From Branchiostoma floridae (lineage: Eukaryota > Chordata > Leptocardii > Amphioxiformes > Branchiostomatidae): a stretch of DNA of 64,000 nucleotides. The notes under the pieces were generated by a model. It was not told the origin of the DNA. It did no database searches and saw only the letters and a list, made by a program, of their open reading frames with translations. The position numbers were made by a program, and so were the translations under genes. The stretch is taken from the NCBI RefSeq assembly GCF_000003815.2, contig NC_049997.1, positions 6,163,204 through 6,227,203 on the forward strand, read 5' to 3'. Each line of letters begins with the position of its first letter. Within the stretch, counting starts at the first letter, position 1. Positions 1 through 64,000 of this stretch are shown here, one piece after another.

Positions 1-640
1 AGCATAGTATACAAGCTCACAAATATGTTTCCACAATTTCAACTCTATTACGTTTGCATACTGCTTCATTCTATCATTGTCAGTGCAGTAGCATACAAAA
101 GAATGTTCCAATCTTAATTCATGTTTTAAGCATGTAAGCAACTTGTATTCAAAACGTACCAATATGCAAGTATCACCAGCATACCTTTATGGTGATCTAC
201 TATTCATTTCCTTATAAATTTTCTTAGCAATAAACCATGATTTATTATTTGTTTATTAGACTTTGCCATAAAAATGGAAATGGAGGGGGGAGCAAAACAG
301 GTGATTAATGACTTCTAGTTTTCATTATTTTTTCTTATGTGTTAGGGATTCAAGGTTGAATCTGTTTATCATTTGAACCCTTTTTTCAGAGTATATTTAA
401 TTGCTACAACAAAATACTTGTGAATTGCTAACGCAACAATTGATGGCAAATAATGATGTTTTTATAATGCATTGCACATTACAAAACATATTCTTTATCT
501 ACAGTAATCTGTAAGCAACGGTAACTGTTAAGATAAAGTTAAACATACCTCAGTTTACAATGTCACACTATTCATTTCCATATAAATTGCTCTTTTATTG
601 TTAACACTACTCTGAATGTCACGACAACGCCAGCCTTTCG
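1..640. other. AT-rich intergenic DNA, no gene seen
   Basis: No protein-like open frame, RNA gene or clear repeat is visible here. A short phrase around TTCATTTCC-ATAAATT occurs twice (about 205 and 573), which may be a decayed duplication. Confidence 0.5.
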
Positions 641-666
641 CTACACCTGTAGCACCCATCCACCTT

Positions 667-1075
667 AGGCCTAGGAAAAAAATGTTGTGTTTCCTATTTC
701 AGTCCTGAAAAAACAAAGGTCACTTATAAAGTAGGAATTACCTTTTTTTTCAAATCTATTTTTAGACATTGGCGCAAACTCTACTGATACATAATAGTAC
801 AGTTAACAAACTTGATAACAGAAATGCATGAAGGGCACTAATAATTTCAATGTCAAACTTTCATTTTGTGCATAACTGTTACAAATCTGTGGATGCATCT
901 ATCCTTCATTAGACAGGACAAGCAGTGTTTTTTTTTTTAATTAAATAAAAATACTAACTGGAAACTATGTAACTCCACTGCCCACCCAAAAAAAGTCTAG
1001 GGGGTCAGCAGGTTTTTCTAGGGTAGGTAGCTATAGGGAAACAGGAAACACAACATTTTTTCCTAAGCTTTAGGC
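667..1075. mobile_element. Foldback element with long inverted ends (MITE-like)
   Basis: The left end (about 667-700, TTAGGCCTAGGAAAAAAATG then TTGTGTTTCC) recurs as its reverse complement at about 1036-1075 (GGAAACACAACATTTTTTCC then TAAGCTTTAGG). The two ends are about 400 bp apart. No transposase is present, so this is a non-autonomous element. Its interior resembles the tandem array that follows, suggesting that the array grew from this element. Confidence 0.6.
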
Positions 1076-1329
1076 CACACCATTTTGATTTGTTGTTTTT
1101 TGGATTTAAAAAAAAAAATTTTCAAAAATTCTTAAATACTTTAATTGTAAAACATTATGATAACAAAGCCCGAGGACCAGGTTTGTGCCTTGGTGCACTC
1201 AGTTTTATGGATCGAATACAGTCATATTCAAGTTTTCCTCCCTACCCTATATTTTTATTATGTTCTCTTGCTGTATTTTTACTTTTGAAAATCCGGGAAC
1301 CAAAAAATTAAATTGGTTTGGCCTTATAT

Positions 1330-2680
1330 GACAAACCGTGCAATCAATCTATATTGTTAGCCTATCTCAAGCCTGTCAATCACAATTTCCTCGTCCCTTT
1401 GCAAAGGCCAACGTGCAGTTTCTCATCAAGCCAAAAGATCAATGGAATAGATTAACAGTTTAACAAACTTAATAACAGAAATGCATGAGATCAATTTTAA
1501 ATTCAGTGTCGAACTTTAACTTTGTGCATAATTGTTACAAATCTGTGGATGCATTTATCCTACATTAGACAGGACAGGCAGTTTTTTTCTTACTTGAATA
1601 AGAAGCAGGCTGAATAAAAATACTAACCGGAAACTAAATATTTTGACTCCAATGCCCCCCCCCCCCCAAAAAAAAGTCTAGGGTCGGCAGGTTTTCTAGG
1701 GTAGGTAGGGAAACATTAAACACAATTTTTTTGTTCCTAGGCCTTAATGACAAACCGTGCAATCAATCTATATTGTTAGCCTATCTCAAGCCTGTCAATC
1801 ATAATTTTGCAAAGGCCAACGTGCAGTTTCTCATCAAACCAAAAGATCAGTGGAATAGATTAACAGTTTAACAAACTTAATAACAGAAATGCATGAGATC
1901 AATTAGAAATTCAGTGTCAAATTTTAACTTTGTGCATAATTGTTACAAATCTGTGGATGCATTTATCCGTCATTAGACAGGACAGGCAGTTTTTTTTTTA
2001 CTTGAACAAGAAGCAGGCTGAATAAATAATACTAACTGGAAACCTGGTGACTCCACTGCCCACCCCAAAAAAAGCTAGGGTTGGCAAGTTTTTCTAGCTA
2101 AGGGTAGGTAGGGAAACATTAAACACAATTTTTTTGTTCCTAGGCCTTAATGACAAACCGTGCAATCAATCTATATTGTTATTCTATCTCAAGCCTGTCA
2201 ATCATAATTTTGCAAAGGCCACCATGCAGTTTCTCATCAAACCAAAAGATCAGTGGAAGAGATTAACAGTTTAACAAACTTAATAACAGAAATGCATGAG
2301 ATCAATTATAAATTCAGTGTCGAACTTTAACTTTGTGCATAATTGTTACAAATCTGTGGATGCATTTATCCTTCATTAGAGAGGACAGGCAGTTTTTTTT
2401 CTTACTTGAACAACAAAACAGGGTAAATAAATAATACTAACTGGAAACCTGGTGACTCCACTGCCCACCAAAAAAAAAAAAGCTAGGGTCGGCAGGTTTT
2501 TCTAGCTAAGGGTAGGTCAGGAAACATTAAAGTAACACAATTTTTTTGTTGTTCCTAGGCCTTATGACAAACAGTGCAATCAATCTATATTGTTAGCCTA
2601 TCTCAAGCCTGTCAATCATAATTTTGCAAAGGCCAACATGCAGTTTCTCATCAAACCAAAAGATCAGTAGAATGGATCCC
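1330..2680. repeat. Tandem array, unit about 400-420 bp, over three copies
   Basis: The phrase GACAAACCGTGCAATCAATC starts at 1330, 1749 and 2152, and with one change at 2566, giving spacings of 419, 403 and 414 bp. Each unit holds a poly(A)/(C) tract followed by CTAGGG and ends near TTGTTCCTAGGCC. A more diverged relative lies at 780-1075. No coding potential is seen. Confidence 0.8.
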
Positions 2681-2917
2681 GCTGACATTCTCTGATATTT
2701 CCGTCTCCCCCTGGTGTTCAACCTTTCGCTTACGATCGGTGACATCAATTTTGGAATGTCAAGTTCTACCATATAAGGTGCCATCAGTGTCTGTGTGTCG
2801 ATGTTGAAGATTAGATATTGTTTTCTCTGATTCCGTGTGAATGAAGCGATGACATGCGTTAGTCCAGGGGTTCAAAGCGGCCCTGCATCTGGAGCTGCTA
2901 CTTCCCAGCTCTATCTT

Positions 2918-3153
2918 CGCGAACCTTTATCCGTGGGGCTACCTATATATGTTGATTTTAAAAAAGAAGGTATTTAGGGATATCAAGTTGACAGACATTG
3001 GTTTCAAACAACAATTTAAAAAAAAAATATTGCAATTTTTTCCAATTACAGTACTGCAGTTTGAAACCACTAACTGTCAATTCGGTATCCCTAAATACGC
3101 TGTTTTCAAAATCGGTATCTATATATCAATTGACCGCAGATATAGGTGAACTA
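2918..3153. mobile_element. MITE remnant, related to the copy at 6236
   Basis: It begins with GAACCTTTATCCGTGGGG and ends with TATAGGTGAACTA, matching the ends of the better preserved element at 6236-6438. The right end has lost part of its terminal repeat. Confidence 0.55.
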
Positions 3154-3738
3154 CCGTTATATGTTTTATGCAAAAAAAACAGAACTTTTGGTGACTCCGG
3201 AAACTAAATTTCCATTGCACCACCTTGATTTGCCGTAAGAGAAAGTCCCCACCCATATCGGGTTACCTGAAGAAGTGAGCTAAGCCCCTGTGGCTGACCC
3301 TCCTTCAGGTTGTGTGTCTTGATATTTTCAAGGTCATTGAAGGTCATCATATTCCTCACCTTTGCACACTCCAATATGTCAGAATCTGACTTATTTCCTG
3401 TCAGAGTATTCCTCCTAAATTGTGGCTAAACAGTTTGGGGACCCAGTTAACTAGCTCAGTAGTATTACTTCCTCATCAACCTGTTATAGCTCTTGTACAG
3501 CTGGTTTATGGAGGTCAAGGTGGGTGCGTTTGGAACCTGCTTTTGGGGTGCTGTGGGAAATGAGGGGATATTTGCATTTCTTGAGGTCGAATGTGCAGAC
3601 TCGGGGATTCACCCATTGCATTCTGGTTGCAAAGGTTGCCATTTGCAAGTTTTTTACTTTTCTTTCTAGATGCATCAGCAAATTTCAGCTATAATTGTTC
3701 CAAACATGTTCTTAAAATGTTGCAAAAGTGTGGAATTA
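3154..3738. other. Intergenic DNA, nothing recognised
   Basis: Short open frames occur on both strands, but none has family resemblance or consistent splice signals. Confidence 0.4.
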
Positions 3739-4442
3739 GAGTCCATTCCAAGACACCATGCGGATGTTTGTTGCCATTGTTTAGAATTGATTTTAAAGTT
3801 TTGTAATTATATGTCTAGGACATTTGATACTTCAGAAATATTTTTAACAGTTTCAACTTTATAAATATTTCCCTGGTCCTGTAAAACTTTGGAAATATTC
3901 ATGGTGTGAAATTGGATACTTCTAATGGTTTCTAAATAATGATAACAGCATTCTACCATTATTTACCATTTTCTACCATTTTCTACCATTTTTTGTAAAT
4001 GGTTCGGTGGGCTGGGAAGATAGCAATTCACACATCCTTGCAAAGTATGGTTGGGTGCCATGCAACAATGGCCCACCACAAAGGATCCACCAGTGCCCAG
4101 CAGTGAAGTCTAAAAATACACAGATGCAACAATAGGGCTTACTTTTATGGGGGCAATAAACTAATTCTACCATTTGGCCAGGTTTACCATTTTTTGTAAA
4201 TATTTGTAAATGTGAAATAATCACAGAGAGGTTTCACAATTATTCTAAATAAAGATATTTTTGTACAGTTACTTTCAAAATGTTTCTAAAATATTCAAAG
4301 AAATTCAAATAAATGAGTATTTTCTTAGTCAATTTTTTGAAAATAATTTAATTATTGTGGCTCAGATATTCTTTTATTCAAAATAATTTAGACTAATTAT
4401 AAATATCGCCTAAAAACCCTCATGGTGTCTTGGAATGGACTC
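3739..4442. mobile_element. 704-bp MITE with about 23-bp inverted ends and TA duplication
   Basis: The left end GAGTCCATTCCAAGACACCA (3739 on) is the reverse complement of the right end ending at 4442. Both ends are flanked by TA (3737-3738 and 4443-4444), as expected for Tc1/mariner-type insertion. The interior is AT-rich with repeated TACCATTTT motifs and encodes no transposase. Family assignment rests only on the TA duplication. Confidence 0.7.
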
Positions 4443-4549
4443 TATATTACCATCCTGAAAAATGAAATTGTACTCCTGGTGTAGAAAGACAAGCAATAAT
4501 GTTGAGATCAAATTTCCGGTACCAGCGTTTTTTCTGTGTCAAAATTCTG

Positions 4550-5490
4550 GCAAACATCACCCAAACTTGTTCATTCCGTCTCTGCCATCCACATTGCTGT
4601 TTACATTACTTATGTGCCAGGTTTTGAATTCTGATTCAACGGATCTAGAAGAAAGGAAACCATTTTTCTTGCAATGATATTTGTATCTTGTAGTAAGTTG
4701 TACAAGTAGTTTTTCTGTGCCAAGATTCCAGCAGACATCACCCACACTTACTTATTCCATCTCTGTCACCCTTGTTCCCATTCACATTAATTCTGTGCCA
4801 GGTTTTGCTACTGAGCATCAGTCAACATCCATTGCCATCAGAAGCCACCGGCTCTGTTAAGTTTTGTTCCTGTGAAAATAAATTTTATATCCGGTTTTGG
4901 ACTTCAATTGAACAGAAGATGGGCAAAAATTTTTACTTACAATGACAATGAGATAAAATTCTCTTGTTTTTGTTCATTGTATTCCGTGCTAGGTTTTAAA
5001 TTTCAATATTTCTTGTAATGATATTTAGATGAAATTTCTTCTACAAGCAAATATGCTCCCAGACATCACCCATACTTACTCATTCCATCTCTGTCACCCT
5101 GGTTCCCGTTCACATTAATTCTGTGCCAAGTTTTCCTGGTGAGCATCAGTCAGCATCCATTGCCATCAGAAGCCACCGGCTCTGTTAAGTTTTGTTCCTG
5201 TTAAAATAAATTTTATATCCGGTTTTGGACTTCAATTGAACAGAAGATAGGGCAAAAAAATTTTCCTTACAGTGACAATGAGATAGAATTCTCTTGTTTC
5301 TGTTCACATGTATCCCGTGCCAGGTTTTAAATTTTAATATTTCTTGTAATGATATTTAGATGAAATGTCTTCTACAAGCAAAAATGCTCCCAGACATCAC
5401 CCATACTTACTCATTCCATCTCTGTCACCCTTGTTCCCGTTCACATTAATTCCGTGCCAAGTTTTCCTGGTGAGCATCGGTCGCCATCAG
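4550..5490. repeat. Tandem array, unit about 330 bp
   Basis: AGACATCACCCA-ACTTA starts at 4733, 5061 and 5392 (spacing 328 and 331). A diverged shorter copy precedes it at about 4551. Shared internal phrases include ATCCGGTTTTGGACTTCAAT. No coding potential is seen. Confidence 0.75.
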
Positions 5491-6235
5491 AAGCTGCTGA
5501 CTCCTGACGACCTGTGTCTGACAGCCTTTTAGTCTATTTGACTTAAAACAACCCGCTTATCAGTCAACGTCATGTTTAGAGTCACGGTTGACACTGCCGC
5601 TCGGTGCTCAGAATGTAAAATATGACACGCCGCATAGATCTTATTTCTAGGTGCCATTAATACTGGTGGTTGAAGTATGAAGTTGCGGTAGGGTCATCAG
5701 CCTTTTTAGGGCATGAGAGGGTTACTATCCAATTGTTGAATGTTTGCATGAAGTAACTTTGTGAGAAAGGACTACTCTGCAACTCAACACAGTCAAACAC
5801 TCCTTTTGATTACGGTCATATTTGTCATGGGTCGTCGAATGATTTTGATGTCAAAAAATTTTAAAGCAATCCATTTGTTGCGGAACCACCTGGTGAACAA
5901 CAAGAATCTAAGACAGCATTTTTTGGTATAACACTGACTGTAAAAATTGCAAGATATTGCAAGAGTACCCATAGATCATGATTGTGCGACAATCACAACT
6001 TGTATGTCACTGGGCCTTACAACATTTCATTATCAGTGTGACCTGACAATTAATAATATTTGAATTAATGGACGCAGGTGCAAGTCCTATTTAGTGGTGG
6101 AATTTTGGTAACACTCACAGTATGTCTGTCATCTTTTCAATTCAATCTTGAATAGTACATTTTCCAGCTTTTACAAGTAGTACTACGTTAACTCAGATGA
6201 CAGATAGAAAATATTCATTCATTCATGTAACGCTA
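5491..6235. other. Intergenic DNA, nothing recognised
   Basis: No open frame with protein character and no repeat unit is visible in this stretch. Confidence 0.4.
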
Positions 6236-6438
6236 GTTCACCTTTATCCGTGGGGTAACCTATATCTGTTGTTTTAAAAAACAGGGTATTGAGAGATAAC
6301 AATTGGACGAACGGTGGTTTAAAGTTGAAATACTTTCACAATATTACAGTTTGATACCAACGTCCATTGACTTGAGATTCCTAAAAACTCAGTTTTGGAG
6401 GAAAACGGATATAGGTAAGCCCGCGGATAAAGGTGAAC
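6236..6438. mobile_element. 203-bp MITE with inverted ends, TA-flanked
   Basis: The left end (GTTCACCTTTATCCGTGGGG, then TAACCTATATC) is matched in reverse complement by the right end (GATATAGG...GCGGATAAAGGTGAAC). TA lies on both sides (6234-6235 and 6439-6440), suggesting Tc1/mariner-type mobilisation. A relative lies at 2918-3153. Confidence 0.75.
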
Positions 6439-6489
6439 TATCAATACTGTATACAGTAGTTTTCATCTTTACTGAAGCCTAAATTTAAT

Positions 6490-6690
6490 TTCATCACTCA
6501 AACCATGATAAAAAATCCCCGTCCCAAAACCACTTTTAAAAATCACTGACCTTCACCCGGGCAAAATCAATCCATGCAAAATTGCTGTAAGGATGTGGTC
6601 TGAGGAATGTCCTCCTAGTCCCCGCTACGCTGACCCCATAACAGCAGCTGGTACAGAGCTGGCAATGATGGATGAAGGCATTATGTTTGG
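6490..6690. other. Open on both strands; possible exon remnant, unassigned
   Basis: On + one frame is open from about 6500 to 6745 and reads protein-like in its middle (…KINPCKIAVRMWSEECPP…, then …TELAMMDEG…), but no AG acceptor lies just before it. On - an open frame at 6536-6757 is followed by GTCAGTG, which could be a splice donor. I do not recognise either product. Either could be a decayed exon of a gene or of a transposon. The 149-bp array begins at its right edge. Confidence 0.25.
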
Positions 6691-8110
6691 GCGGGAGGGG
6701 GTACCTGTGACGGTACAAACCTCGCTGGGATTTGTCAACTTGTAAGGAAAATTCCACCCTCCTTAGCTATCTTTACTTTGAGACCAGCTGTGTAATATGT
6801 AGTGTGATTGTTCTTGTACTAAACTGATACTTATGTCTAGCAGGAGGAGGGACCTATGTCGGTACAAACTTCTCTGGGATTTGTCAACTTGTAAGGAAAA
6901 TTCCACCCTCCTTAGCTATCTTTACTTTGAGACCAGCTGTGTAATATGTAGTGTGATTGTTCTTGTACTAAACTGATACTTATGTCTAGCAGGAGGAGGG
7001 ACCTATGTCGGTACAAACTTCTCTGGGATTTGTCAACTTGTAAGGAAAATTCCACCCTCCTTAGCTATTTTTACTTTGAGACCAGCTGTGTAATATGTAG
7101 TATGATCGTTCTTGTACTAAACTGATACTTATGCCTAGCAGGAGGGGGACCTGTGTCTCTACAAACCTCACTGGGAATTGTCAACTTGTAAGGAAAATTC
7201 CACCCTCCTTAGCTATTTAAAGTTACTTTGAGACCAGCTGTGTAATATGTAGTGTGATCGTTCTTGTACTAAACTGATACTTGTCTGGGCAGGAGGGGGT
7301 CCTGTGTCTCTACAAACCTCACTGGGAATTGTCAACTTGTAAGGAAAATTCCACCCTCCTTAGCTATTTTTACTTTGAGACCAGTTGTGTAATATATAGT
7401 ATGATTGTTCTTGTACTAAACTGATACTTATGTCTAGCAGGAGGAGGGACCTGTGTCGGTACAAACTTCTCTGGGATTTGTCAACTTGTAAGGAAAATTC
7501 ACCCTCCTTAGCTATTTTTACTTTGAGACCAGCTGTGTAATATGTAGTATGATTGTTCTTGTACTAAACTGATACTTATGTCTAGCAGGAGGAGGGACCT
7601 GTGTCGGTACAAACTTCTCTGGCGTTTGTCAACTTGTAAGGAAAATTCTTCCCTCCTTAGCTATTTTTACTTTGAGACCAGCTGTGTAATATGTACTATG
7701 ATTGCTCTTGTACTAAACTGATACTTATGTCTAGCAGGAGGGGGGGGGGGGGACCTGCGTCGGTACAAACTTCTCCGGGATTTGTCAACTTGTAAGGAAA
7801 ATTCCACCCTCCTTAGCTATTTTTACTTCGAGACCAGCTGTGTAATATGTAGTATGATTGTTCTTGTACTAAACTGATACTTATGTCTAGCAGAAGGAGG
7901 GACCTGTGTCGGTACAAACCTCTCAGGGATTTGATAACTTGGAAGGAAAGTTTCTCATTTATTTTGCTTTAGGCTTTTCAGCTGCTTTTTCTACCAGCTG
8001 TGTAATATGTTGTATGATTGAACTTGTAAGCTTGATAGTTTGGGCAAGAGGGGACCTATTATGTCTGTTTTCTCTGGGATTTGTCAACTTGTAAAGAAAA
8101 GGAGTCTAGA
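6689..8110. repeat. Tandem array, unit about 149 bp, about nine copies
   Basis: TAAGGAAAATTC starts at 6743, 6892, 7041 and 7189 and continues at the same spacing (149, 149, 148) to about 8100. Each unit carries CAGGAGG-GGGACCT, TTTGTCAACTTG and ACCAGCTGTGTAATATG. Copies decay toward 8500, and another degenerate copy lies at about 10850-10965, so the array was once longer. Confidence 0.85.
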
Positions 8111-9870
8111 GTTAAGTAACTCATTGTGATGCCTCATTAATTTTGCTTAGCTTTTAAAAAGTGATTACTGTAAAGGTGCGTTGTACTTGTAAGTGGATTC
8201 CTAATGCAGGGCAGTAGCAGGGACCTGTGAGAAGGAAGTGCTTCTCATTTATTTTGCTTAGCTTCTGTAATATGATCACTGGAGGGTGCTTTGTACCTGT
8301 AAGCTGATCCTAGATGCTGGGCGTTAGGGGGGACCTCTATCTTTATAAATGTCTGTTGAATTTGTCAAGTGGAGTAGAAAGTTTCAGCCTTTGAAAGAAG
8401 GATGTGGTCTTCATTTATTTTGCTTAACTTTTTGCTAGCTGTGTAATATGATCACCTTCTTTCCTTACTGCTGAGCTTCTGTAACAGGGATTACTATAGC
8501 AGTGCGCACGGTGTTGGTACTGGCAGATTTCATAAGATTGTATGCAATATATAGCTATTAGTGTGCACAAAGTGAAGCACTCACTAACAAGTCTTGGATT
8601 TATCTTAACTTGAAATGACCTGAAAGCATGTTAGTAATAAAAGCGATAAGTAAGCGCATGACTTTGTGTACAGAAATGCAAGTACCGTGTAAAATGATCA
8701 ACTTTCACTCAAAAACCATAAGACTTCTTAAACTCATTATCCTTAAGAAGGAAATTCTGCTCGTTTATTTTGCTTAGCTTTTCAGGACAAACCTTAAAGT
8801 TACGTGTTTTTGCACTGGCTGGCAGATTCTCAAAGACCGTAACACAAATTGTTAGAATTATTCACACTGTGCAGTGCAAGCATGTTTGCTTGAAGGATTT
8901 CCTTTTTAAAGAGCTCAGAAGGGAGCAGTAACAAAAACTATGACCTCTTCATTCATGCCTTTCTGATTACATAGGCAAAGCTATCTGAACCATGTCAACA
9001 GGAATACTTAAAAGCCTACGATTTATGGCATTTTTGGCAGGCCTATAACTTAAACTGTATCTTATCAAAGATATGGCGAGAAATCCATTCTACATAGTTT
9101 TCACAAAGACTTCTGCAATAGAAATTCATCTTAGAACCATGTCTGATTCCCCAAACTTAAGGTAATACATAGCATTACATGTACATAGATGTCAGGCTTT
9201 GGTTTTGTGGGACCTTATCTGTGGTGCACTCGAAAGAGTACTTGACAATTCATCTTCTATTTTATTTCAAAAAAAAGAACCTGCAGAAAATGCATTAAAT
9301 TTTCATTTCTCTTTCATTTAGGAATCTATCCAAGCATAAAAAGTATGGTAAGAGTATGGTTTGTTAACAATACAATGGGCGTGCAATTGGGGTGCAGGGA
9401 TCCCATGATAAAAGCTAGTGATAAGACTATATGCTACTGTATCAGAGATAATACACATAATGGGGGCTGGCATGACTGGACTATCATTAGAGCGATCTAG
9501 ATGAGGCAGCCTATAGTTCCATGCAATTGGCTCAATATCTTTTACTATCAAAGACATGCATTTTGAAAATAGTCAGTGGTGCAGTATCCGTCAACTTATT
9601 GTACGGAAACAATTTTGTGTAACTATCATTTTGTGCAATGCCAAAAGTTTATCCTCCATATATCCAGCAGAAATTAAACATAACTCTGAGTCAAATTTCA
9701 ACAGGAATGTTTTCATTTGCAATGCAACGCTATTTTGGATAAGAGACATAGGAAGTTGAATTTTTGCTAAGAGCACACACAAATATCCACTTGCACTTGA
9801 CAAGATGAACAAAAGCGATGAAGAAATATGATTCGCCACGGAATGTTAAATATCACCTGTCAGAATTTAA
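8111..9870. other. Decayed repeat copies, then unassigned intergenic DNA
   Basis: Phrases of the 149-bp unit (CATTTATTTTGCTTAGCTT, GGGGGACCT) persist to about 8480 and once near 8760. From 8800 to 9870 I see no gene; short open frames on both strands lack family character. Confidence 0.5.
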
Positions 9871-10375
9871 ATGAATCCAAATGTTTCCCACTTTTCTATG
9901 GACTCTAATCGATCGGACAGCGGCGCCTCCCGCAGGAGATGTTGTTAGGTTTCTTTGTAGGTGCACAGGAGCGTTAGATTGGCCAATGGTGCCAACCAGG
10001 CAGGCCACTCCTATCAAAACCCCTTCCAAAGCTCAGTTCAATAGTCGAAGCACAGGGGAAATGCAGGAAAAACACAGCATGCCTTTTTTTAGTAAGAGAA
10101 CTAATGTTTGTTTTAGAGGATCTGATAACTTCCCTTATCGCCAATTAGAGAATGTTTGTTTGAAACTTTATTTATTCATGAGAAGCTCAAATTGGCCAGC
10201 AGGCCGCTTTTCATTGAGGTCATGGGCGAGGTATACGTAATGAATCCAAATGTTTCCCACTTTTATTTGGACAGGAGATGTTGTTAGGTTCCTCTGTAGG
10301 TGCACAGGAGCGTTAGATTGGCCACCGGTGCCGCCCAGGCAGGCCGCTCCTATTAAACCCCTGCCAAAGCTCAAT
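9871..10375. repeat. Direct repeat pair of about 135 bp, 369 bp apart
   Basis: ATGAATCCAAATGTTTCCCA starts at 9871 and 10240. Both copies continue through ATGTTGTTAGGTT, GTAGGTGCACAGGAGCGTTA and CAGGCAGGCC. The second copy lacks about 45 bp near its start. The segment between them (about 10030-10238) is unique. It could be a tandem duplication or the end repeats of a small retroelement. Confidence 0.7.
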
Positions 10376-10379
10376 AGTT

Positions 10380-10965
10380 AGGGGTGGGTACCGATACGGT
10401 ACCGGTGCAAAAACCTTTTTTTTTCTTTAATATTGGACCGGTCCAGGAAAAAACGGACCTAATACCGCTCTCTGCAACCTAAAATTTGACATATCGCTCA
10501 ACGATTTCTATAGAAAAGAAACGAATCTTTTTACACTTTGTGTGTTTTATTGTCTTCTCGGTCACACTTTTACCTTTTGTATGATTTACCCAGTGTAAAA
10601 GCGAATGTTACATATATCCTATCTAGGTCGCAGTGAGAGCGCAGCGCAATCACCATCTAGTGGACAGGGGGCCCAACTTCCCGGCCCAGCACAGTTTGGC
10701 AACTTGACCTTGACTTTACCGCATGGAGTCGACACTAACTTCGTGTGTTGATAGCCATCACATTTTCACCAATTGTCTACCAAATGGTGTTGTCCGAATC
10801 TAGCCCGCCACGCCGTTACTACCATAATTTCTGGGTGAAAGGACCCTGATTGGGTTGCAGGGGACCTACGTCTTTACAAACTTCTTTTTGATTTGTCAAC
10901 TGCTGTGGAAAATTCCGATCTTTTAAAGGAGTCAATACTTCAAAGCCCGCTGTGTTATACTACGA
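10380..10965. other. Possible transposon end, then a degenerate 149-bp repeat copy
   Basis: At 10381 GGGGTGGGTACCGATACGGT, followed by an ACCGG-rich stretch to 10450, resembles a hAT-type terminus, but no matching inverted end was found. At 10850-10965 the phrases GGGGACCTACGTCTTTACAA and TTTGTCAACT mark a stray copy of the 6.7-8.1 kb repeat. Confidence 0.35.
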
Positions 10966-12590
10966 TCTTATCACAAGGATATGCTGTTGAATCAGATGTA
11001 TTTGATCTGCATCAAGCAGTTACCAAAGGGGACCTTCACCGACTACTGAGGGATTTTTAAAAGATTTTAGATATATATAACTATTTATGTACACGAAGTA
11101 AAGCTTTCTATCAGACGGGGAAGAGTTTAATGGGGTTGCAGGCGGCCAGAGTGAATTCCTGACATTCCCCAGAAATCCATTCACCTTCCACACTGTGTAA
11201 TCTTCAGGTCTGGATCGATTGGAAACCGCTTTCTCCTCCCTGGGAAAATTGAGTCTAAGTCTACAGAGCGCCACGCATGTCTGGGCAGCACAAATAGAGA
11301 TGTATGCCCACGGGGGCTTCACTTAGGGATAGATTGGGTCTTCACGATTCAGGGGTTGAGGCACCCCATTTCTATGCAGGTGACATTCAAAGTCAGTTGC
11401 AGCAGACAAACTTCACCTGTGGCTCTTATTGTTTCGCCATTTAGTCCATCCAAAAATGGACACGAATCGGGGCTAGAAATACCTTTTATACTTTTTCTGC
11501 ATACCTGAACTTTACTAGGTAATATTCAAATCCACCCGCCCCTGACATATTCATCTGTACAACTCGTTTACTATCGTTGGCTTTAAGTATATCCAAAAAG
11601 AATGAAGAAACAATTGATGCATGTATGTATCATAAATATCGGCCTCGTAATACCTTTTCATACATGCACAGCTGCACCTGTGCATGTAATGTTCAAAATC
11701 AGCTGCCCCTGTATTTATCCACACCACTCATTTTCATTGCCTTTTAGGCCACAAGAAAACAACGTTAAAATATTTTCTGACAGTCTACTTGTATTTTCTT
11801 TTGCAAACATTAAAATGGTGCTTCTTTTGGGACTGCTACTGGCATTTAACTCTACTGTTGTAGGATGCACAGATTAAGTAGATGCAGAAGGGTTAGCCTT
11901 TAAGGCCTTGACAATAGCCTATGGCTAGTTGGGCTAGTTGGGCCACAGCTGATCAATTAAATAGAAGTAAAATTTAAGTAGACATCAGAAATACTTTCAC
12001 AACCATAGGCATAGTTTTACCTGTACTATGCTGGATTTGCCTTTCGAGCCCTGCAAATGAAACTTGCCAAGGAGATAATGGGTAACATCAGAGACTTAAC
12101 TCAAACGTGATTCATCGACCCGAATGGTGAAAAAGTGGAATGGTACAGGAAGAGATGCACGAGTATGTTCTAATAGCAACAAAAATCTCATTGCCATGTG
12201 TAAGGTTTATACCTATGCCACCTGCTCATCACAATTACCAGTAGAAAGGTCGCTATTGTAGGATAAACATTTCCATGCTAAGTCGAAACTTGCGGAATGT
12301 TATAGAAGATGTTTTAGAAGATGTTTCATTCTAGTGACGCTGAAGAAGAGTGATGGATGTCACTAGAAACGTCCGGAAGTAAATATCCGTTTTTTTATCC
12401 AGTTGTAGAGATTGAATTGTATTTGAACATTGCTTACCTGGATGTCTAACCTTCATAAACTTTATAGAAGATTCCTTGAATTTGTGAAGTTTTGGTATGC
12501 GGGTAGCTGGCAATCGCTTGAAGAAACACTTAGCGCTAATGCACCCGCAGCTGTCTCCCTTTAAGAGCTAACATTAGTGACGAACGTTTT
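10966..12590. other. Intergenic DNA, nothing recognised
   Basis: No gene is supported. Short open frames at 11020-11322 (-) and 11602-11877 (+) have no family character and no matching splice sites. Confidence 0.4.
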
Positions 12591-12596
12591 CTTTTT

Positions 12597-13166
12597 CGCT
12601 CGATAATGACTGCACTTCGTGTGGTAGTGATTTAACCACACCCGGTCTTGGTGCTCAACGAAATGCTGTTGGCACCGGTTTCTAATACTCAGAGATTCGC
12701 TCAATGCATTTTCATTAAAGATTTAGATGTATATCTCGAACGGAAGTGTCTATCTTAAACATTATGATATTAACGTACTATCTTTTAATGGATCTTTAAG
12801 ATTGTTACTTTTTCAACGCAAGCTTTAGTGATATTTTGATAAGGTCATTATCCAAGGTACTTTCCGGTCGATCATTAATGCATTCCAAGTGATAGTTATT
12901 TAGTCAAGACCATTCTTTGGTGTTAAAAAGACCGCTACTATAACTGATTCCAATTCATATTTACCAATAATTCACAAGAAGAAAAAAAGTGTCTTCCTTG
13001 GTCATTATGATTATATCAATTCCGTTGGATCATTCGATCTCGACAAGCTTTTGCAAAGACTTCCTTTTGGTATGATGATTGCACGCCAACGCACTTGCTG
13101 GTCGATAATGCACGCACTTCGTGTGGCAGCAATTCCCCCATGGTCCGTCCTTGGTGCTGAACGAAC
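12597..13166. repeat. Imperfect direct repeat pair upstream of the LRR gene
   Basis: A segment of about 68 bp at 12597-12665 (TCGATAATG-C-GCACTTCGTG, then CTTGGTGCTCAACGAA) recurs at 13098-13166 with substitutions. It lies within 1 kb of the LRR gene's coding exon, so it may be duplicated regulatory DNA or a decayed repeat. Confidence 0.5.
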
Positions 13167-13446
13167 TGCAGTTATTGCAGAAACCTCTTATCTTGATATA
13201 GGCTGATGAAACGCACACGAAGGCAAATACATTCTGCCAGCATTAAGCGTTGCATGCAATCAAAATATCGTTCTTGTGGTGTCATATTCTATTGTAGTTC
13301 TCATCAATACCGAGTGTGTACGGCGTACAAAGCATACTGATGGACGCTGACGAACTGCTTTTGCAATAAGGCTTGATTTGTCCGCTTTTATGAGACAATA
13401 TTCTCTGAACTTTCGCGAATGCCACCGACGTTATTGCATTCTAACT

Positions 13447-13566
13447 GATTGCTTTTTCTCTCTCTCTCTTTATGCACACAGGTCGCATGAGAAGGAATAG
13501 ACAGAGACGTCGATACTGAGATTACTACTACTACTCCCACAGCAACCAGTCAACCAGCCAACAAAC
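13447..13566 (+). promoter_or_regulatory. Splice acceptor and 5'UTR part of the LRR-Ig coding exon
   Basis: A pyrimidine tract (TTTTTCTCTCTCTCTCTTTA) followed by TGCACACAG ends at 13481, so the exon probably starts at 13482. This leaves 85 bp of 5'UTR before the ATG at 13567. A non-coding first exon and the promoter must therefore lie further upstream; neither was identified. Confidence 0.65.
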
Positions 13567-16074
13567 ATGGGAATCTGTAAGGTGATCCTGGTCTCCCTCT
13601 TGCTGCTTCACTTCGCCGTGTGGAATTTTGCCAACTCCAGTTGCCCCTCCCCCTGCACGTGCTCCACTATAAACGAGGTGGACTGCGGTAACAAGAACCT
13701 ACAGGAGATCCCCGAACCCCTCCCCACGGAAAGCGAGAGACTTTACCTCCAGAGGAACAAGCTAACGGAACTGGCGAACGACCAGTTCGTGACAGTCACT
13801 AGGTTAGAAGCGCTGGATCTTTCGTACAACGCCATCAGCGATATCAAACCTGGGGCTTTCAACGGGCTGACCAACCTCAAGTTTTTGCTGCTTCCTGGGA
13901 ACCAGCTGGACGCCGCTCCCAGGAAGGCACTGAAAGGGTTGAGCAACCTGCAGAGACTCTATCTCTATGACAACAAGATCCAGATGGTCCAGGACGCCAG
14001 TTTTAGGAACAACGACAAGCTCGAACAGCTCCTTCTATCGAACAATGAGATCGGTTACATCACTCCCGACGCTTTTGACGGGATGAACAGTTTGCAGATC
14101 TTGCATCTGTATTACAACAAGCTCGAAAATGTACCGTGGCAGTCGTTGCGTGGTTTAACCAGTCTGGTGGAATTGAATCTTCACAGCAACCTGATTCTGG
14201 CGGTACCTGCCAACAGTTTCTCGGATTTGCGTGAGCTGCAGAACCTGTACTTAAACAGCAATAAGATTGTGTACATCTCACCTTCGGCTTTCGCGGGGCT
14301 AGAGAATTTAAAGATTCTCGGTTTGGATTCTAACCAATTGGAGAGCGTGCCATGCCAGGCCATACAGAGGCTGCGTACTCTTCGTTCTTTGTACCTACAG
14401 ACCAATAAGATCACGGAGCTACCTGCGGAGTGTTTCGCGGAGTTGAACGACCTCCGCTGGTTGAGGTTGGACGGGAACCGGATTCACTACGCGGCCGAGA
14501 CCAGTCTGCGCGGACTGACCAGCTTGATGGAGTTACAGTTGCAGCAGAACAACCTCTCGGCCATCCAGGGGGTCGCCTTTACGTTCACGCCGAATCTCCA
14601 GATTCTCTACTTACAGGATAACCCCATACGGAATATCACCGTCAACCACTTCCGATCCCTGCCGCATCTGAGCGAGTTGTACATCGGGCCGGTCACCAAC
14701 ATCGCGCCGACCGCCTTCCTGACCTTCCGTAACCTCACCAAGCTCTGGGTGACCGAGAGTAACCTCCACGAGGTCCCCATCAAAGCTCTGATGCATCTGA
14801 CGAATCTAGAACAACTGGATCTCTCGCGTAACCCGATCCACGTGATCGAGACCAACACGTTCCTAAACCTGACCAAGCTGAAGCACCTGATTCTGAACCA
14901 CATGAAGCTTGAGACGGTCCAGGAAGGTGCTTTCAGCGGTTTAGGGCTGTTGGAGATACTAGAGATGCGGGATAACAGGTTACAAACGTTACCGGTGAAT
15001 CTGTTCTCTGCGCTAACCTCGCTACAGATAATAGAGCTATGGGAGAACCGGTGGAGGTGTGACTGTAACCTCCGCTGGCTGAAAGAGTGGTCAGAGTCGG
15101 AGTACCACTTCTTCTACAACAACATGGCTTTCCGGGTCAAGTGTAACACTCCTGATCACATGAGGGATAAGTATTTCGCGGAACTTGCTCCCGATGATTT
15201 TATGTGCGTAAAACCGTCGATGTATACGCTGAGCTTTAACATCACTGTGGACGAGTGGACAAACGCGGTGCTTCCGTGTAACGCAAGCGGATTCCCTCCG
15301 CCTACTGGTATGTGGATTACGTCCAACAACACGCGGTATAGACAAGACGTGGTTGGGCCTGGAGATCGCATCTTTGTCGGGAAAGACAACGTTTTGAATA
15401 TAACGGTCGCCAGAAGGTTTGATAGCGGTTCGTACACTTGTAACGCGTCCAACCCTGTGGGAAGCGTGAATGTGACGATTCATCTGAAGGTGAACGAGAA
15501 AGAACGAGAGGTGACGACGCCGCTGATCAGTACCACGGATACCACCACGCGGAGAGAGGAGACCACGACGGATTGTGACAGCACCACGCGCGGAAAACCT
15601 ATGCAACCTTCGGAGGAGCGCGTAAGGACTACCATTCCGGCTCCTCCTACCACTATGATCCGCCCGGATAGTCTGAAGGACCCTCACGAGGATCTAAAAA
15701 CAACGTTAGCACTCATAGGCAGCAACGTGGCGACCATGCTCGGCACTTTCATGATCTTTTGTTTGCTACTGCTCTGCATCAGGGGCTGGAAGAGGAGGAG
15801 AAAAATCCGCAAGCTGACCAAGGATTTAACCTACGAGAACGACCACGCGTACAACCTGGACAAGCTGATCCCCATGAACGATATCTGCACACAGACGAAT
15901 AAACTAAGCGTCATTATTCCTCCAGAGAGGGAGCTGGACCATATACCCAACCACATACCCAAGTGTGTCACGTTCGCGCCGCCCGACCACTGCAGAGAGG
16001 ACGGCGGCTGCACGATATCTAACCCGTCCACGGAGAATGGAGAGGGGGAGGGGGAGTCCAGTACGTGGCTCTGA
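13567..16074 (+). CDS. LRR-Ig single-pass cell-surface protein, 835 aa
   Basis: The product is a type I membrane protein. It has a signal peptide (about residues 1-24) and an LRRNT cysteine cap (C26-P-S-P-C30-T-C32, C40). About 18 leucine-rich repeats of roughly 24 residues follow (53-490), then an LRRCT cap with NRWRCDCNLRWL near 493-505. One Ig domain follows, with C571, W583 and the DSGSYTC motif ending at C625. A Thr/Pro-rich stalk, a transmembrane helix (about 712-737), a basic stop-transfer RGWKRRRK and a cytoplasmic tail of about 95 residues complete it. The whole coding region is in one exon. The tail ends S-T-W-L, which fits a class I PDZ ligand. By architecture it belongs with LRR-Ig adhesion or guidance receptors (LINGO/AMIGO/LRRC24-like); I cannot name a one-to-one vertebrate orthologue. 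Many N-x-S/T sites suggest heavy glycosylation. Long open frames on the other strand here are shadows. Confidence 0.95.
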   Translation: MGICKVILVSLLLLHFAVWNFANSSCPSPCTCSTINEVDCGNKNLQEIPEPLPTESERLYLQRNKLTELANDQFVTVTRLEALDLSYNAISDIKPGAFNGLTNLKFLLLPGNQLDAAPRKALKGLSNLQRLYLYDNKIQMVQDASFRNNDKLEQLLLSNNEIGYITPDAFDGMNSLQILHLYYNKLENVPWQSLRGLTSLVELNLHSNLILAVPANSFSDLRELQNLYLNSNKIVYISPSAFAGLENLKILGLDSNQLESVPCQAIQRLRTLRSLYLQTNKITELPAECFAELNDLRWLRLDGNRIHYAAETSLRGLTSLMELQLQQNNLSAIQGVAFTFTPNLQILYLQDNPIRNITVNHFRSLPHLSELYIGPVTNIAPTAFLTFRNLTKLWVTESNLHEVPIKALMHLTNLEQLDLSRNPIHVIETNTFLNLTKLKHLILNHMKLETVQEGAFSGLGLLEILEMRDNRLQTLPVNLFSALTSLQIIELWENRWRCDCNLRWLKEWSESEYHFFYNNMAFRVKCNTPDHMRDKYFAELAPDDFMCVKPSMYTLSFNITVDEWTNAVLPCNASGFPPPTGMWITSNNTRYRQDVVGPGDRIFVGKDNVLNITVARRFDSGSYTCNASNPVGSVNVTIHLKVNEKEREVTTPLISTTDTTTRREETTTDCDSTTRGKPMQPSEERVRTTIPAPPTTMIRPDSLKDPHEDLKTTLALIGSNVATMLGTFMIFCLLLLCIRGWKRRRKIRKLTKDLTYENDHAYNLDKLIPMNDICTQTNKLSVIIPPERELDHIPNHIPKCVTFAPPDHCREDGGCTISNPSTENGEGEGESSTWL

Positions 16075-17400
16075 TGGGAAGGGGGTGGGGGGCTTTGCAA
16101 GGGGTTGGGACCGCATGGGTGGGGAATTGAGGAAAAGAGGGAGAGTCTTGACGGGTGCTCTTCATGGAGTATCCACTTGTTGCAAACACCTCTTTGTATC
16201 AAAGACTGTACCACTGTCGGCGTGTTACTCTAATCCCGAACTGTACTTCGACTTTGTGCTACAAATACGAACGATTTTGTCACAGAATCATTGAAATTGA
16301 AAAAAAAAAAACGTAAATCTGAAATTCACAGATTTTTGTATTTTTGACCTCGTACTTCGTAGAATGAACAGATTGTACTGAAACTCTCAATCAAAAGGAG
16401 CGCTTTTGAGTTGTACAAAGACAAAGTACAGTTTGGTTCTTGCAAGAGAATTTTGTACAAATCAGGGTATAAAGTATTAGAATTCGAAAAAAAATGTACA
16501 GTACTTAAACAAAGATAAATATTTCCGACAATGTTTTCTATCTCAGTCTCGTTTTTATTTCCACGCTGCATGTGTGATAGCGAATGGAACATCTCGTCAT
16601 TATAAACCCATTTGTAGGATAAAGAAAAAAAGGGAAGATAATGTGGAACATTGGTAACATTTACACGTTTGTCCCTATTCTCAACGGCACAGTTTATACA
16701 CGAGTCATACATACAGTAAGGTCTACAAACTCGGCTACGTCATCGATGACGTCATACCCACGTGACTGACGTCTCTTTACACTCAACTTTTTGTCATCTT
16801 TTTTTTAATGAAGTGAGAACGGTTTAATTATTATGCAAACACGATGTTATCACCATATTCGATGATATAGGTTTTAGACATTTCTGGTTTCGGCGGTATC
16901 GGTTTTCATTACAGATAATTATCATGTTACGTGATCATAAAAGAGATAACAAGTTTAATACTAACGCCTCATACATCCGTGTTTTTATGTAAACAACGAT
17001 GGGAGAATGAAACGGATCTTGATTGTGTGTAAAACATTTACATCCAGCATGGCAATTTTACCATTGCTCCGATGATTTTCTTTAATTGTAACTGTTCTTT
17101 TTCATTATAAGGCCCAGATTTTGGCGATTAACTCACAACCTTTCAAACGAAATCAAACAGAACTTAACGGATAGATTCGCTGTTTCCAGGGACACACATT
17201 TATTGAAAACAGTGAAAGCACAAGACCGCCATTTTATGTCCCGTTCCACAATGTACTGTTACGACCGGTTCTCACCACGTATCTTGTTATCACCGAGTGA
17301 AACTCCATTCTCATGTTGTAATGTCCCTTTTCTCCATTACGCATTGATTTTACCAACATTGTATGATGGAATTGTAATAAAATCTTTATAACCAAGCGAT
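16075..17400 (+). other. 3'UTR of the LRR-Ig gene
   Basis: Non-coding AU-rich DNA follows the stop codon. The first canonical AATAAA lies at 17376-17381, giving a 3'UTR of about 1.3 kb. A perfect CRE-type TGACGTCA sits inside a short palindromic stretch at 16735-16775. The transcript end is inferred, not seen. Confidence 0.5.
17376..17381 (+). terminator. Polyadenylation signal AATAAA
   Basis: This is the first canonical AATAAA downstream of the LRR-Ig stop codon, in the context ATTGTAATAAAATC. It is likely the cleavage signal of that gene. Confidence 0.5.
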
Positions 17401-17760
17401 GAATGCGTGTATACTTTGTCTCTGTATATGAATATTTATGTCATATAAACCTACGTATTGATACCAGTGTAGTCTATTACGGCGAAGGTTTGATTTGAAA
17501 GCTATAAAAAGCAACATAGAACATCGCAACAGCACCTTTTTCAGATAGAGCCAATAATTCCCGACCAACGGACATTGTAAAAAGACACTGTAGAAACATT
17601 AACACCGTAAGTCTCATGCGTAAAATATGAGGCTTTTGTGCTCCCGTACTGATAGCGTTGGATTTGAAATCTACAATTTTACTGGAAAAAGTCGAGATTC
17701 GTTGTCTACTGTTTTTTAAGGGGCTTTTTTTGCTTCAAAGTATTGTACTCAGGTGAAAAT

Positions 17761-18065
17761 TAGTGCCGTCTCTCGGATAGGACGTTAAATGGAGGTCTCG
17801 TGTCTAGGGAGAGCCATACCCCGGGCACGTAGAAGAACCTGCCACATGTGCGATGTGGCGGATCAACCCATTCCGGCAAAAATGGGGTAGGGAATCTCCC
17901 GAGCAGCCTCGTAACCCCTGCCTCGCCTATTGAGTCAGTGAAGACCAGCTTGCCTAAGCTTGATGTTTCTGACTTAGGGAGAAGAGATGCTGCTACAGTT
18001 ATCGCTATGGGCCGCTCTTCATCTTCATGATGGTAACATCAGGCCCTACGAACCTGATTTTTAAA
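17761..18065 (+). mobile_element. Decayed SINE or LINE tail
   Basis: The phrase CTCTCGGATAGGACGTTAAA, followed by GGAGGTCTCGTGTCTAGGGA, resembles a tail common to many marine-invertebrate SINEs. The stretch ends near ATCTTCATGATGGT. No RNA polymerase III boxes were identified, so the call rests on this resemblance alone. Confidence 0.4.
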
Positions 18066-18331
18066 AAAAATTGAATTACCGCCTGCACCGCAGCAGGATC
18101 GGTCTACGAATTCTTCCAGCTTTAAATTGCATTTTTGTCATTACTACTCCCGCTATTCTCTAGATCATGGCACGATTTGTATGGATCGGGCGACATTCGA
18201 AGGTCCTCGTCGACACGTCAAATGTTACGGGATAGATTTTCGGATGAAAAATACAATCAAGTCGTCTTGGCCCATTTGACCAATTGCTGACGTCACGTAT
18301 CCGTAAGATCACGTGTTAGTAAGATCATGTT

Positions 18332-18604
18332 TCTAAGTATAAGCACGTCACCGGAACGTACTGCGCTTGCGCGAAAAGTATAGACATGCTAAACCTTGCT
18401 AAACCCCCGGTTTACTAAAGGGCCGCATTTAAGAAAGTACGTGCGTATATAAGGGTAAAATCCCGTGTACGTTTTGCATGAAACCATGTCTCTAACATAT
18501 ACTGTGCAACAAGCGGGATTTCAATGCAACGTTGACCAAACCAAGCCCCAAAACACCAGGGTTCGCGCAGGCGCAGTACGTTCCGGTGACGTACTCTAAG
18601 TATA
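18332..18604. mobile_element. MITE with 31-bp inverted ends and 10-bp direct repeats
   Basis: The arm at 18345-18375 (ACGTCACCGGAACGTACTGC then GCTTGCGCGAA) is the reverse complement of 18562-18592 with one mismatch. TCTAAGTATA lies outside both arms (18332-18341 and 18595-18604), which looks like an intact target-site duplication. A TATATAAGGG box-like motif lies inside at about 18446. A duplication of 8-10 bp fits hAT or Mutator-like transposition; no transposase is encoded. Confidence 0.8.
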
Positions 18605-19189
18605 CAATTTTGTATACCACTGCTTTACTCTGTTTGCAATTAGCCTTCGGATATGAACTTGTAATTAAGGTATTCCGATATTGTCACTTTTGGCAATGTT
18701 CATCCACGTTTTTCCTCTGGCATCTCAAGGTCACGTTCGACTCCCCTGGGCTGGAAAACTTGATTAGGCTCAAAATTGACGCAGTATCTATTATTGAAAT
18801 GTGAAACCGTCCCGTTTTGCAGAGTCAGTTCGATGACACCGGCATGATGTGGCCCTTAACTTTGCCATGAGAGATTTTCATAAGTGCTTGCTTTGCTGAT
18901 GCAAGACCTGTTACTGGTCATTACTGGTCCTTAAATGTTTAAACAGCCGCTAGAAATGATGCGTCTTACGATAAGGTCATAATAACGGCATCAGGACAAC
19001 TCGGCCCATTGCAAATATGGTCAACTCGGCCCAACGCCCTGGTCAACTCGGTCCAATGCCCTTTGCTTGATAACATTAATATTTCGACAAACAAGGATAT
19101 AAAAAGGAGTGACATACATGAAAAGAGCATTAGGGAAGGTCTTTACCTTATAACACACAGTTCCGACAGTCAATGGTAAGATTCTGTTT
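18605..19189. other. Intergenic DNA, little structure
   Basis: The only pattern is a short repeat of GGTCAACTCGG-CCAA at 19000-19060. No gene is seen. Confidence 0.4.
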
Positions 19190-19640
19190 ATAGATGAAGG
19201 TTAAACATACAGGAAATAAGATACGCCAAATAGCAGTTGATTGCGTTGTGTGTGGCCCAGAGCTAATGAAACAAAGATGGGCACCGCCCTATGCGCCATC
19301 TTGGCGCGGGAAGGGTTTAATTTTAACTAACTTAAATAGCAGTTACTATAGCAAATTGATATGCTTTTGGAAACGGTCAGACGTTTGAGGTAGAATCCAC
19401 TGCTTTTCACTGACGAACGGTAGTGAATTCTGCCTGATACTTGGCGTATACGATTCAGTTTATCTTTTTTCATCTTTTATTTATTTATTCATCTCAAGAC
19501 ATGTGGGTAGTCCCTTCAACTTATTTGAAGTTGATTTCCAAGGGGGCCCACTACATAAATAACAAAAACGAAACGTGTTACATTCAGTAAGACAACCAGA
19601 GGACAACAAACTATATATACAAATAAACCGAAACGTCTTT
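19190..19640. repeat. Dispersed repeat, relatives at 49.1 kb and 44.9 kb
   Basis: The segment 19193-19420 (GATGAAGGTTAAACATACAG, GAAACGGTCAGACGTTT) resembles 49082-49215. The segment 19500-19600 (AGTTGATTTCCAAGGGGGCC, GTGTTACATTCAGT) resembles 44885-44985. These are probably pieces of one dispersed element of unknown class. Confidence 0.55.
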
Positions 19641-20738
19641 ACCAAGCATCTTTAACTGTTGTGTATCATGTTAGAAGGTCCAATATCCAAGGCAGTGAAT
19701 TGAGGTGGCCTAAGTGCACCGTTAATGTGCTGAGGAATCGCATCTGGAGTACCGGACTAAGAACCCCCACTAGTGAAATCCGGTTGCCGGCTAGGGAAGA
19801 CATAACGCTCGCACACCAGATGGTGCTCTCTTGGCAACAAAAGATGCTGCTCTTATGAGGACAGAAATGGGCGCCCCGGGACGGTGATGCTTTGGCGGGG
19901 AGATGATATGAGTTCTGCTGCCTTGTGGTGGAAATGTAGCTAACGGGAGATGTTGGAAAACCACCAGGTTTGAAAGAATATATCACGTGTAGTAGAAGAG
20001 CTGTGCCCACAGCATCAACATATTAGAAGAAGAAGTGAACGTTGCTTAATATGTGCAATAAGTTGTGGGAAATGCCTTCGCATCGGCACACGCAGCTACA
20101 ACAGAGTACTTGAGTACTCGAAATTCGGTTTTCACAGACTTCGATGAGCCGTACTTCGCGGAATGTTCACCATGTTAACAGCAAGAACGCGTAAACCGGC
20201 AACTATATTTGAAATGTTGAGTGTACTCCACATCGACTGCGAAAAACCCAGCCTCTGTCTCTGGTGAACGTTTGATATTGTATCTCATAGCCATCGCTCC
20301 AAGCTATCCCGAGCGGCCCGTGAACCAGAAGGCGGGAAGCCCGGGGATTCTTTTCTAATCTTCTTTGAGGAAGCCGCGGTTTTATCTTCTTACAACCGAA
20401 CCTCCCTGGGGCTTTTCCTACTGCAATAAACTCTTCTCGCTACATGTTAGCGCTGAAGGTTATACGCGTAATACATCTTAAGATGGGTTCAGGGCTGAAA
20501 ACACAGTTGGACCTCTCCATAGAAAAGCATGTTGAAATACACTGAAACAAGGCTTCAGAAAAGTACTAACCCCAGTTTTAATCTTATTTTTTTCCCCACC
20601 AGACAGTAACAAGGGTCATCTATATAGTTATGATATATCTATTGCAAATTCATGTTCTCATTCCTTCTGCAATAAACTCTCGTCGCTACCCGTTAGCCCT
20701 GAAGGAATATACTCGTGTTACTACGCACTATATATTCT
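19641..20738. other. Intergenic DNA, nothing recognised
   Basis: No convincing coding or RNA gene. GCAATAAACTC-TC-CGCTAC followed by a TTAGC-CTGAAGG motif is repeated at 20424 and 20670, a small local duplication. A run of 15 G lies just beyond, at 20739-20753. Confidence 0.4.
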
Positions 20739-20958
20739 GGGGGGGGGGGGGGGCTTCATGCACTCATGCGTTTATATTCAAGTCCGTTTGAGATCCGTGT
20801 GGAGTGGAAGTTTTATCCTCTACCAGGCTCCATAGGTCGCTGGAGAAATAGTAGAAATTGGACAAATACAGCCAGATGACATGCCAGCAGAATGAGCTAG
20901 TTGCAAACCATACCCTTGGGACAGCTGACTCTTTTGGCACGTTATGCATGCCTGCAAA

Positions 20959-22005
20959 GTTGGTGTGTCACGCCGAAGGGCGGTTATACCGACTATATAG
21001 GCACAGATACAGAAGCTGGTGTGTTACGCCGAAGGGCGGTTATACCGGCTATATACATACAGATACAGAAGCTGGTGTGTTACGCCGAAGGGCGGTTATA
21101 CCGGCTATATACATACAGATACAGAAGCTGGTGTGTTACGCCTAAGGGCGGTTATACCGGCTATATAGGTACAGATACAGAAGCTGCTGTGTTACGCCGA
21201 AGGGCGGTTATACCGGCTATATAGGTACAGATACAGAAGCTGGTGTGTTACGCCGAAGGGTGGTTATACCGGCTATATAGATACAGATACAGAAGCTGGT
21301 GTGTTACGCCGAAGGGCGGTTATACTGGCCATATAGATACAGATACAGAAGCTGGTGTGTTACGCCGAAGGGTGGTTATACCGGCTATATAGATACAGAT
21401 ACAGAAGCTGGTGTGTTACGCCGAAGGGCGGTTATACTGGCCATATAGATACAGATACAGAAGCTGATGTGTTACACCGAAGGCTGGTTATACCGTCTAT
21501 ATGGTCCTATATAGATACAGATACAGAAGCTGGTGTGTTACGCCGAAGGGCGGTTATACCGGCTATATAGGTACAGATACATAAGCTGGTGTGTTACGCC
21601 GAAGGGTGGTTATACTGGCCATATAGATACAGATACACAAGCTGGTGTGTTACGCAGAAGGGTGGTTATACCTGCTATATAGATACAGATACAGAGGCTG
21701 GTGTGTTACGCCTAAGGGCGGTTATACCGGCTATATAGATACAGATACAGAAGCTGGTGTGTTACACCGAAGGGCGGTTATACCGGCTATATGGATACAG
21801 ATACAGAACTTCGTCAGAAGCTGGTGTGTTACGCCGAAGGGTGGTTATACCGTCTATATGGTCCTATATAGATACAGATACAGAAGCTGGTGTGTTACGC
21901 CGAAGGGCGGTTATACCGGCTATATGGATACAGATAAAGAAGTTGGTGTGTTACGCCGAAGGGCGGTTATACCGGCTATATAGGTACAGATGCAGATACT
22001 CGCAC
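20959..22005 (+). repeat. 56-bp minisatellite array, forward, about 18 copies
   Basis: Units start GCTGGTGTGTTACGCCGAAG and continue GGCGGTTATACCGGCTATAT, then AGATACAGATACAGAA; starts at 21015 and 21071 give a 56-bp period. Variants include an inserted GTCCTATATAGA and copies with extra GATACA hexamers. Because 56 is not a multiple of three, the open frames seen across it cycle through all frames and are not genes. Confidence 0.95.
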
Positions 22006-22319
22006 ACGTAATCTAGTACACACTCCACGCTATACATACAATATTGAAAGGAGGCACAGTGAAAGGCCGTTAAGTGATGGATGTTTGACGTGCTAATGAA
22101 ATGATCGCGGTGTCGCCACAACGTGATGTCTGTAAACGAGTTCCTTCCGTGCTTAAGTCTAACGGCGATTCATCAGAACTGTTCTTACTTCGTGACATAT
22201 TGATTGATCGACGTATCGAACTGGAACATGATTGGTTGATTGGCTAATTGGAGAAGACGTTTGCTGGTTTCTTTTAAAACCCTTGTCTTGCTTAGTCCGT
22301 ATATATATATGGGATGCAC

Positions 22320-22865
22320 ATAGAAGAAGTTTATTGCGCAACAATCGTACACAGTACAATGTATGGCAAAAAAAGAAGAAACAAACTTATCATCCTAATT
22401 ACTAAAACAAGTCTCAAACTTAGTACATATGCAGTTTATGAATATAGAATGAAATTGGCATCCTAATTTCTAGAACAATAAGAGCTAGCCTAAATCATTG
22501 ATATTGTATTACAATTGAGTTGGTCTAATTATGAGTTTCGGCATTTTTTCTTATGACAAAGCAGTCTTTTATATATTTACCTATTTTAGCATTGTGGGAG
22601 TTGTTACATCTGAATATATAATCAAATCTGTCTGTATCGTTGAGTCTCTTAAATTTTTTTTGATTCGAGGAATGTGAATAACTCATTACGTGAAACATTG
22701 TACCTACTGCACATCATGACAAAGTGAAATTCATCTTCAATTTGCTTTGGACAAAATGGGCAACCTATATATATGATGCGTTTTCTTCTTGAACAACCCG
22801 TGACGTCACGTTATGCAGATAGAACAGTAGAGCTTTACAACCACGTCTACCAGCACAGATGAACT
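22320..22865 (-). mobile_element. 3' end of a non-LTR retrotransposon, broken
   Basis: Reading the minus strand, about 22760 to 22525 encodes the C-terminal tail of a reverse-transcriptase polyprotein. A Cys-rich start (GCPFCPKQIEDEFHFVMMCS) is followed by a frame break in an A-rich run, then KIGKYIKDCFVIR and a stop near 22525. The 3' UTR ends with GCAATAAACTTCTTC at about 22335. Related tails lie at 38.9 kb (+) and 39.6 kb (-). The copy is 5'-truncated and cannot be functional. Confidence 0.7.
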
Positions 22866-22869
22866 TTCA

Positions 22870-23170
22870 AGTTAAAATGACTTCTTGTCTCATGTTCATC
22901 AATACTATAATACAATAAATGAGCTACTCCTTCCGCTTTTGAGCATAATTCAGACCCACAGAAGCGCCAACATCCGGGGAAACCTCGGCACCTATTACTT
23001 TAGCTCGTCTCCACTGAGTTGCTCCGAGCCCGCAGCGGGATTAGACTGGCAGAACCAGAACACGGGGATGTCATGTTACAACATGGTGATATATATGAAC
23101 GTGTCATGGTGTAATCTGCCGCTGATACTAGCAAAGGATATTGAGTTACATGGGATCTTACACGACACAT
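22870..23170. other. Spacer between LINE tail and inverted array
   Basis: About 300 bp with no recognisable gene or repeat. Confidence 0.4.
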
Positions 23171-23175
23171 TATAG

Positions 23176-23600
23176 ATGTATCTGTATCTATGTAGCTGGT
23201 ATAAGCGCTCTTCGGTGCAACACATGAGCTTCTGTATCTGTGTCCGTGTAGCCGGTATAACGGCTCTTCGGTATAACACACCAACTTCGATATTTTTCTT
23301 TATCTGTATCTGTATAGCCGGTATAACCGCCCTTTGGAGTAATACACCAGCTTCTGTATCTGTATCTGTATAGCCGGTATAACCGCCCTTTGGAGTAACA
23401 CACCAGCTTCTGTATCTGTATCTGTATAGCCGGTATAACTTCCCTTTGGAGTAACACACCAGCTTCTGTATCTGTATCTGTATTTGTATAGCCGGTATAA
23501 CCGCCCTTTGGAGTAACACACCAGCTTCTGTATCTGTATCTGTATAGCCGGTATAACCGCCCTTTGGAGTAACACACCAGCTTTTGTACCTGCTTGTATA
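23176..23600 (-). repeat. 56-bp minisatellite array, reverse orientation, about 7 copies
   Basis: The same unit as the 20.96-22.0 kb array appears here as its reverse complement (TATAGCCGGTATAACCGCCC, then ACACACCAGCTTC), again with a 56-bp period (for example 23345 to 23401). The two arrays face each other across about 1.17 kb containing a LINE tail. Confidence 0.92.
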
Positions 23601-24940
23601 TCTAGTATAACCTATTGCGCTACAAATAAAAGAACACTTGTGATTTTCAGAGCTTACTAATGTAATTCCGGTGCGGAAGTCCCGGAAGCATCTCTCATAA
23701 AAACACTCGGCAAGCTCCCACCAGACGTATATAACATCAGCTTACAACCAAAGCGTCCCGCCGGCAGTTGTCGAGCGACACGGATATAATAACATCTGCC
23801 GACGCCTCCGCCGGAGTTACAGGGAACCAAATTGCTTTTTGGTGACCCGAAGGATCGACTGTAACCGGTTTTTCTCCCGTCTTGGATCAGACTTTTGTCT
23901 CCGTGTAAGCCCGAGTAAGTCTACACCAACCAAATTACTGTCGGCAAGGGTATCGTTACGGTTATGGTTATATTGTGTTGACATTTTTATATTCTGGTAA
24001 CGTAGACAGCTACTAAAAGTATGCTGTTATCTGGAAATGCTTCTAAAATTCCTACGACGCCAACGGCGTTATGATATAAGCTAGGTACCATCTAAAACGT
24101 ATGATCTTATAATGGTTATGGTTATATCATACTGCGTTTGTGTTTGGTACTCCAGTAGCGTAGTCAGCTACATATACTAAATTCAGAAGATCTGCTGTCG
24201 TCTGAGGCTATATAGTGCTATATCTACGACGAAATAGGTGCCAAGTCTTTAGTACGCCATATAAAATCTAATGATTATATCGTGTTAGTACGTTAAGCAT
24301 TAAAGCTGTAAAACTTGATTCGTACACAGCTACGGCCCTGGTAGGCTTAACTTATGATGCGATGGTCCTAGCAACATCATTTAGACTCATGGTCATGAAA
24401 TGGTTATATTTTGATATTCTATATGCTATAACGTATGTATACGTAGTCAGCAACCTGTAGCTCTCTGTAAGCTTCTTGAAAATATTGTCCATGTTTGATT
24501 GAGCTATCATACTTTGCTTCATGTATACGTTCAATTCACATCTTAACGACTTTATACGTCCTCCGACGTTCTGTAGAAATACCTAAAGAAAACTGATACC
24601 AAATAGCGACTTCTTGCAGAAATGAGCAGAACTGCAACTTTGTGATTATGGTACTTTGTTGAATTAATTTTTAAGCTCTGCTGTCTGTTATGAACACCCA
24701 AATTGCATAACATACATCGCAAAACTTCTAAATACCACTTTTTTGGGAATTTTGATCATTTCACTCCCTCAACACACAAACAGTGTAGGAACTAACGTAC
24801 ACACAAAAATAACAACATTGAAAACATCAAACGTAAGCATATTCATTTTTTACACACAGCACAACATTATCAAATCAAGGTATCTCTTTCATGGCATGAA
24901 TTCGGATAAATATCTCCAAGGTCAGACCACTTGCACACCG
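23601..24940. other. Intergenic DNA with three diverged repeats
   Basis: TGGTTATATT-TG followed within 60 bp by a GTAG-CAGC motif occurs near 23960, 24112 and 24395, suggesting old duplications. The GC-rich stretch 23740-23830 has no open frame of note. No gene is seen. Confidence 0.4.
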
Positions 24941-24944
24941 ACGA

Positions 24945-25125
24945 CACTCAATGATAGTACAATGTTAATCTTCTTCCAACACAAAAGTAACCACGGATCA
25001 AATTTTCAACGACCACTTTGGCCTCTTCAGGATCAATACGAAAAAGGTGACAGTGGTCGTTGGAAATTTGATCTGTGTGTACTTTTGCGTCGGAACAAAG
25101 TTTAGCTTTGTACTATTGTTGTATA
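24945..25125. repeat. Long imperfect hairpin
   Basis: The left arm (about 24945-25018: GATAGTACAATGTTAATC, CACAAAAGTAACCACGGATC, CAACGACCACT) is matched in reverse complement by the right arm (about 25041-25125: AGTGGTCGTTGGAAATTTGA, ACTTTTGCGTCGGAACAAAG). The loop is about 22 bp. The phrase CTCTTCAGGATC in the loop resembles repeat ends seen in Penelope-like elements, but I cannot assign it. A further direct copy of the outer arm lies at 25131-25155. Confidence 0.6.
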
Positions 25126-25483
25126 CCTCCGTGTTGGAAGAACGTTGTACTATGATGACTACAAACACAGATGATCTTCCATGATGATTTCAGACTCAAC
25201 AATACTAGTATTCTCAACATGAACGGCTTGTTAGGGTCACGGCCACGCTCATTTGCATAAGTCAAAGGTCAGGGCTATCTTGGATATCTTGTTCATTTAT
25301 CGTGAAAAGGGACAAACGAGTTGTCAGTTTTGTCGATAAATCAGACGATATTATTCATTATTCGGTGACGCCTGAAGCCTTGTTTGACTCTTCTGTGGCA
25401 TCAAAGTCATTCAAGATGACGTCCGTGTATCGGAAATTGATGTCACAAAGGATTGACATCGATGCACCTGTTCGGAATGTACC

Positions 25484-25640
25484 TGAGGCGTAACTGGTAA
25501 AGCGTTGGGCTCGGTATAGAATGGTCCCGAGTTCGAATCCCACCATGCCCCGACGATGTTGCCTTGGGAAAGGCACTTAACATGACTTTTCCTTACGGTG
25601 GAGTGACGTCCACCGAGCCTCTTCGGCTAATCTGTCTAAA
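25484..25640 (+). mobile_element. tRNA-derived SINE
   Basis: An A-box-like TAACTGGTAAAGCGTTGG (25491-25508) is followed by a B-box GTTCGAATCC (25531-25540). This is the usual RNA polymerase III internal promoter spacing of a tRNA head. The body then reads TTGCCTTGGGAAAGGCACTT, a conserved phrase of marine-animal SINEs. The tRNA head is degenerate, so this is not a tRNA gene. Confidence 0.75.
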
Positions 25641-25649
25641 TGTGTACCA

Positions 25650-26330
25650 TAACTATTATAACGAGCAGTTTGTTCGGTACAACGTAGAAAATTGTTGGAT
25701 TGATCCACTCCAAGTCTGAGCTTTATTGAACTCAATGTCGTGTACACTAACTTCAGCCATGTCTTATTGCATCGAGAGAAAGAAACGAACCCCGTTAGTT
25801 GTAAAGGAAAGAAAAACCGAGATTATAACAAACAATTTGTTCCTTAAAACATACAACATTATTGGGTTGTTGAATTCTGAGCCTCAGCTTTATTGACATC
25901 ACGTGTACTGAGAGAAATAAACGAAACCCTTTGGTGGTAAAGGAAAGAAAATCTGGATTATAACGAACAATTTGTTCCTTAAAACGTACAACATTATTCC
26001 GTTTATCCCCTCCAAGTTTCAGTTTTATTGAAATCAAGTTCTTGTATCGAGAAAAATTAACAAAACCCTTTAGTGGTTAAGGTAAAGAAATCTGGATTAT
26101 AACGAACAATTTGTTTCTTTAAACATACAACATTATTGAGTTGATCAATTCTGAGTGAGTCTCAGCCTTATTGCAATCAATTTCGTGTTTCGAGAGAAAT
26201 AAACGAAACCCTTTAGTGGTAAAGGAAAGGAAATCTGGATTATAACAAACAATTTGTTCCTTACAACGTACAACATTATTGGGCTGATCCGCACTGAGTT
26301 TCAGCGTTATTGCAATCAATGTGAAACAGT
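25650..26330. repeat. Tandem array, unit about 138-142 bp, five copies
   Basis: ATTATAACGAACAATTTGTT occurs with small changes near 25656, 25822, 25957, 26095 and 26237. Units share AAACCCTTTAGTGGTAAAGG and ACAACATTATT. No coding potential is seen. Confidence 0.8.
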
Positions 26331-27046
26331 CCTACCTCATTCATCCCCTACTCTATCGAAAATTGGCTCTCTAATCCGTTTCTTACCGTCTCGACGTTGC
26401 AGAAGTCGAAGTATCGGCTCATGAGCGATCGAATGATCTGGGATTAACATCTAATTCGGACGCTAATTGATCGTGCTTACGGCGGTCTTGGCACGGACAC
26501 AAAGAAAACTGCCAGAAGAAATCGCCTTCGGTACAAATCATCGGGTCCTCCTGTAACTCAGCTCGACAAGTTCGATCTCAGAAATCGATGGCTGAACTTG
26601 AGGAGATCATTGCGAAGTCACGTGATCTCAAGTTGACAACTTTTAAAGTGAATGCCATTTAGATTTCTGTAATTTATGGTAGGATTACAAATGTAACATC
26701 TCGTATTCAACATTTTTGTCAGCCTCAAAATATGGAAACCACCACATATTGCTTCATTACGGGTGTATTGAGCAAAGTAGATGAATCTACCGATTGTCTT
26801 TTTTATGGTTGGAGGATTTAGCTTGCAATTTAATCATTGGCAAGAAGGTGGCAAAATCATCTGTAGCGAAATGGTCCACAATCATTCAACATCTGTAAAA
26901 CAGCTTTTCTTCGTCAAATTTGACAATTCTACATCTCCCGATGTCTTGATAGCTTTCATTAAAATTCAATAATATTGTGATCTTGGCCTTTTGTCTTAGG
27001 CAGGTGTTATCGATTGATAACCAGCTGCTGCTGCACCGCGTACCTG
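26331..27046. other. Intergenic DNA, nothing recognised
   Basis: No supported gene. An open frame at 26781-26972 (+) has no family character. Confidence 0.4.
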
Positions 27047-27107
27047 CGAAGCTGGTGTGTTACGCCGAAGGGTGGTTATACCGGCTATATTGATACAGAT
27101 ACAGACA
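27047..27107 (+). repeat. Solitary copy of the 56-bp minisatellite unit
   Basis: GAAGCTGGTGTGTTACGCCG followed by a GGTTATACCGGCTATATTGA and GATACAGATACAGA matches one unit of the 21-kb array, 5 kb away. A short degenerate piece also occurs at 49917-49945. Confidence 0.85.
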
Positions 27108-27759
27108 CGGAACTATTTTTATGGTTAAACTTTCTTCATACGCACACTAGCATCAGTTTCAAAGGATGTCATCCCTGATAGCTTTCCTGCTGAGTGACAC
27201 GCTGCTTTACAAATCCTCACCTCTGCTCATTTGCAGCTGTGAACGGAAATAATTTTGCCCATCCTAGTTTTGCCCGTCCTCTGTGACGGATAAAAATTGA
27301 TAGATAAAGACATAAAAAAGACGTCTCCCTTCTGTAACTTTTCACGAAGACAGATGTTGTTGTATACAGGCAAAATTTAGGCCTCAAAATTCAAGAGATG
27401 GCATTTCAGATGGTCTAGATTACAAAATTTTCCGGGGAACCATGCCCCTGGACCCCCTGGGAATGCAACACCGGAGGCGCGGTGTCTCATGCCTTGGGCG
27501 CTCAAAAGCATTCAAAATCGTGGGGAAGAAAAATGATTTCAGGCTGGCTACAAGTACAACCCTGCCCCAGAGTAACCCCAGGCCACCCCCCTACAACGTC
27601 TGCGGGTCAGGTTGTCCGATCAATCGCCCTCCCTCCCTCCCGCCATTTGTTTCTGCAGCCTGACAAGTTTCCAATTATCTTTATTAGCACGTTGTCATTA
27701 CTCACCGCCCAGCCGGCGTGTCCGCGGAGTCTCCTGGGAGCAGCTCCGCGGAGCAGATG
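27108..27759. other. Intergenic DNA, nothing recognised
   Basis: GC-rich around 27440-27760 with overlapping short open frames, but no protein family is recognisable. Confidence 0.35.
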
Positions 27760-28690
27760 AAGATTTCATGAGGAGTAAGAAAGTGTCTTAATGTTTGCAG
27801 CCCTACATTTACACTAGAGCCTGCGACTGCTGAGCCACATTTGAGTGACTTGGGTTTCTAGACGCAGTTGTATATGACGCACGATGAAACATTATTGTGT
27901 AAAAGACAATAAAACTCTCTTCTTCGTCTTCATTTTAAGTGCCAACCTCATTTTCTTGAGGGCTCAGGCACTGTAGGGTGAGGGGATAATTTTCCTAGAT
28001 GTAGGTGCAGGTGGTTTGCGGGGCTGGTTGGTGGCTTTTGGCTCCACAGTGGGTAGGGGCGCCGCTCCCTGACCGCCGTTTTTTGTTGTGTGGCGGCGAG
28101 TACCCGTAGGCTTCACGAGGACTCAGGAAGTGTGTTAATGTTTGCAGACCCACTTTTACACTAGAGGCGGGGACTGCTCAGCTATCTTCAAGCAACCGTT
28201 GAGTGACTTGTTTTGCTTTAATCTACAACATTTTCCCAAGCTATTCTCACCTCAAAGACCAATAGAAACAATCTTCTTGCTTAATGTTTGCAGACCCACG
28301 TTTACACCAGAGGCTGCGACCGCTTAGCCACCCTTGATTGACATGGTTTTGGTTCTCTATCGCAATTGTAAATGACGTGCTATGAAAAAGTATGATGTAA
28401 CAAATAAAACAATTAAGGTTTTTAAAAAGTCTTTGTCTTTGAAGGCGCCATTGTGCAGATGTAGATTTCATGAGGACGTATATAGAAAGTGTGTTTATGC
28501 TTGCCATTTTTATGACCCACTTTTACACTAGAGGCTGCGACCGCTCCACGTCCTTTGAGTGTCTTGCAATTGGTTTTCTAGTCGAAAATGATGCACAATG
28601 AAACGAAACCGTTTAATTGTCAAGGAAAGGAAGTGGATAGTATGATGTAAAAAGTATGATGTAAAAGATAATTAAACTTGAACTACAGCT
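27760..28690. repeat. Irregular tandem repeats, unit about 150-350 bp
   Basis: The phrase AATGTTTGCAG-CC followed by AC-TTTACACTAGAG and CTGCGAC recurs near 27790, 28137, 28283 and 28500. Each is followed by GAGTGACTTG and ATGACG-GC-ATGAAA. Unit length varies because some copies are truncated. Confidence 0.65.
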
Positions 28691-28859
28691 TTTAAAAAGT
28701 CTTAATTTGTCTTTGAAAGCAATTGTGCGATCCGTCAAATCTTTTATCTCTCATGCACGGCTCACTGGCTGCACCATCTATGAAATGTGTACTCACGTTT
28801 GCAGCTACAAAGGTTTAACAAATCGCCCCAAAATTTCATTGTGTGTATCTCTTTTGCCG

Positions 28860-29095
28860 GTCATTACTTTAGGAACAAAGCAGAGCTTGCTAGTGAACTC
28901 ATACTGTGGAAGACAACACACGGGTATGCACATGCTGGGCGACCTCGACTAACATACATAGACCAGCTTGCTCGTGATGTGGGGTTGTGGGTCGAGGACT
29001 TAGAGAACGCTATGGGGGACAGAGGCGTTTGGAAGGAGTGAGTGGACCTGGTCCGGGCAAGTAGCCCGCAACGATGATGATGATCTCTTTTAATC
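28860..29095 (+). mobile_element. 3' end of a non-LTR retrotransposon (reverse-transcriptase tail)
   Basis: The frame ending at 29041 encodes GRPRLTYIDQLARDVGLWVE, then DLENAMGDRGVWKE and a stop. This matches the conserved tail of RTE/CR1-like reverse-transcriptase polyproteins (GRP..T..DQL..D.G......L..AM.DR..W). It is followed by a short 3'UTR and an ATGATGATGAT terminal repeat, as expected for a LINE 3' end. The rest of the element is absent. Confidence 0.75.
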
Positions 29096-29239
29096 ACACG
29101 TTTACATCTTGCATCAAATTCCAATCATGAAATCATGAATAAAGAATTACGCAAATCTAACTTTGGTCGCTGTAAGGTCGCCGAACGATCGCCGCCTAGT
29201 GGAGAACACTGGATCGCGTCCCGAAGGGGCTACTGAAGG

Positions 29240-30640
29240 ATACAGGTGTTCAACACGGATCAGTGAATGGAGGAGGCAAGGCATACAAAACATCTAATTC
29301 ACCGCCATGTCATTGTGATGCCAGCGAAGATGGTGGAGTTTGGAAGTTTTATCATAGTTGCAGCTTCTAGGCGGGGTGTCTTCGGATCAGTGACACGAGG
29401 TGGCACCGCCATGTCATTGTGATGCCAGCGAAGATGGTGGAGTTTGGAAGTTTTATCATAGTTGCAGCTTCTAGATGGGGTGTCCTTGGATCAGTGAATG
29501 GAAGTGGCAAGGCATACAAAACATCGAATTCACCGCCATGTCAATGTGACGCCACCGCAGATGGAGGAGTCTGTATGTTTTATCATAGTTGCAGTTTCTA
29601 GGTGGGGGTGTTTTCGGATCAGTGACACGAGGTGGCAAGGCATACAAAACATCAAATTCACCGCCATGTCATTGTAATGTCAGAGTAGATGGAGAAGTTT
29701 AGACGTTCGATCATAGCAGCTTCCGGGTGGGATGTCTATGGATCAGTGAATGGAAGTGGCAAGGCAAAGCATCGAATTTACCGCCATGTCATTGTGATGC
29801 CAGCGAAGATGGTGGAGTTTGGAAGTTTGATCATAGTTGCAGCTTCTAGATGGGGTGTCCTTGGATCAGTGACACGAGGGGGCAAGGCATACAAAACATC
29901 GAATTCACCGTCATATCATTGTGATGCCAGCGAAGATGGTGGAGTCTGGAAGTTTGATCATAGTTGCAGCTTCTAGATGGGATGTCCTTGGATCAGTGAC
30001 TCGAGGTGGCAAGGCATACAAAACATCGAATTCACCGCCATATCGTTGAGATGTCTGAGTAGATGGAGGAGTCTGTAAGTTTGATCATAGTTGCAGTTTA
30101 TAGGTGGGGGTGTCTTCGGATCAGTGACACGAGCGAGGTGGCAAGGCATACAAAGCATCGAATTCACCGCCATGTCATTGTGATGCCGGCGAAGATTGTG
30201 GAGTCTGGAAGTTTGATCATAGTTGCAGCTTCTAGGCGGGTTGTCTTTGGATCAGTGACACGAGGTGGCAAGGCATACAAAACATCGAATTCACCGCCAT
30301 GTCATTGTGATGCCAGCGAAGATGGTGGAGTTTGGAAGTTTGATCATAGTTGCAGCTTCTAGGTGGGGTGTCTTTGGATCAGTGAATGGAGGTGGCTAGA
30401 CATACAAAACATCGAATTCACCACCATGTCATTGTGATGCCAGCGAAGATGGCGGAGTCTGTAAGTTTTATCATAGTTGCAGCTTCTATATGGGATGTCC
30501 TTGGATCAGTGACACGAGCTGGCAAGGCATACAAAACATGTAATTCACCGCCGTGACGTGTCGTTGTGATGCCAGCGCAGATGGAAGAGTTTGTAAATGT
30601 GGTAATTTTTGCAGATCCTCGGCGGTGCGTCTTCGGGCTA
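29240..30640. repeat. Tandem array, unit about 127 bp, about 11 copies
   Basis: GGATCAGTGA starts at 29257, 29384, 29488, 29616, 29740, 29863, 29990, 30118, 30249, 30376 and 30503, a period near 127 bp with one 104-bp copy. Each unit holds GGCAAGGCATACAAAACATC, GAATTCACCGCCATGTCATT and CATAGTTGCAGCTTCTAG. Open frames across it are repeat artefacts. Confidence 0.92.
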
Positions 30641-30644
30641 CAAA

Positions 30645-31870
30645 CGTTAGGCAAGGGTCAGTGCATCTTGAAGACAGAGAATCTTAGCCCGAATTCAAGA
30701 CAACGTTTTTTCTGACATGACACAACCTTTGAAATAACCTTAAGTACGTGAAAACTTTCTGATAAACTCTTGTATGACAATATAAGATCTGCACTAAACG
30801 ATCTACATCATACGATCTGCAATACACGACCTAGATCAGGGAGGACCACTTGGTTGAGAAGACCAGAAATGAACATCAGATACAACGGTATATCATTGTG
30901 CTGCTGGCTGAATATTCTAGCATACGACTATGACAATGATCAATAAGGGTCAGTGAATCTTGAAGACAGAAGAATCTTAGCCCGAATTGAAAGCAACGCT
31001 CTTCTGACATGACACTGAAATAACTTTTTAAAGCAATGAGAAGCCTTTCTCATAAATTACTGAAACACAATCATGCGATCAAAAACTCTTTTTGATAGAC
31101 AGTATCTCCATAATCTAGCATAAGACGAAGGTTAGTAAATCTTGAAGATAGGGAATCTTAGCTCAAATGCAAGGCAATGTTCGTCTGAAAATTACATGAA
31201 CTTTGGAATAAGCAACGAAAAATCTTTCTCATGAACTCTTTGATCACAATATACGATCTTCACTTCACGACATAGATCGGGGAGGGCCACTTGGTTGAGA
31301 AGACCAGAAATGAACATCAGATACAACGGTATATCATTGTGTTACTGGCTGAATATTCTAGCATACGACTATGACAATGATCAATAAGGGTCAGTGAATC
31401 TTGAAGACAGAGAATCTTAGTCCGAATTCAAGCCAACGCTCTTCTGACATGACAAAACTTTGAAATAACCTTTAAAAGCAAGGAGAAGTCTTTCTCATAA
31501 ATTACTGGAACACAATCATACGATCAACAAATCTTTTTGATAGACAGTATCTCCATAATCTAGCATAAGGCGAAGGTTAGTAAATCTTGAAGATAGGGAA
31601 TCAACTCAAATTCAAGGCAACGTCCATCTGACAACGACATAAACTTTGAAATAAGCAACAAAAAAAATCTTTCTAAAAAATTATTGAATCACAGTGCACG
31701 ATCTGTACTACACAATTCTTGTTCTGGAAGGGTGAGTTGGTCAAGAAGACCAGGAATCAACGTCAAATATAACAGTATGTCACTGCATGTTGAATCTAGT
31801 AAACAACCACGATAGTGATCAATAAGGGTTAGTAGATATTAAAGACTGGGAATCTGAATATCAAATTCCT
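30645..31870. repeat. Tandem array, unit about 440 bp
   Basis: AAGGGTCAGTGAATCTTGAA occurs at 30945 and 31385 (440 bp). AAGGTTAGTAAATCTTGAAG occurs at 31130 and 31574 (444 bp). Within each unit the two phrases are themselves similar, so the unit is an older dimer of about 220 bp. It adjoins the 127-bp array directly. Confidence 0.75.
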
Positions 31871-32340
31871 CTCCTGAAAGAGAAGCAGTCACCAGACAGC
31901 CGAAGGAGACACGACAAGACCGATAAACACAAACACCAATATGGTGAAGAGTCACCTGTGGGACGGTGAGAACGAAAAAAAAATCAAACTTTACAATTAT
32001 AATGTTGCTTCAATCCGCAACACGTAGGCACCTCTATTTACACCATAGATAACTTTTTGTTTCATGCACCAACTTTGGAATGCGAAACATATCTCTAGAA
32101 TTACAATTCAGTCTTTTTATCTCATCTAAGTAGGCAGTACCTGGAGGATTCTGAGAGGACAAAGAAGCTATCATTAACTTCAGTGACATACTAGTACTCT
32201 GTTGTCATGTCCATTCTGTCCATTCTCGGTTGTCAGGTCCATTCCTGTCATGTTCATGACAGGATTTAAAAACGTGCTGCGTACCTTATATTTCTCCATT
32301 CATATACAAGGTCTACCGTCATTCTTCCAAAAGTGAAGAA
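31871..32340. other. Intergenic DNA, nothing recognised
   Basis: A short repeat of TGTCATGTCCATTC around 32205-32265 is the only structure seen. Confidence 0.4.
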
Positions 32341-32670
32341 AAAACTTTGCACATGTAATTCAGTTCTACACCCTTATGGCATGACTCCAACCTTAAGAAT
32401 AAGAAAAGGTCGATAAACTACATGTGATTTACAGTCATTCTTCTTGAAACAGATAAAAAAGTTGGACATAAATTCACCACCACGCTCTTTTGGCTTGACA
32501 CCAACCTTAGAATAAGAAAGGGTCGATAGATATTACATATTCTTGAATTCCATCATAAGATTTACAGTCCTTCGTCTAAAATAGATAAAAACAAGTCGAA
32601 CATAACATTCAACGCCACGCTTCTTTGGTTTGACACCAACCTTGGAATAAGAAATGGAAGCGTATCTCAT
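32341..32670. repeat. Tandem repeat, unit about 125 bp, three copies
   Basis: GACACCAACCTTAGAATAAG and variants occur near 32387, 32500 and 32631, each preceded by a CACGCT-TTTGG or similar phrase. No coding potential is seen. Confidence 0.65.
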
Positions 32671-32912
32671 ACGTTCCCGTATTCCAATTTACGATCTGCC
32701 GGATTCCTTCGTGAAAGAGACGGTATCTTCTAAGACGAATTTTCGTTATTTGCGTGATTTGTTCGACCGTGTACGATATCTTTAAAGCATTGCACACTCG
32801 GGATGTGATAAGTGACGCGGGTTTTCTCTGAAGAGTTGGAGATTTATACAGCAGCCAGGCTTATCGTTTGGAAGCAAAGCTGGGAAGAGGACAAAATTCA
32901 TCAGGCTGACTC

Positions 32913-32934
32913 GGGGGGGGGGGGGGGGGGGGGG
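32913..32934. repeat. Run of 22 G
   Basis: An uninterrupted G homopolymer. Similar long G or C runs occur at 20739-20753 and inside the MITE at 43269-44226. Length in the assembly may be unreliable. Confidence 0.9.
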
Positions 32935-33402
32935 TGGTTTCTTCGGGAAACTCTAATAAGCCGCAAGTTCAGTTCAGTAGTACGAGGTGCAACGAAGAAT
33001 GCCGCTCCAGACTTCTCGATCCGGGATGGTGACCTCCTAAAAAAGTTACTAGCAATATGGCTAATAGAATTTTCATCAATCTGTGCCTGTTATCAAAGGC
33101 TATCAGTCCATCTTGATCATCGAAAATTTGGAGGTACAGTCACTAATTGATGAAAGTTCTATTAACTGTTTACATACGTGACTAATGAATCTCTTCAACG
33201 ATAGAAATATGGCATTTGCCAGGAAGTACATGATGTTTACCTTCACATGGTCTGGCGTATCAAATTACTGCTCTGTTTCGTCTTACTCAAACACATTCAT
33301 TACGCCATAACCAGCCTCACAGCCCTGTCCTGCCACTTGCTACACAATGTACTACACAATATAATCGCGGATTATGTGTCTTAGTCAGAGTGGATGCTAG
33401 AG
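32935..33402. other. Intergenic DNA, nothing recognised
   Basis: An open frame at 32812-33150 (+) spans the G run, so its translation is artefactual. No other gene is seen. Confidence 0.4.
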
Positions 33403-33573
33403 TAATGGACCGATCTTGTCGAACGCCAAATCGAACAAATAGAACTCCCTATTCTATTTCGAACACCTCCGTCAAAAACAGCCCCAGTGGGATAGAAATG
33501 GCTGTTTTTGACGGAGGTGTTCGAAATAGAACCGTGATCGAACACGGGGCGGGGTTTGGGGATCGGTCCATAC
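33403..33573. mobile_element. Palindromic MITE (family also at 46.3 kb)
   Basis: The outer arms GGACCGATC (33407) and GATCGGTCC (ending 33569) are inverted. The inner arms CTATTTCGAACACCTCCGTC then AAAAACAGCC are repeated in reverse complement after a 15-20 bp loop. A second copy lies at 46242-46423 in the opposite orientation. No transposase is present. Confidence 0.8.
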
Positions 33574-34925
33574 CACAAGGTGCCTGTTACTCAACAGTAA
33601 CCATAGTGACAGCCGTCTGTTTCAGGTCATTGACCGTTATGCCTGCAGACGAAGAAGATGGGGAAAAGAGAGTAAAGAGAACTTTAGGTTCCTTCCCAGA
33701 TGGTGTATAGGGTCGTGCCGATCACCCTTGGGCCACATAGTAACTAAACTGAATTTGATACCTTGATATTTAGATAGAACACATATGAATTAAACACCCA
33801 GTAATTTTGGCATCGCATCGTAAAACCGGTTTACTGGAAAGTAAGACTAACGCGTCACTTAGCGCGTCACCTTATAATTTACAACAGCCATGCCCAGTGT
33901 ACGGCTCTAGCTGTGTAATATAGAATGATATATCACACAAGATTGCATAACGATGACGTTTTACGGTGGTCGTAAACTCGAACTCCCAGCTCGTTATTAA
34001 CTGACTGATGAACGTTTTACGGCTCAAAATCCATGTTAACCAGCACTGGGAGTAGTCGTAAAACTGATGAAGTGCAGCGGAGGTTTCAGGGTGTGAGTTA
34101 CGACATCGACAGTCCACAGTGCACGTCACACTGCACAAGTGTGAAGAGGAGATAAAGAAACAACACCGGCTCGGTTTTTATTATGACCAATGCAGTGTGC
34201 TCGGAAATGAAGATCCACATAACATCATGCAATAAATGCTCTTCTTTGGGGCAACTCGTGGACTCCCTTTCTCCATTAACCACAGAGCAAACACCATTTT
34301 GTAAGAGTGTATCTTAGTGTACAACGCTTTATCATTAAAGAGGGAACACAAAAACTCAACTTACAACTTTCTCCAAGCAGTGAAAGTAGATAATCCAATT
34401 TTTTACAAGGCATTTTGGAGTAACTCTGGGAAGTGTTGCACCCAAATCCTTGACTGACATTTTCAATCTTCTTTCTAAAGAGCCAGTGTAAAAAGAAATT
34501 ACCCTAAATTTGTAGCCCAAACTCCTGGAGTAGACTATTAACATGAGCATTTATAATGGCAAGCTGCAGTCATCATAAATTGCACTATTCCAGCCCCCCA
34601 AACTGGCCCCATTGCTAAGATGTAGTTTGACTTGTTGATGGAGTTTATTGAGATATTCTGGGTGACAACTAATTCTTCAACACGTTGCAAATCAAGATAA
34701 GCGCATTCAAAAATCAATACAAATGTTCACTGGGGGTTTGTTCACGACGTACAAACTCTGTGTTAGACCAGACGAGATATGTAAGGATTTAAAGTCTAAA
34801 ATATACTTTGATAAAAATAGAGGGGGAAGGAAGAAGGAAAAAATAAAGAAAATGACGGAATCTCGGTGCTGAAAAAAAAAAGAAGAATAGAGGGGAATGA
34901 GTAAGCAAAATGTGGTAATGTCGAA
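33574..34925. other. Intergenic DNA, nothing recognised
   Basis: No supported gene. Open frames at 33872-34138 and 34356-34550 on the minus strand lack family character. Confidence 0.4.
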
Positions 34926-35950
34926 TTCTATTTAGCTGAACTTTGTAAATTCGTTCTGGCGGCAGGGGCAAGAGACGGCACTCACAGCCCCATGTGTAGA
35001 TAATTTAGACCGTAAGTACTGGTATCCTTGGGACGATTTTCAGGTTCGTCTGTCTCTAGTTAACCTTAGGACCTGTTTAATAGATTCTGTGCCACAAGGT
35101 GTGAATCTAAACTTCGTGAATTTTACTCTTGTGGCAGGGGGCGAGAGACTGCCATTATACCCCATGGACTCTCGTTGTACGTTATAGTGCTCATGTCAGA
35201 TATCTATTAACAAGTAGGGATTCTTATTTCTTAGGGCAGTTTTCAGTCTGTTTTGGACGAACCTAATGCGGAATCGTCTAACAGATTATGCACCACAAGT
35301 TTGTAGGCCGAACTCCGTAAATTTTGCTCTGGCAGCAGGTGGCGAGAGGTGTCCATTAAATTCCATCCAAACTTCTTAACATTCACCGACAAAAAAAAGA
35401 AAACAATTCTCCTTCTAACTTCACAAAACCCACACATAATAGAAAAGGTGGGATCTTTCGTCTTCCACTGTCTTCGAAATAGGAGTCGAACCCAATAATC
35501 CAGGATCTAGAGTTAGCTTTTACTAGTTTTAGACTAGAGTAGACACCTTCGATATTTTTTTTTACTCTGTCTGGATCTCTCATGTTACCTGAAATAAGCC
35601 CACGGGCAAGAATTTGCAATAAACTTTATATATTAATTATCCTCCATGAATTGTCTATGGACTGTCATAGTTTCGATGACAGATATTCATCTGTAGAACA
35701 GTTTGCTGTTTTGGACGAACGTAATGAGGAATCGTGTTATAGATTCGTGAACAGTTTCAGGACTGTCCTGCAGTACAATGTGAACTAGTCAGAATTGCCC
35801 TGAAAAAGGTGACAGACGGTCAACGAAACGTCGGTGGAAATAAAGCAATGGTTGTGTAAACAGTCTCTTTTTTCTCGTGTAATAGATTATGCACCACAAA
35901 GTTGTGCAGCCGAACTCCGTAAATTTGGCAGCAGGTGGCGAGAGACGACG
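34926..35950. repeat. Diverged repeat copies with a retroelement-like end
   Basis: The phrase GAACTCCGTAAATTTTGCTC followed by TGGCAGCAGGTGGCGAGAG recurs with changes near 34940, 35112, 35305 and 35910. Inside, 35793-35870 reads CCTGAAAAAGGTGACAGACG, then TCAACGAAACGTCGG and AATAAAGC, a phrase typical of invertebrate retroelement 3' ends (Penelope- or LINE-like). The class is uncertain. Confidence 0.5.
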
Positions 35951-36239
35951 ATGATGACTGATGAGTTGACAGGCGGCAACGTTCGGGAAGCAGGAGACCA
36001 AAACAGCTGATAACCCGCCGCGCGAGTTCCCACGAAGGTGGACACTTAGGCGCCTTAATTAAATTCCGTCAGCATTAGTGCCACGGTTGTCTTACCACGG
36101 GGACGGCTGATGTAGCGAAATGGAAACGAGAAATGGCATTTCTGGCGGAATATGAAGACAAAGTGTGGAAAACGCGAGCGATATATTCTAATATACGCCA
36201 TTTGTAAATGTAATTGTTTCGGTGTGTGAAGCGAAAGGT

Positions 36240-36620
36240 GCCGGGTAAAGCATGAGTCATCTTGGCTATCATATTAACGACTCCAGATCAACTTTTGTGT
36301 TAAAAGGAAAGCTAAAGTGGTACTAAAATTGTGCCCGGGGGAACACTAGATAATATCTTTGGAGCGAGACATGCGCTCTCTTTTGGAACTTTTTATCAGA
36401 ACGTAGGAGTTGGAAAGTGTCAGATAACAATGAGTCAGCGCTTTATCGCATCAGTGACGCTGGCTCAACTCCGATTCAACACGATTAGAAAGAAAGAACT
36501 TTACTTTCCATCATCACGCAGAACTTGAAAAAAAAACAGGAAACAATGAGTCAGCGCCCTAATTACATCGGCGGCTCAGGCTGAATCCGGATTCAACGTG
36601 ATTAGAAAATAATTGGGTTC
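36240..36620. promoter_or_regulatory. Duplicated segment with AP-1/Maf-type motifs
   Basis: ATGAGTCAT lies at 36252-36260, and TGAGTCAGC at 36431 and 36547. The last two sit in a local duplication: ACAATGAGTCAGCGC is followed by GGCTCA, then GATTCAAC and GATTAGAAA in both copies. No adjacent gene is visible, so regulatory function is speculation. Confidence 0.35.
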
Positions 36621-38145
36621 TAAAATGAACCTTTCGGAATCGCACATGAGAATGCAGTTCCTCTAAGCTATGAAAACAAGAGTTCGTAGACCTCAGGCCT
36701 GCATGAAATGTATTGGGTTTCTGTAGACCTATTGGGTATTTTTGCCTTTTTGTCTGTGGTACGTGGTTGGAAAAATGAGCTTTTTACCGTGTTGGTTGTG
36801 CACCATGCAAAAGTCTGACTCTGAAATTCCATTTTCTGAATTTGTAAGTTTGGACATGGATGAACATTACTTATTTTGGATTTCTTAAGTATGTAACCAA
36901 CCACAGTACTTTGAAGTTGTTGAGACGCTACCTTTTTTTGTCTCAGATGGCCCATGTACATGTAGTTACTCTGTCACATGATATACTAATATCTTCCTAT
37001 TTCAATGTACTGACCTAATGCAGCTGCTAAGTCTCCTTGGTTTGTGTTCTTCCAATGATATTCATTAAAGATTTATTTCTGGGGTGTTATTCACTTGACA
37101 TCGGAATGTTACTTGCATAATTTGACCAATGATACTTTTATCTGTAGTTCCATAGACATTAGACAATATGAATAGTGGTAGCCCCCATGCAGCAGCAACA
37201 GTTAGTCCCCAGGGTGGTATGATATTCTCATTCAATCCATCCAACCCAAACCTAAATCTCCTGTAGTATCTAAGCCAAATTTAACAGCATAATTTACTAT
37301 GAAAAATGTCCTTGTCAATCCCATTTATAGACGGCAAGCTGCTGGCAATGTAGCCTGATTAAATCTCGCTTATAGCAGCCCGCCAAACATCCGCCGGCCC
37401 GCGGGGAGGGGCCAGTTACAGCCCTGGACAGCGGAGTTTGTGTTACACAGACTACTGGCAATGGAAGCTTTGAAAAGTTCAGAAGCTGTTGTAGTCAGAG
37501 CAAACACCCAGCAAACATCCCCGCAAACCAATGAGCAGTTGCTTAGAAGGGGAATTTCATCATATATTTGCCGCGACAAAATGCAACCAACGATACTGAA
37601 TTTAAAACAGAACAAAGCTAAGCCTCCACCACTTAACCCTGCCTGTACCATAGATTAAGCAGGCCCAAAAACCAAGCGAATATGACTAGCCCAAAACAAC
37701 AAATTACCTGTATACAGTATGGAAATGGCATTACCAAAGAAACAAAAAGAAACACAGGACAAATCATACACATACCTTTCTCTTATGCCCACACTCTATA
37801 CAGTTCTCCTCCACATTAGAAAATTGCATCTTCTTCTGTTTAAGTTCAAGTTCAACCATGATTGCCAACAGGGTAAAGGAGCTTGTACCGAAACTTAAAA
37901 CTCTGTACTATACAGCTCTAGAAACACCACAAAGAGTAATAAACAAACTCCAATTATACCTGACCAACAGATATATAATCTTGTACACTCCCGTCATCTG
38001 GCAAACTGTCAGTGCCACTAAGTAACCTGATACATTGAAGGTGGCCCAGGCCAGATGATGGTTCTACACCCAACCATAATCTGTTTTTAAAACCAAGCAG
38101 ATATTGGGAGGATGCCCCAACCACACAAAAACAGGATCAACCTAT
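36621..38145. other. Intergenic DNA, nothing recognised
   Basis: Several short open frames occur (36668-36961 -, 37440-37658 +), but none shows a recognisable domain or a splice-consistent extension. Confidence 0.4.
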
Positions 38146-38149
38146 ACAG

Positions 38150-38780
38150 TATCAAGTTCAAGCACTAGGAGGCCCAAAATCAAACCTGACCACCAGGACA
38201 CCACAAACAACTCACGTACCAAATAGCAACACAATGGTACCTTGCGTTCCGGAGATACAGCGCACGCCCCGTGCCCGCACAAAAGGTAACCTAAAATGTC
38301 AAGTTCAAGCACCAAGGGCGCCAAAATCAAAATAGAGCATTATTCAGCCACCGCCGACACATGTGCCAAATATCATCGCGCCAGCACCAGCCGTTCAGAA
38401 GATATAACTCCGGAAACACCCCTCTCGGACACAAAATTCGACCTGCCGGGTCAAGTTCAAACGCGACAAGGCCCAAAGTCAATCCTAGGCAACAGGCAAC
38501 AACCCCCCACCCATGCACCAAAAATCGTCGCAATCGCGCGTATCGTTCCGGACACACAGCACCAAAAGTGCCCCAAAAACACCAAAAATGCCACCTGCAA
38601 TGTCAAGTTCAAACGCCAGGAGGCCCAAAATCAAACCTGAGTGTTAGGCTACCACCCCCAACCCACGTACCAAAAATCGTCGTGCTCGCACCATCCGTTC
38701 ACGAGATACAGCGCCCTACATCCCCGGCTACCGAAAAGTTCCCACCAGCATCAAAACCATACCTGCATACATGCAGGTAA
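38150..38780. repeat. Diverged tandem array, unit about 150 bp, four copies
   Basis: CAAGTTCAA starts at 38153, 38300, 38452 and 38603 (147-152 bp apart). Each is followed by GGCCCAAA-TCAA and a later CCGTTC-GA-ATA motif. The period is near a multiple of three, so the overlapping open frames here are repeat products. Confidence 0.7.
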
Positions 38781-38869
38781 TGACCTAGGTCGGGGGGTGG
38801 GTGGGGGGTTGGGTGGGATAGAGATAGATTTTGGACACTTTTTATCTTCTGTCGGAAAGCAATTCCAAC

Positions 38870-39265
38870 ATCAATCTTTATGGATACAAGTTAACGAATT
38901 GTCAGAATCTACAACATGTATACTTTTAACCAGAACAGTGTTTTAAACGAGGATTCACGGCTTTACATGTCATCTTATACACAAGGGTTTATCTCGATGG
39001 GACTGAAGTGCAAATTCAAATACATCATGACATGTGACAATCCCCGCATGACAGACATAGGAAAATATATCAAAGAAGGTTTAGACATTAGAAATTCCTC
39101 CAATGATTGTAAAAGCCTCCAATAACTGTAAGAAATTTATCCCATACTACAACTTCTGTATTAGTTAGATAAGCGTTAAGTTATAGAACTGTAGTTATGT
39201 ATATGCCATACTTTGTACCCCGTACAATTGTTGTGCAATAAAACTATATTGTATTTCCATCAATT
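38870..39265 (+). mobile_element. 3' end of a non-LTR retrotransposon
   Basis: The frame to 39125 ends with KFKYIMTCDNPRMTDIGKYI and a short tail before a stop, the same C-terminal block as at 22.5 kb. The 3'UTR ends TTGTTGTGCAATAAAACTAT near 39250. It is 5'-truncated. Confidence 0.65.
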
Positions 39266-39519
39266 GTGCAAGCTCATCTCATCTTCCTATGCGAAAAAGA
39301 AAGTTGGTCCTATTCATTTTTCTCAAACCACACTGCATCCTAACTAGTCTAACCCAGAGGTGTGAGTAGAAAATTTGTGCCGAACTCTGTCAAAGTAATG
39401 CTGCATGGGAACTGTATTTTAGTTGGGTATCGCTAGGTGGGATCTCATATCTATATTGGGACACGACGAAAGTGCGGCGACTTTCGTAAGGTCTACATGT
39501 ATAACAGCTACTTACAGTA

Positions 39520-39840
39520 CAACTATAATAAACAACACATATATGGATATCTATAGGTATGAATAAATCAACATATAGGGTCTAGCTTGTCATTTACACT
39601 ATTGGTTCTATGGTATAAATATTCTTGGATATATTTGCCTACTTGTACACAGTGTGGATTATCGCCTCCCAGAATGTAGTTGAGTTTATCTATCGAACAG
39701 AGAGTGGCAAATTCTTTAGAACAATTGGAAAGTAATGTGAACAGCTCTGTGCGTTTGTCATAATATATATGAAAATACTGATGGCACACCAAAAGAGCAC
39801 AGTCGCCTGGTATGGCCTATGTCACATTTCCAAACCGGCG
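39520..39840 (-). mobile_element. 3' end of a related non-LTR retrotransposon
   Basis: The minus-strand frame 39568-39792 encodes LFTLLSNCSKEFATLCSIDK, then LNYILGGDN and VGKYIQEYLYHR before a stop, matching the family at 38.9 kb in the opposite orientation. The fragment is truncated at both ends. Confidence 0.65.
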
Positions 39841-39902
39841 TTTATTGTTTTGGAAACAGTACTCATGATTCACGATTTTCAACATATAGAGACAAGATGT
39901 TT

Positions 39903-40004
39903 GTGCCGGGAAGGTTTTTGTGCCGGGAAGGTTTTTGTGCCGGGAAGGTTTTTGTGCCGGGAAGGTTTTTGTGCCGGGAAGGTTTTTGTGCCGGGAAGGT
40001 TTTT
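39903..40004. repeat. 17-bp tandem repeat, six copies
   Basis: GTGCCGGGAAGGTTTTT starts at 39903, 39920, 39937, 39954, 39971 and 39988 with essentially perfect identity, suggesting recent expansion. Confidence 0.95.
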
Positions 40005-40127
40005 GTTCCTTATTCAAGTATGGTCTCCAGATGAATGTGCTAAAAATTCATTGACCAAAACTTGACAACTCTTTGGCAACTAGAGATGGAGCGCCGTGAG
40101 TTCGAACGCGTAAAAAAGCGGGCATCT

Positions 40128-41035
40128 TAGGGCGACCCCCGTTATTACCTTCGCCAAGAAGGTTATATTTTGGGTAGCGTTTGTTTGTATGTATGTATGT
40201 ATGTAGAAGACCAGAATAACTCGAGAACGCCTGGATGGATTGTATTGATATTCGGTATGTGAGTAGGTCTTGGTGAGACCTAGAAACGATTAGATTTCGG
40301 GCCCCCTAGCGACCTGTTATGGTACTGCAGCAGAACTTCCTGGTTTGATATCTCAAGTTTTGAACATGCTACGGCCATGATTTTTTAGTGGTAGATAGCT
40401 CTTGATGCCAAAAGTAGGTGGTGTATGTTTGGGCCCCCTAGCGGCTTGTTTTGGAACTGCAGAGCAGGTTTAGTGTCAGACTTTAAAAGGGAATAATTAA
40501 AAAAGAGGTTAACGAATTGTTATGATTTTTGGTATGTGGATAGCTTAAATGATGTTTCATATAATGACATTAATTATGCAAATATTTATCTAATTTGCAT
40601 AATTAATTATGATATTTTTTTAAACACGCTCAGTTCCATTATGGGACCAATGCAACATGTGACACCTGTAACTGAGAAGGAGAAGAATATTGATAGATAT
40701 ATATTATGCAAAATAGATACCTAATTTGCATAATTAATGAGAAAATGCTACAATTTTATTGTCGTAAATGACAGTAACTTCTTACTTGTAGCATTTGGAA
40801 GTTATGTACGGGTTAACACATCGTTGAACATTAATTATGCAAATGAGACCCTCATTTGCATAAATTATCAGAAAATGCGATAAAAGCCTTCTTTCTTAAC
40901 ATAGATTGTGTACGTCTGGTGTCTGGTAGAGGAGATGATCAACTGATACAATTTATGTAAATAAGAACCTTATTTGCATAATCAATGATAAACAATTAAA
41001 GCAGCAGTTGTAAAGAAAGGTAGGATTATTTGGCG
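40128..41035. mobile_element. Dispersed element with palindromic octamer repeats
   Basis: It starts near TTACCTTCGCCAAGAAGGTT, a phrase common to repeats of marine invertebrates. A GTAT microsatellite follows, and GGGCCCCCTAGCG-C-TGTT recurs at 40299 and 40431. From 40569 on, units of about 125 bp each carry a palindrome of TTATGCAAAT facing ATTTGCATAA (40569-40609, 40703-40739, 40829-40868, 40949-40988). No open frame supports a transposase. Confidence 0.6.
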
Positions 41036-41499
41036 AAGGTATGGGGTCGTGGAACTCTAGTACTGACAGTGCGAATCAGCGATCAAACTAACAATAGAGA
41101 GCCAGAGTCTGATGAAACACAGCAAGTAGTCTTCGTTTTTTTTTTCAGTTATTTAATATAGTGGCTTCGGTACGTTCGTTCGCATGTAAAGGTATCTGTA
41201 CAGTCAACTAGAGAAATGTATGAAATCCATTCCCAGATCTCTTTGCCGTGCATTAGCGGCCCCATGCGGTTTTGTCATGCATTACACTCCTTCAATATCA
41301 TACATGCATGTGTAACATGACAGGATGTGACATATAGTCATGACATTTCACCTCTGACCTGCCGCAGACATATCATTCCTGGGCGTCAACTAACAGACAA
41401 CGAATAATCTATTCAACGTTCTTCCCGTTTTTAGTGGTAACAATCGAAGTTATGAGGAAGGCGTAGCCCGCCAAACAAAATCGACACGGTTATTTATAA

Positions 41500-41920
41500 T
41501 TTGGAGAAAGGGAAAACGCTAGCGATGACTCATACTCTGAGCCACTGTAACGTGAAACCCTGCCTTTGTTGATCAACAATGAGCCATGCGTGACTTCGCG
41601 ACGGGCAGACATAGACTATAGCACCTTTTTAGCAAGAGATCAATACCTACACAGGCGATTTTGGCTACGTTAAGATTGTCAAAATCTTCGATCGTTTCGT
41701 CCCTGTGTTTCAGAATTTTTCACTGTGCTAACTACAAGCGATACGACTTGGAACGTTAAGGCTGAATGACTCAGAGTCGGGATATTTTTTGCCAGCGGCG
41801 ATTTCAGAGGGCGCGTCTCCTGTTATGTTGTGGCTGACGCAAGACTAATGCTATTATATTCCAACTCTAATTCGTCTGTCTGAGCTGGCAAGTGAAGCTG
41901 AGTTTTACCCCTGTGCCACC
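41500..41920 (+). promoter_or_regulatory. Putative promoter and 5'UTR of the membrane-TPR gene
   Basis: No TATA box is evident. Two perfect AP-1-type TGACTCA motifs lie at 41526-41532 and 41767-41773. The start codon at 41921 has a near-ideal Kozak context (GTGCCACCATGG). The transcription start is not determined. Confidence 0.4.
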
Positions 41921-44900
41921 ATGGAGGCTGCACTGTTCACTGTTGTGATAGGAGCGGTCTTGTTGGCCGCGATTTTCTCCGGAGTGTGGTATCGGCGGCG
42001 GGGGAAAGGGCTGCTGCGGTTTCAAGGTATGTGTAGCACACGGCTTAAGCTTAAAACATAATTTTGTGTTGTAACGTTATACATGTTTTAGACAGTTTCG
42101 TGTAAAGTTTCAGTAACGTCAACCTTCATTATGCCGCTGAGTCACAGTCCGTCACATGAAAAAACGGTGGAAGAATGTTTTGAACACCTGGATATTTGAA
42201 GTCTGCATACCGAGGGATTACCCATGCTGCACTAGCAGACCTCTTTAATTAAACCAATTTTAAGGTTTTTACACTTACCGTTTTCAATGTGTCGATCTTA
42301 TAGGGTACATAATGTTGAGGTTTGACCTTATATTTGTTAGACAAAAATACATTTTGTATGTGTAGCATGCTGCAGATTGTTCAAGATACGCATTTGTGGA
42401 TAGAAAAATATCAAATTTACTACACTAGACAATGCAGTATGCAATTTTATTTCAAAACATACATTGTTATCAAACAGAGGGTACCTATTAATTGGGCCAA
42501 TGGTTTCCGAATAACGGTAGATGCTATATAGGGAGATGCTATATAGCCCAAGGCTGTCAATGTAGGTTAGGAGTACAGCAGTTAACTGCTTAGTTAAGAA
42601 GCCAGTTAATTGCACAACGGATAACTGCACACTTCTGTTAATTGCACGAAATCCCAAAGTCCCGTAGTGATGTGGTCCAGCTGAATAACTTCGCTTTGTT
42701 GCACAATCCGGATAATTGCTCAAAATGTGCTGGCAAATGGGGAGTGCAATTAAACGGCTTCTACTGTACCCTCCAAGCAGAGGTCGAGTCGCGGAGACAT
42801 ACGAGGAGCGCGCCTGTAAATTTCCCGACTACTACAGCTGTATCTCCGCGACTCAACCTCTGCTTGCAGAGTAGACTAGGAGACGCATAAGAAGATGTTA
42901 AGAGTGTTTCATTTGTGAGTCGGTTTTCTTTTAGAATGCTATATATACTAACCACCCTGACAGCTTATGTTTTGTGGAATCGGTATATCTATATTTTGAA
43001 TGAGGTCAATGTTGTAACGTTTAATAAGCCATAAAAAAAACTAATAAAACCGTAATTTAGTGCCTGTCGCGTAACACAGTGTTTTGTGTACACATCAGGT
43101 AGCGGCACTTCCGGGTTGGTATTGTGTACATGCGTGACTCTCTCTAAATGATTCATGCTACGTGGAAAGTACCGAAAGGGGAAGGGGATTCCCCGCTAGA
43201 CGGAATGAAAGGGAAAGTGATGACATCATTTCTTTCGGTCATGGTTACAAATCTCATCATATGTTTAACCCTATTCAGACCGGGGGGGGGGGGGGGCTTT
43301 TGAGGCCTGCGCCAACTTCGATGTCCTATAACGCCAGAACGCCTTACGCTAAAGCCACCAAATTTGGTGAGTTTTCCTAAAATATTGTTGGCAACAATTT
43401 TACGAAGTTTGACAAATTTTCCATTTTTTCGTGTTGCCATGGCAACGTTTGCTGACAGGCAGTTTTGCCAAAAATCACAATTTTTGGTTCTAACAATGTA
43501 TTTTTCACATTTATTTGCTATATTACTGCTATTTTGTTACATAAATAAAATCTTATATTATTCAGCATATCTTTCATAATTATATATGCATAAATTATGC
43601 TAATTTGATGACGTCATCAGCCCAAAATCCAAGATGGCGGACCGTATGGCCAGATCAAGAATAACAAGCTAATTATCCCTTAAAATTTGTAACTACCTAG
43701 TATTTCTTCATCAAAAACCATCTAAATGAATGAATTTAATCTATTTCCATTGCCCTTTGTGATTATTTGTTGCCAAAAAAGTAGTTTTAAAAATTCAAGG
43801 TGGTGGATATTATATGGCGGAGCCTAACTCGTATCTTAGGTGTGCATGACGTCATTTTATGACGTCATTATGACGTCATCGATGTTGCTATTGGCAATAC
43901 AAGTCATAATAAACATTATTATTCTGTTATCTGCACTTGTTGTTACATTTTTGTAGTATAACTTGAAGTTTTCTGAGAATAACCTTTTTTCATGGGTCCG
44001 GCCAATATAATCAATTTGATGACGTCATAATTACGTCATCTTACGTCAACGTAACGTCAAACGTCAAGTACTCGTCAGATATTATGTCGATATCATGTCC
44101 TAACAATTTGGTGGCCCTACGGCACGCCGTTCATGAGTTAGAGGACTTAGAAGTGGAGGGCCTCAAAAGCCACCCCCCCCCCCCCCCCCGTCCAGGGATG
44201 ACCAAAAAAACCCGGTCTGAATAGGGTTAATCTCCAAACAGATGTTGGGTGAAAGATCACATTTTCTGACGGCCGGGCTTCTCTTAAATCAATAATATTG
44301 CAACATTTTACCTCACATCTTCTTGAAGATACCGTCGCATCTATTTATGTACTTAAAGGGGCATTCCACTCCAGAAGGGGGTGGTGTTTTCCAATAGATA
44401 ATGTGTCAGTGAATACATAATCAGCTGAATTTTTTGGAATTCGGCTTGGGATGAATTGCGCGATGTGTCTTTTGTAAAACAATATGACACTCACTAAATC
44501 CATGCAGACCCTACCCAGGCATTCCCTATACGTATAGACACTTTGTTTATCGTGCATATTTTTGGAATAAATGAGGATCGCTAAGCACGCCGAGAAGGCA
44601 AATTGCAAATAAGATACCAAAGAACACATAAGAAAACGAGATTTCTTAGCGATCCTGAATTAGTTTTGTAACCTTACCTAAAAGATTTGCATTGTATTTA
44701 GCCATAGGATTAATTAGATTAGAGGGTACTTGGGGAGTTAAGTAGAAGACTGAATGCTTTTGAGGCACGTGGAGCAACTGGATACTTTATTATATAATGT
44801 GAAGTAGTATGCATTTATTACTTTCTAAAATTAATATCTATCGGAAAATAACACTTCCGTGTGGAGTGGAATGCCCCTTTAATATGTCCTCTTCAGACAG

Positions 44901-47900
44901 CTGGGTGACCCGTCAACGTTTAAAAGTTGATTTCAAGGGGCCCAGCATACATGTAAACAGAAAAAGTCGTGTTACATTCAGTCAAATGAAGAAAATTTTA
45001 ATAAAACATCAATCAGTGGATAAAAGAAGTCTAACGCTTCAAAACAAAATCATTGTCCATTTTTCATTACTCAAAGTCTATAACTAGTTAATATAAAACA
45101 CGCTTGTAATAAAAACCCAAATATCATGCTAAGCTTATGAAACAGTACAGTCAATTCTATATACAGTCAAACCTGTCTATAGCGGCCACTCAAGGGACTA
45201 GAGAAATATGGCCACTATAGACAGGTGGCCACTATAGAGAAAATGTTGATCAATTGACCATAAGCAAGCTACACATGATTTCAATTCCCACTAATCTTTC
45301 TCACCAAGTAACATTGTCTCGATCGGTAAATTCACCGACAAAGATTTGCACTTTAATGCTCAAGGCATGCATACCTTCTGCTACCGCCAAAATGACCCTG
45401 TCAGGAACTCCAAATCCTCGCAAACTACAATTTCAAACTCGGTACAGGGTGACATAAGGCTGCAATATGGTTGCAATGGCATTGTTTCTGTATCAACGGG
45501 ACCGGAAATCGTGTGGCCGTGGCCGCGTTGGACAGGTGGCCGCTAAGCCTATTTCTTAATCATTACGAATCCAAGGGACCGACAAAAAGTGGCCACCATG
45601 GCCAAGTGGCTGCTATGCAAAGGGGGCCGCTAATACAGGTTTGACTGTATTGTATGATGATGAACCATAAACTTATGATGATCAATAGATGCTAATAATT
45701 TATAAAACGCCATGAGATGATAGAAAAACCGTCGCATCTACATAAAAGCATGCGTATCATTGTAAAATGACAGAAAACTCAGACATCATATCAAGCGTAT
45801 GACACAGCGGCACAATTCATTGTAATATTGATATGAACATAATTATCCACTGCTTCACTTTCAAAAAAAGAACATGTACGTATAAAGGTTCCAGCCAAGT
45901 GAACAATCTTTTTGTTGATTATAACAATTCTTTATGTTCAACTGTGTGCTGGATTTCCAGATCACAAAGTAACAAACATTCTGCCACAAATACTGTATTC
46001 TCAAGATTAAGGCACTGAGTGGAGATTGTGACTGATATTAGATTTGTATTATCTACGACGTTATAGATAAATCTGACCCATGAAGTCAACTTATGCTTGA
46101 AAAGACACAGAACGCACAAAACAAAACGCACAAAAACTCACAAAACATACTAAAAGTAACTCCTTATCATTGAAGGTATGATTTAAACGACAACAAAGCA
46201 CACAAAACGTCAAAAATCCGTTTTTATCTATGAAATTCGTTGAGCGATCTGTCAATGGGCTTATCCCCAAACCCCGCTCCCTGTTCGATCATGGTTCTAT
46301 TTCGAACGCTTACGACAAAAATAGCCATTTCTGTCCCGCTGTGGCAGTTTTTGACGGAGGTGTTCGAAATAGAAAAGGGGGTTCTATTTGTTCGATATGG
46401 CGTTCGATGGGATCGGTCCATTATTTGCTCGCCCTGCTGTCATAGCCGCTAGTGAAAAGGGAGCGTAATTGAGACTTTTGGTCGCTCAATGATTTAACCT
46501 CAGTTGAGCTCGTGAAGGCTCAATCCAAATGTAAACTTAAGTCGCTCAAGCAGAGAAGTGTTCCTTTCTGATGGCGTATGCACAATATCCCATATATTGG
46601 GAGGGTCCTCCATACTTAGGTGCGGAAAGAAAACTTCTTTTAATACTAGATTCATGTTAGTACCATGATCGTTAATGTCTTGATGCAATGAGGAGGGAGA
46701 AACTACATAGATGAGAGAATGGTTCTTTACAAGCTTCTCGGCTTGGTACAAAGTTTCCAACTCACTGAAAAGAACATCGGTTGGCGCACCTGCTAGATCA
46801 TGCAAATGAACCTCAGGACCTTCGTTGCCATTGGTCGCTTGTTGTACCACGTGACCAACGTTCTTATTGGTTGTTTGGTTGCCATGGATACCGAGTAAAT
46901 GTTGGGGTGGCATGTACGTGTGAAAATAGAAGATGTGCACTTTTTGTGTAGCGTTTTGCTGCCGCACTAGATGATGCAGGTGCAGTAAGGAAGGAACGAT
47001 TCCGCCTTGGTGCATAGCTCCAAAGAGAACACCACAGAAAACGTTACCGACTACAAATCCGACAAAAAGGAGTTTCTTTAACTTGCCTCCCGCCCAGCTG
47101 ATCTTGTTGTGATGGGCCAACACAAGAGGAAGGAGACACGGGGTGATGAACCTGGGTTCTTGGTGGGCGATTAAGGACAAGATGAAGATAGGAATAAAGT
47201 AGGATAGAAGGAAGAACATCTCAAAGTCAACGCCTTTTCCACAAGGGATTCGGGACAACATTTTAGTGTCATCAGCAGTTCTTTTTACTTGTCGTTTTTG
47301 GTGGGATTCATTTGAAGGTGCCTGAAGTTTGCTCTTTATTTGCGCTTTATTTTCACCTTCTTTAAAATGACCGAACAGTTTTGTGACACAAGCGGGGATG
47401 TTTGCAAACGCAAGGACGGCCAGGACACCAAACGAGAGTGGGGTGTTCACAAGGAGGTGAGTCATTCTTGGGTGCAAACCATGGTCCTTGACCTTGGACA
47501 TGTCCATGTTGTACCTTAAGAAGTTCAAAGGAGTGACAGTGAGGTTTTGAAGAAGACTTGAGGGTGACTGAAGGAATGTGTTCACAGTTAAGGAGTGGAC
47601 ATCGAGAGAGCCGAAATAAACGGAGTCACAGACGACAAAGATTATAACTGTCACTACTGCTCCTGGTACTAATTGTAATGCTTTTAAAGCCCCCTCCTTT
47701 AACCTCCACCCTTTGCTGTTGTAGAATGTCCAGTACAGCATCGGTACCAGAGCAAAGGCAGGGAATGTTGGACGATTGAAAACTCCTACTACGATCAGCG
47801 CTGACAACGGAACCGAATGAGAATTAGAAGAATGTTTCTCATGAACTAAATCGGAAGGTTTTTCACCTTTTTCATTTCTGGTTTTATGTTTTGGGCTGCT

Positions 47901-50900
47901 GCTTAAAGGGTCTCTGCCTTTGATAGAGTCGACAACAAGAGCAAGAACGCCTGCAAAAAGAACAGCTTCAAGCGTGTTGGAAAACGTTCGAGTGAAAAAG
48001 ACAAGCGTCACATAACAGGCTGAATACACAGCAAGACAATTGAATCCATCCATTTCCCCACCCATATACTTTCTCTCGCCACCGTTACAAACTCTCCACA
48101 GACAATAGTCTACGAAGAATGAGAGAACCATTGTCCAAAGCCTTGGTGCAATCAGTAGAGTGTATGCGCTGAGAAGTTCAGGCAGTGACCCTAAATAGTT
48201 GATGATCTTCAGAACCAGGAAAGGTATACCCGAGGTGAGAAAGGGTAGGACAGGAGACCGGATAGGAAGGTCTTCTGTCCACTCCCACGTCAGGCGCACC
48301 TTGTAGTTCAGAACCGTTCCTGTGAATGCAAAGAACAGAACATCTTGATTTGATGAGCATTGCACGTACTGCGTGTATGGGAACTTTGTTGACATGTATT
48401 ATGCAATGTTTCTTATATAATGTGGCGTAACAATACCAAGAAAACGAGACGGAGTATCAAAACACAACAAATTTTCGCTTTTTCAGTCTGTTCTTTTCAC
48501 GTTTAACTAATGTTTCCGCATACAAATGTGAGTAAAAAAATAGAACTATTAATGCATTTTGTACCATGCATGTGAAGACTATGTGTATAGACAGTACCTC
48601 TGTTATCTATTTTGTCTGACCCTTAATTTTTCCCTTATGATCTCAGTGAAAAGCTGTCTGCGGGCCGACTGTACCTTTCAAGAACAAAGGTTCGAACAAA
48701 CAAAAAATACACATTTTCACTGGGGTTCACCGTCCACTATGGCGGTCAATGCCTACGCCATAGCCACGTGATTGCAAACACCATATAAGGTGATCCTGAC
48801 CTGCCATGACCTCCGGAGCCTGGAAGAACTCGTCCGGGTGGATGTAACCCGACTGGGGCAGCAGAACCAAGGTCACACGGAGCACTGCCAAGGTCAACCA
48901 GACGGTTCGTGCTTCCATCGTGGAACAATCTTTATTGACAATGACAATGATCATTATTGCATATCCATGCCCAAACATGGGGAAAATACATTCAGTTTTA
49001 TAGATAATGCAAGGAGGTTCCCTCTTTCAACCTCCTTGGATAATGTATGTAGAAATGTAGAAAGAAACGTCATTTTACGTCGATGAAGGTTAGACATTCA
49101 GGTAATAACATACGCCAAATAATAACTACTTAAGCAACTGGATATGATTTGGGAAACGGTCAGACGTTTCAGATAGTATCCGCTATCTCTCGTCAGTTAT
49201 ACTGAAGAGCAATCTCCAAGCAGATCCTACGGTGCCATATAAGACAGTATCAAAGCCGGCCAAGAAGTATAGCCGGCCAAATAGATTCTTCTTGACCCTA
49301 GCTGCTATCGGCCAAGTAAAGCTAAACTAGCAACAAAATGGCCTTGGGATTTGTTAACCATTGATAGATAAGTTTACATTGGACGCCCAAAGATTTGCCT
49401 TGTGTCACATCCATTACTGTACTCTCTCGTATATAGTGTTAATTTCTGGTTCTAAAAGTATCTACCAAACTCTCCTTTTGCAAACCATAGCGAACGTACC
49501 ATACCTGTATCTGGTCCCAAGCACAAACAGCAGATGTATGAACGTGTAATAAGCTGGCCTTCTCACCTTGAACCTAGTCACCTTGTCACAGTTAGGTTCG
49601 AATCCGATGCAGCCGCCTGTGGTGTATCCTACAGAAAGACGCTTTGCAACTTCTGTATTCCCTCACTCGACTCAGGTGAAAATAAGTTCTCGACGATGTT
49701 CAGGGCGTCTTACCGGTCTACTGTATTCCCTCACTCGGCTCAGGAGAAAATAACGACGATGTTCAGGGCGTCTTCTAGGAGGGGACGTAGAGGTCAGTTC
49801 TGTAAGGAGAGCCACACCTCAAGCGCGTTGAAGTTCCTTGTTAGAAAGAGTTGGGGTCCTTCCCGGTGTGACTGGTTCAAACCTGACAGTTTAAACTTAC
49901 GCCGCTTGTACGCACTGTGTTACACCGAAGGGTGGTGTATCGGTTGTGCGAAAATCCACAAGCGTCTCCCTTAATTACCTTTCCTATGCCTTTTCCCCAC
50001 GCCAATTCACCACGTCTTTTCAATGATTGACTACCGATTAGTAGGGACAGTACGCGTATTGTGACGTGGTCCTGTGGTTAGGTGCACGTGGTTATTGACT
50101 TAGAAACCAAAGGTCGAATCCCTTGCAGATGCCATAGCTGTACTAAAGGTAGTGTCCAAGAAGACGTGTCAGCTGGATAGGGACAAATAAGTTACCATGG
50201 CATTTCAGTCTGTCTTTGCAGGTTTTTCCTGACCGATTTTTCTTACACGTATTGACTGTCACTTGTTGAATGACATTCACATTCCCTTACACAACCACAC
50301 TCGTGTAGTCTGTAACAATATTCACACGTCATTAAACAACGGGTAGAACGATTTATTATTCTTGTAGCTGTTTTGGGTGTCTTTTGTATGAATATCCTAC
50401 ATAATAACAAATGCGTGTGTGTGTGGGGGCATATGGAATTTATGTGTGTGTTTGGTTATGTGTGTGTGTGTGTGTGTGTGTGATTGTGTGGCTCTATGTG
50501 TGTGATTGTGTTTGTGATTGTGTGTGTGTGTGACTGTGTGTGAGTGAGTGTATTGTTAACAGTTCTTGTCTCTCGCTGCACATGCGTTATTCAAATAACG
50601 AACCTCCCTACATATAACGTATGATCATTGATATTGAAGCGTTTACCTGATTGGTAGATCACACATGACGTAGATGATGACGTATGATTTCTACGTTGCA
50701 GACGAAAGTACTTACAGAAGAAGAGAACCTGGCAGCCACCATGGTTCCAAATCACTTACCAGAGAAAATGGGCACACTGAGGAAGATGTTCTTGAGCAAG
50801 AATATTCATTAGAACGTCTTCAAGATGGAGCTGGCCAGTGCGTAAGACAAGTTGAAGGTCAAGACTTGGAAGATGTGACAGAAACAAAAGGTAATTCGTA

Positions 50901-53900
50901 TTCGTTTCTTCATTTTTGTTTTAGGAACTTTGGTTTCACTAAGCAAGGAGCTTTCTTGCACTAAGGGAATTCGGAAAGGGAATGAAAGTTTTAGAAACGG
51001 TCTCCGGTTCAATTAGATGCTCCACTTCTGATTTTTAGAAGGAGAGGACCAAACACATTCGATCTGATTCGCTGTGTATAAAATATTACACCTGTAACGA
51101 TGGATGACACTTTGTCTTACTCAGGAGCCATATCTGACATAGGTGACGTAGGAACAGGGATACAGTCTTTCAACTACGTCACTGACTCCACCAACGTCAA
51201 CATCCTCAACGTGGGCGCCCACTCCGTGGTGCATTATGGGATACCTGAAGAACAACCACCTGTCGGTAGGTTGGACTGTTCCATTTGGAAACTTGACGGG
51301 GGTCGATTTGATTATTTTACAAATCCAAACAAAGGCGGTAGAACGATTTCACTATGTGATAATGGATGCACTGTTGGTGCATATAGCTTTGTCTTAGTTT
51401 GTTTCTAGTCTTTTTTATTTCCTCCATTTTCTTAAAATTTGTACAATGTGTAGAGGAGAGGTTCATATTTATATGCACACATTGCTTTCTGCATTCACAA
51501 GAGATTTCGTAGCGTAGAGGTTACAATCAGACAAAATCACCGACTCCATCGTTAAGGATCGGAGTCTCTGTCAATAGAGATCGAAGTTGAAAATTTCTGA
51601 CTGTGTTTTACACGCACAGAAAAACATATGGACTCCTACCAGGAGCTCTACTGATAGAATCAGTTATTGGACTGGTTGTATTTGCAATTGATTTTGATCG
51701 CGATTTCTGTTGATAAAAACTTTCAGTTACTCACGTAGAAGCCAGTTAATTGCACAGCGGATTATTGTACACTTCTGTTTATTGCACGGAATCCCAAAAT
51801 ACCAAACCGATGCGGTCCAGCTGAATAACTTCGCATTGTTGCACCATTAGAATAATTGCACGAAATACACTGGCGAAATCGACATGCAATTAAACAGCTC
51901 CTTCTCTTTTCATTTTTTTTTTTAGAAGAAGATATATGACGTATATGGATTCGGTGAAAATGAAGAACTTTCTATTTCTTTTTGTTCCACCTTAGAACAC
52001 GAGGATCCTATCCCCGTTCTGTGCATCGTGCACAAGCCGGTTGGTCCAATCCTGTCCACCCGTAGAAGGTCACGTGATCCGGACCCCAAGGCAGACTGTC
52101 GTCTATTGGTCGGCGTCAAGCATGACGTCAGCAGTAATGAGCTCATGGCCTTGTCCTTCAGCGAGAACCTGTCGAACGGCATTGTGGGAACGGATATCAA
52201 TGACCCGGTAAGTCTTGAGTTTAGACAAGGAGGTTAAAAAAAAAAAAACCCTCCTAGGTTTAGACCAGTGTGTGAAAAGCTAAGTTTGTTTAGCGGGAGA
52301 AAGTTTGTCATAATATCGTTTTTGGCATTGAAGTAAGAACAGTTTCCTTGCAAATAAAGGAAACGTTCCACTGCGATACTTGTACTAGTACTTTTCTCTA
52401 AGCAGGTGTAATGATCCGCCTCATTCTCATTGTTTTTCGTCTTATTTTGTGTAACATTAAAAACTCTTTTCTAGTACTGAACATTTTAACAGTAACCCTC
52501 AGTTTCTACAATATATCCTTTGTTTATTATTTCCACAGTCGCGCCAGTATCTTATAGATTTGACTTCCATCAGTAACATGTCTACTGATGACCACTGCGA
52601 CAGACCCTCCCGGTGTCTGTACTGCCCTTTAGTCCCTGACCCGTCACAAATCACACTCACCAGAAACGTCTGCGGCTTCTGGCTACGATTCTTCGGACCA
52701 GCCACCACCTTCGACGTATCCTTGGGCCTCCGAGTCGCCAAACTTCGGAGCGACGACGACACGTTGCCGAAAACACCCGAACACACGACGACCGATTCGG
52801 AGACCATAGAACTCGTTGACGAAGTTACGATCAGCATCGAAACGTGCAGCGTGCGCAGGAGACGAAAAAACAACTCAGAAAGAGAAGTCAGGGACGAAGA
52901 TGGCGAAGTTCGGAAGGCTACAAGATGGAAAGATGTTTGGATCCGTGGATCGAAAGAGGTGACAGACAGCTCAGGTGACCTCGTTCCCAGAGTGATGAAT
53001 CGGACAAAACGAACAGGTGAGTAGACTTTCTTTTTACTATAGGCTGCGACAATTGTGCAAATATTTCACAGATGGTCAGATCGCTCAATGAATTTACGAG
53101 AAAAAAACACGATTTTATATGTTTTGTCATCATTTATTACCTTTTTACCATATAAAGTAAAGGGTTACACAAATTCCTTTCTGGTCGCTGCACGGTCACT
53201 TAGCAATCGCCGTGTAGTTAGTAAAAAGGAGACCTAAAGGACACTATGTTGAAAAAACAAGCTTCTATTATATATATATAAATACCATAGCATATTGATT
53301 TTGTATGACGATATGAAATAATGTCTTTTGCTTCACAGGCAGCCTCAAGACGAAATCGTATGGTCAGATCTTGGGTCGTCTGGAAATGTTGGGGGAAGAG
53401 GGTAAGAGCAAATTAAGACTCTTAGTACATGAATTGCTGTTGGTAAATAAAGGCGATAATTTTGAATATTTTTATAATTCTGAAACCATACATTAGTCGC
53501 TGTGGCATCATTTAGTCTTGATTGTCAAATCTTCTGAAAACAAACATACTTTGTCGTCTTTTATGCCTAACGTTTTTTGGTATAGTGTTAAACGCTATCA
53601 CGTTTGCTCTTGGCTTTGTATACGTATGAACCTTGTGTATGCCGTTTGCATTTTGTGAGTCTGCCACTACCAGCCCAAAGCCGCCTAGGCAGACCCATGC
53701 AATGAGTTGTTTTAATGTCAATAAAGAAAGAAAGAAAGAAAATACAGAGACCTGGAACTATAAAAAAACGTAATGGCAAGAAATGTTTTACAGGGAACTG
53801 GGCAGAATTTGACTATTTCTCCGCTCATCTGGTGAAAACATACGAGCGGAAAGATGTGGACTTGTACCTAGTGGTCGCGTTGGAGGTGAGCAGTTTTACT

Positions 53901-56900
53901 TTTTAGGATCTAATTGTTGAGTATGTTCCTCCTGAAACACACATAACCAACTTCCGTATGCAAGTAGATAAACCCTGTTGTATAAGCTCCATTTTAGTAT
54001 ATGTAAGGCTGTAACATAAAGCAAGAAGAACTGTAACTATACAACTGCTTGGTCATTATTACCTTTACTTAACCGATAAAAGAATAGATGTGCAGTAAAG
54101 GTCTTTCATTCGCTAATTCAGTCATTTGTTGATCCATTCGTTCGTTCATTTTCTAAAATTCTCACGCACATTTGGCATCCACAGCAAGCCTTTGCGGAGT
54201 ACTACAAGCGTAACCTCGGTGCAGCGGTGACCATCACCAAAGGTGCACTGAAGACGCTGAAGAAGAGGCCAGCCGACAACACCAACATGCTGGCCGGGCG
54301 CGCGTACTACCTGCTCTCCGCTATCTACCAGGTAGCCCGGAAGTACGGAGTGGCCGAGAGGTGTATGGAGCACGCACAGCAGGTGGGGTATACCAACATT
54401 AGGAACCTAATGATGACGGTCTGGGAGGGTTTGAGACGGGCTCTGGTGGCCTACAAGGGTTTGAAACTGTTTATTTTTAAGACGGTCTGTAAGGGTTCGG
54501 GTCGGTCTGTGAGGGCATGGGACGGTGTCAGACGTTTGGAATTGTTTGACTCGGACGGTCTGGAACGATTTGGGATGGGCTCGGACGGTTTGGAATGGTT
54601 TTGAACGGATTGGACTGTTTGAAATACTAGTAGTTAGGGACGGCCTGGGACGGTTTGGGACGGTCTGCGAGGGTTTGGGACGGGGTCTAGGACAGTTTTG
54701 GAATGGTTTGGGTCGCGATCGGACGGTCTTGTAGGGTTTGGGACGAAGCCGAACGCTTTGAAATGGTTTGGGACGGAGCCGGACGCTTTGCAAGGGTTTG
54801 GGACGGGGTAGGACGCTTTTGGAATAGCTTGGGATGGGCTCGGACGCTTTGGGAGAGTTTGGGACGGGGCCGGACGCTTTGGGAGAGTTTGGGACGGGGC
54901 CGAACGCTTTGGAAGGGTTTGGGACGGGGCCGGACGCTTTGGAATGGTTTGGAACGGGGCCGGACGCTTTAGAATGGTTTGGGACGGGGTCGGACGCTTT
55001 GGGAGGGTTTGGGACGGGGTCGGACGCTTTGGGAGAGTTTGGGACGGGGCCGGACGCTTTGGGAGGGTTTGGGACGGGGCCGGACGCTTTGGGCGGGTTT
55101 GGGACTGGGCCGGACGCTTTGGGAGAGTTTGGGACGGGGCCGAACGCTTTGGGAGGGTTTGGGACGGGGCCGGACGCTTTGGGAGAGTTTGGGACGGGGC
55201 CGGACGCTTTGGGAGGGTTTGGGACGGGGCCGGACGCTTTGCAAGTGTTTGGGACGGGCAGGACGCTTTGAAATGGTTTGGGACGGGGACGGACGCTTTG
55301 GAATGGTTTGGGACGGGGTCGGACGCTTTGGAATGGTTTGGGACGGGGCAGGACGCTTTGGAATAGTTTGGGACGGGGCCGGACGCTTTGGAATGGTTTG
55401 GGACGGGGCCGGACGCTTTGGGAGGGTTTGGGACGGGGCCGGACGCTTTGGAATGGTTTGGGACGGGGCCGGACGCTTTGCAAGTGTTTGGGACGGGGCC
55501 GAACGCTTTGGAATGGTTTGGGACGGGGCCGTACGCTTTGGGAGGGTTTGGGACGGGGCCGGACGCTTTGAAATAGTTTGGGACGGGCTCGGACGGTCTG
55601 GGGGAGTTTGGGACGGGGCCAGACGCTTTGGGAGGGTTTGGGACGGGGCCGGACGCTTTGGAATGGTTTGGGACGGGTCCGGACGCTTTGGAATGGTTTG
55701 GGACGGGGTCGGACGCTTTGGGAGGGTTTGGGACGGGGTCGGACGCTTTGGGAGGATTTGGGACGGGGTCGGACGCTTTGGGAGGGTTTGGGACGGGGTC
55801 GGACGCTTTGGGAGGGTTTGGGACGGGGTCGGACGCTTTGGGAGAGTTTGGGACGGGGCCGGACGCTTTGGGAGAGTTTGGGACGGGGCCGGACGCTTTG
55901 GGAGAGTTTGGGACGGGGCAGGGCGCTTTGGGAGGGTTTGGGACGGGGCCGGACGCTTTGGGAGGTTTTGGGACGCGGCCGGACGCTTTGGGTGGGTTTG
56001 GGACTGGGCCGGACGCTTTGGGGGGAGGGGGGTGGTTGGGACGGGGCCGGACGCTTTGGAATAATTTGGGACGGGGTCGGCATCCGAAGCTATTAGAATG
56101 CTTCAATTTTAGAGAGTTGCCATTGTTGTATTCTTTTAACAATTTAAAACAAAAGTTTCATTCTTATTTCTACAGGCTTTGTCAGACTTTGAGATCGGCG
56201 AGGATACAGGTAACGCCTGTTACAACAAAGGATCCCTGTACACTGACATCATAGCGAACGATAGCTGCCCTTCAGACAGGATGTTCGATGAGGTAATAGA
56301 ACATTATATAGAACAATGGTCCATTGAATGGAACTTTATATAGAACAATAAAACATCAAATAGATCAGAACACCTGACAACAATAGAACATTACGTAGAA
56401 CATTAGAGAATAGAACAATTCTAACCTGGCTCCATCGTCCATGGCGACAGTGTCTTTTCTTTTGTATGGAGGCTTCAAAACAGAAAACATGTTGAATTCC
56501 TTCTTTTGATCCTTACAAACGTATGATTTGAGATGGCGTAAATTCAAGTACACCAACTCAATATATTCCTTTGGGTATCAAAAACATTTCCACAGAATCT
56601 TAGTAAATTCATACCATGATAACGGGCTCTTTTTACTGTGACGATGATTTAAAAAAAGTTCGGACTCGACTAGCAGACAACCTTTTCCGGTTACAATATT
56701 CGCAAGTTAGTATAACTCCATTTCTGGAATAAAACTTTTACTTAAAAAGCCAAATAACTCTTAAGGTTTAATTGTCCTGTTTTTAAGGTCCGAGAAAGCC
56801 TAGAGTTGGCGATCTGCCATTGGCGGAAGGACCCCTCGGGGTGCGTGGCCCACCAGAGGCGAGCTCACACGAAGTTGGCTTCGGCTCTCCTCGTCTGCGA

Positions 56901-57291
56901 CACCCAGCAAGGTCGGGCACGAAACGTCAACCCGAGAAATGTCGAGGCCGCCCGAAGGAGCATCGAGACGGTTCGCAAGGAGTTGTGGCAGGGGATGCCG
57001 AAGCGAGGGCGATGTCGCTTTCTTCTGACCGAGTCGGATCTGTACTACAGAGAAGAGGGCTTCACCCTCTCACAGGAGAAGGCCCACGAAGCGCGGAATC
57101 TTGCTACGCAGTGCGGGTTCAAACTTGAAGCAGAAATGGCGGATCAGCGATTGGTGCATCTTGCCAGTTGCCAACGCTCACCAGTTCCGACACGTACCAC
57201 AAGTCAGCTGCTGAACGGCGTCACACTGGCCGATTCGACTATGGGGTCATCCATGGCTTCTCGGGACTCTTCATCTGAACAACTAGGATAA
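41921..57291 (+). CDS. Membrane-anchored TPR-like protein, ten exons, 699 aa
   Basis: Coding exons are 41921-42026, 50702-50890, 51125-51265, 51996-52207, 52539-53016, 53339-53401, 53794-53885, 54185-54382, 56176-56292 and 56788-57291. All nine introns are GT-AG and every junction phase agrees, giving 2100 coding bases. Residues 6-24 form a hydrophobic helix followed by RRRGKG, predicting a signal anchor with the bulk in the cytosol. Residues 36-145 are acidic and low-complexity. Residues 146-375 form an unrecognised domain with a Cys cluster ([13 protein letters not shown]). From about 397 to 675 the sequence is helical and TPR-like ([38 protein letters not shown]). Similar TPR tails occur, from memory, in uncharacterised lancelet and mollusc proteins. 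Function is unknown. Its first intron hosts PIGZ on the other strand. Confidence 0.8.
42598..42770. mobile_element. MITE copy 1 (relative at 51.73 kb)
   Basis: Inverted ends AGAAGCCAGTTAATTGCAC and GTGCAATTAAACGGCTTCT flank about 135 bp. The same element occurs at 51731-51906 with roughly 80% identity by eye. Both copies are in introns of the TPR gene, in the same orientation. Confidence 0.75.
42773..42866. repeat. Hairpin with about 27-bp arms
   Basis: The arm at 42773-42799 (CCAAGCAGAGGTCGAGTCGC, then GGAGACA) pairs with 42839-42866 with few mismatches across a loop of about 40 bp. It adjoins MITE copy 1. It could be a small foldback transposon or an RNA hairpin. Confidence 0.7.
43269..44226. 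mobile_element. piggyBac-like MITE, 958 bp, TTAA-flanked
   Basis: The ends CCCTATTCAGACCGGG and its reverse complement CCCGGTCTGAATAGGG are flanked by TTAA (43265-43268 and 44227-44230), the target duplication of piggyBac transposons, with the usual CCC/GGG termini. Sub-terminal sequence also pairs, including long G and C runs and GGCTTTTGAGGCC-like arms. Inside are five perfect TGACGTCA sites (43609, 43847, 43860, 43871, 44020) and AAGATGGCGG, a YY1-type motif, at 43631. No transposase is encoded. Confidence 0.82.
44357..44878. mobile_element. TTAA-flanked MITE, 522 bp
   Basis: AGGGGCATTCCACTCCA at 44357 is matched in reverse complement at the right end (TGGAGTGGAATGCCCCT to 44878). TTAA flanks both sides (44353-44356 and 44879-44882). 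Pairing extends imperfectly inward through GTGTTTTCC-ATAGAT. It belongs to a TTAA-targeting family different from the preceding element. No transposase is encoded. Confidence 0.8.
44885..45075. repeat. Dispersed repeat, relative at 19.5 kb
   Basis: AAAAGTTGATTTCAAGGGGC followed by GTGTTACATTCAGTCAAATG resembles 19520-19600. The class is unknown. Confidence 0.5.
45164..45647. mobile_element. TA-flanked MITE with CAGTCAAACCTG ends
   Basis: CAGTCAAACCTGTCTATAGC (45164) and its counterpart ending CAGGTTTGACTG (45647) are inverted and flanked by TA on both sides, consistent with Tc1/mariner-pogo mobilisation. The interior repeats GTGGCCACTATAGA and CCAAGTGGCTGC motifs. A truncated relative lies at 62925-63044 in a TAF8 intron. 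Confidence 0.75.
46242..46423. mobile_element. Palindromic MITE, second copy of the 33.4-kb family
   Basis: GTTCTATTTCGAACGCTTAC and TTTTTGACGGAGGTGTTCGA form inner arms, and GATCGGTCCATTA forms the right end. It is oriented opposite to the 33403-33573 copy and ends 75 bp from the PIGZ stop codon. Confidence 0.75.
46500..48918 (-). CDS. PIGZ: GPI mannosyltransferase 4 (PIGZ/SMP3), two exons
   Basis: PIGZ adds the fourth, side-branch mannose to the GPI-anchor precursor in the ER membrane (GT22 family). Exon 1 is 48801-48918 and exon 2 is 46500-48343. Joining them in phase 1 gives EVMA-D-VLFF and a 653-aa protein. Near the N-terminus is the family motif HPDEFFQ (residues 27-33). The body is a multi-pass membrane protein with [21 protein letters not shown] and [11 protein letters not shown] followed by [12 protein letters not shown], blocks I associate with PIGZ rather than PIGB, ALG9 or ALG12. 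It is longer than the human protein (about 580 aa) owing to two hydrophilic loop insertions. An in-frame upstream ATG at 48978 exists; I chose 48918 because it places the first helix and HPDE as in the family. The whole gene lies in intron 1 of the TPR gene, antisense to it. The intron acceptor has a weak pyrimidine tract. Confidence 0.9.
48919..50070. other. PIGZ upstream region within TPR intron 1
   Basis: This probably holds the PIGZ promoter, but no TATA box stands out. A dispersed repeat (49082-49215, relative at 19.2 kb) and a fragment of the 56-bp unit (49917-49945) are present. An open frame at 49534-49974 (+) has no recognised product. Confidence 0.4.
50071..50180 (+). mobile_element. 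Possible tRNA-derived SINE
   Basis: GTGGTTAGGTGCACGTGG followed about 30 bp later by GGTCGAATCCC (50112-50122) resembles degenerate A and B boxes of RNA polymerase III. A GTGTCC phrase lies downstream. It is weaker than the element at 25.48 kb. Confidence 0.35.
50409..50555. repeat. TG-rich microsatellite
   Basis: Interrupted (TG)n runs on the + strand, lying 150 bp before exon 2 of the TPR gene. Confidence 0.9.
51731..51906. mobile_element. MITE copy 2 (relative at 42.6 kb)
   Basis: It has the same inverted ends (AGAAGCCAGTTAATTGCAC … GCAATTAAACAGCTCCTTCT) and interior (GGTCCAGCTGAATAACTTCG) as 42598-42770. It lies in intron 3, 90 bp before exon 4. Confidence 0.75.
53480..53755 (+). mobile_element. 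Retroelement 3' end with GAAA tail
   Basis: The segment ends GTCAATAAAGAAAGAAAGAA, a poly-purine tail typical of non-LTR retrotransposons or SINEs. It is preceded by CCGCCTAGGCAGACCCATGC. It lies in intron 6, ending just before exon 7. The 5' part is missing or unrecognised. Confidence 0.5.
54400..56082 (+). repeat. 30-bp G-rich minisatellite filling intron 8
   Basis: The unit is GGTTTGGGACGGGGCCGGAC plus GCTTTGGGAG (30 bp), regular from about 54760 to 56075 (roughly 44 copies) and degenerate before that. Main variants swap GGGAGGG for GGAATGG and GGGGCC for GGGGTC. Since 30 is a multiple of three and stop-free, long open frames (up to 558 codons on the minus strand and 361 on the plus) run through it; these are artefacts. 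GGGAGGGTTTGGGACGGGG fits a G-quadruplex motif on the transcribed RNA strand of the TPR gene. Confidence 0.95.
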
Positions 57292-57687
57292 GTTGATGAA
57301 CGCCAGGGTTTATGAGGAACAGAAGAATTGTACATATAAGCATTATATATAGATGTATTCCTTTTTATGTATGGGAGAGGCTACATGTAAGAGAAGACAG
57401 GGTGCATATTACGACAGTAGTTCCAATAGCCTGTCGCTAAAGCTCACGACCACATAAAGAGAGGGGCTCACCCTTGCCACAAGCAAATCGTCTTGTGCCT
57501 ATTTATGGAAAACAGGGTACTTTTCTCTTTCATTTTCATTTTGACGTTTATTTTACTACTTACTAATTTTGTGCATGCTAGACAACAGGGCAACACGTAA
57601 AGTAGTTGAAATGTAAATATTTCCTGTTACAGATCACATGGAGCTGAGTTTGAATGTATGCTGAACATCTTATTGAAGATTATCATC

Positions 57688-57693
57688 AATAAA
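57688..57693 (+). terminator. Polyadenylation signal of the TPR gene
   Basis: The first AATAAA after the stop codon (context CATCAATAAACT), giving a 3'UTR of about 400 bp. A minus-strand AATAAA (TTTATT at 57703-57708) lies 10 bp away and may serve the convergent microprotein gene. Confidence 0.5.
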
Positions 57694-58236
57694 CTAAACA
57701 TAGATTTATTGCCTGATATTTTGGTAAACATACAGATAAGTGATGAACAAAATACGTTGTACATGTTGCAAAAAAGGTTAGAACTCAATACAGGAATTTA
57801 CAGATACATACATGTATGTAACAGTGCCTAGCTGCAATACTTGTTATAAGCAGTCAGCTCACTGCCCTGAGTAAATTGACAGTCACAGAAAGACTTTCAA
57901 GTCAAGTCTTGTCAAGTCGACAAGTGGTCATCTATACTGGTTGTGTACAAAGTACTTGTTAACCAGTGATTGTAATGTACCAACCTTATGAAACTATTCA
58001 TATGGTTACCACTTACAAATAACTTATCGGAATAATTCTTTGATGTTAACAAAGAAGGATTTGACATACACAAGTATTCTTTTTCATCAGAAATATTTAT
58101 GTGGCTATGGTATCTTGGTAACCGCTTGATGTCTTCATCAATATGTAAACGAGATACGACTGCAGCACTAAATTAAAGTAGGTTCAAAATTTGTCATTAC
58201 ATTTGGTCTTTCTTTCCCTCCCTCTCTCCCAAAGTA

Positions 58237-58461
58237 TCATTGTCCAGTTCCTTCCTTTTGACCCTGTTCTTTTGGCTGTTCTTCTTGAGTCCTCGTCGTC
58301 TCTTCTTCTTTTTCTGTTTCCCCATCGGCTGTAGATGTGGAGCTGGGTGCATTCTGAAGTTCCTCTCTTCTGTACTTTTCCAGCAGCGGTCTGTAGATGT
58401 ACAGTCCTGTTAGCCATCCAAGGCTTAACACTGCTGCTATCTCCAGCTTACCAAGCCGCAT
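58237..58461 (-). CDS. 74-aa membrane microprotein, PIGBOS1-like
   Basis: The protein starts MRLGKLEIAAVLSLGWLTGL, continues YIYRPLLEKYRRE and ends in a long acidic-basic hydrophilic tail. One N-terminal helix (about residues 6-22) followed by G-x-YI-x-x-P-x-x-E-x-Y matches, without gaps, the core I recall for PIGBOS1, an outer-mitochondrial-membrane microprotein linked to the unfolded protein response. SMIM20/MITRAC7 is an alternative with a similar RPL..EEYKKE block. A 5'UTR intron is likely: donor GTAAGG after 58968 and acceptor CTCTTTTTCAG before 58568. The gene is tail-to-tail with the TPR gene and head-to-head with TAF8. That it is coding is likely; the orthology is tentative. Confidence 0.6.
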   Translation of the reverse strand: MRLGKLEIAAVLSLGWLTGLYIYRPLLEKYRREELQNAPSSTSTADGETEKEEETTRTQEEQPKEQGQKEGTGQ

Positions 58462-59040
58462 GTTTATTTTGTTGTTATTTCAGTCAGTAGCAACAATGAG
58501 TTTGTTTTAGTACTGGTAGAAAGCTGATCAACGTATAATTAAGGTCTCTTCTCTGTAATGAAGGAGTGCTGAAAAAGAGGAGAGGATATGAAAAAAAAAA
58601 ATTTCGTTTAAACATTCTAATTTCTACATCTATATGATTAACCAGTATTAAGAAATACACTTTACATTTTGTAACGTTAATATCCGTTAACGGTTAAGAT
58701 CACTCAGGTGCAAATCCCACCAAACGATGTCGTTGAATTTGAAATCATTTTAAGTTTGAGTTTCGATGTATCGTGTACTGTGAACTTGTCCAAAACGTCC
58801 AAAAAGAAGCGAATTATAACGCAAGACATTTTGGTTATGAAAGTGACCACCAAGCCCTCTCACCACATAAATAAATGCACGTTGTGTGGTGTATACGTAA
58901 CGTTGTCATTCTATGCTTAACGCCACAAATCAGGAAGATATGAGTATTATTGTAAAGTACACCTTACCGACACAATAGGTAGTTCCTTGTAGAGAAAACA
59001 CAGACACTTGGAACGTTACTAGCAGGGCGATGGAGAAACA
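58462..59040 (-). promoter_or_regulatory. 5'UTR, 5'UTR intron and promoter side of the microprotein gene
   Basis: Reading minus, a putative non-coding exon ends at 58968 before GTAAGGT. An intron follows to 58569, with a strong pyrimidine tract and CAG. A second 5'UTR segment (58568-58462) leads to the ATG. No upstream ATG is seen in the 90 bases before the donor. Confidence 0.45.
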
Positions 59041-60265
59041 AGGACAGCTCGACCTCTGGGTATAAAGGTTAGAGGTCAACGTTCTCACTTCCTGATTATC
59101 GAAATGCAATCTAAAACTTATTAAGTCGTGTTAAAATGTGCAAAGATGTGTCATATCAACATATTTATGACTGTTATTTTGTAGATAATGACCAAAAAAT
59201 GCAAAGAAAGGAAATGTTCTATCGCTGGCTTGCAAAAACCTCCCCGCCGTTCCAATGGTATAGCCTAATTTCAAGATGGCTGTCTGAGCGGATGATTTTC
59301 GCGGGGTGGCTGCGTTTTATGTGCATATTTCGTCACACATTCAGATATAAATGAGTTGTATGTGATCGCTGAAGTCTTCTGAATTGCTTGTCAACATATC
59401 CATTGATTCCGAAGGCGACTAGTTCACTTAGAGAAGGTTAGTTTTCTGTGATTTTTTTATGGGGGAGGGGGGCATACGCTCACCGTAGTACAGTCTTTCT
59501 TGTATGCTCTACCATACATGTATATTGAATTCTACAACAATGGACTGGTTACAGATACAGATAGATGTGAAACTTATGACCTTTCTTAACGTCATGCTAT
59601 AGAAGAAGGCCTTGTTCACTAACTGCTAGAGATATCGATAAAGGCGATAAACAATGTGTATTTCTATTTGTATTTATTGACAAATTATGAAAACAATATA
59701 GTTAACGTGTAAGTGTTGGGGTAGCCAGTCTACTATCAGGAATGCTAACAAAACGTGTCTGTGTAGTAACTTTAGTTCCCTGGCCGTGCCGTGTTCAAAT
59801 CATGGACATTCTTGTTCAAATATGCAGCATTTCTAACGAATTGATGTAAGCCACTCTTCAGCTACAGTATTGGTCAATACTGATACATGTAAATGAGCTA
59901 ATTCTCTTTGTGTGTGGTCTAAGAACCGACGTTACCACCTTGATTCCATGCCTGTTAGTGTTACACTTTTACTGTAATCCTTTATTTGTTAACAACTTAA
60001 CAGTAACTTTATTTTAAATAAATACTAGTAGCTACTTTATTGGTCACTTTAAAATTTGGTCCGCTAAAATTTCCTCATCGCAAAAATTTGATCACTCACT
60101 ATTTGAGATAGTGATCATGTTGTTTCCACTGTAAGAATTAAATGCTCTCTTTTCCCCCAACCGCTGAAATTACCAACCTCAATATTAAATGGATTTGAAG
60201 TATATTATTCATGTCTCAGCTTTCTTCATTATGTTACCAACAGCAGAGAAGCCAACAAACCTACC
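59041..60265. promoter_or_regulatory. Shared intergenic region between microprotein gene and TAF8
   Basis: These divergently transcribed genes are about 1.3 kb apart. No TATA box or clear transcription-factor cluster was identified. An open frame at 59136-59354 (+) has no family character. A weak acceptor-like CAACAG at 60238-60243 leaves open an upstream TAF8 exon. Confidence 0.35.
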
Positions 60266-63212
60266 ATGACCTCCACGGAGGCTTCAGCGCTGGCATCTGC
60301 CCGCCGGCGTGCCCTGACAGTAGCGGTAAGCGCCCTGTGTACAGAGGGAGGGTTCGGCACTGCAGAGAAGGCAGCACTGGAGAGCTTAACAGAGATGTTA
60401 CAGAGTTGTAAGTATATACTTAATTCATCTTTAAAGTACAAGCTTTCCCAGTTCTTCACCTGTTCAAAAGTTAATCCAAGGTGGCACCCCACCCCTACCA
60501 GGACAATGATGGTTCCTCAATCATTCTCTTAAACTAGGACAGTAAAAGATTGGAACTACCACCATCATAGTAAAATCGTTGGAAGTTCTTAGTTTAAACT
60601 TGAAAAGATAAGTGTTTCAAGTTTTCAACCTGTATAGAGGTCCAGAGATTTAAGTTCACAAGGTGGTCTTGCGGGTTTGGGGTGTTTAAAGTACTTAAAG
60701 AATTACTTTACATATTGAAGGTTAAATCAATTTGTGTACACATTCTTTCAAAGGTTGGATGGTCAATTTAGAACTCTTTGTTCCCAGATATCACAGAGAT
60801 GGGCAGGAGTGCCAAACAGTACTGTGAGCTGGCAGGTCGGACTGAGCCAATGCTGACTGATGTCACTGTGTCCCTCATAGAAATGGGTAACAATAATTTA
60901 CTTCTATATGTATAGTTTTGTATATGTTTTTTTTCTGTATCATGTGTATGTCATGTAGTTTTGAACAGTACTTATATACTCGTATCTTAAGGGATGACCA
61001 CAGGAAGAATAGCTTACTAACAATCGACACAGGTTACATCAAATCTCTAAAAAGGTCTGATACGTTATATTTTCTACTGTCTGGCCATGGTTTTACTAGA
61101 AATTAGTTTACCTTCTACATGAAACTGTCAGGCCTAGATTTTTTTCACTGCCATGCACTACTTATGGTAAAGATTGTTTTGTTATGAATATAGAGTGGGT
61201 CTAAGTTGAAGGAAAATGAGTCAAACACAGAATACATGTGCTAAGATATGATATCTAATTTTGTCTTTATCTGTCCTCAGGTGCAGATATTGAAGGGCTG
61301 CCAGCTTATGCCAGGAGGGCAAACCGCCTCACTATGACCGCTCGTAAGTTGGGATTTTTTCTAAGATACTATCCAGTTATCAGCTGAATGACGCCAGTCT
61401 TTAAATATAGCTCAACAACACAAGTCTATGAAAGCATAAAAGTAAAGCAGCCATTCTCTGTTTAAAGAAAGCAGGATGCTTTTTCAAGTGGCTGGTTGTG
61501 CAATGTTTTGTTAAATGCTGTGCGCAGGATTGGACAAGTTTTCAAAAATTCACTTGTCCTATCGTGCAAGTGCATAAAAAATTATGACTGCTCGTAAGTT
61601 GGGAATCTTTTTAGATATTCTACAGTTATCAGATTCAGGATGACACTAGTTCATAAACCTTTGGTAAGCAGCTATCCTCTGGTGAGGTGAAATATGATGC
61701 TTTTCCAAGTACTGTAAATGCAGAAACTTTCGCGGTGGTTTGATGTTCGTGGTTTTCACGGTGGCTGCTTCACCGCAAACTTAAAACTACTGCGCGTGAA
61801 CATTTTTCCATGGCAGCAAGAGACTACAGTGCATGGTTCTACCGCAAACTTAAAACCACTGCAAAAAGTTCTTTTTCCTGCTACCGCGAAATTAAATCCC
61901 CGTGACCTTTAATACCTTTACAGAATTTTGTAGTGCAATGCAGCCTTGCTTTGGCTCATACTTTCAGTCAAGTACACAGACCACCTGGCCCTTGTACATG
62001 TGGCCACTTTTTGGTGGTCCCCTTGGCAGGGCTCGAAAAACTGGGTGCATGTGCACCCAGGTGCACCCAAAATTGGAACTGTGCACCCAATTTTTTGCAT
62101 TGCCGCGCCAGCGGCAATGCCTTATGCCAGCTTTCTTCCATGGTTGGATCAATGGACGGACCTTTTAACCCAGCCCTTCCAAAGCCCCTTCCAAAGGCCC
62201 TTCTTTCCTTGCCGAGTTTCATGGCTTAGTTAGACAATGGTACATTCCAGGCGAGTATTAAAACGCTCTTCTAGACGCATGTTACTGTATGTGGTCCAGC
62301 GTAATAAATCTACGCTTTAACTCACCATGTTTATATAAAGATATATCACAAATTGCATCAGAAGGAACTTATTTTGTAATGAAAAATAATGCATATTCAT
62401 TGTGGGTCAAAAAGTTTTACAAAACCTGTTTAATGTGCCAATAATTCATGTGACATAAATTATGATAATGAGGTAAATTTCCAATATCCCCTTTTGCTGC
62501 ATTTCCTACTGAAGAAGCTAGGTGTCGCTCTCAGCAGTTCAGTCATAAAATATGCGGCAATGCACAGCTTTTCTTAAAAGATTTCTTCTTTCAGTGGGTG
62601 CACAAGGTGCACCCAAATATTTTCTTAGGTTTATGTATGTAAAGATTTCAAGTATACTAGTGTACATCATATTCTTGACATCTAAGTGTTAGAAAGATGA
62701 TAAAAATGTCTGTCATGATACTTGTTTAAGAATTTGATAGCTTGTAACTTAGTTGTGTTTTAATTTTTGTCTGACATTCTACTTAAATTTAAGTGGTGCA
62801 CCCAAAAATATTTTGGTGCACCAAATTTTTTAAGCTGGGTGCACCAGTGCACCTAATCCCAAAAATGAATTTCGAGCCCTGCCTTGGTGTTCTCAATGAC
62901 ACAAGCAGTAAGAATCCTGTCGTTAGTGGCCACTTTTCTTAGTTCAAGTCCATTATGTGGACAGGTTTTACAATACCGACAAAAAGTGACCGCAATGGCC
63001 AGGTGGCCCCTATATTCAGGTGACCCCTAAGGCAGGTTTCACTGTATTCATAAACTGAAAATATGGTTGTCTCTGCCCCCCTTTCAGAGCCTCAGGCCAG
63101 GACACCGGGGAACCCTAAGGTGCTCCAGACGGGTACCAGGAAGCCGCACCCGTCTTACGTACCTGAACACCTGCCTGCCTTCCCCGACCCGCACACCTAC
63201 ATCAGAACACCT
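60266..63212 (+). CDS. TAF8: TFIID subunit TAF8, first four exons (partial)
   Basis: TAF8 is a histone-fold subunit of the general transcription factor TFIID, pairing with TAF10. Exons are 60266-60407, 60788-60886, 61281-61343 and 63088-63212; the introns are GT-AG and phases agree, giving 143 residues. Residues about 10-85 form the histone fold (GFGTAEKAALESLTEMLQS, YITEMGRSAKQYCELAGRTE, DVTVSLIEMGADIEGLPAYA). Residues 120-143 carry the conserved RKPHPSYVPEHLPAFPDPHT followed by YIRTP. Human TAF8 is about 310 aa, so the rest lies beyond the window. The N-terminus is shorter than in vertebrates. The ATG context (CTACCATGA) is acceptable. Confidence 0.93.
61713..61905. mobile_element. Dispersed MITE-like repeat in TAF8 intron 3
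   Basis: ACTGTAAATGCAGAAACTTT then CGCGGTGGTTTGATGTTCG, with ACCGCAAACTTAAAACTACT repeated inverted and direct, is the pattern of a CG-rich foldback repeat. Its right end is degraded. Confidence 0.5.
62027..62881. mobile_element. hAT-type MITE, 855 bp, in TAF8 intron 3
   Basis: The ends CAGGGCTCGAA (62027) and TTCGAGCCCTG (62881) are typical hAT terminal repeats. CCTTGG flanks both sides; the expected 8-bp duplication is only partly kept (CCCCTTGG against CCTTGGTG). Sub-terminal regions are rich in GTGCACCCAA and its complement. No transposase is encoded. Confidence 0.75.
62925..63044. mobile_element. Truncated copy of the CAGTCAAACCTG MITE
   Basis: AAAAAGTGACCGCAATGGCC, AGGTGGCCCC and CAGGTTTCACTG match the right part of the 45164-45647 element. 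It ends about 45 bp before TAF8 exon 4. Confidence 0.6.
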
Positions 63213-63493
63213 GTAAGTACGTCTGAACAGCTTTCCTGACCCTCACACTATCAGAACACCTGTAAGTACCTAAATACCTACATCAGAACATCTGTAAGTA
63301 CCTGAACACCTGCCTGCCTTCCCCGAACCACACACCTACATCAGAACACCTGTAAGTATGTCTGAACAGCTTTCCTGACCCTCACACTATCAGAACACCT
63401 GTAAGTACCTAAATACCTACATCAGAACATCTGTAAGTACCTGAGCACCTGCCTGCCTTCCCCGAACCACACACCTACATCAGAACACCTGTA
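63160..63493 (+). repeat. TAF8: 139-bp tandem repeat of the TAF8 exon-4 end and donor
   Basis: The exon end (GAACACCTGCCTGCCTTCCC … CATCAGAACACCT) plus its GTAAGT donor is repeated. GTAAG occurs at 63213, 63262, 63294, 63352, 63401, 63433 and 63491, and corresponding sites are exactly 139 bp apart. The first donor (63213) joins the conserved coding sequence; the others lie downstream in the intron. Confidence 0.85.
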
Positions 63494-64000
63494 AGTTTTG
63501 GATTGATGTCATGGTTATTGGGTTGGCCAACTACTCTCTCTTTGCAGTCAGGGGTTGAATTGTGAGGGGCTTATAATTAAATTGTACATGTATACGCGAT
63601 ACTTAGTGAGTGATCTCAGAGAGTGACAGCCATTGGAGTATTAACTTAATAATTAAGTAATAAATCACTGGCACCGTGAAGGACCCCATTTCTTTTCAAA
63701 TAAGTGTGATGGATTCTTTAAAAAAGTGATGCTCCAGCTGTGGCTCTTCTCGAACACTGCTACCTGAGGGATGTCTTTAATAACAAAGCTAGATACCCAT
63801 TTTTACCTGAGTTAAGTGAGGAAAGTCATGTAACACACAATGCCAAGTAGCATCCAAATATAACATTTTACTTTTGGTAATGCATTGTACACAATACTTC
63901 ATGTATTGTTTGTTACTTGTGTTATTTATACCTTCCTTACCACATGTTAGTTTGAGACTTTTTAAACGTTGCCGTACATTTGTATATTCTTTTTTTTTCA
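63494..64000 (+). other. TAF8 intron 4 continuing past the window
   Basis: AT-rich intronic DNA with no recognised exon or repeat. Confidence 0.6.

Follow-up and report, generated by a model that had tools for sequence, protein, structure and literature searches.

What kind of protein is encoded by a ten-exon gene of the lancelet Branchiostoma floridae, and does this gene represent an undescribed system, for which a first-pass annotation had named it the best candidate? The gene lies in a window of 64,000 nucleotides, the whole stretch of DNA that was analysed, and it probably encodes a membrane-tethered scaffold protein of a small family. The term undescribed system is overstated, as what is seen is a single gene of a small TPR family and not a system. 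Judged from its sequence, the gene taken as one unit represents a variant of this known kind, with a middle part that resembles nothing in the sources searched.

The ten exons proposed for the gene hold on re-assembly, giving a protein of 699 residues with nine GT-AG introns and phases that agree throughout. The exons, together with the features that lie within introns 1 and 8, are as follows.

41921 to 42026, plus strand: exon 1, start codon and hydrophobic anchor at residues 4-22
46500 to 48918, minus strand: GPI mannosyltransferase gene in intron 1, presumably PIGZ-like, with the ATG of its first exon at 48918 and a main exon that spans 46500 to about 48398
50702 to 50890, plus strand: exon 2, charged linker, without codon-usage support
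51125 to 51265, plus strand: exon 3, RHIM-like stretch at residues 122-137, a lead only
51996 to 52207, plus strand: exon 4, residues 146-216, opening part of the unmatched middle region
52539 to 53016, plus strand: exon 5, residues 217-375, remainder of the middle region including the Cys cluster at 234-246
53339 to 53401, plus strand: exon 6, where the sequence in common with the C12 paralog begins
53794 to 53885, plus strand: exon 7, TPR-family region, with a phase-0 intron at its end that is also found in C12, C17 and C9a
54185 to 54382, plus strand: exon 8, TPR-family region, with phase-0 splice sites at both ends in all four paralogs compared
54658 to 56080, no strand: minisatellite in intron 8, about 47 copies of a 30-base unit
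56176 to 56292, plus strand: exon 9, TPR-family region
56788 to 57291, plus strand: exon 10, final TPR-family region and stop codon

Codon usage was compared with open frames sampled from the same non-coding DNA that supplied the background table. For exons 4, 5, 8, 9 and 10 no sampled non-coding frame scores equally high, and over exons 3 to 10 at most 2.25% do so. Exon 1 is borderline, with 6% of sampled frames scoring equally high, and for exon 2 there is no coding support (64%).

The C-terminus had been described as TPR-like, and this stands in part. Searched against the PDB, a profile built on seven of the family's sequences picks out chains of designed consensus TPRs, the best being CTPR-rv4 (E 0.0019) followed by CTPR390 (E 0.0027), with alignments to the designed chains that are short, 20 to 27 of 179 positions (20 and 26 for the two named), and with syntaxin-1A (E 0.33) and perforin-1 (E 3.8) also among the matches of the profile. 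Against this, the sole TPR model that Pfam reports on residues 376-660 is TPR_2, at 9.6 bits and E 1.5 under a cut-off of 27, and no TPR model reaches its curated cut-off on the 699-residue protein. The likeness to TPR solenoid scaffolds, as represented by the Pfam models and the designed chains, is confined to a short stretch matched by the family profile, whereas the repeats themselves are strongly diverged and lie under every TPR cut-off. On one of the C9 copies TPR_12 gives E 0.00038 and 21 bits, under its cut-off of 30.1. A single-sequence structure model of exon 10 has a mean pLDDT of 39.3, too low to speak for or against a TPR fold, and is the basis of no claim here.

It is apparent from similarity and intron positions that this C-terminal part belongs to a lancelet TPR family, with copies in the same genome on C12, C9 (two), C17 and, weakly, C1. 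The C12 copy is about 60% identical in exon 10, and introns 7/8 and 8/9, both of phase 0, are common to the copies on C12, C17 and C9. The relatives on C1 and C5 are more distant and consist of single long ORFs that lack these two introns. In the titles and abstract openings listed from the literature neither the gene nor the TPR family is named, which is no proof of absence from print.

In the relative on C17 the TPR exons are homologous and share their introns with this gene, the difference being that Death-domain ORFs lie upstream of these exons on the same strand, where the 699-residue protein matches in tblastn in its TPR region only. Two of these Death domains have E-values of 1.3e-13 and 5e-14, a third is recognised by similarity (E 3.5e-10), and the gap between the last Death ORF and the first TPR exon is about 4.6 kb. 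No match to the C17 Death domains was found in the stretches examined at five further loci of the family (C9, C9 at 9.58 Mb, C12, C1 and C5), and Pfam at a maximum E of 10 gives no Death, DED, CARD or TRADD-N domain in the 699-residue protein. By association only, the adjacency on C17 possibly points to cell-death or innate-immune signalling.

At the other end of the protein an N-terminal anchor had been proposed, and it is borne out as a hydrophobic stretch at residues 4-22 with a mean hydropathy of 2.51. This is the sole strong stretch of its kind, the 19-residue windows that start beyond residue 40 reaching no more than 0.95, and it is followed, still in exon 1, by RRRGKG, so that sequence and hydropathy together give the single N-terminal hydrophobic stretch with flanking positive charge that would be expected of a signal anchor. 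The start codon lies in GCCACCATGG, a context which we take to be Kozak-like.

Taken together, the preferred reading is of a single-pass, membrane-tethered TPR scaffold, most likely within a cell-death or innate-immune signalling complex, to which a probability of roughly 45% is given. The protein would be anchored at its N-terminus with its body in the cytosol, as positive charges follow the anchor, and the anchor would be succeeded by a charged linker, the middle region and a C-terminal TPR-like superhelix. The role of the TPR part may be to bind a partner, be it a peptide or a protein, and to keep this partner at a membrane. A cell-death or innate-immune complex is the most likely setting because of the kinship with the TPR exons that stand behind the C17 Death-domain ORFs. 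The first-pass annotation had suggested a membrane-tethered adaptor of unknown pathway; of this, the scaffold gains support as a TPR scaffold from the paralogs, the shared introns and the short match to consensus TPRs, the tether is plausible, with exon 1 as its sole source, and the pathway is slightly narrowed by the C17 relative.

The tether depends on the joining of exon 1 to exon 2, a predicted join across an intron of 8.7 kb. Just 5' of exon 2 there is an in-frame ATG at 50674 that reads into this exon and would allow an alternative, unanchored form. It could be that transcription begins near exon 2 and translation at this ATG, giving a soluble TPR protein for which exon 1 is unrelated or minor, and the borderline codon usage of exon 1 would fit with this, as would the length of intron 1 and the presence of another gene within it. 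The main ORF of that gene matches PF03901 at E 1e-49, and its first ORF does so at E 0.0022 and 17.7 bits, under the cut-off of 23.8. Yet exon 1 begins in a Kozak-like context, encodes the hydrophobic anchor and ends at a GT donor whose phase agrees, and besides the exon 2 ORF the four plus-strand ORFs of at least 90 residues in 42027-50701 include none that by eye suits as the next exon of another gene. A soluble protein is considered unlikely.

A second alternative would keep the anchor of the tethered scaffold but assign the signalling to exon 3, in which a diverged RHIM would polymerise in amyloid fashion with other lancelet RHIM proteins whilst the anchor carries the signal to the membrane. 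On a matrix built from two PDB and six lancelet RHIMs, residues 119-136 score 11.25, the highest in the protein (next 4.75), the same genome has RHIM ORFs with TRADD-N-like exons nearby, and the two C9 paralogs carry a similar NISNPVG(I/L)QI 5' of their TPR exons. However, equally high scores are reached by 12 of 45,918 18-mers from the background, a count that takes in the stretch itself, and by 131 of 2000 shuffled versions of exon 3, and a profile HMM of the same eight RHIMs lists five of seven queries, neither exon 3 nor the whole protein being among them. The core tetrad at residues 126-129 is LNVG and not (V/I)Q(V/I/L/C)G, by which the tetrad is defined in PMC9444067. Pfam's PF12721 gives no match at a maximum E of 10, a setting at which the HMMER filters remove most matches above 0.1, and searched across the genome it finds seven places, all elsewhere. 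Exon 3 has no PDB sequence match at E 10, and its match to DUF4528 in Pfam (E 0.19) is not taken as real. An N-terminal motif in common with the C1 and C5 copies appeared good by eye, but its profile ranks exon 3 just fifth in the protein, with the best match in exon 9. The likeness to RHIM proteins, such as RIPK1, RIPK3 and the lancelet ORFs, is one short, loosely similar stretch, whereas the protein departs from both the core tetrad and the Pfam model, and Pfam finds in it neither a kinase nor a Death, TIR or TRADD-N domain. After the tetrad, Pfam, background, shuffle and profile tests exon 3 is not accepted as a RHIM, and the polymerising adaptor is very unlikely.

The middle region, residues 146-375, had been thought to contain a Cys cluster and to belong to no family that could be recognised; the first point is confirmed, and the second holds within the searches made. 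The cluster is formed by 13 residues at 234-246, and searches of Pfam, of PDB sequences, of prokaryote contigs and of the remainder of its genome gave no relative of the region. Within that genome the region retrieves the two exons that encode it and, at E 8.6, a single further match, whilst in the prokaryote contigs none of 63 pattern matches was confirmed, the query being a single protein that reaches close relatives only. For the whole protein Pfam lists no family at a maximum E of 10, and none of four PDB matches at E 10 is considered real: three sulfotransferase chains (E 0.34-0.35, residues 206-273) and beta-dystroglycan (residues 7-43, E 0.7).

Such isolation, in its own genome and in prokaryote contigs, would also fit a lineage-specific duplicate that is decaying or seldom used and has no conserved role, and in the nearest copy, on C12, exon 9 is one base longer and contains in-frame stops. 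Here, though, each of the ten exons keeps an open frame in agreeing phase, and in most of them codon use is coding-like. Third codon positions account for over half of the differences from C12 (18, 14 and 42 at first, second and third positions in exon 8; 41, 27 and 87 in exon 10). Decay is given little probability.

Least probable of all is a wider reading in which the lancelet TPR set has swapped its N-terminal parts, be they Death domains, self-assembly motifs of a diverged RHIM-like or an asparagine-glycine-rich type or, here, a membrane anchor together with an orphan domain. A single TPR part would in this way serve several routes of higher-order assembly, and this gene would be the membrane-tethered, amyloid-type member.

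Should the family reading be false, this is an ordinary lineage-specific TPR gene. If true, recombination has placed one TPR part alongside differing signalling parts in lancelets, which would agree with the published view, as given in PMC2575513, that lancelet immunity was shaped by domain shuffling. The orphan middle region would then be a domain to define; by eye, it is rich in beta-type stretches.

The ten-exon TPR gene (41921..57291, plus strand) probably encodes a membrane-tethered TPR scaffold that belongs to a small lancelet gene family and carries an orphan middle region. The first-pass annotation, which had proposed a 699-residue membrane-anchored TPR protein with a novel middle domain, is largely sound, whilst its suggestion of an undescribed system goes beyond the evidence. 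The ten exons it described are present at the stated positions with matching phases, separated by nine GT-AG introns. Together they encode 699 residues, and the protein used as query is identical to the translation of the spliced window DNA. The window lies at C19:6163204-6227203 in a genome of 513 Mb in 431 contigs, and holds the following further features:

13501-16074: one uninterrupted ORF, at most 857 residues long, carrying leucine-rich repeats (LRR) and an immunoglobulin domain
46500-48918, minus strand: PIGZ-like gene, lying within intron 1 of the TPR gene and assigned by Pfam to the Alg9-like family PF03901 only (main ORF E 1e-49; first ORF E 0.0022, below cut-off)
58237-58461, minus strand: PIGBOS1-like ORF of 74 residues (PF23670, E 3.1e-5, 24.5 bits, cut-off 27)
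60266 to about 63213: TAF8-like gene, exons joined by eye (Bromo_TP E 6.7e-24, TAF8_C E 2.7e-7)

The first of these also has a membrane-type hydrophobic stretch, judged by eye, and at 20855-23741 there are tandem-repeat-like ORFs on both strands in which a GGYTGY-type peptide recurs.

The codon table used to score the exons was built from the LRR and PIGZ-like ORFs of the window. Against open frames sampled from the window's non-coding DNA, which had also supplied the background table, exons 4, 5, 8, 9 and 10 outscore every frame (n=400, 219, 400, 400 and 127 respectively), frames scoring as high amount to 2.25% for exon 3, 2.0% for exon 6 and 1.5% for exon 7 (n=400), and exon 1 stands at 6%. 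Exon 2 stands at 64% and is therefore without coding support in this test. Intron 8 contains a 30-base minisatellite of about 47 copies (54658-56080) in which several frames are open on either strand.

The middle region (residues 146-375), a putative folded domain with a Cys cluster that may bind metal, counts as an orphan on the searches made. No Pfam family was listed for it at a maximum E of 10, with most matches above 0.1 dropped by filters, its own genome returned its own two exons and one match at E 8.6, and none of 63 pattern matches in prokaryote contigs was confirmed. Among PDB sequences the whole protein has four matches within E 10, none better than E 0.34. Around the closest paralog, on contig C12, no counterpart of the middle region was found in 28 kb (E 0.05) or in 19 kb (E 1).

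The C-terminal part is likely, on sequence comparison, to be TPR. Residues 376-660 match only TPR_2 in Pfam (9.6 bits, E 1.5), and a C9 copy matches TPR_12 at E 0.00038, its 21 bits falling short of the 30.1 cut-off. A seven-member family profile has nine matches in the PDB, headed by designed consensus TPR chains at E 0.0019 and 0.0027, which cover just 20 and 26 of 179 profile positions; behind them come further designed repeats, syntaxin-1A (E 0.33) and two chains of perforin-1 (E 3.8). An AlphaFold model of exon 10 from a single sequence has a mean pLDDT of 39.3, too low to speak for or against a TPR fold.

Genome-wide the whole protein has at least 17 matches at E 1, those listed comprising ten in the gene itself, three on C12, two on C9 and one each on C17 and C1, the C1 match having E 0.445 genome-wide and 5e-5 within the fetched C1 stretch. 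With a C9 copy as query, C9:9.58 Mb (E 1.6e-5, 0.045) and C5 (E 0.031) also match in part. Exon 8 has phase-0 splice sites at both ends in the same places in all five genes compared (window, C12, C17 and the two C9 paralogs, C9a and C9b), and the end of exon 7 is readable in four of them, that of C9b entering masked sequence. Counted by codon position, the window and C12 genes differ at 18/14/42 sites in exon 8 (25 codons synonymous, 24 non-synonymous) and at 41/27/87 in exon 10 (55 and 47); between C9a and C9b exon 8 has 24/18/43 (18 and 34). This third-position excess is what one expects from selection at the protein level. C12 exon 9 (C12:14272354-14272533; stretches L016 and L019) is one base longer than its window counterpart and has in-frame stops, thus the C12 copy is either broken in the assembly or misassembled. 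Related single ORFs of at least 200 residues number five on C1 and one on C5 in the fetched stretches, a second C5 ORF being partly masked. At C1:19127001-19154000 and C5:4286001-4304000 (L025, L043, L044, L047, L048) single-ORF TPR genes stand in tandem, their N-termini bearing a motif rich in asparagine and glycine, for example GDGNITVTAGSGSTIII, of which one gene seems by eye to have three copies.

Residues 4-22 form the single outstanding hydrophobic stretch (mean hydropathy 2.51; windows that begin beyond residue 40 reach at most 0.95) and are followed by RRRGKG. Positive charges mark the cytosolic side of a membrane, the positive-inside rule, which would put the protein body on that side. 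The putative join of exon 1 to exon 2 crosses the 8.7 kb of intron 1, and with an ATG at 50674 reading in frame into exon 2, the protein may also occur unanchored.

On C17, two ORFs on the strand of the TPR exons match Pfam Death (E 1.3e-13 and 5e-14) and a third resembles one of them (E 3.5e-10), the first TPR exon following about 4.6 kb downstream of the last. The Death ORFs and the TPR exons may belong to a single gene. The stretches from C9 (both places), C12, C1 and C5 gave no match to these domains at E 0.05; any pathway inferred from them thus stands on one family locus.

A RHIM-like stretch in exon 3 is a lead of low weight. Residues 119-136 are the top 18-mer of the protein (11.25, runner-up 4.75) against a matrix built from two PDB and six lancelet RHIMs, a score reached by 12 of 45,918 18-mers in window ORFs of at least 30 residues, the stretch itself counted, and by 131 of 2000 shuffled versions of exon 3. 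A profile HMM built from these eight RHIMs does not report it, the Pfam RHIM model does not match the protein, and with a profile of seven C1/C5 N-terminal motifs it ranks fifth within the protein. The defining RHIM tetrad given in PMC9444067 is (V/I)-Q-(V/I/L/C)-G, whereas that of the window protein is LNVG. Elsewhere, at L034 (C135:205710), L035 (C148:162951) and L036 (C11:2599959), a TRADD-N-like exon is preceded within 3 kb by tandem RHIM motifs on its own strand; the main text of PMC8195603 does not mention RHIM. PF20694 has no match on L035 and is below cut-off on L034 (E 0.0065, the query having an invented prefix) and L036 (E 0.0021). PF12721 matches the excised stretches of L034 (E 8.5e-7), L035 (1.4e-7; 0.0033 on the whole ORF, below cut-off) and L036 (0.0015 with one motif as query, below cut-off).
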